A stretch of 64,000 nt of DNA, from NCBI GenBank assembly GCA_015143295.1, contig CM026556.1, forward strand, positions 19,158,547 to 19,222,546. The letters are read 5' to 3'. Below the pieces are notes generated by a model. That model was not told the DNA's origin and did no database searches. It saw only the letters and a list, made by a program, of their open reading frames with translations. Numbering within the stretch: the first letter of the stretch is position 1; each line of letters begins with the position of its first letter. The translations under genes were made by a program, and so were the position numbers. This stretch comes from Tetracentron sinense (taxonomy: Eukaryota > Streptophyta > Magnoliopsida > Trochodendrales > Trochodendraceae). This document shows positions 1-64,000 of the stretch, piece after piece.

Positions 1-748
1 TCCAACATAGGGCATACTAGTTGCGACGGACTATGAACGTCAGCTAGGCATACCCAGTTGAGCATAAGACAAGCAAGAACATGACATGACATGACACGCA
101 TGACACGACAAGACAAGCAATATAGAATATGACAAGACAAGTTTTCAAACACAAAAAGAGTATTTTAAGTCAAGTCTAGCTTATGATGTTTTAAAGAATT
201 TTACTGAATTCGATATGATGCAAGCATGAACTATAAACTGTTACTTTCCGGTCAATTATATGAACTGTTTCCTGCTTTATTTGCATTACTATATTGCTAT
301 GACTGTTGGTTAGTATTTGGTACCCGCTGAGTATTCCATGCTCAGCCGTACTTTTATATCGGTAGGTACATTATGCGATATATGGACTCCGGGTTCCTTG
401 GATAGAGGCGGTTCATGTAGGGCAGGGGACTGCTCTGGTTGTCACCCAAATATTAGGAGTCTTGATATGTGGCCAATGGGTGGGTTGAGAGAGAGAGAGA
501 CATGTATTTTGGGATTTTATTTTGGGGAGTTTTCCTATGAGCTTGAGTGGGTAACTCAAGCAATTGTACCTCTTGTGGTCATTATATTTTATTCAATCGT
601 TGTTTATGTTGACACTTGGAATTTCATTTATTCTAAAGAAAATTTTAGTTCACTATTTTGCATGCCTTGTATACTCCTTGCAGGTTTAATTTGAGGTTAA
701 GTCACATTGCCAAAGTATCCTAACTCTTAGGGGGTATTTTGGGTCACG
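1..748 (+). mobile_element. LTR fragment, 3' end, Tekay-like gypsy (fossil)
   Basis: This is the downstream part of a long terminal repeat in plus orientation, cut by the window start. It ends near 748 with GGGTATTTTGGGTCACGACA, matching the ends of the LTRs at 3690 (inverted) and 13364. The block CGCTGAGTATTCCATGCTCA at 328-347 recurs at about 12912 in plus and at about 4110 in reverse. The stretch at 100-320 also aligns with the reverse complement of 4130-4390. No primer-binding site follows, so it is a 3' LTR or a solo LTR. It is clearly diverged from the young element at 5045-13364. Confidence 0.7.
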
Positions 749-1379
749 ACAGAATTTCAAACAAGAAATCTATGCTCATTAAATTGAGAGATTATCCAAG
801 TTCCAGGTAAGACGATCGATTAAGCTTAAATCCTACGCAGGTGATTTTGTTGAAATCAAATAAGTTTTGAAATATATTTTTATTAAAATATATTCTACTT
901 ATCAAAAGCTTTTCTCAGAATGTTTTACATGAAAAATTGTTTCTCATGGCTTAATCAAAAGTCTTGAAAACTCGGATAATGTACAATGGGCTATGAGTTA
1001 GATAGTATATTAATCTCGAAGCTCCATTAGGGATAATGTTATTGGAATGATCAATTAAATTAAAAAGTTCATGTGACAGGATCCTTAATGGTTAATGTTC
1101 TTATACTGAAATTTTATTACAACATAGATATCTCACGTCACTTGCAATTCCGATGTCATTTCTATTTAATGGTCAATGGGATAACATTGGGTAAGCCAGG
1201 GTTAGAATATCCCAGAGCAATCTATGAAGATGCTCACATAAGAACAAACTCAAATAATAGATTAAAGGTTAATGTATAAATTTTAATTGATTAAATGTTA
1301 ATCATTAATAAATAAATTAAATGTTAATCTATGGTTTAAATTAAATGTTAATCTAAATTTAAGGATAATAATAATGATT
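749..1379. other. Unassigned AT-rich flank
   Basis: No gene is recognised. Short direct repeats around AAATTAAATGTTAATCT occur at about 1275-1365. The short open frames here show no known domain. Confidence 0.4.
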
Positions 1380-2400
1380 ATTTAATTAACACAAAATAAG
1401 GGGAAATGAGTTTGAACCATATCCATAAAACCCAAGAAAATTGGACCTTACTAGTGGGCCCAAGCCCATGGGATTAAATCCCTAGGGTAGGGGCCTATTT
1501 AGAGTTTCCTAATTGGATTAGGATTTTGTTAATTAAATAATTATTATATAATTAATCCTTATATCATGGGATTAGATTCCAATACTTGGAATGCAAGAAA
1601 GAAGGAGATAAGATTAGAAGTTTTTCAAAACTTGGAGTACAAGACTCCTTAGCTCACGCCCCCCCTTTGTAGAGTTTCCTAATTTGATTAGCATTCCTAA
1701 TTGTTAGGAGTTTGTTGGGATTCCTATAATATAGAGAATTAGTTACACCCTTTAATTAAGGAGTCCTTTTATGAAAAGGAAACCTAAATTAGAAAGTTTG
1801 TTATAACTAATGATATCATTAATTAGTAACTCTTCTAAAAGGGATAACTTCTAATTGGAGTAGGATTAGGATAAGATCCTAATCTATATATACCCAATAC
1901 CCAAAACGTGTGGGATGATTTTATTTATTCAAGGAATTCTTTCTCTTCCCCTAAAAACCGTGAGCTATAGAGAGAATAGTTCTCTCTCTCAATTTTCGTG
2001 AGCCGCCTAGGGATAATCCTAGGTGATTGAAGGTTAGGGTTTTGAACTCTTAGGTTTTGTGAGATTGAAAGTCTACTCCAACATCAATCTTCTTCTCTTT
2101 GTTTCTTCAATACCAAGTAAAGATTCAAAAGCTTCACGGCGATAGCGAAGAGCAAGGATCGAGCTTTGAGTATTTCTTCGAGAAATCTCTACAAAGAGTT
2201 TTGACGGTTTGAATTGATTTTTGCTTCACCGGTGAACATCATTCACCGAGGTAATTCTCTAAACATTTAGTTAGTATAATTTACTTTTTTGGTGTAAAGA
2301 TCTTTGGGATCAAGTTTTCCGCATAAATTTTTTATCCGGATTCCCTTCACCTAAAAATAAGGTAATTATCTTAATAAAGATAAGGTAGAAGATCTATGAA
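1380..2400 (+). other. LTR- or promoter-like segment with TATA box and leader
   Basis: A TATATATA box lies at 1885-1892. It is followed by a pyrimidine-rich, leader-like stretch with CTCTCTCT runs and a GGTTAGGGTTTTG block. The layout resembles the U3-R-U5 region of a plant LTR or a gene promoter with its 5' UTR. No open frame or primer-binding site fixes its identity. Confidence 0.3.
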
Positions 2401-2932
2401 ATCATTCCCATCTTTCAGGTCAAGTAAAAAGGATTTTCTGGTGAAAAACAAGCATCCAGTCGAACGGATCAAGGCACAGGATTTTATCTGACCACTGTGT
2501 TCAGCTAGTCGATCAGATCTCTAATCCATTTGATCGGATCCTTTGGGACGAGTATTAAATGAACAGTAACGGCTATTTTGCATTAAATGTTATTCCAACG
2601 GCCATAAGTCATTTTGGGCTATAAATTGTGATCATTTATGAATGAGAAATAATTCTTGATCATTCTATTAACTCCAATCATTCACTAGAAGTTCAAATTC
2701 TAAAATCCTTTGTGAAAAACCTAGAATCCCCAAATCTATGTTTTTGAGTTATTCAACTCCAACCTTTGAGAGATTTTCATAGATCTTCAAACAGTTCTTT
2801 TTCAGCTCATCTAAGGAGCAAATTTTGAGATTGTAATCTCTTCATATACTTTGTATTGAAAATTCAAGATGACATATACTCAGGTGACAAAGCTCCGCTG
2901 GTAGAAAGCAAATTTTCAGAAAAAGGAGGATC
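2401..2932 (+). other. Second LTR-like segment with TATA box
   Basis: A TATAAATT box lies at about 2620-2627. Upstream are short GATC-rich near-palindromic words (GTCGATCAGATC, TGATCGGATC), and downstream is a leader with AACCTAGAATCCCC. The composition suggests the U3/R part of a retrotransposon LTR, but the ends were not found. Confidence 0.3.
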
Positions 2933-3665
2933 TTAAAACGGTGGAGTCTCACCAGTAAAAAGGTCAACACCAAAGACTGCTTTCATCTCTGACAAATCAA
3001 CGACCTTGTCTTCCTTAGAGCTTGCATCTTCAACGAAGATTTCTGGAGTCTCAGGGACAACACCCTTTTGCTCTTTCATTGTTTCAGGTTCAATTGGCAC
3101 TTCAGACTCAGCTATCTCTGCCTCAGCCATGGGAACAACACTCTCTGGCTCCCTCTCTGGCTCAGACACTGGTTCAACTGGTGCCTCTTCCCCTGCTTCA
3201 GGCTCTTTAAGAACTTCATCGACTGGGTTGACAATCGCCATACCAACTGTGACTTCCACCCCTGCTTTATCAACTATGACTTCCACCCCTACCTCAGTTC
3301 TTGCAAAATCAGGGCTGATCTCCATCGGAGTGATCTCTAGAATAGCTTTAGTAGACCCAATGGGCTCATTAACGACTGACTTCCTGGACCGCCTGGTGAA
3401 GAGAAATCATGGTAGCCTCAACCATTTCAGCCTCAAACTGCTGCATCTCCTCCGTCTCATCCTCCATAGCAGTGCTTCTTTTGAAAGCCTTTAGTTTGTC
3501 TTCAGGAAGTCTCAGGTTTGCAAAGGCATCCTGACCATTGTTAAGGACTTCATCTGGAGCCCCATCAGTAATTGGATGGAAGTCATTTAGGGCATCCATA
3601 AAATCCATCAATCGAGTCTCTGCCTCTACAGTCAAATCAAAGTCATTTTCATCCGACAACCCCAA
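2933..3665 (-). pseudogene. Acidic C-terminal remnant, probably of the PMD gene at 14240-15744
   Basis: Two adjacent minus-strand open frames (3665-3369 and 3325-2933) encode a very acidic, Glu/Pro-rich, low-complexity product with no catalytic motif. They lie just left of the nested LTR insertions, on the same strand as the PMD fragment that resumes at about 14240. I therefore infer that they are its displaced downstream part. The link rests on strand, position and composition only. They could instead be an unrelated low-complexity tail or part of another transposon gene. At least one frame break separates the two pieces. Confidence 0.35.
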
Positions 3666-4429
3666 ACATGGTTGAGCAGCGTGGGATGGTGTTGCGACCC
3701 AAAACCCACCCTAGGAGTTAGAGTGAATCTTGGATGACCTGTCATGACCTACATGACATGCTTGGTAAATCATCCTGCAAACACACGGAGCATATACGAT
3801 AGAGGACAAAATAGCGGAAGCATAACCAACATAGCACATCGGAAGTCTAACCAAAACTCTACGTATATACATGATCCAAGTTTGAACAAAAAGAAATCAC
3901 AAAAGAAAGTGCGGACATACCCGCCAAAATACATGAATATAGTCTCTCAAGCTCACCCACAGTCACCCAGAATCTACCACCTAGTAATAGTCCTCTACGG
4001 GAGTTTCCTCCACAGGTTCCTCAACATACTCCTCCTCCACCCATGGGCCAGGAGCACAAATGTCAAAAGGAGCCGCCGCTCCACTATCACCTGCCGACAT
4101 AAGAAGTATGGTTGAGCATGGAATACTCAGCGGGTACCAAATACTAACCAACAATCATAGCATAATAATGACAAAGTAAAGCAGGAAACAATTCATATAA
4201 TTAAAAAGAAAAGTAAACAGTTTATAGTTCATGCTTGTATCATATCGAAGTCGGAAATCTTTTGAAAACATCATGTGCTTGACTTGACTTAAAATACTCT
4301 TTTCGTATTTAAAACTTGTCTTGTCCTGTTCTGTCTCGAGTCGTGTTTGCCTTGTATTTCAAATCATGTCGTGTCATGCCATGGGATCATGCTTGCTTGC
4401 TTGGGGATTTAACATGTTCATGTAACTTG

Positions 4430-4546
4430 TGAGATGCACTTGAGAGGGAAGGGAGACCCTTCTTTAATGAGATGCACTTGAGAGGGAAGGGAGACCCTTC
4501 TTTCAATGATATGGACTTGTGAGTGAGGGGAGACCCCTCTTTAAAT
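4430..4546. repeat. Tandem repeat in old LTR, about 40-bp unit, about 3 copies
   Basis: Units begin GAGATGCACTTGAGAGGG and contain GGGAGACCCTTC. Two copies are nearly identical and the third is diverged. Confidence 0.8.
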
Positions 4547-5039
4547 CTTGAAGGGAGGGAAGTGTAAACTCCCTCATGTGCAATGCTTGTTCTTGTCAAA
4601 AGTGAGGCAAAACATATCTTCAGATATGCCCTACCTCTAATTACAAACCCTTATTCTTGAAAACACCGGTAAACCATGTTCATGCATGCCGTGCTCGTGA
4701 AATCGTGTGCATGCTTTAATTTGGAATTTAATATGACATTTGGGATTTCAACAATACATAGAATATCATTAATTTAAACAAGTAATTATTCATGCCATTT
4801 AGAGAAAGCAATTAAACACACTATCATAAACCCTAGCAATTTCATACCCCTTTAAATCATAACTTTCTTGGTTTATATTTCATTTTCTTCACCTTGACAT
4901 TTCATCAAACATGTGGTGTGTACATTATTGGTTAAAGCCTATTTCATGCTTTTTTAGATGGGTTTATGTTCATAACATACATGTGTCTTCATTATTTGCA
5001 CAATACCCTTCCCATTTCATTCATCACAACACATCCACA

Positions 5040-5044
5040 CAGCA
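5040..5044. other. Target site duplication CAGCA (left)
   Basis: CAGCA here directly precedes the LTR start TGTAGCACC at 5045. The same five bases follow the LTR end GGCGTGACA at 13365-13369. A perfect 5-bp duplication marks 5045-13364 as one insertion. Confidence 0.85.
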
Positions 5045-5742
5045 TGTAGCACCCCAGACTTTTTCATCCTTAATGAATACCACCTTCATAGCTAATTGGC
5101 CGTTTTTATAGTCTAATTAATAAATAAGGGAGAAATCGGAAATTCTGAAACGTCAGAAATGTGCGTTTTCGAAAGACGAACCCAATGCAAGTTGAATCGT
5201 CGAAATCCGACGAGCGAGTCAAAAGATATGGTCAAAACAGTCCAGACATACAGAGCACCGATCGCTCGGTCCAGTCAGCGATCGATCGGTCCATAACCGA
5301 TCGATCGGTAGCTATCGCACGGTCAGAAATTTTGTATGGGGAAATTTTCCAGAGAGTGAGTTTTTGACCGATCGATTGGTCATAAACACCGATCGCTCGG
5401 TAGGCAACCGATCGATCGGTCAAAAACTCACTCTCTGGAAAATTTCCCCATACAAAATTTCTGACCGTGCGATAGCTACCGATCGATCGGTTATGGACCG
5501 ATCGATCGCTGACTGGACCGAGCGATCGGTGCTCTGTATGTCTGGACTGTTTTGACCATATCTTTTGACTCGCTCGTCAGATTTCGACGATTCAACTTGC
5601 GTTGGGTTCGTCTTTCGAAAACGCACATTTCTGACGTTTCGGAATTTCTGATTTCTCCCTTATTTATTAATTAGACTATAAAAACGGCCAATTAGCTATG
5701 AAGGTGGTATTCATTAAGGATGAAAAAGTCTGGGGTGCTACA
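5045..5742. repeat. Near-perfect 698-bp palindrome of U3 sequence
   Basis: The left arm from 5045 and the right arm to 5742 are collinear inverted copies centred at 5393.5, with about five mismatches and no indel seen. Each arm carries the LTR start and ACCGATCGATCGGT-type words. The two arms are read as the U3 of one LTR in plus and the U3 of the other in minus. Confidence 0.9.
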
Positions 5743-5756
5743 TTCTCCCCCCCTTA
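5743..5756 (-). other. Polypurine tract of the Tekay element
   Basis: The minus strand reads TAAGGGGGGGAGAA and directly abuts the LTR start TGTAGCACC. It lies about 100 bp downstream of the pol stop. This is the expected site of plus-strand DNA priming. Confidence 0.75.
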
Positions 5757-5852
5757 CAAAAATTTCATCCTCGAAATTGGGACAATACGTGCTTTACAAT
5801 TTAAACAACTTAGCATAACAATTTGAAACAAAATTACAAGTCATACATAAAA

Positions 5853-8800
5853 TCATTCAAACAACTCGGGGTACTTCGCCTTGACTTCGGCCTCACGTTC
5901 CCATGTAGCCTCTTCTCGAGCGTGATGTTGCCATTGCACGAGAACTAGCGGAATAGTCTTGTTGCGAAGTACTTGGTCTCTTCGATCCAAAATATGAACC
6001 GGCTTCTCAACCAAAGTGAGATCCTCTCGAATCTCAACCGGATCAAGCTCGATGACGTGAGAAGGATCCGGGATGTACTTCCGAAGCTGGGAGATATGAA
6101 ACACGTTGTGGACCGCCGCCATGTGAGCGGGCAAAGCAACACGGTAAGCCACCTCGCCAACTCGAGTAATGATCTCGAACGGACCCACATATCTCGGGCT
6201 AAGCTTGCCTCTCTTCCCGAATCGCATAACACCTTTGGTCGGTGAAATCCTTACAAACACAAAATCACCGACTCGGAATTCAAGATCCCTCCTTCGGTTG
6301 TCGGCATAGCTTTTCTGTCTATCTTGTGCGGTCTTCAACCTCTCCCGTATAAGCTTGACCCTATCCGCGGTTCGTTCAATCAACTCGGGGCCCAAAATCT
6401 TTCTTTCTCCCACTTCATCCCAATACAACGGGGATCTGCAACTCCTTCCGTACAAAGCCTCGAAAGGCGCCATTTGTATGCTTTCTTGATAACTATTGTT
6501 GTAAGCGAATTCCACCAAAGGTAGGTGATCTTCCCAACTTCCCTTGAAGTCTAGCATACATGCTCGGAGCATATCTTCAATAACCTGATTCACCCTCTTG
6601 GTTTGCCCGTCGGTCTGTGGGTGGAAAGCTGTGCTAAAGTCTAATCGGGAGCCCATTGCACCTTGAAAACTTTTCCAAAACCTGGATGTGAATCTTGAGT
6701 CTCTATCCGACACAATACTCACTGGCACCCCGTGTAATCGGACTATTTCCTTGATGTATAGCTCCGCTAACTGATTGGAGTTGAATGTAGTCCGATACGG
6801 TAAGAAATGAGCGGACTTCGTGAGTCTATCAATAACTACCCATATAGCATCGGTCTTCTTGACCGTCTTCGGCAATCCCACGATAAAGTCCATAGAGATA
6901 TGTTCCCATTTCCACTCGGGAATAGGGAGGGACTGTAAAAGTCCAGCCGGTCTCCTGTGTTCGGCTTTGACTTGTTGGCACACCAAGCATTTAGACACAT
7001 ACTCCGCTATTTCTCGCTTCATGTTCCGCCACCAAAAATGCTTCTTCAAGTCCCTATACATTTTGGTACCCCCGGGGTGAACGGTGTACTTGGACCGGTG
7101 AGCCTCGTACAAGATTTCTCGCTTACGCTTCTCATCGGCTGGGACACATACTCTTCCCTTGAAAGTGATAATTCCATCTTCCCTCGCCGTAAAGTCCTTA
7201 CTGCCACTTTTAACTGACTTGTCTCGGCAAGAAAGTAGTTCGGCATCCATTTCCTGCAACTCCTGGATCATGCTCAACACAAATGGCCTAACTGTGATGC
7301 TAGCCATTACCGGCCCATAGGTAGGGAGACTAAAACTGATGTCGAGGTTGGATGCATCCTCCAGCAATCTCCACTCCTTCAGCATCATATGCGCCAAAAG
7401 TCCAGTAGGCTTCCGGCTAAGAGCATCGGCTACTACATTTGCCTTGCCCGGGTGGTATTGAATGGAGCACTCATAGTCTTTCAAAAATTCTACCCATCTT
7501 CTTTGCCTCAGGTTCAACTCTTTCTGGGAAAACAAATACTTAAGGCTTTTATGATCTGTGAATACCTCAAATTGTTCCCCATAAAGATAATGTCGCCAAA
7601 TCTTCAATGCAAACACAACTGCGGCGAGTTCTAAGTCATGAGTGGGGTAATTCTTTTCATGCTCCTTCAATTGTCTTGATGCGTAGGCAATGACTTTCTT
7701 ATGCTGCATAAGGACACACCCAAGTCCGATATGCGAAGCATCGCTATATACCTCATAACCACCATGTCCGGATGGCACAGTAAGGACAGGGGCTGTGGTG
7801 AGGCGTTTCTTCAACTCTTGGAAACTTACTTCACATCGGTCACTCCAACTGAACTTTGCACTTTTTCTTGTCAAGTAGGTGAGAGGTGCAGCCAAACTGG
7901 AGAATCCCTCCACAAATCTCCGGTAGTAGCCTGCCAATCCGAGGAAACTACGTATCTCCGTAACGCTCTTGGGCCTCTCCCAACTCATGACTGCCTCAAC
8001 CTTGGCTGGATCTACAGAAATACCCTCGGCCGACACCACGTGTCCAAGAAACGCGACTTTCTCTAGCCAGAACTCGCACTTACTCAATTTGGCATATAGC
8101 CTATGCTCTCTCAACATCTCCAGAGCAAGACGGAGGTCTCGTGCGTGATCTTCCCGTGTCTGGGAATACACCAAAATGTCATCAATGAATGCAATCACGC
8201 ATCGATCCAAGTAAGATCGGAACACCCGGTTCATCAAATCCATGAATGCCGCCGGTGCATTCGTCAGCCCAAAAGGCATGACAAGGAACTCGTAATGCCC
8301 ATACCGAGTCCTTGAAGCCGTCTTCTGAACATCTTCCGCCTTGATCCTTAATTGGTGATACCCCGATCTAAGATCAATTTTGGAGAAGAATCTCGCTCCC
8401 TTCAGTTGGTCAAATAAGTCGTCTATCCTTGGCAAGGGATAACGATTCTTGATAGTTACCTTGTTCAACTGACGGTAGTCTATACACATCCTCATAGACC
8501 CGTCCTTCTTCTTCACAAAGAGAACCGGAGCTCCCCACGGCGAGACACTTGGTTGGATGAAACCAAGTTGTTGTAACTCCTCAATCTGCTTCTTTAATTC
8601 TTCAAGCTCTATAGGGGCCATTCTATATGGTGCCCTTGAAATCGGAGCGGTACCCGGAGCAAGCTCTATGGCGAATTCGATCTCTCTATCAGGAGGTAAT
8701 CCGGGAAGTTCTTCCGGGAACACATCTAAGAACTCACTCACAACTGGAATAGCCGATGAGTTTTGTGCTTCTGGGTGTGCTATACTCAAGGCTGCGAGGC

Positions 8801-9173
8801 GAGCAATGTCCCTCTCTCTTAATCCTCGGAAGTGAAAAGGCTTACCCCCTTCCGGCTTGAAATTCACCATCTTTTCAAAACACGCAACATGCCCGTAATG
8901 GCTTGCCAACCAATCCATACCAAGAATGACGTCAAAGTCTAAATCTTGGAAACCCAGGACGATAAGGTCGGCTAACAATTCACTCTCCCCCACTTGAACC
9001 ACACTATCCCTGAATATCTTGTCCGTATCAACCGACTTGCCGAGTGGAGTTGCAATGGTCAACTCCCGCTCCAACGGAGTAGCCTCAGTCGAAAAGCCCT
9101 TTGCAAAACTTGGGGAGACAAAAGAGTGAGTGGATCCTGTGTCTATCAACACTCGAGCGAGACATTCGTTCAC
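5853..9173 (-). CDS. pol: Chromovirus pol polyprotein (PR-RT-RNaseH-INT-chromodomain)
   Basis: One open frame of 1106 codons encodes the retrotransposon enzymes. The aspartic protease motif [13 protein letters not shown] is at about residue 10. Reverse transcriptase follows, with [33 protein letters not shown] and the catalytic FIDDILVYS. RNase H has [10 protein letters not shown]. The integrase has an HHCC finger ([19 protein letters not shown]), [17 protein letters not shown] and FHPQTDGQT, then a GPF motif (RYVGPFEI). The last about 60 residues ([16 protein letters not shown]) resemble a chromodomain-like tail, as in the Tekay/Del clade. It lies downstream of gag on the same strand and upstream of the polypurine tract. 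It is not a host gene. Confidence 0.95.
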
Positions 9174-9302
9174 TAATAAAGCGCCTGTGCGATTAAGTAA
9201 CTAATATCTGTAGATTTCAAATAGTAACAAGCATCATACATAGGTAACCCTTAGTATAACTAACCGTATAACAAGCCACAGAAATTTTTATACAACTTAA
9301 AC

Positions 9303-10577
9303 TCAAAATTCTCGCGTACCTTGCACGACATCGTCGGATGCACGTGCGTCTCTCTCCGATAGAGCAAAAACTCGACCCTGAGTGGCTGGGCGAGGAGGCC
9401 GGGCAGACTGTGAGGCCCTCGAAGCCTGAGAAGAGCTAGGCTGAGATGTCTGCCTAATCGGGGGCCTGCTCCCCGAAGACTGAGCTGGCAATCGACGTCG
9501 GGGACACTCCCGAATCATGTGGCCCTGGTCGCCACAATGAAAACAGCCTCCTGTAGCCTTCCGACATTCCCCTACTGGATGCCTCCTTCCACAAAGGGTG
9601 CAGACATCATGTGAATAAGTGGGAGGAGTATAACCCATAGCCTGAGTCACTGCGGGGCGAGGAGCATACGAGGTAGCCGGGCGAAAAGCCGGTGGAGTAA
9701 AAGGGCGGGGGGCCTGTGGTGCCGAGTACATCCTCTGTGACTGAGCCGGCCCTGCGGACTGATAAGACATAGTCCTAGCTCTCTTCTCCCCTGAACTACT
9801 AGACTGTCCCTTCTCTATTCCTCTTCTCTTAAAGAACTCTTCGGAATTAGACTCGGCCAACAATGCTTTGTCCACAACTTCTGAATATGTCTCATGTCGG
9901 AACATTGAGACACGATCCTTGAGGTAGGCCTTCAACCCCCTCTCGAATTTCTGGGCCTTCATAGCCTCGGTAGCTATCATGTGTGGAGCAAATCGAGATA
10001 GCTCTGAGAACTTGGCTTCGTAAGCCGCTACAGACATATTACCTTGCTCCAAGGTAATAAATTCAATTTCTTTCTTTTCTTTCATCCCAACCGGAAAGTA
10101 TTTCTTGTAGAAAACGTCCAAGAATTCTCCCCATGTCCATTCTTGGCCTTGCCGGGTCAACTCTCGGGTCCGAAGTGCAGACTTCCACCAATGGTCGGCC
10201 TCGCCTTCAAGCATAAAGGCAGCCCATGTGACACTCTCTACTTCCGTAGGTGCCAAAACCGAGAATATCTTCTCAAGTTGCCGAATCCAACCCTCGGCAA
10301 CAAGTGGATCAATGCTTCCACAAAAATTTGGAGGCCTCATCCTCCGGAAAGCTTCTATCCCGGCTTGGGCTCGGTTAGGAGGAGCCGGTATAAGTGCCGC
10401 ATTAGGCGGGGTGGCCGGTTGCCTTGCCGCCAACATAGCCAAAGTCTCGGCTATGGATGCGAATGCTTGGGCAAAGTCGGGCTGATCATCACCCGATGGA
10501 GCATCACCTCCATTACCCCTCGTGTTGTACCCGCGACCCCGGGTATTGCGTCTCATGATTTCTCCTGAGAACGACAA
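9303..10577 (-). CDS. gag: Chromovirus gag protein
   Basis: A frame of 424 codons. The N-terminus is Arg/Gly-rich. A helical capsid-type region follows at about residues 75-260 (FRRMRPPNFCGSIDPLVAEG, WTWGEFLDVFYKKYFP), then a Pro/Ser-rich linker and one CCHC zinc knuckle (CFHCGDQGHMIRECP) at about residue 345. The Pro/Ser/Arg-rich tail runs towards the protease. Gag forms the virus-like particle and binds RNA. It lies between the primer-binding site (10870) and pol, with about 130 bp between the two frames. In many relatives gag and pol form one frame, so the element counts as broken at about one place here. Confidence 0.93.
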   Translation of the reverse strand: MSFSGEIMRRNTRGRGYNTRGNGGDAPSGDDQPDFAQAFASIAETLAMLAARQPATPPNAALIPAPPNRAQAGIEAFRRMRPPNFCGSIDPLVAEGWIRQLEKIFSVLAPTEVESVTWAAFMLEGEADHWWKSALRTRELTRQGQEWTWGEFLDVFYKKYFPVGMKEKKEIEFITLEQGNMSVAAYEAKFSELSRFAPHMIATEAMKAQKFERGLKAYLKDRVSMFRHETYSEVVDKALLAESNSEEFFKRRGIEKGQSSSSGEKRARTMSYQSAGPAQSQRMYSAPQAPRPFTPPAFRPATSYAPRPAVTQAMGYTPPTYSHDVCTLCGRRHPVGECRKATGGCFHCGDQGHMIRECPRRRLPAQSSGSRPPIRQTSQPSSSQASRASQSARPPRPATQGRVFALSERDARASDDVVQGTREF

Positions 10578-10869
10578 TACAGCATGAGTCTAACTTGGAT
10601 ACGCATTTAGTACAATTTTTCGTAATTCACTCAATACATATTCATCAAACACATTTAATAAGTACAACACCAATAATGTACACATGATATATAACACAAT
10701 AGCATAACATACAATCCGTGTTCCTAGTGTAGGACTCTATGTTCGGTTGAAGTTCAACCCATTTTGACTAAGACTAACTTGTTAGTCTATACTTGGAATA
10801 CAACTTTCTAAGGTGATTCTAATACCTTGTTCAATCATCTAAGTGACCCTAGGGACTCTAATACCTAGG
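10578..10869 (-). other. Untranslated leader of the Tekay element
   Basis: This is the spacer between the primer-binding site and the gag start. It is AT-rich, with no frame or recognisable structure. Confidence 0.6.
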
Positions 10870-10881
10870 GCTCTGATACCA
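10870..10881 (-). other. Primer-binding site, initiator tRNA-Met
   Basis: The minus strand reads TGGTATCAGAGC, complementary to the 3' end of initiator methionine tRNA, the usual primer of Tekay and many other plant gypsy elements. It lies 4 bp inside the LTR end (TGTCACGCCCC on plus from 10886). Confidence 0.9.
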
Positions 10882-10885
10882 CTTC

Positions 10886-11297
10886 TGTCACGCCCCAAAA
10901 TACCCCCTAGGAGTTAAGGGATACTTTAGAGGTGACTACGTGTACCTGTCAAACCATCCTGTAATGCAAGAGGCTAAACATAATATAATACAATGATAAT
11001 CAGAGCGCGGAAACTAAACATAAGTGCGGAAGCATAAGCCAACTTTTTCTTTTCTTCTATAACTCCAAATAGTATTCCAAGTTAACATATACCAAATACA
11101 ATCAAAGTAAAGGTGGACATGCCCACCTATCAAAATACAAAAAAAGGAACTCTCTAACACTCTCCTCTCAACAGTAGTCGAGGTATGGCCACACATCCAA
11201 GTCCCCATCCTCTTGAGACTGCCATGTAATAGGTGGCTCCCTCTCCTCTACATACTCCTCCTCGACCCAAGGCTCGGGGTCGAGGACATCCACGGTA
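10886..11297 (-). repeat. LTR 3' part, minus copy (inverted with 12953-13364)
   Basis: This 412-bp arm runs from TGTCACGCCCC to GTCGAGGACATCCACGGTA. The reverse complement lies at 12953-13364 with about three mismatches. The spacer of about 1.65 kb is LTR sequence in plus orientation. The arm ends exactly where the CGATCG word array starts (about 11300). Confidence 0.9.
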
Positions 11298-11360
11298 ACA
11301 CCGATCGCTCGGTAGGCAACCGATCAATCGGTCATGAACACCGATCGCTCGGTCTTCGCG
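11298..11360. repeat. Array of near-palindromic CGATCG words (right junction)
   Basis: It contains ACCGATCGCTCGGT twice and ACCGATCAATCGGT once. The same words lie at the left junction (about 5260-5530) and, diverged, in the old LTR at about 13805-14030. Both orientation switches of the Tekay element occur here. Confidence 0.85.
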
Positions 11361-12331
11361 TTTTTGCAGAAATTTCAGTAAGGGCTTTATCGTCTTTTGG
11401 GGGTTAAACCCTTTCTCCTTAAGGCTTGCCCGAGCCTTAGGGCATCATTCACTATACTTAGAGAGATTTGGGAGATAAGAGAGAAGAGAAAAGGGTTTCC
11501 TAAACCTAGGTTGCTTTTGGAGAAGAAATCAAAGGGGTGAAGACCCTAGATCGTCCCCAAGCACGTTTTCTTCAAGATTTCAACTCAAGCTCGTGTGGAG
11601 GTGCATTCTCCAAGCTAGGGCAGCACTCACTCACATTTTGAAAGAGGTTTCTTCCCCCAACTCAAGTCCCCTTCAAGCAAAGGCTTCCTCCTTCCAAATA
11701 GAGCTTCTATTTCAAGGTTTCTTCAAGATCACACCTTGATCTAAGGTTAGTACACCCTACTAACTTTCCCTAGCAATAACCTAGGTTTTGTAGTGTAAAT
11801 GGTGATTATATATATTATGCTTTTCCTTCCCTATGCATTGTATTAACTCAACAAATATAAACAAGATAAGGGGAATGGAATAAATGTGTGGATGGGATGT
11901 CGATTGAGGCGATTGGATGCCGTATGGATGTTGTGTGATGTGTGAAAAGGAAAATGGAAGATGGGCACTTTACAAATAACGAATGTACCTTGATGTCTTG
12001 ATGAAAAATACGTACTAAATAAAGGAAATGGAAGGACTAAGAAATGTGGCCCACCGGGTGTTTGATAAAATGACTAAACCAGGGATAAATGGACTTAATG
12101 AAGAAAATGGAAATAGAAATTGTGTAAATGTTCTTAGAAATGATAAATTGCTCAAATGTGCTATATGTTGCCTAAATTTTCATACCACTATGTTAAGGAT
12201 TGAAATGCCATAGTCATGTGATCCGCTCGTTCAAGTATGTCATCATGATTACCACTATTGACAAGCACACAAGCACGCATGCATGCATGAAACCGGGTTT
12301 TTCCAAGATTGTATTTGTATATGAAATGAAT

Positions 12332-12676
12332 CAAGAACATGACAAGGAGGTTGGTAGCCCAAGGAAGGGTGCTAGCCTCTGGCTCACAAGAGAAACGGAA
12401 CAAGAACATGACAAGGAGGTTAGTAGCCCAAGGAAGGGTGCTAGCCTCTGGCTCACAAGAGAAACGGAACAAGAACATGACAAGGAGGTTAGTAGCCCAA
12501 GGAAGGGTGCTAGCCTCTGGCTCACAAGAAAAACGGAACAAGAACACGACAAGGAGGTTGGTAGCCCAAGGAAGGGTGCTAGCCTCTGGCTCACAAGAGA
12601 AACGGAACAAGAACATGACAAGGAGGTTGGTAGCCCAAGGAAGGGTGCTAGCCTCTGGCTCACAAGTATACAAGTC
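12332..12676 (+). repeat. Tandem repeat, 69-bp unit x 5, in Tekay LTR
   Basis: Copies start at 12332, 12401, 12470, 12539 and 12608 with CAAGAACATGACAAGGAGG (one reads CACG). They contain GGTAGCCCAAGGAAGGGTGC and CTCTGGCTCACAAG. The unit is a multiple of three, so open frames run through on both strands. These frames are by-products and show no protein family. Confidence 0.95.
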
Positions 12677-13364
12677 AAGAACAAATCAAGACATGAAATA
12701 CAAGACAAGACACGATACACATACATGATTTGACCGAGACACGAAAAAGGTTTCCGAGACATGAGTTTTACCGAGGTTTTTGCATTCATATACGCATGTC
12801 AAGATATGGCTATGTATCTTATGCTTTCACTATTGCTTTAAATTAATATCTTGTATTGCTCACTGTTGTTATGCGTTCGTTATTGTTATGGTTAGCTAGT
12901 AGTTTGTACTCGCTGAGTATTCCATGCTCAGCCGTACTTTTATGTCGGCAGGTACCGTGGATGTCCTCGACCCCGAGCCTTGGGTCGAGGAGGAGTATGT
13001 AGAGGAGAGGGAGCCACCTATTCCATGGCAGTCTCAAGAGGATGGGGACTTGGATGTGTGGCCATACCTCGACTACTGTTGAGAAGAGAGTGTTAGAGAG
13101 TTCCTTTTTTTGTATTTTGATAGGTGGGCATGTCCACCTTTACTTTGATTGTATTTGGTATATGTTAATTTGGAATACTATTTGGAGTTATAGAAGAAAA
13201 GAAAAAGTTGGCTTATGCTTCCGCACTTATGTTTAGTTTCCGCGCTCTGATTATCATTGTATTATATTATGTTTAGCCTCTTGCATTACAGGATGGTTTG
13301 ACAGGTACACGTAGTCACCTCTAAAGTATCCCTTAACTCCTAGGGGGTATTTTGGGGCGTGACA

Positions 13365-13369
13365 CAGCA
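13365..13369. other. Target site duplication CAGCA (right)
   Basis: It matches 5040-5044 and directly follows the LTR end at 13364. Confidence 0.85.
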
Positions 13370-14234
13370 TCCATCACCCAACATTCATTCTCACATCACA
13401 ATCCATCTTCTATTATGTTCATACTTAAGGAAAAGAAGAAAGAAGGGAAGAAAAGAGAGGATATGAGCTAGGAGGGTAGCATATGGTACCGACCTTGAAA
13501 AGCGAGGAAAACCCTTCAAAACGTGCTTGGAGTTGCTGCCCTAGCTTGGAGAACGTGTCCCTCACTTGCTTGGAGTTGGATTTGAAGAATCCAAGCCTTG
13601 AGATGAGATCTAGGGTCCTTGAACTCTTGATTTCTATCAAGATGAAACCCTAGGTGAAAACCCCTCTTCCACTCTCTCACTCTCTCTCAAATACTCTAAG
13701 TATGGTGAATGAGACCCTCAAGACTCGAGCAAGCCTTAATTGGCAAGGGTGAAACGCCCAAATGACGAAAAAACCCTTAATGAAATTCTACAAAAACGTG
13801 ATAGACCGATCGATCGGTGGTCAATACCAAGCGATCAGTCGCCTACCGAGCGACCGGTGTTCTTGACCAAGCAATCGGTCAAAAACACGCTCTCTGAAAT
13901 TTTTTCCCATACAAAAAAGTGCACCAGTCGATAGCTACTAATCGATCGATTGTGGACCGATCGATCGCTAATATGGACCGAGCAATCGGTTATGGACCGA
14001 TCGATCGCTCTCATGACCGAGCGATCAGTTCTCTGCAAGTTTTGACACCAAGTCCATTTTTCACCCATTCCTACTACTTGGACTTATCCTACTTCCCTTT
14101 TGACCTCTTCTAAACATGGCTGGGACCCTTTCAAGGCTTATAGACATTATTAAATAATTTATTTAATTAATTATAGCATTCTTGCAAAATTCTCAAAGTT
14201 TCTAACTTCTCATTTCATGAAGATGGAGATTACA
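13370..14234 (-). mobile_element. Old Tekay-like LTR, right half (minus orientation, fossil)
   Basis: Read on minus, this is the U3-to-leader part of an LTR. It has diverged CGATCG words (13800-14030), then a block aligning with 11360-11650 of the young LTR in reverse (for example the CCAAGCTAGGGCAGCA words). It continues the half at 3690-5044. The outer end is set at GAGATTACA (14234) for its TG...CA form. GATGG at 14222-14226 also matches the left flank (3685-3689), so the exact end and target duplication are unsettled. Confidence 0.6.
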
Positions 14235-14239
14235 AAGGC

Positions 14240-15744
14240 ATCATGCCTTGACACACATTCCAAGACATGTGCAAAAGTTCCGAGGTTCTACAGATGGACC
14301 CTGAAGACTTGCTTTGTGTTTAGGACTCAAAATCTGGATTGGTATATCATGATCCCGAATCACATCCTACATTTGATCAATTTGCTTCTGAGCCAACTCT
14401 CTGTTGGTCTTCTGGCTTTGACTAGCCTTTTTGCGCTTATCACCCTTCTTTTGGGTTGGTGATTGGACTTGCTTTCCCTTGTTGCTCTTCTTGCGACCAC
14501 TTGCAGTCACGGACTTCTTCCTCTGATGCTTTCTAATAGGCCAGCTTGTGATGGACCACTTCTCTTAACAACACTCGATGCTGATCCAGAGGCATCAGTC
14601 TTCGCCTTTGAGGTCTATTCCACTAAATACTACTTCAAATTAATGCTGGGAATGTCCGTTCCCCCATTCTTCATATAAGAAGTAGTGCAATCTAACCACC
14701 AAGAAACAAAATGAAAAGTGGGTCGACCCACCAGTGTTTGAGGTGGGATGTAGAAACGACGCCCTATATCCCTGCAGCGGATAAACTCCCATTCGTGTTT
14801 CACTTGGCGAAGGTCCATAACAATCCTAGGGATCTCTTCCAAAATTGGAGGTTTTCCTTGATCATATCGGAATTTCCTGGCAAAATGGCTCGGGTGATAA
14901 GGATCGACAAAACCATTCTTCTCCAACACACCACAGTAGCTTGGTAGGACGAAGACTCATCATCTTCAGATAATCGAGCCGAGTAAAATGAGCTTCACCC
15001 TCCGAAGGGTTATCTACCAAAATAGAATCTCCAGCATGCTCAAAAGTCCCTCGAAATGGACGTGGCTCATAGCGAGAAGGAGTGGTAAACATATTTCGCA
15101 ACATTCCCTAACATCGAATCGAGTCAGTACTTGGCCTGCGATGACAATCAGACTTGGAAGATTGAGCTCTGACGCAAATTCCGCCCTCCTTGGATATGTG
15201 TAGGTGAAATACTGGCTTATCCAGCCTTACAAGTACTGGAAAGTTCCCTGAGCCAATTTCCTTCCTGAATATTGGCTCCTTAGTCCCCAACTCTCGGTAT
15301 AGTCTGGTCATCATCAGAATCATAAGATAGTCATCCTTCCCACCATTACAAAAGTTTCCCGGTGAATGACCTCTCCTCGACAAGAGGGCAGCAAAAGCTA
15401 CAAAACCAACATAAAATGAAGGCCGCTAAATAGCCTTCCTGGCTCACACCATAGGTTGTTAGAATATTAGAACCCCGTATTTCTTCGTCAGATGGGGTGG
15501 GCTCCATATTCTTCAAATACTCGCATGACTTCCCATGGAAGAAATATGTCAACCACAAAGTGAAAGAAATCCTGCGAAGTTTGCTCTTTGAGGCGGTCTT
15601 CTCCTTCTTCCATACTTCTGTTGTCTCGGTTATCTCTTCAGCTTCGAAGTCAGCAGTCTCATCCTCTTCTCCCTCAGCCGCAGCCGTAACTTTCACACAT
15701 TTTGCCTCGCTCAACTTCCATCCAAGGATGGTATTGTAGGCCAC
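14240..15744 (-). pseudogene. Plant mobile domain (PMD, aminotransferase-like) pseudogene
   Basis: Minus-strand frames in order (15744, 15383, 15104, 14929 and on to about 14290) together cover a PMD protein. Recognisable blocks are SQEGYLAAFILCWFCSF, YEPRPFRGTFEHAGDS, the typical PYHPSHFARKFRYDQGKP and RPTFHFVSWWLDCTTSYMKN. A Lys/Arg-rich basic stretch follows (about 14500-14380) and reaches a stop. PMD occurs in domesticated host proteins of the MAIN/MAIL type, in MULEs, and in extra frames of some gypsy elements. The frame changes several times, so it looks broken unless some breaks are introns. The downstream part seems to have been displaced by the nested LTRs to 3665-2933. Which of the three sources it comes from is undecided. 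Confidence 0.6.
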
Positions 15745-16118
15745 AAATAATTCCTCCGTACAGTGAGGAACCTCGTCTAAATAAAGGTGGTCATTAAAAG
15801 GTGTAAAATCATCATATAGGGCCTCATATGATGGGAATGAACAACCATTCTACACAAAAGAAGAAGACAAAACCAATCCGGTATATTGATAACCCGCAAT
15901 AAGGCAAAAGCAAAATAAATAAGCTACTAAAATTCGGAAATATCCTAAGGGGATGAAATAACCTAAACTTCGGATCACAAATATATCTCAGGCCTCAACC
16001 AAAATGGTCAAGGCCATGCTTACTAATTAGCCCATAATTTAGAGTATCAAGGGATTCAAAACACACTTAGTTATGAAATGACTTAATTAAGTATATTTAA
16101 AGGATGACCTTAACGGGT
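15745..16118. other. Upstream flank of the PMD pseudogene, no feature seen
   Basis: AT-rich sequence with no long frame. It may hold the 5' part or an intron of the PMD gene. Confidence 0.3.
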
Positions 16119-17483
16119 TAAAAAAGGGGACTGACTCGAGCTCAATCATGGCCGTCCATTTTGAAATGGATGGCTCAGATGACAAGAGAATCTCTCGCGT
16201 CGTTTGTCGTTAATGGTGAGAAAACTCTCATCATGGGGGCTTCTCGGCAAATCCCCCATCATGGGCTTCCCACTAAGGAGTAGCCCACTTGAGTAGGGAG
16301 AGTCTCCCCACGATCACTGCCACATGGCAGGACCTAAATGGCTAAATCATTTTCAGCCATTCAGATCTTGAGAGTCATTTGTGGGCAATGAAATCTCACT
16401 ATCGCAGGCCAGGTGCATGATGCACCTGCCTGCACCTAATCACCTCTCATAAAATGGGCGGTTAACCTTCATGTGTCGAAGGCAAGCACACCAGCTGGCT
16501 AATGGTTGTATTGCCACCACTCGATAACATTTAATGTTGGCAGCAGGGCAATGATGCCCCATGGACATGCATCCTGCCAGTCCCTATGAGACTGAAACGT
16601 GTGTGAGGTCTGTCCTTGTGGACGGACCTAAGTTAGCCATTGCGGACAAACTTCACAAGTTAGTCTGCGGGCTAGCCAAAGCTAGCCCTTTTAAGACTTG
16701 GGATGTGGCTAAGATAGTCGTGGACTAATCAGACCATGGGTTAAACCCACGGTCTCACCCCTTTTGATCTATGAATTGACTAAGTCAGTCCCCTTTTTGT
16801 GACCTAGTTCGCGGATAAAATTGGCCGTGGACTGGGTCAACCGTTCCCCAGTTGGCAGTCAGTACCTGACTGCCACATAGCATGGAATCCCTGACAAAGA
16901 GGGATCATTTGTCAGCTTTTAAAGATCCCAAGATAAGGATCCTCTCTTGTTTCCCAATGAAAGGTTACCACATAACATCTCATTCAGAGAGAGTAATCTC
17001 CTCTCTTTTTGGAAGATAAGATTTTCCCCCTTTTAAGGGAAAGATCTTATCCTCCTAGGTTTCCCAAAAAGGGAAACCAATTTAGAATCCTCAAAAAAAG
17101 AGGATTCTTGGATGTCCCAAGCTTCTTAAGATTAGGAAAACTAACTGTCTTGGGCAGATGACCCTCTCTAAGGAGAGTTGGCCCCTCTTAACCTCTCCAA
17201 AAAATAGGAAGTCAAAGGAAAGACCAAAAAGGACTCTGCAAAAGATATAAAAAGGAGAATTTCTCATAAGAAACTCTCAAAACCAAAAGAGAGAAAAAAC
17301 CAAGAACGAATGATCAAAAAGAGAGGAGAAAGAGATAGACTTTTCTTTTCTTTTGCAGGAATACAGTAACCAAAAGAAGAAGAAGAATACTCCATTGATG
17401 GAGAATATGAGGTGAACCCCTCTACATGGCCACCATTCTTCCATGTTCTCTTTTCTTAATGCAAATACCTCAATGAGGCATCC
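16119..17483 (+). other. LTR-like segment with TATA box and short inverted repeat
   Basis: AAAAGGGGACTGACT at about 16123 recurs inverted at about 16783-16797, with weaker similarity just inside. A TATAAAAAGG box at about 17245 is followed by an A/G-rich leader. It resembles the U3-R of an LTR or a gene promoter. No frame or primer-binding site was found, and it ends where TGTAACGCC starts at about 17484. Confidence 0.3.
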
Positions 17484-17734
17484 TGTAACGCCTACATGAG
17501 AATATTTCACTCCATTCGAATAAATAAATATATTATATTCAAATATTTACTCTTTTTCTTAATCAGAGGTACTTCCCCAAATCGGGAAGATAATTAACAA
17601 TCCGGATTTACCCGGATTGGAAGGATAGTCCACCGCATAAAATAATAAATTTCATACAATAATGGAGGTAATTTGACAGCAAGATTTGAGATGTCTACCA
17701 TTAAAAGACACTTAAAATTTGTGTGTACAATCAT
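17484..17734. other. Unassigned segment before the gag arm
   Basis: It begins TGTAACGCCTACATGAG, which could be an LTR start, but no matching second LTR was seen. It is AT-rich and non-coding. Confidence 0.25.
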
Positions 17735-18348
17735 AACATAGCATACTTGATAAAGAATGTGGATAAAATATCATACATCTCCAGTTTCAAATCAGATGAT
17801 GATTTGAAATTGTATATATGTAATAAGAGTAAATGCCGGAGATGCAGATAATCTCCAGGAGGGTATAGGGTGTAATTTTATCATGCCACAGGCGGACCGG
17901 CATGATCAGGTTCATTAGAATAGACTAGTAAGAAGACCAAGAACCATTTCAACTTAGAGAATAACGTATCATAGTCTTCTCAGTGAACGAAAAGTAGTAT
18001 TCAATATCGATAGTAAAGAACTGGCAAAGATTCTGATTAGATAAACCTTGTACTTGGGATATTTGGATAATATTTTGAATAAACTAGAATTATAGCCTCC
18101 TCTAAGTCAAGGATAATAGAGTGTTGTTGCTCTCATAATTAGTAATACAATGTCGTCTGAACAAGTTTTTGAGGACGTCTTGGTCGAAGCATTCGAAGCG
18201 ATTACCGCTCCAATCACACTAGTACAACAATGGTCTCATAGTTGCGTTCCTAGTATCCCAGCACCCGAACAGGGAGGTGATAAGGGAGCGGAAAATGATA
18301 CCAAGAAAAGGAACCTTGAAGACTTGGACAAAGTTGGCACTTCTGAAG
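17735..18348 (+). mobile_element. Gypsy gag fragment, left arm of an inverted pair, first part (fossil)
   Basis: This is a leader and gag start in plus. The frame from 18150 begins MSSEQVFEDVLVEAFEAI. The stretch aligns in reverse with 30440-29800, including both leaders. The arm is interrupted at 18348 by the MULE and resumes at 28843 with the CCHC zinc-knuckle part. It is a short, broken gag with no pol attached. Confidence 0.75.
18340..18348. other. MULE target site duplication CTTCTGAAG (left)
   Basis: This 9-bp sequence is identical to 28834-28842. Nine bases is the classic Mutator superfamily length. The uninterrupted homologue at about 29795-29810 (reverse) carries one copy of the site, confirming insertion here. 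Confidence 0.95.
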
Positions 18349-18493
18349 GGATTTTTTCCCCATTTAAGCTCGATTTTTTGAAAAACCTCCAAAATCAGCT
18401 TACTTTTTTTTTACTTATTTTTTCCAGCTTTCCTGCGTGTATAGCGCTCAAGCGTGTGGGAGAAGACGTTAGAAAGTCCAAACTACCCCTCCT
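18349..18493 (+). repeat. MULE left terminal inverted repeat
   Basis: It pairs with about 28700-28833 in reverse with few mismatches. Shared blocks include GTGTATAGCGCTCAAGCG and GAAAGTCCAAACTACCC. Confidence 0.93.
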
Positions 18494-18589
18494 TAGTTAA
18501 CATTTGTGATTCGAACGAATGAAGTGAGCCCTAAAGGAAGAAATTTCGAACTCTCTAAAAGAAGAAGAAAATTTCGAACGAATAGTGTG

Positions 18590-18735
18590 CACTGTAAGAG
18601 AAGAAGAAGAAGAAGGAGAAGAAGAAAGAAAAAATTTTGACCGCCCTAAAAGAAGAAGAAGATTTCAAACGAATAGTGTGCACTGTAAAAGAAGAAGAAG
18701 AAGAAGAAGAAAGAAGAAAGAAGAATGAAGAGGAG
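18590..18735. repeat. GAA-rich microsatellite
   Basis: A purine-rich run of GAA/GAAGAA units just inside the left TIR, with a duplicated TTTCGAACGAATAGTGTGCA block at about 18550-18690. It is low complexity, and the short frames here are artefacts. Confidence 0.8.
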
Positions 18736-18825
18736 GCTCGATACTACGACAAGGTTTTCCAACTGAGGTATTTTTCTCTTTGGAAAAGCCCCCATCGCAT
18801 GAAGAAAATCAAAAAAAAAATCTGA

Positions 18826-19046
18826 AATGTGGATGAAGATCAAATATACAAAAATCCCCATGAAGAATATCGAAAAAAAAACGATGATATCGAAAGCAAA
18901 TTTCGATATCGAAAAAAAAGGACGAATATCGAAATTTTTTTTCGATATTCGTTTTTTTTTCGATATCGAATTTTTTTTTCGATATTCGCCCTTTTTTTCG
19001 AGATTCATACATTTTTTTCCCATCTTCATTTCCACACTTGAGGTTT
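18826..19046. repeat. AT-rich palindrome 1 of ATATCGAAAA words (5' subterminal)
   Basis: Alternating GATATCGAAAAAAAA and TTTTTTTTCGATAT words form a hairpin centred near 18943. The outer arms GTGGATGAAGAT and ATCTTCATTTCCAC also pair. The same vocabulary appears at 24840-25060 and 28260-28430 but nowhere else noticed in the window. Confidence 0.85.
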
Positions 19047-19617
19047 CTATATGGAGTTGCTATGAGATGATTTCTTAGATAATCCACTTTATATAGAAAG
19101 CTCACCTCTCACTTTGAATGTAGTATGTTTAATCCACTTTATTTTGAATAATTATAATTTTAATGATATTACAATTTTTTTAAGCTATGAGTTATGCTTT
19201 TGAAGAGGGTAGCTATGATATTACAACTTTTTTTAATGATATTACAAATGTTTTTTTTAATGATATTACAATTTTTTTTGCTATGAGTTAGTATGACATT
19301 ACAACTTGAGACCTTGTTTTGACTATTGTAGTTATATTATCTATGATGAGGATCATCAGTTTTATCGTAGCTTGTATGTGCAACAATTGTTTTACAGGCT
19401 TGGCGATTGTATCTTTGAGTGATTTGCAGTTCTTGTAATTATTGATACCTTAGATGCATCCTTAGATATATTTGTCTTAGGAGCTCAATCAAAATCTTAG
19501 TAATTATTGAAGAAGCACCATGTTTTTTAGTAATTCTTTATGCTTAAATTTCATGAGCCCCCATTTTCATTTACTTGTAGTTGTTTAATAAATTTAATTA
19601 ATATTTGCAGATTTAAG
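19047..19617. other. MULE region upstream of the passenger ATG
   Basis: T-rich sequence with repeated AATGATATTACAA words at about 19160-19270. A TTTGCAG acceptor at about 19610 suggests an intron in the 5' UTR. No clear TATA box was assigned. Confidence 0.4.
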
Positions 19618-20672
19618 ATGCCTAAAACCGGAGAAAAGGGAAAACAGAAAAGTAAAGGAGAAGAAATGATGGAAAAGTCTCAACCTTCCATTAAATGTAC
19701 TATGAAGGAATGGTTTGAGGTCATAAGGCCGAACTTGGAGGCCAATCCTATGAGAAAGAAGTTATGGTTGGAGTGTTATTTTGGGCATCTTTATGATTTG
19801 CCCAAAAATCCCCAGTGTGGTCAAGCATTTCAGCATCTACTCGAGAGGCAGAGGAGTAAAGATAAGCTAATTTTTGACGTGGTTGGTAGGATGATGAGGT
19901 TCAATGAGTTACACTTTACTATGATCATGGGCTTGGATGCTAGTTTGGATGCCCCTCCCACCATAGCACATGCTCATACTGAAGAGGCGGGTTCTCCAAC
20001 ATCTTTTAAAGTTCGAATGTTTGGTAAAACACAATTGATTAAAAAGAATGAGTTAGTTCAGAAGTTCAATATGTGTGATAATGATATGGATGCAGTTAAG
20101 ATTGCTTTAGTCCTATACGTCGAGATGTTAATCATTGCAAAAGAGACGCACTCCAACATCGAGATTCAGTACTTGGAGTTGGTGGAGGACCTTGAGGCCT
20201 TCAACAAATACCCTTGGGGCACTGTAGGGTATATGAGATTTAAAGAAGGTCTTAAAACTGCTCATACTGAAACTTCAAAATATAATATTATCGGTTGTGG
20301 TATCGCTTTCCAGGTAAATTATATCCTTGAGTTGCTATTTTATGTTCCATTTGTAATTAGATTCCTATTGCTCATTTAACGTTCTAATGATGATAGATTT
20401 GGATGTTTGAAAGCATCCCCGCACTTGGGAAATTATGTTCCCGCGGTGGTCCTCCCGTGACTATGACATTCCCTCGTGTTCTGCGTTGGAAAAATACTGG
20501 TTTTAAAAGCTATAGGACATTACAAGATATGATATTTAATTTAGAAGAGGTACGAATTTAGTACGAAGTTATATATAATTTTTATTTACTTGTCTATTTT
20601 TTTAATTCTAACTTTATTTGATGTTCACAGCTTGAGGTTTTATCTATGCATCCCACTGCTCATGAGGCAGAG

Positions 20673-22334
20673 TGATAAGTGCTTAATTTTGCTTAATTAT
20701 CCTCATTTAAATAAGCATTATCATACTTCTTTGGTTTATATCTTCATTTTTACACGTAAAGTGGTGTATTTTCTCCTCACCAATGCGTTGTCCTCTTTCT
20801 CTTAATTTTTATGATACATTTGCATGTATTTATACATGTCTTGGAAGGCCGCATGCAAAATATTTTTAAGAGAGACTTATTACGTGTATTTATTTTTTGT
20901 AGGAATCCTAACCCCAGATTACTCTTGGGATTCAAGAAGCCCAAAGTGCAAAGCCCAAGCCAAAAGTCCAAGAAGCCAAGTCTCAAGTCAAAGAGTCAAA
21001 GCCCAAGAGCAAAGCCCAAGACCAAGTATAGAAAGATTCTACAACATGGCTGGAGAATCTTAGGAAGATATGGATTAATATGATTTTGGCATAAAAATGG
21101 TGGAATTCTCTTGAATTAGAAAGAAGAAGTGTGCTATATTGATGTTTCTATTTCAGAAAAAAGGAGAAAGCCTATTTTGGTCACAAGAACTCTTTATTTT
21201 GGGTGGATTTTAGAATTCAAGTAAGGAGCTTAATGGAGGTCAACTAAATCTACAAGAAAGGCAAGAAATTTCGTGGATGGCTAGAGGAGTGCTATTATTT
21301 AGCAACCAATCTCAAACAAAGAAGGAGGATTTCCCGGATTCCCGCCTAATCTGGACAGTACTTACTAATTTGGACATAACTTTTGACTCAAAATTCGGAT
21401 TAAGGCAAGGTTTGATGTTTTGAAAAGAAGACTTAAAGGGGAACAAAATTTTATTTCACAAAGATCCCCTAATTCAGACGTTTAAGGGGTCAAAACATGT
21501 CATCAAGAGGAAGGAAGTGCAATTTTGGTTGGAATTTTGGAATTAGAAGTTTCTCTTTTGTTTTTCTTTCCCTTCTCTTCTTCCCTTTAGTCTATATAAA
21601 CCTAAAGTGAGAGACTTTTGGGGCTCTCTCTGATATTTTCTCATTCTCTTTTCTCTCTTCTTCTTTTAGTTTTTTTTGGAGTTATTTTATTGTAGTGTTT
21701 GGAAAACCATTAAGGAGGATGACAACTCCAAACATGGTTGGCTAAACATCCTTCTAAGGTTAGGGATTTGAAACCTTTTTCCAATTTATGTGGATGATGT
21801 GGATGGTTTGATTATTTATTTTAATTGAATAATTTTCTTAGTTTAGTTAATTGTTCCTCTCTATATGTTCTTTGATTTCATATGATCGAATGATATATGG
21901 AATGCTTGGATCCCCTGTGAGTTGGATACAAAGTGATTTTTTATTTCTCTAATTATTCAATTGAATTTAATGGTCAGTGGTTTTATCGTATAATTTTTCA
22001 TCTAGATTAAATTATTATTTAATTCTAGATGTGTTTTCATCCAAATCTAAGCATAAGGAGGGATAGGTGGATTTTCCTGAAACCTTAGACCTCTTTTTCA
22101 TTGCTTCACAGTAACAGTGATTTTTGCTCCATTCTCATTGAGTGGAAAACTGATTTTAAATCTCTTTTTTCTCTAGATTTCGTTTCCTTAATTCTTGTTG
22201 CACAATAGTCAATCCCTGTGGATTCGACCCTGTGCTCACCAGATACATCAACTGTGTCACTTGTGCACTTGCAAGTATATTATTTTTACTCTTGATTTTA
22301 TGTCCATTAATTTGGATTAAATTAAGTTGTAACA
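20673..22334 (+). mobile_element. Solo LTR, Athila/Tat-like gypsy (fossil)
   Basis: It runs from TGATAAGTGCTTAATTTTGC to TTAAGTTGTAACA, flanked by CAGAG at 20668-20672 and 22335-22339, a perfect 5-bp duplication. The phrase TCCCTGTGGATTCGACCCT near its end is typical of Athila/Tat LTRs. It is 1,662 bp with no internal genes. It lies inside a passenger exon, so it is younger than the MULE's capture of that gene. Confidence 0.85.
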
Positions 22335-23026
22335 CAGAGCAGCAAGTAGTGAGGGATGTGCTTGTACGAATGAGGGACCATCAGGCGGGATCTAAGGATT
22401 ATGAGGAAGATGAAGATGATCAGGAGGAGGATAGTTCTGAGGAGGAGGAGGATGGTGAGGAGGAAATTGAGGTAGATGTAAAGGAGGAAGATGATGGTGA
22501 TGATGAGGAGGAAGATAGTCCCTCCCCAGTACGCATCAAAAGGTCAAAGCATGAGCGAAGGGCAAAAAGTGTAAGTAACGTGCACTCATTTATTCAATAT
22601 ATATACCTTCTATGTATAAGCGTGTCAAACAACCTTATTGGCCTAATGTCTATCATTATTCCAGGTACACGATATCCCTTCTATGTACAAGCGGCTCAAG
22701 CAATATATTGGGCGACGGATTGATGTCTTAGCCACAAAGATAGATTGTAGGTTTGATTGCATGACAGACAGATTGATTATTCATGAATCAACACTTAAGG
22801 CTATAAGAGAGGATATGAGAGAAAGAGAACATAGAAAGGTTGTTTCTCTTTTTCCTTATTGTACATTTTCTATCTTCCACACTATTTCTAAAATCTAAAT
22901 TGTTTGTAGGGTGAAAAGGTTGCAGAGGCTAACCCTTCCACCCAGTTAAGAAGTGATGATGAGAGACCACCATTTTCAGAGGGGGTGGGTGTGGGGGATG
23001 ATTATGTATCTGGGTCTTTTCGACGG

Positions 23027-23222
23027 GGGGAGGGAATTGAGTATACTACCACATCTTCTCCACAGCGGGAGAGAGTTTAGTATGCTACCACATCTGTTCC
23101 ACAGCGGGAGGGAGTTGAGTATGCTACCACATCTTTTCCACAGGAGGAAAGAGTTGAGGATGCTACCACATCTTTTCCACAGTGGGAGGGAGTTGAGTAC
23201 GCTACCACATCTTTTCCACAAG
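23027..23222 (+). repeat. 39-bp tandem repeat x 5 in the passenger exon
   Basis: Five 13-codon units encode variants of GVEYATTSFPQ. Period three keeps the frame. Unit 2 holds the TAG at 23078-23080. Confidence 0.9.
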
Positions 23223-24520
23223 GGGAGGAAAGAGTAAAAAGATTAACAATTATTTCTAAGCATCTCCGCTCTCCTTACATGGATACTAGGCGGAGGAAAC
23301 AACCGGGTTGGACCGGGTTGGAGATGGATCCAATGAGGGAAGCAAGGGCAGCAGAAAAAAAGGCCCTCTGAGATTTTTTAAATACGGAGACAAATGAAAA
23401 TAATGTTAGGTAATAAACCTAACTCTTTAATTTATGATTAATGATTAGTTAATGATCCTAGTTAATGATCATTTTTCATTTAATTATTGTAATTGTGAAG
23501 GACTTTATATCATATCAAGATCACTCCGGAGCTGCTCAATGACGTGTCAACTCCGAAATGCGAGATCGATTCCACAGTAATACTCTTCTCTCGGCTATAA
23601 TTATGTGTTGCTCATTTAATTTTTAATGTTATTAGTCTAACACTAATACAATGTAGATAGCATATTGACATATGGATGGAGTTGTTGGCACAACGACATG
23701 AGAGATTTCCCACTATTTACGCCCAGACTTGTGTCTTTGGACCTACTTTTTTCATGGTAAGGCGGGTATTTATTAGTTTATTATCTGCATTAATCTTAAA
23801 GCTATTCTAATTATTTAATGAATTGGCAGGAATTCCTACTTCTTGAAGCAGAAACATTAAGATTATATATTGCTGCTAAAGACTTTGTGACACGTGAGTC
23901 ACTAAAGATGAACATCTCCGATAACCTTAGCAATCTAGTTCAGGGTTTAGATGGACGACCAAGCATGTGGTCGGTTGAAAGAGTGTACCTCCCGTTCCTC
24001 CATAACAAGCATTGGGCGTTGGTGGTGTTGCAACCTCCAACGAGGGAAGTCATAATTCTGGATTCATTATTCACTAATGCGATGGACAGGTACACAGTAC
24101 AACTGGAGACCCTTAGAGAGTGCATCCCTGCCCTCTTCCATATGTTTGGTGACATAGGAGCTCTAACAGGCCAGGAATGGGTAGTACGGGAAGTCACCTA
24201 CTTACCAACACAGAAGAATGAGTAAGTCTTTTAACTATCCATAATCAAATATATTTTTAATTATAATGCACTGATGTTATGTGTTGTTAATGTGTTTCAG
24301 TAAAGATTGTGGAATATTTTTGATGAAATATGTTGATTTCCTATGTTCTGATCTTCAGATTCAATTTGAGCAGGTAATTTTTTTTACTCACTATTTATGC
24401 TCTCTGAATTTTGTTTTCTCTTACATTGTTTAACCATAAAATTTTAATTTGTAGACTGATATAACGAAGTTCCGGAAACGAATAGCGTACGAGATGATGA
24501 GTGGGATTGCCTATCCGTGA

Positions 24521-25581
24521 TGGTTGTCAAATGGTGGAGTGTCTGAGATTGAGCATAAAGTGGGGTGTCCTTATTTGAGTGTCTTGAGAGTCAAGATGTA
24601 AACTGTGAATCAAATTTTGTTATGGAAATGTAATCTTATTCATTATGGAAAGGGTCATTTTGTTATCGATGTATGTACCTAATCTGTTATGGATGTAAAA
24701 TCATTCGGATAAAAAAATTTGATTATGAAAATAGTCATTATAGATGTTATGGAAATGGTCATTATCGATGTATGTACAGGTTCTGTGTCCTCAAATGTTG
24801 CCTGTCTTTTTTTCATTATCTATCTGTTGATGTTTTTTCCCAAAATCGAAAAAAAGTGGAAAAAAAGTGTCGTTATCGAAATTTTTTCCCCCAATATCGA
24901 AAATAAATTGCGATATCGAAATTTTTTTCCCCGATATCGAAAATAAATTACGATATTGAAATTTTTTTCCTCGATATCGAATTTTTTTTTCGATATTAAG
25001 GAAAAAAATTCGATATCGCAGTTTATTTTAGATATCGGGGAAAAAATTTTCGATATAACATGGTTTTGCCCCCTAATCCCTTCTCTGTACATTTGTTTGT
25101 ATGCTAGTCTCATAATTTAGTGTATTATGTTTAACATGAGTGGTAAACATCTGTTGAATACCATGCAAATACATAATTTAGTGTATTAGGTAAGTCTGGT
25201 AAGGTGTTTTAGGGTCACATCTACCGGCTTGTGCCAGTGGCAGTGTGTGTCCCCCAAATATTTCAGTAAGTTTATTGTGGCGATTAATTTTCGCATCAAT
25301 TGGACTGAAAAATACTGGATTCCTTTGTTACCATCATTCCCATTCAGACAACTGAAATTTTGGAAGAATTACAGATCAGTGAAGTCTAAGTTTTATTTTC
25401 AGCTTAATGAATTTAACCCAAGTGAAAACCTCCAATACTAGAACAATGGAAGCCAACAATACAAGTATTCCAACATAACTCCATTTCCAATTTTGGGAAG
25501 ACAAGCACCTGAAAATGATCCAAACTCATTTTGAGTAAGAGAGAAACATAAAAAACTCTTTGCATTCTCACTATGACATGA
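24521..25581. other. Intergenic spacer between convergent MULE genes
   Basis: It holds 3' ends and the middle palindrome; no separate gene is recognised. A frame at 25229-25441 shows no domain. Confidence 0.5.
24840..25060. repeat. AT-rich palindrome 2 of ATATCGAAAA words (between genes)
   Basis: The arms around about 24940-24990 and 24990-25043 pair: CCCCGATATCGAAAATAAA with TTTATTTTAGATATCGGGG. It lies roughly midway between the stop codons of the two convergent genes. Confidence 0.85.
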
Positions 25582-28106
25582 TCATATTTGTGGGATTACA
25601 TTAGTACATGTTTGCCTATTATGACCACTTTGTTTACATCTACCACATCTGACAGTAGACCTTTCCTCGCCTTGTGAAAGAATTTTGTTCTTCTTCGGTC
25701 TCTCCGTACTTCTTTTTTGTATAGGGGGTTTAATCCGCTTGGTCTCAGCCATTACTTCATCTGAGAGATCCCATTGCTTTTTGTCATTTACCGGATATAT
25801 TGACTCTTCATAAGTGGCTCGATACATATCAGATGTATAGTAAGGTGAACAATACGCATACAGATCATGTCGATACTTATTACAGGCAGCCAAAACATGT
25901 ACACAAGGCAACCCTTGAACATCAAATTTCCTACAAGTGCAGGTACGTTCAAGAAGCTTCACTATAGCATTAAATTCTCCCCTCACATAATACTCATACC
26001 AAATGATTTCGTCACAGTCAAGATAACGTGCCTTAGTAATTCTTTTCTGCACTTTACCCTTAGCCTATGTTGTTAGTCTTTCATTCATTTCCATCGCTTT
26101 GTTTCGTCGGTTAAAGAACATTTGTTGGATCTTAAGCCGCACATCCTCTAAAAGCATTGTGATTGGATATTCTCTCGCTTCCTTAAGCAAACTGTTGAGA
26201 GATTCAACTATATTGGTAGTAACAATGTTATACCGCAGCCCAGGAAAGTATGCAGATGCCCATTTTTCTTTTGGAATTGCATCTAACCATTGATATGCCT
26301 CGGAGTTTGCGCATGCGAGGCGTGACATAAACTCTTGGAACTTGCTGAACATGCATGTCTTTACGGCCAACCAAAATAACGGTTTCAATCCCTCATCCTT
26401 GAATGTTGCATGCATATTCTGGCTAATGTGATATGAACAATAACTATGAACTGCATGTGGGAATGCAATAGGGACTTGACTTATCAAACTAGCGTGTCGA
26501 TCAGTTATAATGACTAACCCTTCCATGTACCCCAATGAGTCTGCTAATAGTTTGAAAAACCACTTGTAACTATCATTGTTCTCTGATTCAGCTATTCCAT
26601 ATGCAACTGGAAATATGTGGTTGTCACCATCAAGTGTTGTTGCTATGATTAAGATCCCCCTGTACTTACCCTTTAGATGCGTCCCGTCAACAGCTAATAC
26701 TCTTCGTAAACTTAGCTGAAAACTTCTTATACAAGGTCCAAGAGCAACAAAACATCTCTCGAATGCACCAGTATCTGGGTCGCTCGATACTGCAGTTACT
26801 GTTCCTGGGTTGGTCCTGCGCAGCTCGTACAAATAAGCGGGGAGATCAGCGTACGACTCGTCGTATGATCCTCTAACCTTTTCTATTGCAATCTCTCTAG
26901 ATTTCCATGCTTTCTTGTAACTCATTTGAACCCCATATTCTTTCCAAGCATCATGGATAATCTCTTTCGGCCTATATGCCACATGAGCCTCGATTCGTCC
27001 CACGACCATGTCACTAATAACCAAACTAGACGCTTGTCGATGATCGGTCCCAGTTAGGGGAAACCACAAGAGTAATGTGAATTATACGTCTTTATTTTGA
27101 AGACACCCGACTCATTCACCTTTGATGCACGCAGCCTCCAAGTACAATTATCTCCAAGGCACTTAACTATAAATTTTGATTTATTTGAATACACAACCCT
27201 GTATTGGAAGTTTTTTCTCATTGCATACTTTGCCAACACATTCTGTAGACACCTCTTATCCTTAAACATTTGCCCAAGTGAAATATCATTAATATTCTCG
27301 AGTACATTTGCAAAGCCTGAAGGGTCGAAATTCACATAGTCATCATTCTCAATTACATTTAATGAAGGGCCTTGAAGATCATCATTTTCATGGCGATTGT
27401 CCCTAGGTTGACTGACTTGCCGAAAAGCAGACCTAGAAGAACTAGGAATATCAACCATTGAGATATTTGAGCGGATAGGACACTCATCAACATCGTCTTT
27501 GGCAACATCTCCATAAATATCCTCTGAATAATCATCATCACCACCGTCTTCAGTACCTTCACCAACATCACCACAGTCATTATCTTGAACACCACAATCT
27601 GCATATGTAGTGTTCAAGTCTTCAAAGGGCCAAGACACAGTTGAGGAGACATGGTCGGGAACATAGACCATAGAAGGCTGAAGAACAGGACAAGTATCAA
27701 CCTCGTTCACATGGGGAACGACAGTCTCGTGATCAGGCTCAACATCATAACTCACAGAAGTCGGACCACAAGCTTGTACCACTTTCCTAGCTTCGGTTAC
27801 ATATATTGGCATCAGTACATTATGCGTTCGTGCTTGTTCACATTCTGAAATAAATACCAACAAGTCTTCATCATCTACAATATCAGTAGGAGAAATTATC
27901 GGGTGTGTAGGGAACATACACCTCACTCTAATCTCAGTTTCTTCCCGCCGGGATTTAGTCAATCGATAAATTCTGCTCAAAAGTTGCTAATGTGTCATTC
28001 CATGAAATAACTGAATCAATTTGGAACTCCCACCCTCATATACATGGCACCTATCAGGAAGAATCTTCCATTCTCCGTCATAACAACAAATCACTGATAC
28101 AACCAT
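25582..28106 (-). pseudogene. MULE transposase (mudrA-like)
   Basis: About 840 codons from ATG at 28106, preceded by a TTGCAG acceptor. An N-terminal region (CYDGEWKILPDRCHVYEGG) and an acidic linker come first. The MuDR DNA-binding domain follows (FKDKRCLQNVLAKYAMRKNF, CTWRLRASKV), then the MULE catalytic domain with Asp residues in LAVDGTHLKGKYRG and VIITDRHASL. Next is a SWIM zinc finger (CTCRKFDVQGLPCVHVLAAC), and last a CCHC knuckle (CGRCKQSGHNRQTC). It would cut and join the TIR ends. Lesions seen are TAG at 27987-27989, a frameshift at about 27060 and TAG at 26065-26067, so it is probably inactive. A small intron at one of these sites cannot be excluded. Confidence 0.9.
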
Positions 28107-28259
28107 TATCTGCAACATCGAGGAACAAACAATGCATAATATCAATATATGAATGCTTTAAAATAATATATAAAATATTAAAAATAGTTGGAAAATAGTC
28201 TATATGGATTTAACTAAATTTGTTATGCAATATCGACAAAACAATATTAATATACAGAC

Positions 28260-28430
28260 AACAGTAATAAAACATTTCGATATTCGAATTTTTTTGCATT
28301 GATATCAAAATTTATTGTTCAATATCGAAAAAAAATTTCGATATCGAATTTTTTTTCGATATTGAACAATAAATTTCGATATTAATGCAAAAAAATCGAT
28401 ATTGATACCAAAAAATTCCGACATTCACCA
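28260..28430. repeat. AT-rich palindrome 3 of ATATCGAAAA words (3' subterminal)
   Basis: It is centred near 28338 on TTTCGATATCGAA. The arms include TTTATTGTTCAATATCGAAA against TTTCGATATTGAACAATAAA, and outside these GAATTTTTTTGCATTGATAT against ATATTAATGCAAAAAAAT. The end of the array is about 400 bp from the element end, mirroring palindrome 1. Confidence 0.9.
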
Positions 28431-28699
28431 ATATTTCCACCAAATAATCCGATTTATTGAACAACGTTTCAAATCACAAAAAAATTGGTCCATACATGTC
28501 GATATGTCTTATATTTTGATTTCAATTTCATCTGGCGTAGGTTTAAGATTACCTACATGAGAAATAAAAAAAAATACATACCTCTGAACTGAAATGTAAT
28601 GAGCAAAATTATTATTATTCTTCTTCTTCTTCCTTCTTTTCCTTTGTGGAGTGTTCAAATTCGAAACCTAAACACTTATGTCAGTGTTTACGTGTTTTG

Positions 28700-28833
28700 A
28701 GGAAGGGTAGTTTGGACTTTCTAACGTCCTCTCCCACACGCTTGAGCGCTATACACGCAGGAAAGCTAGAAAAAAAAAGTAAACTGATTTTGGGGGTTTT
28801 TCGAAAAATCGAGCTTAAATGGGGAAAAAATCC
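28700..28833 (-). repeat. MULE right terminal inverted repeat
   Basis: The reverse complement begins GGATTTTTTCCCCATTTAAG and matches 18349-18493. Confidence 0.93.
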
Positions 28834-28842
28834 CTTCTGAAG
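28834..28842. other. MULE target site duplication CTTCTGAAG (right)
   Basis: It is identical to 18340-18348. The gag reading resumes just after it. Confidence 0.95.
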
Positions 28843-29260
28843 AAGTAAAATGATGGCAATGCGAGGACAGTACCATCAAGCAAAGGACTGCAGGCCTAAG
28901 AATTGCTTTTGGTGTGGTTGCCCGGGGCATATTAAGAAACACTGCCCAACTAGGAAGCCATAGTGAGAAGCCCAGAAGGCATTTAATAGTAATTTGGCAT
29001 GTAAAATGTTGCAACCGGTCTTCTTAGAAAATATTTCATAATTAGTCTGTTGTAGAAGATGGACAAACTTTTGAGGCGATTATAAAGCCTTGTACATATT
29101 ATAGATATATGGAAGTAACTTTTTTGAAATTTGGTTTTTGGTGTCTTCAATTTCAAAGATAGTAAAATATTTTTGATTCCATAAATAGGAATACGATGCC
29201 GCCAAGACGTGCAACCAAGAATACTTTAGCCGGAGCATTCGAGGCCATCTCCGTTCTGGC
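28843..29260 (+). mobile_element. Gypsy gag fragment, left arm, second part (fossil)
   Basis: It continues the gag interrupted at 18348. The zinc knuckle CFWCGCPGHIKKHC reaches a stop at 28961. After a spacer, a second gag-like start (MPPRRATKNTLAGAFEAI) appears at 29196. The whole stretch aligns in reverse with 29348-29800. Confidence 0.75.
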
Positions 29261-29347
29261 AAATCTGATTCAATGACAGGTCCATCATTTAATTTATATA
29301 GGATCTGTTCTTAATTATGATTCTAGGAATGTCGTTAAATCAAATTT

Positions 29348-30471
29348 GCCAGAGCAGAGATGGCCTCGAATGCTCAGGCCAAAGTATTCTCGGGTGCACG
29401 TCTTGGCGGTATTATTATCCTATTATGGAAACAACAACCTCTTTACTATCTTTGAAATCGAAGACACCAAAAACCAAAAATTTCAAAAATGTTCCTACCA
29501 TGTATCTATAATATGTACAAGGCTTCTATAATCGCCTCAAAAGTTTGTCTGTTTTCTACTACAGACTAATGATGAAATATTCCCTAAGAAGATCAGTTGC
29601 AAAATGTTGCGTTCCAAACTACTATTAAATGTTTTTTTTTTCGGTCTTCTCACCACCCTATACTGACTATGGCTTCCTAGTTGGGCAGTGTTTCTTAATA
29701 TGCCCCGGGTTACCACATTGATAGCAATTCTTATACCTGCAGTCCTTTGCTCGATGGTACCGTCTACAATGTTCGCATTTCCATCGTTTTACTTCTTCAG
29801 AAGTGTCACCTTTACAGAAATCTTCAAGTTTCCTCTTCTTGGCATCATTTTCCACTTGTCTATCAGGGATTCTTGCATCCCTTCATGCACTTACTCCCTT
29901 CCATTTCCACCTCCTTGTTGGGGGTGCTTAAATACTAGGAACGCGACCTTGAGACTATTGTTGTTTTATCAACTTGATTGGAGTAGTAATCTCTTCGAAT
30001 GCTCTGACCATGTCGTCCTCGAGTGCTTGTTCAGACGACATTATATTCCTAATAACAACACTCTATTGTCCTTGACTTGGAAGAGGCTATAATTCTAGTT
30101 TATTCAAACTATTATTCGAATACACCAAGTGCAAGGTTTATCAAATCAGAGCCCTTGCTAGCTCTTTACTATAGATATCGAATTCTACTAGTTCAATGAG
30201 AAGACCAACCAGGATACGTTACGAGACAGTTCTTGGTCTCCTTGCTAGTTCATTTTAATGAACCTAATCATGTTTGGTCTGTCCTTGCCATTATACAATT
30301 ACATCATATACCCTTCTAGAGATTATCTGCATCTCTGCCGTTTACTCCTATCACATACATACAATTTCAAATCATCATCTGATTCGAACCTGGTGATGTC
30401 CGATATTCTAACTATATTCTTGATCAAGTATGATTTGTCATGATGGTTATTACTTTTAGCTCTGATACAAA
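29348..30471 (-). mobile_element. Gypsy gag fragment, right arm of the inverted pair (fossil)
   Basis: Read on minus: leader, gag start at 30041 (MSSEQ), zinc knuckle CYQCGNPGHIKKHC and stop at 29667, then the second gag-like block ending near 29348. It mirrors 17735-18348 plus 28843-29260 about a centre near 29304. A TATCAGAGC primer-site-like word lies on minus at about 30455-30463, just inside the presumed LTR end at 30472. Several breaks are present and no pol was seen. Confidence 0.7.
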
Positions 30472-30960
30472 CTGTGATGATTCGAATTCGAGCCTTAGGG
30501 AATTATATTTTGAGACGTGCATCTATTCGTCATTAGAACACAGCGGAAGACTTTGCTCACAAAAAATACGAGAAATTTTAAACTTTTCTTATGAGCTTAC
30601 ATAAGCAACAACAAATGGTCATCACAACAACCAATCATATGCAAATGCAATACCCTTATTATTATCTTAGTCTTTTACATAAGACGCCCCTAATGCTATT
30701 ATTACGCTTTTCCAGAATTTATCAACGTAACTTCTTGACTGATTCTTATTTTAATTGAATCGTGTTATTTTGCTTGATTACTTTAATAATTTGATTCAAG
30801 CAAAATAATATGATTTAATTAAAATAACATGAAAAAAGTATCACGGGATCAACAAACAAGTACGGGCACCCCGTCTCTTGCCCCAATGGTGGGGTGTGGC
30901 CTCTCTCAATTAAGAAGTCTCGGGATCCATTCTCCAATAGCATTCCAATCCTCAACACTA
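30472..30960 (-). mobile_element. Probable LTR end next to the right gag arm (fossil)
   Basis: On plus it begins TGTGATGATTCGAATTCG directly outside the primer-site-like word, as expected for a 5' LTR in minus orientation. The far end was not found. It contains a hairpin at about 30747-30829 (TTATTTTAATTGAATCGTG and its inverse). Confidence 0.4.
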
Positions 30961-31151
30961 ACTTAAGTAAATGGTCCTAAAAAAAGAAAAAAAAAACACA
31001 AAATAAAATAAAGTAGGGACATTGGGGCGTCTCAAAAGTTGGACACTCTAGAAACTGGTCTTGGGTTGTCCTAGCTATGAAGGGTCTCGCAATAATTTTC
31101 CAATTTTTAAGGAAAATCCTAGCAAGACCGCAAAGGGTCAAGACCACACCG

Positions 31152-31243
31152 AGACTGCGCATGTGATGAGCGGATCTCAAAAAAATAAAATCAGATTTAT
31201 GAAAATTTTGAGGTCCGCTCATCACATGTGCGGTCTCGGCCCT
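31152..31243. repeat. Inverted repeat (MITE-like hairpin) upstream of the kinase gene
   Basis: CGCATGTGATGAGCGGATCT and AGGTCCGCTCATCACATGTG form arms of over 30 bp around a short AT-rich loop. It lies about 400 bp upstream of the kinase ATG. It could be the core of a foldback transposon or a structured upstream element. Confidence 0.7.
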
Positions 31244-31259
31244 TTACGGCCTCCGTAGC

Positions 31260-31647
31260 AAAGTCCAAAAATTTTTAAACAGCCGTTTCGTCTTTATTCC
31301 GTTGCCATCTTCCCAGATGCTAATACCCTAGCCGGCAACGTTTCCCGCTCTTTTCGAGGTTTCACAATCTTCTGTATTCTTCAGAATATGCTCTTTGAAA
31401 ATCAGATATACTCGGTATATTTTGTAACAGCCAATATGCAGAGAGGCAAGGAGAGAGAGAGCTCCAAAACTCTAACGGATTATTGGGCAGTCCCAATTGT
31501 AAATCTTGAACCTATTCCCTCACTTCAGGCTATGTTCTTCTATTCCTCTCTTCCTACAAGAACCCACTTCCCTCGCCATTTCTCAGTTCCCATCTTCACC
31601 AAATTCAAAACCCCTTTGAGAAAAGCAAGACCCAGTTAGAATCGTCC
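31260..31647 (+). promoter_or_regulatory. Probable promoter and 5' UTR of the kinase gene
   Basis: Pyrimidine-rich sequence directly before the ATG. No TATA box was recognised and the transcription start cannot be placed. Confidence 0.4.
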
Positions 31648-34600
31648 ATGGAGAGTCCTCCTGTATCGTCTAATGTTGTTGTCGTTGCCTTCGATGCAAC
31701 TAAGGATCATAGCGAAGATGAGCTTCGGATTACGGTTAATGGAATCCGGACGAGAGGTGACATCCTTCTCGAGGGAGACACTCTTCTTGTGCTTGGTGTT
31801 TTGCATAGAGTCCAACACCCAAGTGAGTGCTCAATCATTTGTCTCTGACACCTCTGTAGAGAAAATGTGTCAATTCTGAGTTGAATTTGGAAGATATTCA
31901 CATTGTTTAGGTAAAATTGGTTATGATATATATATTAGTTAAATTGGATAATACCCAATTAATATAATTGAAGATAAGCCATGAAACAAATGTGCATATA
32001 GTTTAGCTGTTTTGACTTTGGTGAATGACCCTCTGGTCTTCCACACCTGTGTATCTCACTCGGAACCACATTGTGGTTATTTGACTTATTCTCTAGAAAT
32101 CGCATAGTAGTCTCATTTGAATTTGCAAGGCATTGACATTGTTTTGGGAAGATTTTGGCTTGATTTATCTATATTGGATTTATTGGATGATACCCATTTG
32201 AGAATTTTGAAGTTAATTATTGTCCGGAGGATTTAAAGTGCTCAATTGTTTGAAAGTGACTACTATAATCTCTTTGTTGTGCTTCTATAATCTCTTTGAA
32301 AGTGACTTGAATTTGCGATAAATGCCTTGGTTTCTATCAACTAAAACTCTGAATCCTAACCTCTGACTATCTCCAATAATTCTCATCATCAAGTGAGCCA
32401 AAACCCCAGTAGATTTCCTACTTAGTGCATCTACCACTACATTTGTCTTACCAGGATGATGATTGATATTGCAGTCATAATCCTTCAGAAAATTTTTCCA
32501 TCTTCTCTAGCGCATGTTCAACTCCTTCAGGGAAAAGAGATTTCAAACTCCTATGATTTGTATATATCTCAAACTGCTCACCATAAAGGTAATGTCTCCA
32601 AATATTATGAGTGAATACTATTGTAGGCTTACAACCAGCTCTAGGTCATGGGTTGGATGATTTTGTTCATGATTCTTCAATTTTCTAATGCATATGCTAC
32701 TAGTTTTCCACATTGCATCAGAACACAACCGATCCTTTGCGTGAGGCATCACTATACATCACAAATCCTCCGCTCCTTGAAGGAATAGTAAGCACAGGTG
32801 CTGATGTCAATTGAGTTATCAACTCTTGAAAACTCCGTTCACATCCCTCGCTCCACTTGAACCTAGCATTTTTTCGAGTCAATGGAGCTTCAATATGGTA
32901 GAACCCCTCTACAAACCTTATGTAATACTCTGCTAACCCCAAAAAGCTTTTAATCTCTGCCACAATAGTCGGCCTTCCCCATTTTACCACCGCTTCTATT
33001 TTTGTTGGATCTATTACTACACTCTATTTAGAGATGACATGACCCAAGAATGGTACTTCATGTAGCCAAAATTCACATTTACTCAACTTGGCATACAACT
33101 TATTCTCACTTAGTACTCGTAAAGAAATTTTCAAATGTTGCTCATGATTCTCTTGAGTCTGAGAATAGATCAAAATGTCATCAACAAACACTAAAACAAA
33201 CTGATCTTAGAAAGGTTTAAAGATTCGATTCATCAAATTTATGAAAGTTGTTGGTGCCTTTGTTAGCCCAAAAGGCATGACTAAAAACTCATAATGCCCA
33301 CATCAAGTCCGAAATGCTGTCTTGGGAACATCCTCATCTCTAATTCTAAGCTGATGATATTCAGATCAGAGATCAATCTTCAAAACGAATTGTGCCCCTT
33401 GTAAGTTGTAACTTATCAAACAAATCATCAATCCTTGGTAGTGGATATTTATTCTTCACAGCCACCCGATTTAATTGTCTATATTTAACACACAACCTCA
33501 TAGATCCATCATTCTTTTGAACAAATAGCACTGGAGCACCCCACAGTGATACACTGGGTCGAATAAAACCCTTATCTAGCAACTCCTGCAATTGCTTCTT
33601 AAGTTCCTTGAGCTCAGCAGGTGCCATCCAGTATAGAGCCTTTGAAATTGGTGCAATTCCTGGTAGCAAGTCAATGGTAAATTCAACCTCTCTATAGGGT
33701 GGTAAGCCTGACAATTCCTCTGGAAATACATCAGAAAATTCCCTAAAAATTGGAATCTTTTCCAAATCTAGTTTGACATCCCTTCTGAGAAGACGTTCAG
33801 AACAAATGGCAAATATTAGGTGCAGTCGTGAGCCTTCCTTAATGCCCCGAAGCTGAAAGTGAAATATCTGCATACTAAAGGATGTGTGAGGTGACTACTT
33901 TTTCGAAGCAATCAATAAAAGCATGGTTGTGCGGCTTATTGTGTCAACACTTACACTATTCCTTGGTTGTTGGGCTTCCGCTCTTCCCCACTTTAATATT
34001 GTTGCTGTTGTTACCATTGTTGTTGTCCACGCATAAGAGGGCAATCCTTGATTAGATGTCCTTTCTTTGCACACCTTAACAAGCTCCAATCTTCCAATCC
34101 TCACAACTGCTGCGATCCTCGGCCTTTTGTTTGCTTTCTCACACTATTTTCCCTTATGCCAATCCCCCGCTGCTGGTCTCACTCTTTGTTCTTTCATCTT
34201 GTGGAATTCTTCACTATCTTTTTTTGAAATGAGCTCTATCCACCACCTTTGCATTCGACCTCAACTTAAGTGCTGAAATCTTGCTTCTAATTGATGGCCG
34301 CAGACCCTGTTTGAATTTCTTCACTCTTTTTGCCTCATCTGCAACAACTTGTGAGGCAAACCTGACTAATTCAGGAAACTTTGCTTCATATTGTGCCACG
34401 GGTCTATTCCCTTGTACAAACTCTAAGAATTCATCTTCTTTCTAGTCTCGCAAGCTTTCAGGAAAATACTTTTCATAGAATAATTTTATGAATCAAGGTC
34501 CAAGTCATCTGCTCGTCTCCCTGTGTCTGGATTCTTTTAGTTATTTTCCACCACTTTTTCGCTTTACCCTCTAGCATAAACACAACAAGGACTCTCTGCT

Positions 34601-37600
34601 CATCTAGCAATCCATTACCTCAAAAATCTTCTCTAGCTGTATAGCCCACCTTTCCGCTTCTAATGAACCAGAGCACCTTCAAAGGAAGGTGGATTCAACC
34701 CCTTAATTCTGTCTACAATCTGATGATTGTCAATCACTGGCTCAATCTGCATATTGTTGTTTTGCAACTACTTCTGGAAAATAGCAGTCATACTCTTCAA
34801 AGCCTTGAAAATGTCTTCTATACTAGTATATCTCCTCATTGCAAAATATTTGTTTACACAACACTTAGTATTAATATGTCACTAACTCATCTATCTAGAC
34901 TTGTCTTTCACACTTTAGGTATCTAAAACCTAGTGCTCTAATACCACAACTGTCATACCCTAAGTCCCAGATTTTCCAAATCTCGAGGCGCAACATCATA
35001 GCAGATCAAATATGGTTAAAACAAAAGTGAATCACATTCATTCCTTTCTTTTCAATTACTCAAACCATATGATCTTACTGAGTAAAACTAAAAGATGATT
35101 TCCATTCCTAAATATATACAATTAACATCTAAATTTCTTAAACATTATACACATCTCACAAGTCACACTCAAGACACTGAGACCAGTTTACCTCTAAAAA
35201 TCCAAGGCCTCACCTCTTGAACCCTATACACCAAAAAGCTACCTCCTTTTATGATTGCTCTTTTTGCAAAATGGTGTATAAAAGAAGAGTGAGCTTGACA
35301 ACTCAGCAAGTAAATAGTCATATTCAATGGGGTCCAAACTAGATTAAAATAACTATTTAAAAATTTATATCATTTAAAAGAAATCACATAAACCTAAATG
35401 AAGTAGAAAATAAAGACAATTCCTCATAATTGATTCTAAATTGTCGAAAATTCACGGTCTAAATTTAGGTTATTGATGAAAATAGTTGGGCACACATATA
35501 GATGCACAGGTTCCATATAGTTAACGGGTGCACCGACTACTGAGTGCAACCTCAACTGATTTAGGGCTTATAGCTGGATCAAAAGTGGTCCAAATCAAAT
35601 AATTACCTAGCTAGGTCCACATGTTTAGGGTCTTTCACCCAAAGGCTTTCTATCACTCTTATCACATATACGGAGAAACTCATAAACAACAAAATCAAAT
35701 ATCATATATACACATTAAATCACTTTGGGAGCCAAATTAAAAAATCACATCAAATACTCCAAATAAGATCTTATAAATTCACGTTGAATCTTATCAAATC
35801 ACTAAATAGGTTTCCATATAAATAAAAGCACACATGTCCAAACCAGATTTTTGAATAACATATGATACATGTCCAAACTGATTTTCCATATCATGTGATA
35901 CAAAATAGTTGTTTATATGCATAATCAGATGCTATATAAAATTCTGATTCGAACACAATACTTAAAAGAACTATTTCTAATTTAGAAGTAGCTTACAAAA
36001 TTAATTATTTAAACAATAAAACTCTAATTTTTTAATTAACCGCTAAATTCATAAAAGATTAAAATCACTTAAAATCGGCAAAAGAAATCCCTTTTAGGGT
36101 CTAACAAGTTCTTTAATTAAACAAGTAAATCTTAAATTGACTAAACCTTAATTAGACAACTAGACCCTGAATTGAATGACTAATTACTTACCCTGATGTT
36201 GCAGAGTTTTCAACAAATCGGCAGATTTAGGATTTTTGTTTCTCTTTTTTCCTTTCCTTTCCTTTTTTTTTTCTTTCTTCTTTCCTTTCCTTTCTTCTTC
36301 TTTTTTCTTTCTTCTTTCCTTTCTTCTTTTTCCTTTCTTTCCTTTCTTCTTTTTCCTTTTTCCTTTCTGTCCTTTTTTCCCAGTAAGCCTACTATACTTG
36401 AGAACTGAGAGTTTAAAAACTCTCTTAAGTTGATACCCACATGTGGGTGGGTTTACCACCAAACAACACATATCCTTAATTCATCTAATTTACTATTTAC
36501 CCCTTGTCTTTTAACTTTATTTTATTCAAGCCCTTAATTCAAAGAATAATTATAATTAATTCCCTTAGTTATTAATTAATATATATATTTTCCAAACCCT
36601 TCACTAGAATGGTCATTTCTGCTACTTTCGGAATTTCGAAATTCTGCTCTGATTGACCGATGTTGTTAACTGAAGTTTGAAATTCTTAGGGTCACTCCTT
36701 CCAATGTATGTATATATATATTCTTAACTCACATACTTTTAAAGATTTTAAATATGTTTGTACCTAACAACACATTATCTGATAATCGAAAGTCTGGTCA
36801 TTACAATATTTGCATTTCATCGGGGAATTTAGTCTTTTTATTACTGTTTATTATTATTTTTCCTCAAATTCCGTATGGATATATTATGTTTCATCAAATT
36901 TTAGGTGGTAATTGAGCTTAAGATTTGTCCATTGTAGTTCATCTGTATGAGCTGTATGTGGGTAACTGACTTGGACGAAGGTGGGCAGTACTGAAGAATT
37001 GATTGATCCATTGCATGATTCTATGTTCTTCATGCAGCCATTTCTGAATTTCTAATAAATCCTAAAGTATAATATCATTGGTACTGGATGATCTGTAGAG
37101 GAGTAAGTCAGACATGGGCAAGATATCAGTAAGGTGCTTCGTAAATTCATGACCGAAAGCTATTGTAGACTGGTAGTGGAGGTAGCACATATATATATAT
37201 ATTTACTAATTCTTGATTACAGGCAATTTTAATAATATTCCATTTCCAAATGCAATGAATTAAATGTGTAGCATCTAATCTTCATTTTCTTACGTTGCGA
37301 AGTTAAAAAGGTGGAGTAGGTTGACATTGTGGCAAAACTTCAACTATTATTGATGAATATAGAACTATAATCGGAAAAATTCAAAAATACATATTCTATT
37401 ATTAATGTGCTACATAGAACTGTGAACAAAAAAGCCATAAATGAAAAATTGAAATACTTATTTCTTGTTCATTGGCTCAGACTTCTAACAACATACATTG
37501 TTTGTTTGACTTAGTGGGATACCAAACTAAAGCATGCATTGACTCTTTTGTTGGGACCAATGTCCGTACGATGGAAGATGAAGTCTCAAAGAGAGTTGAT

Positions 37601-40600
37601 ATGTATGTAAACATGCTCCTGCCAAGTGCTGAACAATGCGAAGATGAAGGGGTAATTTATGCTCTATGCATAGTTCTTTTATTGTATTTTGTTCTGTTCC
37701 CGAAAAGATAATGCAGAGCTATTTGTTTTTGTAACAAGCATTAGATCTTAGTGAGGTGAATATTGATAGAGGATTGGGTGTTATTGTATGCTACTATGCT
37801 TACAAGGAGCTTTTGTAATTACATCTGGCCCGTAGCTGTTCAATTTTATTTTTTGTGTATATATTGTGATTCTCAAACCAGTGCAAGAGAAATATACATA
37901 GTAGCACTCTCATGCTGATGACATTGTGAGAGCCTGAAAACTTAGGATTGGATTCGAACCTTGTTGGTATGTTTGAACTTTGAAGCACAGATCACCCTTC
38001 CATTGAGTTATGGGCTTGAATCCCAAAAGATTTGAGCTCAAATTAAACTAAAAAATATCACTGCTAATTGAGTTTGTGGGAATATAATATCCCCTAAGCG
38101 CATACTAGCACACGTCATGTAACAAAATGATTTTTACCTGAAATACTAACACATATCATATGACCTATTGAACCAAAGTAGCAGTCTACCAAAATATACC
38201 AGTCCTTAAATGCAAGGTTCTGAATGTCGATATCGTGGGATACGTCACACCTTGGAAAAAGATATATCGTGGGATATATCACATTTTTTGGGGGGGATTC
38301 TGTTTTGTTGTCTATGCCTAAGATAATGCTATTTATATGTTTAGATCCTCTCCACTAATTCCAAGGTATTGTCGTATGGAACAAAAAGGTGGATTCTCTA
38401 TAGTCCAACTCCATGTCTTTCCTCTTCCCCTACCTCCAACAGTCCAACTACAACGTGAAAGTGATAAAATGGAAATTCGACCACGAAGGAATGCATCCAC
38501 CCATAAAGGAAGGATGACTTTGTATCACACCTTCTATAACTGAAAAAATAAACACAAGTACATAACAACATTAAATGGGAAAATGCCTTTCCAGGCCAAA
38601 ATCTCCAAGAAGGACATCACTAATTTCACTGAACTATGAGTTGGCATGTATTTTGTATGTATATAGTGTTATTTTATCACTCTGCAAGTAATTTGTTTTA
38701 AAGAAGATATACTATATCTTTGTTTTCTATTTTTTTTCATCCTAGTAATTTCTTTATTGTGCTTTAGGTCAGCATCAAAGTCAAAATTACTGCTGGAACT
38801 CCAGTCAAGACAGTCGTTTTACAAGAGGTTATAGCTTTCCAAGCAACTTGGGTGATACTCGATAGGTATGTACTTTTATTTTCTTCTTTGTGATGTATGC
38901 GATTTTGATGCATGTAAATGATTTCTTTAGTTTGTTTATTTTCAACTTCAATCCAATGTGCAGCTCCATGGATGCCTTTTTGCTTTTGTTGGATTTTTTT
39001 TTTTTGTTGTTAATCACTTCATGTTTGTGAGTCTTCATAGTGCTTATGGATAAAACCAGCCAAATATAAAGGGAAAGGAGGAAGAAGAAGAGAGGAGAAA
39101 GGAGCAACAAAAATAAAAGAGAAGAAAAAAGTTCCTACTAGGGCTGGATGTCCAACCTTATGGCACTTTCCACTCTAAATCTTTAATGAAAAAAATGAAA
39201 TTACAATGTCAAAAAGGATAAATAAAATATGTAAAAGACCAATTTGCTCCTGTTACTTGAAACCACTGTTTTAAAAGGCATGCGAGGCTTAGTGGCTTAC
39301 GTCTTAAGGCTCGTCTTGAGGCTTAAATCTCATGAGTCTAACGCCTCAAACCTTGAGACTCACTTTATTTCTGAGGAGCGTGCCTCATACATTAATCAGA
39401 AAAAGGGTTCTAGCCACATAACCGAGACTTTAACATTAATTTTTTTAAGGTTTTTGCCTCAAACATTAATCAAAAATAGAGTTCTCACCACATAACTAAG
39501 ACCTAAACATTAAATTGTAAAGTGTGTCTAATATTTTCTTTTATTGATAAAACAAATATTTTTTTTTTATTAGTTTAATTAATTTATTATGTCTAACATA
39601 TTTAGGCTTTTTAAAACCTTGTTGAATATATTTTAATCTATTTTTTTTATAGTAAACTTCGCAACGATTTGGAGCTATTGCCTAACATATATAGGTGGTG
39701 ACTACTTTACAATTGTTTGTAAGAATTCAAAATCCACCACATGATGATTGGACATCATTCAACTTTCAATATATGTATGAATAAAAAAAAAAATCTAAAT
39801 TTCAGCTTTTCATGCCTCTTAAATTTATAGCTAAATAATTTATATAATATTACATATGCATTAATGGAGGTAATTTGGAGGTTTGATTTTCCTTGAAGTG
39901 TCCCCATAGATGTCACACTTGGAGAGAAGACATTAGATGATTGGTTTTCTTTGGACATGGTTCTTCAACAGACCAAAATCCCTAAATTACGATCAACCTC
40001 ACTTGGGATTTTCACCAAACACTTGGTACCCACACACCTTAATAGGTGGAGTACACACTCCTTTCTTTAACACAAGGGTACACACTACACACCCAAGAAA
40101 ACAACAAGGACTCCATCCTCCACCCTCCACTTGCCTTCAATCAACCACCTACTATCAAGCAAACAACTATTTCTTACATCAAAGACTCCATCTACAAGGT
40201 ACAATTCAACTAGCACAATATGTGGCTTCCGATGTCATTAAGAAAACAGCACTATAAACTCAAGAACATCATCCACTAACCTTTTCTTAAGATATATTAG
40301 CGTTAAACTTAAGTTAACAAAGCATTTCCACAAGTTGATCATAAAAAACTAGGGTTTATAGTGTACCCAATAACAACTAGGGGATAAAAACCCTCACAAC
40401 TCCTCCAAAACTTCATGTAATTTGCTTAGGACCACTTTGAAATGATTCCCCCATTTGGAATGATCAATCCTTGTAGAGTTTGTCTCACCAAAAACTGCTG
40501 ACAAGATTGGTGCAAAGCATTTTCTAGAAAACATATTTATCAAGATTTTTTCTTAATCTTCCAAAAATCCACATAACTTATTCAATTCTTATCCAAAAGC

Positions 40601-43600
40601 ATGAAAATAGGAGTAAAAAGCCTCTATAAATGAAGGCCTATAAAATCCATACCTTCAAACAACCTAGGGCTTGCTCATTTCGGAACTACTGTTATGTTAG
40701 CCATAGAGATGGTGACATGGCAAGGCTTTTTCTTCCACTTGTTTTGGCTTGGTTGTAAAGGTAGAAAGTTCCTAAGTAGGTATTGGCTTTGACACCAATT
40801 TGATTTGGAGCTTAGGGTTTGAAGGAAAAAAGGAGGAAGAAGAAGAAGAAAGAGAAAAGGAAAAAAGAGAGTTAAAAGACTTTTGATTAGGTCTCTTCTC
40901 CCTATTATCACTTTTCATTCTAAAAGAAAAGAGTAGCCAATGAGGAAAACAAGAAGTTGGACCCTTAACCAACTAAAGTCCCAAACTACATTTATACACT
41001 AATGACATTACACAACTTACAACAGTATGGACATTCACTTGCCAACATAGTTGGGCTCACATGGATGTTTTTCATTGTTATATAACATGAGAAATCGTCA
41101 TTTTACTAGTTACTTATAATCAAGTGTAGTTAGGTTTCTTTTATAATTATCAACAGTATATCATTTTATTCTAATATATTTAGATATAAGAGTCATCATT
41201 CATACAACTACTCTTGGATTGCTTTTATGTTGTGGCCCACATGGATGTTCTTCATTCTCATGATCATAGTATTAAAACTCGGCAAGTCGACTCGAAACTC
41301 GGCCGAGTTGACTCAACCATGTTTCGAGTCGGGTTTGAGGTAAAACTCGGTTTTGACCCTGAAAACGGAGTAACTCGCCCCGAATTGTCCTGATTCGCCT
41401 GAGTTTTGTACTTTTTTTGTTAAAACAAAAAATCGAGTAAACTGCCTACCCGAGTGACTAAATTATGTTCTTTTTTTGTTAACACACCTCACCCACCCTT
41501 AAGTATAAATACGAAACAAAAGGGGGGTGTTTAGTATATATTGAATTATATATCTCATTTTAGGCATGGTTTATCAATTTTTTTTGAATTTATACCATAT
41601 ATATAGTATTAGAAAAATATTACATATGTCCGAGTTTTAGGTGTCATTACTTGGATGAGTTTTGCCCGAGTTTCCGAGTTGACTCTACTCGGCAAGTTTC
41701 CAAGTTGACTCACTGCTCATGATTAATTATTGTTATATAACATGAGAAATAGTTAATTTTTAGTTACTTCTAACCAAGTCTAGTTAGATTTCTTTTATAA
41801 TTATTAAAAATGTATCCTTTTATTCTAAGAAATTAGAATATAAGAGTCATCATTCTTACAAGCTATTCTCGGATTGCCTTTTTTTATTTATCAAATTGGC
41901 CTAAACAGTATCTAGCAATTCTCACAGGCACCTAAGAAGAGATTTGAAGTTTTACCTAAAACAGATACCTTGCAAGGTTGCATTAATTCAAGATAGCTTG
42001 ACTGTGGAAGTGATGAGGCCTTTTACCACAAATGACACAGATGTTTCAGAACAAAAGTTGTTTTACTCTCTTTGCAAGCCTGTTCAGCGATTGAATGTCG
42101 AAGATAGTGTAAACAATGACCAGTTTATTATTTCTTGCGGAAGCTATTCACCATCTATAAGTTCCCAAGAAAGCTTCGATACCTTTAAGAGAGATTTGAC
42201 ATCTTCTTCCACATCCAAGTCACAGGAGCACAACTTGTATGGGTATGGTAATACTGGGTCTTCTTCTAAGCAAGAAAAATCAGGTCAGTAAGCTTATGTT
42301 ACGTTTAGATAATAGACAAATAACTATTTTATGCTCTAAATTACATCTCTCTCCAAGTCTATTAGAAGTAATCCTTTCTCATGCATCAAAATGTTGCTTT
42401 CTATATCAAAGGCATTGCTTAGGATATATTAATATTCATACTAGGTTTTATTATTTACAAGATTCCATCCATCCTTCCTAATATTGGCATGTTCTATTTT
42501 GAAAATTTCAGGCATGAAATAGTTTTCTGGACTGTGTTTCATTACTAAATATAATCTGTGTGCGAGACACATTTTAGATGCTTAACTTAGTTTTTTGAGA
42601 AAACTGATCCTATATTTGTCTTGGCTTAGTTGAGTGATCACAGTTTACCTGGTCCTGTGCTTCTCTAAAGTTGGCAACCAGATGCCACATGTTCTTTGAG
42701 GTGGGTATATGAGTACCAAAAGATATTCTGAATGTACTACTGAGGAGAAAATAGCTTATTGATTAGCTTTAAATTATTCGGGGGTAGGACTTGTTTATAC
42801 TTCTGAATGGTGTAAAAGGTGCTTGAATGGTTGAAAAGAATTTGGAAAAACTATAATTATTTATTGGAATGAAATTCGACTCAGAATGGACTTGGAACAT
42901 TAATCAAAACTTGATTCAATGAATGGGTTAGGGGGTTTACCCCGACATATAATGTTACTCAAAGAAAGTAGTCAACTGCAAGGTTTTAAATTTTTATATC
43001 GTGGGATTTATTGCAGGATGTTATCGAAATGAAGTATTTTTTTGCTATTTGAGGGAAAAATGAGAAAAAATTGAATTTTTAATTAAAACTTAGCAAATAT
43101 TAAAATAAACGTAATGCGCACACTCAGGGTTCTAGAAAAATGTAAAAATGACAACAATGTAGAAAAGACGAAGTTTAGCGCATGGTTTTAAAAACCGATA
43201 CATTTCTTAATTTTTTTTCTTAATGTTTCCTACGGAATATCCATTTCCATAGTACTGGCCCGAAAGCTACACGTGACATAAAAACTACGTTATTTTTCGA
43301 CACATTTCTTAATGTCTTGGTACATTTTTGGGATTTTTTTCTGTGAAAACCGTTCACTCCTTTGTAATTAATTTTTAATGCAAATATTTGAATACGATAT
43401 TTGAAATTATACATAATTTACTAACTATTAATAAATTGAAAAATGTAATAGGTAACCCATTACATTTAATTGTCCATAATTAGTTGCTAGGGTTTCCAAT
43501 GGGTTAGCTGTCGTTATTAAACTATTTTTGTTATCAAAATACAAAAAAAAATGTATTATTTTTCAAATAAAAATATTAAAAATATGGTTAATTTAGAAAA

Positions 43601-46600
43601 TTAAAAAAAGAAGAAAAAGATCCACATATGCGCATACATTTTATGCATTTTAATTATAATTGTGTAATAAAATCTATTTTTAAATTAGAAAACAATATGT
43701 TAAGCCACATTGTAACGCTATGTGGATGATTCTTATGAATTATGATTCAAGTGATGTGCATATCTTATATTACTATTTGGATCAGTGGATGAGTCTGAAA
43801 ATGCGAGCTTATGACAGATTTCACCATGAAAATGTAAATATTTACTGATATTTGGCTAATATTTTGTGATAAATTGTAAAAAAGATACAGATACTCCCAA
43901 CAGGAGATATTTCACTTCCTGTGAGATGTCGAAATATCGGCCAATATTTAGCAAATGTCAATGATATTTAAAATAATGGTCACAAGAAATCTTATAGTAA
44001 ATTGGATCTGTCCATAAACAAAGAACCCACCTTTAGGGATAGGTAATAAGAAATGGGTACAACAAACAATCCCATGAAATTTTCATGAACAACATAACTT
44101 AATCATTGATTTATATGCCAATAGTAGACATGATATGAAGTGTTAGATCCATTGACCCAACAAATCCGTGACGAAGACATGTCATAGTCAAAATATTTCA
44201 CAGTGGATGGCCGTGCAATGCTCTTGCCTTCACCTAGCCAGAGCTAGCCTAAATGCCACCCATCCTTGTCTGACCCTTAACCTTGAACATCATGATGCAT
44301 GGATATAGGAAACGACTAAACACTGAGCCCCACACACCAAGTCCCCCGCTTCGCTGGCCTACAAATTTCTTTCTGCATTAGACATGACCCTTATTGCCTT
44401 CATCAAGGTCCTCTAGCGGGTGCAATCTTATGCCACTAAAGTCCCTTACTAATCCGGTCATCCATCCAAGCTTGAAATTCTCGAGTACATCATTGGGTCA
44501 TTTAAGGGCCCCTAAGCACAACCGTAGAGAATCTGCCATCAAAGTACTAAGGTTCACCAGCCCACAACAAAAATATTGTCTCTTGTTGTGATGGGCCTAA
44601 ATTTGTAAGCAAATAGTGTGTTTTTCTTCATCCTGTTCTCTTTTTCTCTTTTGTTCCTTTACTCCTAAGGGTTTCAATTTCTACTGGTCCCAACAATAGC
44701 CACAAGACAACCATCATACTAAAGGTCTCCCCAAATACTTAGCCTACTCATTGGGTCAAGTGTCAACCACCGATAACATACATGCAAGGAGATATTCCAA
44801 TTCTTACTCACTGTGCAACACAACATTGTGGATGCAGTCAACTCCTACCAAGAATCCACAACGAACATAATGTGTCAAGCATCACAGTCGTGAGATAGCC
44901 TACTCTGTCTAGCATGGATCCTGACATACATTTAAATCATTTGCTTATGCCCAAATGTATGTCAAACTTATGCTGGGAATTTATTCCATGTTCTTGTGAG
45001 ACATATTTACAAGATTTAGCTCATAAGAAAATTTATGATATAGATAGAATATAATTAGAAAGCTAGTATACATGAAAAACAAAAAAGCAGTATATACTAG
45101 TTGAAAACTAGACATGTCATATTTAACTTTTATATGAGTGTTGTTGTGTTCCCAACACATATGAACGACACAGTTGTCGGACACATCAAATTTTCTGAAA
45201 GTGGAGCGTCCTTTTCAACGTAGGTTGTAAAGGTCATGGATAGAAGTTTTCATGTGAAGAAAAGTCAGATTTTAGAATCACTGTTGGAATTCCTTTTCAC
45301 AACTAATCCTATCACTTATATTTGCTAAATATAATATTTGCACAATTATTTTGTTTGTTTAAATGACACTTCACCCAATTTTCCATGGATTTGAAGTGTT
45401 CATATCTGGGACACACAGATGGGGCAGTAGTGATGAATGACAATAGTGGTGATGGTGATGATAGCACTGTAATTTGCTTAATGCTGCAAAAAAGTTGATG
45501 AAGAAAAAGAGAGTAGATTTGATCTGCAACGGATGCGCATGGTGAGATGTAAGCTTGATATAAGGGTTGTTTATATTGGCACTTGGCCAACAATGAATAT
45601 CTGTATGAGGAGCAACTGTTGTTATTCCCATCTGACATTGTGTTGTATCTGTTTTCCAATTGTTCAGTTCTAATGCTATCTAAAGAACTGATATGATGTG
45701 AGTGTAATATGTTAATTATGATTATCCCTAATTTGGGAGCATGCTATTACCTTCTTTGTCTTTCTTGGATCAGTGCTAGCATCATTATAGTATATTTGTG
45801 TCTTACAGGTAGATATTTAGAAGGGGAAAATAAAAGCCATGCTGGTCCTCGTATCTTCACAAACCAACATAAAAATGTTTTCCAGCAGAGATCTTCAGAA
45901 GCACCAGTTCTTTGTGCTGGTTGTGGGATGAAGACTGTATTGTATATCAAGGAGTCCATGAGATTCAGTTTTTCAGATATTCAAGTTGCGACATCTGACT
46001 TTTCACAAAAGAATTTGATAGGTGAAGGTGGATATGGTCATGTATACAAAGGTCAGCTTAAAGATGGACAGGTCATTGCTGCAAAGGTACGGAAAGAAGC
46101 AAGTACACAAGGATTTACCGAATTCCATTCGGAAGTATATGTCTTAAGCTTTGCACGCCACAAGAACATTGTGATGCTGTTGGGTTATTGTAGCAAGGAG
46201 AACCAGAACATTTTGGTGTATGAATATATCTGTAACATGTCTCTTGAGTGGCACTTATTCAGTAAGTTATCATTTGGATGTCAAATGACCTTGAAGTACG
46301 TTTTATTTCAATGTTTGTTCGCTCCTTTTTAACAAATTTAACTGTTGTTATTTACTACCTTTAATTGTGATTGTGGTTTTTATTGCCTTTTGGGGGTATT
46401 TATAGGTAAATCCGCCACTGTTCTTGAGTGGCACAAAAGACAGGCTATTGCCATTGGAACTGCAAAAGGATTGCGTTTTCTACATGAAGAGTGCCGTGGA
46501 GGTCCAATAATTCATCGCGACTTGCGGCCAAGCAATATACTGCTCACACATGACTTCATTCCCATGGTAAATTTATATACCATATTCCTTTATCTTGACC

Positions 46601-49600
46601 TTTTTCCTGTGTAAATTACAGTCCATAATCCTTTAGCTTTTTTATATTTTTTTTTCTGTCTCTCTTTCTTGAGTCCCAAGCCCGCAGTTTCACACTGTTG
46701 AATTAAGGACAGCAAGGATGGTTGCTTTGTAGTGATAGTAGTCATTATATGGACTAGACCACCGTGCAGACCTCATTCTATTGAGAAGCTCATAAAACTA
46801 GGAACAGATTTGATGCATTCTGATTGAATCCAAAGGTTGGTTCATTTGTTGCCTAGATGTTAGTATAGGCAAAGGCGTTAATATCTACAAGTATGTAGAA
46901 ATAGTTGCTCTTACCCAATGCACGAAACATACTAACGCCTTACAACAGTCCTCTTAATCTGGTGCATGTGTACTAAGTGCTAACCATGCCCAACTCGCAG
47001 AAGTTACTAGGAAGTCAAACCTTTCTTAGTCCCCTTTATTGGAAGCAGCGGAAAGTGGGTCATCAGACTTCACTTATGATTTGATGATTTACTTGGGGAT
47101 AACTCTTTTTGTTCTAACATAATGATTAACTTCTTCGTTCTTTGTTCATATTAAACAAAATTTGTGGACATGTACCTCAGCCTGGTTACCGGATTACCAC
47201 AATCATCTTTTTGTGACTGGAAACTTGGCATTAACCTTTGAAGTAAAGTTTTTCAACTGATAAATTTTTGCAAGCTGTGTGAGCCCTGTTTTGTAGAAAC
47301 ACAATCTTTGAGTCTACAAAGACATGAAAAATGGAGAAAGATAACCAGAAAAGAACAACAAAAACAACCAGTGAAAGAACAAAAGCACACGGTTTATATT
47401 GTTCATCATCTTAGTGTCTACATACATAGGCTAAACAATTTGAGGGAGCATTTGTTATAAACCATGATTACATGATATAAAACTTGCCAATAAGCGTGAA
47501 AGCTAGTGCTTCATTGAGTCACAAACCTGGTCCCCGACTACTGGAATAACAAATCCTAATCGTAACTGAAACTGAACATAAAAGTTCCACCCTATTTAGA
47601 AATTATGCTGTTTTTATGTGGAAAAATACCCCTATATTACACTTCGTCAACTGCCCTCAATCTCCTTGTGGGATGTTAGGAATATTCCAGAAAACAGCCC
47701 AATACAAAAGACCACCCAAGTTCAAAATTATATGTTTGCAGTTTAAACCCCCCCCCCCCATTTTCTTCTTTGGGGTGTAGCCCCCATTCCCTCATCCGAG
47801 GTTGGCGTGTTAAATTTGTTCGGGGTCTTAAGGATATATCATATATGATTTAATTCAAGACAAAAGTAATCTCCACCTTGGTTTAAATTCCATTAGCATC
47901 CTCAAAGATGCTCCTCTATTTTCTCCACATCTCGTAGAGTACCTCAATCAACCTTGTTGAACTATTATCAAGTCCAAGCTAAGCCTAAACTTAAGCACAA
48001 GAACTGACTTTGTCTTCATATCTGTTGGATTCTCAGTGGTTTCAATCTTCGTAGAAGCAACATCTTCATATAGGATTGTCTAGGACTTTGATTATAATGT
48101 TTTGTTACTTCAACAGTCTTGGTTTTCACATGGTAGACTATTTCTTTGCCAAGTCTATTGCACTTTGGTTGTCACAATCTTCATTTTCCATATCCTTCTT
48201 TATGCCCAATTCATCGATCAGTCCTCCCAACCATACATCTTTCTTCACTAGTCACTATGTCAGTCACTATAATGTATTCTGCCTCTATCATAGACAACGA
48301 AATGGTCTACTGTAACATTGAGGCAGCCTACGTGTAGACACATTACATGACACAAACCCACCTGTTGTTTCTTATAACTACTACTATCCATTTTCAGATT
48401 AATGTAAGAAGTTTTGAACTATAATCTGTTCATCACTTCATTTGTTTCAATTGATGTCTTATGTTTACAAATTGGAGGGGGTCGTGGCCTACTACAAAAA
48501 TGTACATGGAAAAGGAATTGTGGCGACCCAAGCTAGATGGGTTACCTTTTGATAGCATCTCTTCGAAGCAGAGGGAGAGTCTGGAGGTCCTTTTGAAGAA
48601 GAAGAGGTCATTCAAGCCATCCGAAGTTTGATGGGGGATAAGGCTCTCGGTCCAGATGGTTTTACTATAGAGTTCTATAGAAAGTGTTGGGAGATTGTGG
48701 GGAGCGATTTTTTGGCAGTTATGCACGAATTTAACATCTCAGGCCGCTTCAACAAGGTGATCAATAACACCTTTGTGGTGTTAATTCCAAAGATAAACGG
48801 AGCGGGGGATATTAAGGATTTTAGACCTATTAGCCTTATTAGTAGCGTGTATAAAATCTTATCGAAAGTGTTGGCCACTAGGATTAAAGACGTGTTGAGC
48901 TCCATTATTTCTCCGCATCAAGGTGCTTTCGTGAGGGGCAAGCAGATATTAGATGGCATCTTTATAGCTAATGAATGTATAGATGATCGCCTCAGATCCG
49001 GCATACCCGGGATCCTCTGTAAAATTGATTTGGAAAAGGCATACAATCATGTGAGTTGAGAGTTTTTGGGCTACATGTTGAGTAAATTGGGGTTCGGCCC
49101 CAAATGGTGTCAGTGGATGCGTTGTTGCTATTCGTCAGTTTCCTTTTCCATTCTGGTGAATGGCAGTCCAGTGGGTTACTTTCAAAGCTCAAGGGGTCTC
49201 AGGCAAGAAGATCCGCTTTCTCCTTTTCTCTTCATCATAGTGGTGGAAGTGCTAAGTAGAATGTTGTCTGGAGCAGATGATTTTTGTTTTCGAAGGATTC
49301 AGGGTAGGGCCGGAAAGGTTGTGTGTTTCCCACCTCCAGTTTGCTGATGACACGTTGATTTTCTGTCGATCCGCGAGAAGACAACTTCTTCAGCTTAGAT
49401 GCTTATTCTGATGCTTTGAGGCAGTGTCGGGATTGAAGATCAATTTGTCTAAAAGTGAAATTGTGGCAGTAGGAGGGGTCACAGAGGTGGAGGAGTTGGC
49501 TGGTTGTTTAGGGTGCAAAGTGGGATATCTCCTGACAACTTATCTAAGAATGCCCTTGGGATCAAGTTATAAGACTTCCTCGGTTTGGAGTCCGGTTCTA

Positions 49601-52600
49601 GAGAAAGTGGCTAGTCGTTTGGCAGGGTGGAAAGCTTCTTTCCTCTCTGAAGGGGGGAAATTAACCCTTATTAAGAGTACTATGAGTAGCCTTCCAACGT
49701 ACTTTATGTCTAATCTCACCATTCTAGCTCAAATTGCGGCCAAATTGGAGAGAATTCAGAGGGTCTTTTTGTGGAATGAGAAGATGGATAAATCCAAGTA
49801 TCATTTAGTTGCATGGGATCAAATTTGTTGTCCTAAACAAGCAGGAGGATTGAATCTAAAGCCATTGAGATTGGTGAACAAGGCGCTTCTAAGCAAATGG
49901 GTGTGGAGGTTTGGGGAGGATAGAGAGAGTCTATGGTGAGCAGTTGTAGTAGCCAGAGATGGAGAATATTCTAGGTGGCAGAAGGCGAGTCGGTGTTTTA
50001 TGTGTTTGGGGGAGGAAGAGATAGTGGATCACTTGCTCCTACATTGCTCTATGGCTCATGGTATTTGGGGGTGTTTCCTTTCAAAAGTAGGCTTGGTCGG
50101 GGCCTTCCCTTCTTCCTTTCAAGATATGTTATCTTGTTGGTCCTGGGCCGGTGTGGATGGTTCTAAGAAGGCAGTGTGGGGGTTGCTTCCGGGGTCGATA
50201 GCATGGGTCATTTGGAAAGAAAGGAATAAAAGAGCGTTCGAAGGTTCAACTTCCACTCCCTCTCGTATTGTGCTCGGCTTAGGCAACTAGTTTTGGATTG
50301 GAGTTCGGTAAGGCAATCGGCGGAGGTGGCGGAGGAGATGATAGGGGAAGCTTTGAGTACTTAGCGTGCTGAGGGAGAGTATTTTTAGAGTTTTAGAGAT
50401 ATTTTGCTTTCTTTTCTTTTTGTGCTTCGAGTTTATTAGCCTGTAATCTCCCAGTATTCGCTTTTGGGTTTTCCCCTTTTTTTAATATATATTTGATTAT
50501 TGATAAAAAAAAAATATATCATACATTTTGAAAATAATATTCATTTATAGATTGATAATCATTAAACATTTACTTATTTTGTACTTGACTGAAAAATTTG
50601 CTGTCTTTAACTTTATTTTGTACTTGACTGACAAATATGTTGTCTTTAACTTTTGAATGCACAATCTTCAATTGTAGATTTTTGATTTATTTAGTGATGT
50701 GTGCAATTATTTATGCTTTCATTTTTAATTTGTTCTCTTTACAATGTCTCATAGCAGTCTCCTCATAAAATTTAAAATGTAATAATTTTTATGTAAAAAT
50801 TAGAATATCCCCCATGTCCTCGAATTCCTTTTTTGGGGTTTGTGAATCCGAAACCGTGCATTCATGTCTGATTTTGACACCAGTGTCATGCCCCCGAAAC
50901 CTCCGCACAATATTAGTCATATTTGCACAGATCTCGAGGCATGAACCGTAAACATATTCCAAGGTATAATGGAAATTAAAACAATTAATAATCCATTAAA
51001 CAAATATCTATATCAAGCACATCTAAAGTCTCAATATAACGAGTTTACCCAAACTAAACCACCATTAGGTTTAACATAGGAGTTCTCTCTCTCTCTAAAA
51101 GAAATGAATAACACTATTCTTATCCCACTAGCTCAAAAATGAGAAGAACCCCTATCTCCTTTAGTCACTACCTGAAATGAATCATATCAACAAGGGTGAG
51201 CCCAAGCTCAACAAGAGAATACAACCATGGCATAATTGCATTAACAGAAACATATGATAAAGTTGACTAACAATTTATGCATGTCAATTAAGTAGTTCTT
51301 TACTTATTTTTCTTGCCAATAGGGATCATACTCAACTCACCCTACTAACCACGGGAATCCTTGGGATCTCACAAGCTCATCCTATCCCTTGGGGTCTCAC
51401 ATAGCTCACCCAAAAGATACTTATATTCTTTTCAATAGGGATCATACACAACTCACCCTACTAACCACGGGGTCCTCGGGATCTCACACAACTCACCATA
51501 TCCCTTGGAGTCTCAGACAACTCACCCAAAAGAGAATGAAATTCTTACACAACTCCACTCAATTCTGTGATCCTGGGTTTGTACTCTACACAACCCAATA
51601 TACTATTTGAGGGTCGTACACAACTCGTCCTAGGATCCATTCTTGAAGATCTTACACTACTCACTCCATGAATGACCCTTACACATGTTCAACAACATCA
51701 ATCATTAATATTTATGGTAATTAATTCATAACCTCCTTACTATAGCGTCCCATACCACCATAGTAACGAAGATCTAACCATACAATTTCAAGTCGTAAAA
51801 TAACATGTATTCATCATAAGCATATTAGATTTCATGATATTAAAACATAACTTGCAAGATAATGGTTCATAATTTAAATCTAAGGGGTTCAGCTATATTC
51901 CTACAACTGAAATCTTAGTTATAAATATCAAATATTTATAACCCTACAAAATCTCAAACTCTTTTTACTTTTGAGATAATGGGGTTCAGGGTTTCACAAA
52001 CCCTTAAGGGCTTGTAAAACCCTTTTTCTGCTAATGAGTTTTGTAAAGCCTTATACTAGCATAGATAGGCCAAGTAACTAACCAATTATTTAGTAACTAA
52101 TTAGTTAAGTTTGTTAGGGGTATCTTCAACCATCTAACAAATTAACCAATAAGATATGAAATTATAACTAGTATAGGCCAAGTTAATAACCAATTGGTTA
52201 GTAACTAATTAGTTAAGTTTGTTAGAGGTATCTTTCAACCATCTAACAAATTGACTAATGATATAAAGGAATCCTAACAAAACAATTTTCCCATCCACAC
52301 CCATCATATATACATTCAATTAATTTATTAATCAAACAATATACATGCAAAGGGGTATAAGAAAATCCTTAATGCCTCTTTAATGATATACGATTATAGA
52401 AACTCTTTTACCTAAAATCAATAAACTAATGGTGAATAAATTTTAAAGCTCCTTACACATGACCGTACAGCCTTGAGGGCTAACGAAAAATATAAACAAG
52501 CTCTAATCACAATTAAAGCATCTTGGAAAAATTAATTTTGGAAAACCCTTTTCCCGTTTCTATTTTTCGACTGAGTTTTACCCTCAAACCATTGATTTCG

Positions 52601-55600
52601 GAAAAATTGTCTTCATGAAAATTGCAGATTGTTTCGAGCTCTTCGAAACGACGTACTATCGGATCAAAATTGAACTTACAGTCACAAACTTATGACCCAT
52701 ATACCGAAACTGGGTGAATTTTCTCAATTAAACAAAAGTCCGAAAATCCACAATTTAAAGAAAGCAATAATCTCCAAGAATGCTTCTAAAATCATATAAA
52801 AATAAAGAACTCATTAATGGAATCAACCTAATCTAATGGAGTATTCACTTGCCTTTCTTCGTAGATTAAAACTAATTTGAGACAAAACAACCCCGAAGAG
52901 GTCCTATCTAATGGAATGATCTACACTCTTCAATAAACTCGAACCTCAAGCCTCGGATCTCGATCTCAAATCTCGAACTGATCTTCCAAAAGCTTCGGAG
53001 AAAGAAGTCACAAGCCCTAGCCGTCTCCCTCTCCCTCTCCCTCTACGTGATAGGCTTTGTAGTAAATGAGGCTAATTAGGTTTAACATTAGCTATTTATA
53101 CTAATCCCAATTTTTAGTGGTTTACTGAATTACTCTTACTAAAGGGTGTTTGGTTTCTAACATAGCTAACTTCGTTTAAACCCAACTAGCTTTGTCACAT
53201 TCTATCCCCATTTAGGTTAGGGAGTTGGGCCAAACGCCCACTAAGAATATTACCAACATGCCCTTAAAGAGGGAATTATGAATATACCCCTAGAGAATAA
53301 ATTAATTAAATTAGGGTCACTACACTATGTTTGTGACTGCAACTTAGCCTGTAATGGACCTTTTTCTTGTCTAGATTCTCAGTAATTCTTTTTTGAAAGG
53401 CAAGAAAATTTTATCCACAAGAAAAAGAGTGAATGTATTGAATGTTGACTATAATTAAATCAGCCCCCAAAATAGAACACCTAAAATAAAAATACACTGT
53501 AGAGAAACAAAAGCACTGTATCTGCTTTTGTCTAAACAAATGTATGTGCTTCCTACCAGGAAACTCTTTCAGTGGAGAATACCAAGACACAAGTAATTCC
53601 TTAATGAGAACAAAGACTTTCTTCTGACAAGTTGTCATAAAAAACTCGTTATTTTCTCCTTCCAAATCGACGAACATGAGGCTTCAAAAACCATATGCCA
53701 AATGATGAGCAATCTACCCTCTAATGCATCCGAATACCATCCCCAAATGCGATCATAGAGGTTTAAGGGGAAACCTAGTGCATGGCAATTAAGAGGTAAA
53801 GACTTCTGATCAGATTTTTCTTGTGTAATTGTAGATCATTACCGACTTCCCATCTTTCTTACAAAGATAATATTTATTAGTGAATCTCCAGCCGCTACTC
53901 ATTCGATGGCCTATGGTAAGATTTTTATCTAACACTGCATCGAGAGAAAAATAAAGAAACCTATTACATGAGTTAGGTTTCAGAAGAGGGAATTGGAGAA
54001 ACATTAATGAGAGAGAAATAGAGAATAACGTGAATATTTTCTTTGCCCCTTAAATTAGATTTTCAAAAGATGAAATGACAAGTATTCCCTTGGGATGGAG
54101 AAATAAATAAATAAATATGGTATAGCAGCAACCTCTACACTCTACATCAATATAATACGTCAACACTCCCTCTCAAGTTGGAGGGTATATAACTCTTGCT
54201 TAGCTTGGGACATATGTCTGAAGGTGGTTGCGCCCAAGTGCCTAAAAAAATATTTGGTAACTGATCTACTAACTTCACAAAATGGCATATCAATTTCCCT
54301 TCTCTGGGCTTGTTCCCTGATAAAATGAGTCTACTTAAATATGATTCGTACAGTCATGAAATAGAGGATAACATCATCATGTATGCCGAAACTTGATGAT
54401 CACAATACATCGTCGCTGGTTCATCAACACTGAATCCTATCTCCCACATGAGTGACTTCAACCCCATGAGTTCACATGTGGTATGGGCTGTGGCTCTATA
54501 ATCTTTCCCTGCACTAGATTTTTCAACAAAATTTTACTTTTTTACTTTTTCATATCACCAAATTACTTCGAACAAAGGTGCAATACCTAGTAGTAGGCCC
54601 CCTATCAGATGGTGAACTCACCCAATCAGCATTTGAATAGCTTTCAGTTTGGAAGTGACCATATCTTCTGTATGTAATCCCTTTCCTAGGAGCAGCCTTT
54701 AGATAATTCAAAACATGAAAGACAACTTCAAGATGTGATGCTCTTGGTGAATGCATGAATTTACCTCACGACAATAACGACCAAAGTTATAGCAGGTTAT
54801 GTTATCGTTAGATAAGATAAGCCTGCCAACAAGTCGCCTATTGGTGCTAGGTCCCATTGTCGATCTTCACTTTCCTTGCATTGATTTTCACCCAAGAGTT
54901 TAAATCACCTGAAAGGTGGAGAAAGATATAAATAAAAAAACAAGAGAAACCCAATAAACCAAAGTGTTTCTGCAAACTGTCGAAGTTTTGAAAATTCATT
55001 GAAACTTCGACATATTTTTATAAAAATAAATAAATCAAATTCTCGCAATTTTTTTGTGAATTATATGATATTTTACGAAGCAATATGAATTTTCGACGAT
55101 CTATTGTAGATAACTTCATTGACTTGTGAATCGACGATAATTTAGCCAAATTATCGATAATTCACATGAATTTTCAAACACTAACAAGACTAACAGGAGA
55201 GTAAAACTCTCATATAATTCATATATACCAAAGAAGCCATTGTCTCAGTATAACCTATCCCATAGTTTGAGCAGGTCCCTTTGGTGAAAACTTTGACCTT
55301 GTGTCTCCGGGAAACAGTTCAGCTTGCTATTGATCATAGACCCACTTTAGCAATCTTATTTTCATAAGAGTATCACCCCACCCATCAATTTTGCATGCAT
55401 TGTCAAAATCAGTATGCTGAAAGACAATTATGTTCTTATATGGTACTATAATGTACGGCATGTGAATATTGCTGTGTCGAGATTCGAGAATGGTTTGATA
55501 GTTGAAGGTCACCCTGATATTTTTTTTATTTTATGCTTTTAATAAATATCTTAATATGTCTACCAAATTTCGGTTTACACCCAAAGATTTATTTGTAGAC

Positions 55601-56277
55601 AGTGCTTTTTACGGAATTCTTTTACACAGTTAGGTGACTTTGGCCTTGCCAAATGGAAGACAAGTGATGATGCCATGCATACAAGGGTACTTGGCACATT
55701 AGGGTATAAGACCCTTTCTTTCTAATCTTTGTACTTCATGGGATTACATTCACAGTGTTTAGAATTACTGTTTACTTCTGTGGCTTCTAATTTAACGAAT
55801 AACAAGTAGGCCTCTATCTTTGTGTAGATACCTTGCACCAGAGTATGCAGAAAATGGTATTGTCACAGTACAAACAGATGTTTATGCATTTGGCATTGTT
55901 CTGTTACAATTGATATCAGGACACAAGGTGGTTGATTTGAAAAGAGAAGTGCAACAACAATCTCTGCGACAGTGGGTATGTTTGTCCCATGGCGTTGTAG
56001 TAATTATTAATTGTGAATATTTTCATTCTCTCAGTTGGTGTGAAAGATATTGAAGGTTAGTCATCTGTATTCTATTCAATAATTTCACTCTAACACATTG
56101 AGATTTTATTCCCTGTTATAATTTTAGGCATCTCCACTGATTGAGAGGCTTGCCTTACATGAACTCATTGATCCTCGTATTGGAGAATCTTATGACACAT
56201 ATGAATTGTATCATATGGCCAGAACAGCATACTTATGTGTGCGGAGAAGGCCGGAAATGCGCCCATCAATGGGAGAG
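31648..56277 (+). CDS. Receptor-like cytoplasmic kinase with N-terminal USP-like domain
   Basis: Host gene. Coding exons inferred from homology and GT-AG sites with matching phase: 31648-31822, 37515-37651, 38768-38865, 41928-42283, 45809-46261, 46406-46566, 55630-55703, 55828-55975, 56128-56277 (about 584 codons). The N-terminal universal-stress/adenine-nucleotide-hydrolase-like domain has [29 protein letters not shown] and [16 protein letters not shown] Ser-rich linker follows. The Ser/Thr kinase has a Gly loop ([11 protein letters not shown], about residue 328), Lys in VIAAKV, catalytic loop HRDLRPSN (Arg replaces the usual Lys), GDFGLAK and YLAPEYA, ending at [12 protein letters not shown]. 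There is no signal peptide or transmembrane segment, so it is probably cytoplasmic. The last exon is unresolved: reading on past 56277 meets a stop at 56290. The long introns carry transposons. Confidence 0.88.
34935..34946 (-). other. Primer-binding site of the intron-1 gypsy element
   Basis: The minus strand reads TGGTATTAGAGC, one change from the initiator tRNA-Met site, 4 bp from the LTR end. Confidence 0.75.
34951..36805 (-). mobile_element. LTR (1.86 kb) of the intron-1 gypsy element
   Basis: On plus it runs from TGTCATACCC to GGTCATTACA, an LTR in minus orientation with TG...CA ends. It contains a long CTTT/CCTTT polypyrimidine run at 36240-36375. Confidence 0.8.
36240..36375. repeat. 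Polypyrimidine microsatellite in LTR
   Basis: Runs of TTTCC and TTTCTTC. The overlapping Lys/Arg/Glu-rich or Phe/Ser-rich frames are artefacts. Confidence 0.9.
37652..38767 (+). other. Kinase intron 2
   Basis: No gene inside. A segment at about 38216-38290 with GATATCGTGGGATA words resembles one at about 42978-43020 in intron 4 and may be an old MITE. Confidence 0.6.
39912..41005 (-). mobile_element. Possible solo LTR in intron 3 (fossil)
   Basis: On plus it runs from TGTCACACTTGG to GACATTACA, resembling Tekay LTR ends in reverse. A leader-like AAACCCTAAGC block lies on minus at about 40815. No target duplication was seen. Confidence 0.3.
41265..41715. mobile_element. hAT-like MITE, about 451 bp
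   Basis: Flanked by CTCATGAT at 41257-41264 and 41716-41723, an exact 8-bp duplication as in hAT elements. The ends read CATAGTATTAAAAC and TTGACTCACTG, with weak terminal inversion (CA...TG). The interior is full of ACTCGGC and GAGTCGACTCG-like words. It has no coding capacity. Confidence 0.6.
42284..45808 (+). other. Kinase intron 4 (3.5 kb)
   Basis: Donor CAG|GTCAGT, acceptor TTACAG|GTAGAT. I recognise no transposon gene or RNA gene in it. It is AT-rich with scattered ATATCG and AATATTT words at about 42980-43950. Confidence 0.5.
48100..48320 (-). mobile_element. Ty1/copia RNase H fragment (fossil)
   Basis: The minus strand contains blocks resembling AEYI and [13 protein letters not shown] of copia RNase H in broken frames. 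No LTR was found nearby. Confidence 0.5.
48470..50514 (+). mobile_element. 5'-truncated L1-type LINE
   Basis: Reverse transcriptase blocks in plus: [80 protein letters not shown], then FADDTLIFC in another frame. A zf-RVT region ([31 protein letters not shown]) follows and an A tract at 50505-50514 ends it. The endonuclease is missing. Lesions include a stop at 49057-49059 (TGA after NHVS, where Trp is usual), a frameshift at about 49320 and a stop at about 49937. It is dead on arrival. Target duplications were not found. Confidence 0.9.
50884..53324 (-). mobile_element. LTR, 2.44 kb, gypsy type, probably solo (fossil)
   Basis: On plus it runs from TGTCATGCCCCCGAAACC to AGGGTCACTACA, TG...CA ends in reverse orientation. 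No primer site or coding region adjoins it. It contains two imperfect copies of a block of about 115 bp (CAACTCACCCTACTAACCAC, 51330-51530) and two of a block of about 105 bp (TAGTAACTAATTAGTTAAG, 52060-52260). Flanking 5-mers do not match, so one end may be eroded. Confidence 0.6.
53820..54780 (-). mobile_element. Ty1/copia 3' fragment: RNase H, polypurine tract, LTR start (fossil)
   Basis: On minus: [20 protein letters not shown] and [20 protein letters not shown], then an [20 protein letters not shown]-like block, typical of copia RNase H. The polypurine stretch GAGAGGGAGTGTTGA at about 54163-54178 and the LTR start TGTTGACG follow. Several breaks are present and the left LTR end is not defined. 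Confidence 0.65.
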
Positions 56278-57284
56278 GTAATTGGAGCTTGATGCTTTGA
56301 GTTTCTAAATCTTATTATTTAGTTGAGAATAATTGGTATAATAATTTCTTACGGCTGATTAATTATATTTTTCATTATTTCTTTGTTTGTAGGAGTTCAA
56401 CTATTTCTAGAGTATCACAACAGTGTTCTTATCCTTTTCAATAATTATTTTAATGTAGTTGGAAATACAGTTTTTACTTTGACGTCTTTATTTCTTCTGA
56501 TTAATTGAGGGCTCCAATGTACATTTCTTGGGCACTCGAATAAAAAAAAAAATTCAAATGTTTCGCAAATATAACTGAGCAAGGTAAAAGGGCTCTCATT
56601 CACAAGTCACCAGTCCTTATCAATTTGCAGTTCTTCTCAATGGGGGTGCTTCTAAATCCTAGGTTAGGAACATAATTTTGGAGAACTCGGACTAAATGAA
56701 TTAATGACCCTTATGCTATTTTCTAAGCATAAAAATGAAAAGAAAGATTTTACTCATATGCATGAGAAATATAAATCCATATGTAATGTAACCTCTGTAA
56801 TACTAACAACTAACAAAAAACTCCATTTTTTCAAAAATTCACGAATTATTCATGCATTTTTGCTTTGCCAATTTATTCTCCGAATAATGTGCGAATTATT
56901 GGATTCCCGAATTATTCCCAAATTTTCTGAATTATTCGCAAATTTTCCAAATTATTTCTGAATTTTCCGAATTATATTCTCAAACTTGGCAAAAAAGTAC
57001 TTATTTTGTATTTTTTTTAATCAAATTTTTCGGTATATTTTTATATTTATTAATTTATTTTTATTTGTTCCGATTTTTTCCGAACTTGACCTCTGCCGAA
57101 TTATTCCCGAACCCCGACTTTTTCACTATGAGTGTAACTTAAAATAATAGGATGAAGAAAAGAGGGGAAAGAAGACCAGAATGAAAGGTGGAAGAGGAGT
57201 TAGCTATCAATACGCGTCCGTCCCTTCTCCTATATTTTATCAGCTCATAAAAGAACATTGTGGCTGAAAAATCCTTGTTCAATG
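56278..57284. other. Downstream of the kinase gene, no gene seen
   Basis: AT-rich. Repeated GAATTATTC and ATTTTCC words lie at about 56835-56975. The last kinase exon or 3' UTR may lie at the start of this region. Confidence 0.4.
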
Positions 57285-58315
57285 ATTCCTCAAACCTAGA
57301 GGGGGGTGAATAGGTCTATCTAACAATTTCTATCAATTTTAAATTATCAATTAAACTAAGCAGAAATAAATAAACAATAACACCAAAAGGAACACAAAGA
57401 TTTTTTACGTGGAAACCCTCACGGGAAAAACCGCAGGTCCTAGTCCAGTTTTGAATCCACTATAATCAAAATTAACCTACAAAGACAAGACTCAGAAAAT
57501 TTTACCCAATAGGACACAACCCAACACGGTATCTCCACGACAACAGTCTCTTTGTCTTGATAACCACAAATTGCAATCCGATCTCCACACCAAGGTGGCG
57601 TCAACTTCTTACAGTTTCTTCGTCCACAATCCTCTACGGACCAATCTCCTTCAATGAAGGCTTTGGCTCCACGCCAACCAAACACTCTCTCGAGTGTCAA
57701 GGGGTTTTGAATAAGTTTGAAGTAACAAACTCTAGAGGGATCTCATACTATGGGATCAACCAATGCAAGTGTAAGATCAACAATATTGAAGTTTGCAATT
57801 CTAGAGAAAGAACTATAGAGGAGGAACAATGGGGATCATTCAAGCATGAATGAGAAACCCTAGATAAGCTTTGGGAGCCTCAACTCTGTTCTCTAAAACC
57901 CTAAATCGTATTAGGGAACAATGGGTTTTATAGGCTAGGAAAGAAGGGATTTTAGTTGAACTAAATCACTTCAAAATACGCAAACCGTTCAATCGGTTTT
58001 CTCAGTCGGACGACCGGTTTGTCAAAGTGATCTACGGGTTTTGGAACAGTTAAGAAAATTCTGACAACGGTCGACTGGTTTGGAAATCCAGTCGACCGGT
58101 TAAGCAAATTTGGTTACTGGAATTTGTTTTGATTAAAAAACTCCAACGGTCGACCGGTTAAGCAAGTTTGGAAATATGGTTGACTGGTTTGCTAAAACAA
58201 GTCTAAAACTTCTATTAGAATTTCCAATGCCATCTTAGACTTATAACTAGTCACTTAGGGTCTTTAGAGGTTTCTAAGACAATTCTACCTAAATATAAAA
58301 GGTATTGAAGTGAAA
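57285..58315 (-). mobile_element. Copia-like LTR remnant with GGTCGACCGGTT words (fossil)
   Basis: The CCTAGAGGGGGGTGAATAGG block at 57295 and TTACGTGGAAACCCTCACGG are typical of plant copia-type LTR regions. On the right are GTCGACTGGTT/GTCGACCGGTT words (57975-58190). It is cut at 58315 by the Tat element. Its continuation would lie beyond the window. Confidence 0.45.
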
Positions 58316-58987
58316 ATTCTCGGAGATGCCACTCGTCAGCAGCTGCTACAATCTCTGATTTACTGGTAGAAGAATTTTGAACCCTGACCTGCGCTCCGAT
58401 GCCAAAGTAAGTATGTAGAGAAGATGATGAACAGTAAGAGCAATAAGAGTGAGAGATAAGAAATTTCTTGGTCCTGAATCATTGAGGCTCTGGGGGTATT
58501 TATAGGTTTATCTCTGGATGCCTATGGATGGTAATAGATGCCCATGCCACTTGCTTTATGATCATTACCAAATGTGTCAGACATATTCGGAGCCTTACGT
58601 GCCACACGTGTGAGCCTACTATCTCTAAGGTCGGTCTGGGTCGAAACTCGGCTGAGATGACTAACAATAAATGCAAAGACAGTGCTTTTCACCTTCTGCC
58701 AGAGACAAATGATCGCCTCCTAAGGATGAGGTCCTGATAGTCGGTCTCGTTGTTGACTAAAGCACGGGTCCGTTGTTGCACAGAGGACGAGATCGTTGTC
58801 TTGATGACTATGAATCCGTTGTTTAGAGGACAACGTTCTTGTTGTGCAGAACACAACGGGTCTGTTGTCATGCGCACAACGAGTACGTACTCAAAAATGC
58901 ATACAAGCTCGTATCCTCCGGTTATAATACCAGAGACGCTCTCGTTATCACAACGCTCACATATTTTAATGAATTGTATCCTTTACA
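58316..58987 (-). mobile_element. Left LTR of the Tat element, about 672 bp
   Basis: On plus it runs from TGAAGTGAAAATTCTCGG to ATCCTTTACA. The next bases (ATTAACCCCTTTATG) read on minus as a short polypurine tract. A minus-strand TATA box (TATAAATACC) lies at about 58496-58506. It aligns with 63503-64000 with modest divergence. Confidence 0.7.
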
Positions 58988-59421
58988 ATTAACCCCTTTA
59001 TGATGCTTTGAACGTAGTTCAAAGTGTTATAAACCTCTCAGCAAACCAGAAGAAGAATACCTCCATCCGCAGACACTGATACGTTGCTTGCACTCCATGC
59101 GAAGTTGCATCGCCGTGCCAGCTATAGCACGTTCACAAAACTATCACGCCTCATTAATATATGGCAGGCTATCATCATTGCTTTTTTGGAACTCGAGACG
59201 CTTCATTCTCTCCGACGGTTACTCTGTTTGTCTAAAAAGACAATCATGCCCTTGTTGTCACTAACGTGTACGCCCGAGATGAAGGCTAACTCCGTCCTAA
59301 AAGAAGATTAGTCTAACACGCTATTTTTTGAAAATATGGAAATGACCATCTTACCCCCAAGTTTGATCACGTGTACGGCAATGATAGAGGCTTTTCTCGT
59401 CTTTGGAATTCTTGAACTGTC

Positions 59422-59429
59422 TATAAATA
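59422..59429 (+). promoter_or_regulatory. TATA box TATAAATA for the antisense frame
   Basis: It lies about 300 bp upstream of ATG 59726, on the strand opposite to the element's LTR transcription, followed by a CT-rich leader. It suggests a separate promoter inside the element. Confidence 0.5.
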
Positions 59430-59725
59430 GATGATGCACAGAACTTCTTCTTTACTTGATCCCTTGCACTGATTATCCTGTCGGAATTTTCCCTCGCTGA
59501 CGATTTGCAGCCCCTCGCTTTCTCATTTTCTCAGCACAGCACCCTGTTCGGTAAGACTCTCTTTCTGCTATCTCTCTCTGATTTTTGCTTTTTGCTTTTG
59601 ACTAGTTCACTGTTGCCCTTCGTCCTTATCTTCTGCATTTCTGCTCTCTACTTCTCTGGTTTTCTTTCTCTCCGGCTCTCCTTTGCATTTTCAGGATTTC
59701 TCCCATCTGTCTTAGTCTTTTCAAC

Positions 59726-61730
59726 ATGTCCGCCGAAATAGTTAGAGTTGATAGTGCTGACGGAGTCATTTGCTCAGGTAGCGCTCCCCATGGTGTCGTT
59801 GCCTCCGTTCCTAAACCAAAATCCAAACCAGCGTATAGGTATGCCCTTGATCATTATAGAGCCCAGTACCAAATTCCTCCTCACGGCCATCTGCATTTCA
59901 AGCAGGAGGACGTGCACGCCGACCATCGCTCTTCCTGCACCGTTGTCTACCTCGCTCAGTTCAAGGCTAGACTACGGTTACCCCTGGAACCTGTTGTGGA
60001 TTCCGTCCTCGTTGTCCTCCAGGTAGCTCCTGGTCAGATGTACCTAAAATTTTACAAGTACATGTCTCTGATGGCCAAGTTCAACAGAGACAGATATAAC
60101 AGAGGCTAGTACGTCTTTCACTTTCGCCATACTATTAAGTGCCAAGGGACCGCCGAGGACGGAGATAACACTTGCTTTACTTGGTTTACTTGGAGTCAAC
60201 GGCCCAAGATTCCTGACATCGTCACACATCTCCCTGATTTAGAAAGACATTGGAAGGAAATGCCCTTCGTTGTCTCAGGTGCCTGGAGGGCTGAGATTGC
60301 TCATCCTGTCCCCAACACTGCACCGAGCACCACGAGCCCCAAGATCCATCCGTCCTCCCCATCCTTCCGCGACGGAAAAGAAAGCTGAGAAGAGGGAAAG
60401 GGAAGTAGCCATGAAAACACTGAGGGTCAAAAGGGCACGACGAGAAGCAGAGTATGATCAAAGACTCCAAGAACGAGAAGTGGCCGCTACGACCTCAACT
60501 CTAATTGAACTGGAGACCGAAGAACCAGCTGCACAAGCTGAACCACTGACTGAAAATCAACCTCTAGCCATTACGACGATCCCCACCGCCACTGCCACTG
60601 ATACTCCTTTTCGTACTCCCACTCCTGACATCGCTGCTGCTACTAATGCTACTCATATTGCTTCGTCCTCTGCTACACCACGGGAGGAGGCCACAACGGA
60701 AGCTGCTGAGTGGAATCCCGTCTTCGCACGCGGATATCCTTGCTCAACTGTTGCTCACACAGCGATGGATCACGACTACGTAGCCACGTCTATGTGCTTA
60801 GCGATGAGGCTCCCTGTAGACATCGCTGACACAAAAGCATGCACTGATGGGGAAATTCGGCACTGCAAACCGAGCTGTTACAACAGTAAGATTCACCTTT
60901 ACTTCGCATGCCCTTGTCTCCAATTTTATGCCTCTTACACTGATAATGCCTTCTTTTTCCGTAACTGGGCAACATGCTCGTGGGGATGCACGAGGATTAC
61001 AACGACCTCAGGTGCACATCCGATGGTCTGACGGAACAAGTTACAGACCTGGAAAGGAGGAGGGCAGAAGACACAAAGGAACTGAACCTTGAATTGGCGA
61101 AGGTTCGGGCTGACCTGCAGAACGCTAAAGGCAAACTCGCCTCAGCTATAACACAACGAGAGGTAGCACAGGAAGAGGCTCGCAAAGCAACAGAAGAAGC
61201 GAAGGAGGCAAGAGAACAGGCCGAACGGGTTGTCTTCTAGATCAGTGAGCTAGATGAATTTTTGAACACTCTACGCAGACGGCTCGAAGCATCTGATGCC
61301 GAGAAAGAAACCTTGGCGAAGCAACTCGAAGAGGCCAAAGCTGAAAAAGAAGCTCTGACAGAAAATCTCCGCATTCACTTTCAAAAGGAGATGGATCGGT
61401 TGCTGGATGAAGATCGGGCCGAGACTAAAGAGATATTAATGAGGCAACTCCGAGAACAAGGAAGATTGGTCGAGTCTTCTCAATACTCGAAAGATGAAAC
61501 TATCTGCTCTGAGACTGCTGGTCAAGAAGCTGCCCAGGACGATGATGAAGACAACGAGGTCGAGCGAGCTGAAAGGCCTCCTCTACCCGCTGAGCCAGCT
61601 CCCGGTGCACCTGCTCCTCCTGTTGATTCTCTCGTTGAGCCTCCTGCTGCTGAAATTGTCTCTGTTGACGATGATGAAGATGTCATCACTCATCACTCCT
61701 CTTGTTGCTGCTCCTGGACCAAACGCTGAC
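59726..61730 (+). pseudogene. Transposase_28-like antisense frame of the Tat element (fossil)
   Basis: Plus-strand frames encode a protein with YLAQFKARLRLPLEPVVDSV and VLQVAPGQMYLKFYKYMSLM, matching the pattern of the plant Transposase_28 (putative gypsy-type transposon) family. A Trp/Phe-rich block and a Pro/Thr/Ala-rich linker follow (60480-60720), then a long Lys/Glu/Ala coiled coil (about 61030-61480) and an acidic Pro-rich tail. It is broken in a few places. Antisense extra frames are known in Tat-lineage elements and their function is unknown. Confidence 0.55.
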
Positions 61731-62440
61731 TCCGCTGTCTGACTTTCTTTTCCGGTTCTCCGTTGTTGTCTCTTTCTCATTCTTACATTTCTCTGTTGTC
61801 CGTTGTATGTTCTTTTTGTAATGAAAAATACTCTTTTGAACTTTGCCTTCCGTTAATCACTGTATTTCATTGTATCACAGTATTTGCAACTTCACAAAGC
61901 ACAAGGCACGATCAAGCCATAAAAAAGTAAGACAAGAGAGGAAGCAAATGCGTTGAGAACTCACGATATTATAAACACAAAGTTATTGAACTCATACACC
62001 CAATTGACACTACGAATACGTCGTAGAGACAAAATATCGTAAATGTATTTATGCAAATAATTTCTCACACTGAATCCTTAGGGATCTGTAATGGGACACT
62101 ATGACATCATGCTCAGATGACATTGCAAGCCGCTTGGTTGCTTAGAGACAATGTATCTGACTGAGCCACGTATATCCCATAGTGAATACCAAGTTCTTGA
62201 CGATCAACCATTTCATATTGCATTTACGATATTTTGACATTCGATTAATCATTGAGAAGACCTCGTGCACCAAAGAACACCTAGCACAGATGAGCTTAAC
62301 ATATATTTAGTAGAAACACTTAGCTGATATCACCGGATTGATTTACCTCTATATACATCCCTGTTACACCATCACTTGTACTGACGTAGATCACTTTTGC
62401 TCATGAAGTACTGAATATACTCAGAGATCAATTAACACCG
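61731..62440. other. Non-coding part of the Tat element
   Basis: A T-rich 3' UTR-like stretch with GTAATGAAAAATACTC at about 61818, then sequence without recognised features. Confidence 0.4.
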
Positions 62441-62690
62441 AGACTGAGCGTGCGGATGATGAGAACGAACTTTTGTTAACAAGGACATGCCATCTAACAA
62501 CGAGGGCGTGCTAGCTAGGCCGACTTATCGGGCAACGAGGACGTGCTTACGAACAACGAGGACGTGCCAGCGAAGCCGACTTATCGGGCAACGAGAACGA
62601 GCTTGTGTTAGCGAGGACGTGCCAGCGATACCGATTTATCAGACCACGAGGACGTGCCAATGTTAACGATGATGAGCTCGTAATAACGCA
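62440..62690. repeat. Degenerate tandem repeat of ACGAGGACGTGC words
   Basis: Units of about 35-70 bp contain AACGAGGACGTGCCAGCGA and GCCGACTTATCGGGCAACGA, in about five or six copies. Confidence 0.8.
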
Positions 62691-62999
62691 AATACACTTA
62701 CATTCGTCCTTCCTTCAGTCCTCTTACACACAACACCTCGAGGGACGACAGAGTACCGGAACATACATGTATCACAATATCAAGCAAAAAATGAAGTCAT
62801 TAGATACTTTGAACACAAGAAGATGCAAGAACACGAGAAATACCTCTTGGGTATTGCTTAGAAAACCTCATTCTGGTGATCATATAATTGTCAGCCTCAG
62901 ACAGACGCAAAGAACATTCGTTATTGGTTGTATGTCGCTCACAGTTTACGGACTTGCTTGCATTTCATCATCGGGAAGCATGTACTGTCCCAAGAAGCC

Positions 63000-63460
63000 T
63001 TCGTGCACCAACCTCTCCAGATAGGCCTTTAAGTCATTACATCGATTTTTCTTATGCCACGACTTTTATGATAATGGCAGTATTCTCGTGCCCACGGTCC
63101 CTTGTTGATGTCATGACATGCACGCACAGGCCATTCAAAATTCGGGTCGTCCTTTATGGCTCTCATGATTGTCGCAGGACGGGCCATAAACATCACCTGC
63201 TCAGGTTGACTGGAGGAGGGGCGTTGCTCCACTGTCTGATTTCCCCTACCCCGGAGTAACGCACAATTTGATTCAGTTGGGCCATACACCCACGCCTCGA
63301 TTTGCTCTTGAACTAATTGCTGCTGGCTGGCTAACTGCGTTAGGAGGGATTGTTGATACTGCAACAGTATAATAATCTGGTCCGCTTGAGACCTCTCTGG
63401 CTCTGGGGTTTGATCTTTTATTGGAGACGCGTAGGTCTGATTAGCTATAGTGATGAGCAA
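63000..63460 (-). pseudogene. Gag remnant of the Tat element (fossil)
   Basis: Minus-strand frame just downstream of the primer-binding site. It has a Gln/Leu-rich helix (about 63400-63310), then PNFEWPVRACHDINKGPWA and EYCHYHKSRGIRK, resembling the CxxH-type block near the gag C-terminus of Tat elements. Broken. Confidence 0.5.
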
Positions 63461-63481
63461 AGGGAGGTTCGCTTAAGATTT

Positions 63482-63498
63482 CCCACAGACGGCGCCAA
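63482..63498 (-). other. Primer-binding site of the Tat element
   Basis: The minus strand reads TTGGCGCCGTCTGTGGG, a phrase common at the 5' end of plant Tat-type gypsy interiors. It adjoins the LTR end at 63503. Confidence 0.75.
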
Positions 63499-63502
63499 TT
63501 TT

Positions 63503-64000
63503 TGAAGTGGAAATTCTCGGAGATGCCACGCATCAGCAACTGCTACAATCTCTGGTTTACTAGTAGAAGGATGAAGGTGGAGGGTTTGAACCCTGACCTG
63601 TGCTTTGATGCCAAAGTATGTAGAGAAGATGATAAACAGTAAGAGCAATAAGAGTGAGAGATACAAAATTTCTCAGTCCTGAATCACTGAGGCTCTGGGG
63701 GTATTTATAGGTTTATCTCTTGATGCCTATGGATGGTCATAGATGCCCATGCCACTTGCTTTATGATCATTACCAAATATGTCAGACATATTCGGAGCCT
63801 TACGTGCCACACGTGTGAACCTACTATCTCTAAGGTCGATCTGGGGTCGAAACTTGACTGAGATGACTAGTAATAAATGCAAAGACAGTGCTTTTCACCT
63901 TCTGCCAGAGTCAAATGATCGCCTCCTGAGGATCAGGTCCTAATAGTTGGTCTCGTTGTTGACTAAAGCACGGGTCCGATGTTGCACCGAGGACGAGATT
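63503..64000 (-). mobile_element. Right LTR of the Tat element (cut by window end)
   Basis: Direct repeat of 58316 onwards, with the same GGGGGTATTTATAGGTTT box and GGAGCCTTACGTGCCACACG block. A 15-bp stretch (GGATGAAGGTGGAGG) is present here but not in the left copy. Confidence 0.8.

Follow-up and report, generated by a model that had tools for sequence, protein, structure and literature searches.

Probable inversion of the interior of a young Ty3/gypsy-type retrotransposon between its own LTRs in Tetracentron sinense

Results

Features of the locus

The window, a 64,000-nucleotide stretch of one Tetracentron sinense contig, contains an LTR retrotransposon whose outer ends read plus whereas its polypurine tract, pol, gag and primer binding site all read minus, by both sequence and frames (Table 1). 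The sequence-only reading had proposed this arrangement, with TGTAGCACC opening the element, GGGGCGTGACA closing it and a perfect CAGCA duplication on either side, and every part of it was recovered.

Table 1. Features of the element and its target site; positions are those of the window (G000:C6:19158547-19222546), and LTR positions are those of the second LTR of the ordinary copy at C5
Feature	Position	Strand	Description
Left target-site duplication	5040-5044	none	CAGCA; sequence and paralogue alignment
Whole element	5045-13364	outer ends +	8,320-bp insertion on contig C6
Initial portion of left LTR (LTR 1-378)	5045-5422	+	opens with TGTAGCACC; maps to C5 LTR
Initial portion of other LTR, reversed (LTR 336-1)	5407-5742	-	C5 mapping
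Inversion junction 1	5407-5422	none	16-bp homology ACCGATCGATCGGTCA; arm b of one LTR is the reverse complement of the other's arm a
Complete interior, reversed	5743-10885	-	5,143 bp; C5 mapping
Polypurine tract	5743-5756	-	TAAGGGGGGGAGAA; adjoins LTR start
pol frame	5853-9200	-	1115 aa stop to stop; protease, reverse transcriptase, RNase H, integrase, SH3-like, weak chromodomain
Intron-like GT...AG interval	9185-9319	-	135 nt, contains in-frame stops; lies between the gag and protease frames
gag frame	9303-10589	-	428 aa stop to stop; open frame and Pfam
Primer binding site	10870-10881	-	TGGTATCAGAGC; sequence
Final portion of original 5' LTR, reversed (LTR 2415-2004)	10886-11297	-	terminus is TGTCACGCCCC on the plus strand at 10886
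Inversion junction 2	11297-11298	none	LTR 2004 (reversed) joined to LTR 341; homology at most 1 bp
Remainder of right LTR (LTR 341-2415)	11297-13364	+	ends with GGGGCGTGACA; C5 mapping
Right target-site duplication	13365-13369	none	CAGCA; sequence

The pol frame matches the Pfam families RVP_2 (residues 5-117), RVT_1 (229-388), RNase H (452-576), the integrase zinc domain (689-746), rve (766-861; 21.8 bits, under its cut-off of 32.6) and Chromo (1070-1114; 21.2 bits, cut-off 25.1); the gag frame matches Retrotrans_gag (63 bits), Ty3_capsid (38.8 bits) and zf-CCHC (20.7 bits, cut-off 20.8). By its domain order, its gag and its LTR and target-site features, the element is a Ty3/gypsy-type, chromovirus-like LTR retrotransposon of an ordinary family, presumably of the Tekay/Del clade, with a primer binding site that we take to be of the initiator Met tRNA type. 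It shares with the plant Ty3/gypsy chromoviruses the TG...CA LTR ends, the 5-bp target-site duplication (TSD), the primer site, gag and the protease-reverse transcriptase-RNase H-integrase order, and its C end may be chromodomain-like (match below cut-off); it differs from them in the reversal of the interior between the LTR ends, the absence of 1.6 kb of one LTR, and the 135-nt GT...AG interval between the gag and protease frames.

Order of the LTR and interior blocks

An ordinary copy of the family at C5:50192591 has its blocks in the normal order and the TSD GCTAC; its LTRs measure 2,410 and 2,415 bp, and its interior aligns over 5,143 bp. With the second LTR of this copy as the reference for LTR positions and its interior as the reference for the interior, the element reads LTR 1-378 (+), LTR 336-1 (-), interior 5143-1 (-), LTR 2415-2004 (-), and LTR 341-2415 (+). 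The two outer LTR parts combined thus make one whole LTR plus an overlap, and the reversed 5' LTR is without positions 379-2003, about 1.6 kb, a loss absent from the earlier reading. That reading had attributed the arrangement to an LTR-to-LTR inversion, and the comparison with the C5 copy bears it out insofar as the interior is inverted between the element's own LTRs; in its simple version, however, such an inversion leaves the LTR middle twice. As one copy of the LTR middle is absent, a deletion accompanied or followed the inversion. Whatever the route, the element is very probably one insertion with an inverted interior.

An older, related repeat received the element in plus orientation, and the CAGCA duplication arose from that insertion. 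When the two flanks were joined with one CAGCA and searched against the 1.16-Gb genome, all 40 scored matches (the best 40 of 5260 first-look candidates) aligned across the join, at 88-92% identity, and a single 5-mer (CGGCA) occupied the target place in 10/10 paralogues whose DNA was aligned. As the flank paralogues show the empty site with one 5-mer, the insertion was a single event; these empty sites and the ordinary copy at C5 support the previously claimed single plus-oriented insertion with its own target duplication.

Inversion junctions and the LTR hairpin

A 16-bp inverted repeat is a natural part of the family's LTRs: arm a, TGACCG(A/G)TCGATCGGT, at LTR 321-336, and arm b, ACCGATCGATCGGTCA, at LTR 363-378, are reverse complements or nearly so and enclose a 26-nt loop. 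Both arms are present in 43/47 motif matches of the fetched copies (some of these loci overlap, so not all are distinct copies), and the pair is perfect in six. Folded as DNA, 215 nt of the C5 LTR that include the arms reach -52.3 kcal/mol, whereas 200 shuffles average -29.8 (z -6.3). Junction 1 falls on the arms, and junction 2 lies within the loop, with the four loop bases 337-340 of the hairpin absent.

Both junctions appear particular to this locus. One junction query had a single full-length match, this locus, among the best 40 of 2173, and the other 39 all start at the break; the other query was matched at full length only here (on both strands) among the best 40 of 1130, where no further match extended over more than 129 of its 191 bases. 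Such queries would miss inversions with other breakpoints. LTR starts elsewhere run unbroken through positions 321-378 at 42/42 loci (41 distinct places; 62 loci mapped), a set that came from LTR-part queries and is therefore biased toward unbroken copies; one extra weak match (L052, 81%) covers LTR 1-198 only. Two LTR starts that point toward each other at C14 were considered as a second inverted case; they lie ~2.2 kb apart with no family match between them, and were taken as two insertions.

LTR positions 341-362 (22 bp) lie unambiguously on both sides of the interior, and two LTRs must therefore have contributed rather than one LTR split by an insert. This bears on the explanation by two insertions, in which a minus-oriented element of the same family entered a plus-oriented solo LTR and its outer LTR parts were later deleted on both sides. 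Family LTRs do enter LTRs: a minus-oriented LTR-like stretch at 13509-13990, 78% alike to the element's own LTR, lies beside the element, and at C12 the start of a minus LTR directly borders a plus LTR at position 1005. Nested insertion should leave exact LTR termini at the inner junctions and a TSD belonging to the inner element, but a motif search of positions 5000-13400 found none there; each exact LTR-end motif occurs once, at the outer ends and beside the polypurine tract and primer site. Moreover, the 22-bp overlap would need a target duplication of 22-38 bp, compared with 5 bp here and at C5, and two deletions would have to end by coincidence at the same hairpin. We thus rejected nesting, or a solo LTR with an insert, on the LTR termini and the overlap, and regard it as highly unlikely.

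Inverted pairs and age of the insertion

Two inverted pairs that had been reported for the element, a palindrome at 5045-5742 and a pair at 10886-11297/12953-13364, were both recovered. The first was detected as 5041-5380/5407-5746 (340 nt, 98% identity, spacing 26 nt; the bases beyond 5045 and 5742 are a chance extension) and the second spans 412 nt at 99% identity. They are not products of chance, since their members coincide exactly with the opposite ends of an LTR found whole at other places.

The partners differ at 5/336 sites in the palindrome arms and at 3/412 in the other pair. The differences within the palindrome also speak against an assembly or library artefact, either a fold-back read or a mis-oriented contig. 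The suspicion of an artefact draws on the right flank, where a query (14050-15345) gave 43 matches, at full length at this place only, and thus no second haplotype of the locus. In a fold-back read, however, the arms would not be expected to differ, nor would the two sides diverge beyond the arms into host DNA and the polypurine tract, respectively. A mis-oriented contig would explain neither the loss of 1.6 kb nor a join at a 16-bp homology; the window is also without N bases, and both of two different junctions would have to be false. We disfavour a fold-back in assembly, and judge an artefact of any of these kinds to be most improbable.

Outside the 16-bp junction homology, the pairs differ at 4/321 and 3/412 sites (7/733 in total), in line with the ~1% divergence claimed earlier. 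The resulting LTR-part divergence, K = 0.0096, corresponds to 0.37 My if 1.3e-8 substitutions per site per year are assumed, and to 0.69 My if 7e-9 are. This date applies to the insertion; the flip, if it came after the insertion, is no older. Of the proposal that both the insertion and the flip are recent, the first part stands, at ~0.4-0.7 My, and the second is bounded only from above, by the age of the insertion.

A sister test of the LTR pairs by raw count is not decisive, and weakens both the sister claim and the date: LTR part S1 is closer to copies at C19 and C13 (three differences) than to its own partner (five), and LTR part E1 is closer to a C4 copy (two differences) than to its own partner (three). 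At differing site 102 of the initial LTR part, the state also occurs in 11/50 rows of other copies, and at differing site 71 of the final part in 1/16 rows. The variants common to the partners (sites 44, 212 and 327 of the initial part, of which 327 lies within the junction homology, and four sites of the final part) are widespread in the family. The differences fit private and recurrent mutation after insertion; they are no proof that both LTRs derive from one element.

Discussion

Our comparison with an ordinary family copy suggests a two-step history for the element. The sequence of junction 1 is that of arm b of one LTR matched to arm a of the other, and we infer that the two LTRs recombined in inverted register, the 5' copy through its arm b and the 3' copy through its arm a, an exchange that would have flipped the interior. 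Such a flip would leave at the opposite end an LTR palindrome with arms of ~2 kb each and the same 26-nt loop at its tip; this palindrome may then have broken in the loop, lost 1.6 kb from one side, and been rejoined at ends that share no more than 1 bp. The sequence of junction 2 is that of such a rejoining, and the order of the steps and the route of repair are read back from the end product. A one-step equivalent, in which near-simultaneous breaks occurred in each LTR, 1.6 kb was lost at one of them, and the ends were joined, would be inseparable from the stepwise form. We consider inversion after integration through the LTR arms, followed by breakage of the palindrome with loss of 1.6 kb, to be the best explanation and a reasonably probable one.

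The inversion could instead have been made before integration, during reverse transcription: plus-strand DNA started from the polypurine tract would snap back at the a/b hairpin, copy itself to the LTR start and jump to genomic RNA, so that the interior was copied antisense; a strand jump from position 2004 to position 341 would then create the other junction, and integrase would insert the rearranged cDNA. A snap-back at the arms predicts exactly the palindrome with the 26-nt loop, and the single TSD and intact outer ends fit a cDNA that was complete when it integrated. For complex plant LTR elements with a single TSD, template switching has also been proposed (Sabot and Schulman 2007; PMC1950507). 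This route, however, requires at least two to three independent strand switches and the rescue of both ends, compared with one inversion event, and no other copy with these junctions was found among the best 40 scored for each junction query. An origin in reverse transcription is therefore unlikely, though it is the rival to which we give the most weight, and we favour a flip after integration. Two further candidates were dropped. Loss of the LTR middle by splicing was raised since the LTR has a CAG/G no more than 2 nt from the boundary of LTR part E1, but the initial LTR part extends past the sole donor-like site noticed by eye; autointegration was set aside on the argument that both cDNA ends were used in the genomic insertion.

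The complex elements that Sabot and Schulman described in Triticeae, rice and maize, and explained by template switching, contain three LTRs and two interiors, and the main text of that study does not describe an inversion (PMC1950507). The present element is, like them, a rearranged LTR element that has one TSD and whose outer LTR sequence is highly similar; it differs in having one interior, inverted, with parts of two LTRs and breaks at a hairpin, and is not counted among them. It also resembles recombinant LTR elements and solo LTRs, in which the LTRs of one element serve as recombination partners after insertion, whereas here the outcome is an inversion through short inverted arms rather than a deletion through direct LTRs. 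The titles and abstract openings that we surveyed, which cover few subscription journals and leave novelty unproven, contained no case of a single element inverted from LTR to LTR whose TSD is intact. The locus is an uncommon but understandable rearrangement of an ordinary family, not a new kind of element.

The inverted copy should be unable to retrotranspose, given what is known of the retrotransposition cycle, because its primer site and polypurine tract are reversed and direct terminal repeats are lacking. Inverted copies also create long LTR hairpins, a possible source of small RNAs: RNA of the left palindrome (698 nt) is predicted to fold as a nearly full-length stem, at -652 kcal/mol compared with a mean of -187 for 20 shuffles. 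The flipped element might even be a natural silencing locus, by analogy with Mu killer of maize: a transcript from the outer LTR start with a 336-bp near-perfect hairpin and a 412-bp stem could silence active copies in trans through small RNAs, as its stems match both ends of a young family; we regard this role as very doubtful.

In conclusion, the locus illustrates an uncommon rearrangement clearly and can be dated; the steps are open to testing, as both junctions, the empty site and ordinary copies are all readable. Software that relies on direct LTRs for annotation may take a locus of this type for fragments or for two separate elements. If our explanation is true, LTR retrotransposons can die by a route other than the formation of solo LTRs, and short inverted arms within the LTRs would permit them to recombine in inverted register.

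Additional features of the element and its family

The gag and protease frames of the element are separated by an intron-like GT...AG interval; among the three other family copies compared, the donor is kept in all three and the acceptor AG in two. No such gag/protease interval is named for chromoviruses in the literature passages covered. The LTR also carries a tandem repeat, whose number of units may differ among copies.

Features of the window
Feature	Position	Strand	Remarks
GT...AG interval, 135 nt	9185-9319	minus	separates gag and protease frames; in-frame stops inside
Tandem repeat, 69-bp unit, about five units	12323-12667		inside LTR of the element under study
Long inverted repeats	17727-30447		flank MULE transposase frames and a DUF1985 frame
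Direct repeats, 93-95% alike, 5.2 kb apart	58409-58793 and 63614-63999

The transposase frames between the long inverted repeats contain SWIM, MULE and MuDR DNA-binding domains, and this 12.7-kb segment is probably a Mutator-like element. The direct repeats may be the LTRs of a further element, truncated where the window ends.

Elsewhere in the source genome (G000), LTR parts of the family lie evenly spaced, about 3,534 bp apart on contig C8 (28866813, 28870347 and 28873882) and 7,458 bp apart on contig C15 (676934, 684392 and 691850); this equal spacing suggests tandem LTR-sharing arrays of the family. At another locus (L028, C12:19357500-19366500), a plus LTR is adjoined at LTR position 1005 by the start of a minus LTR; this may be a solo LTR from the family lying within the LTR of another copy.
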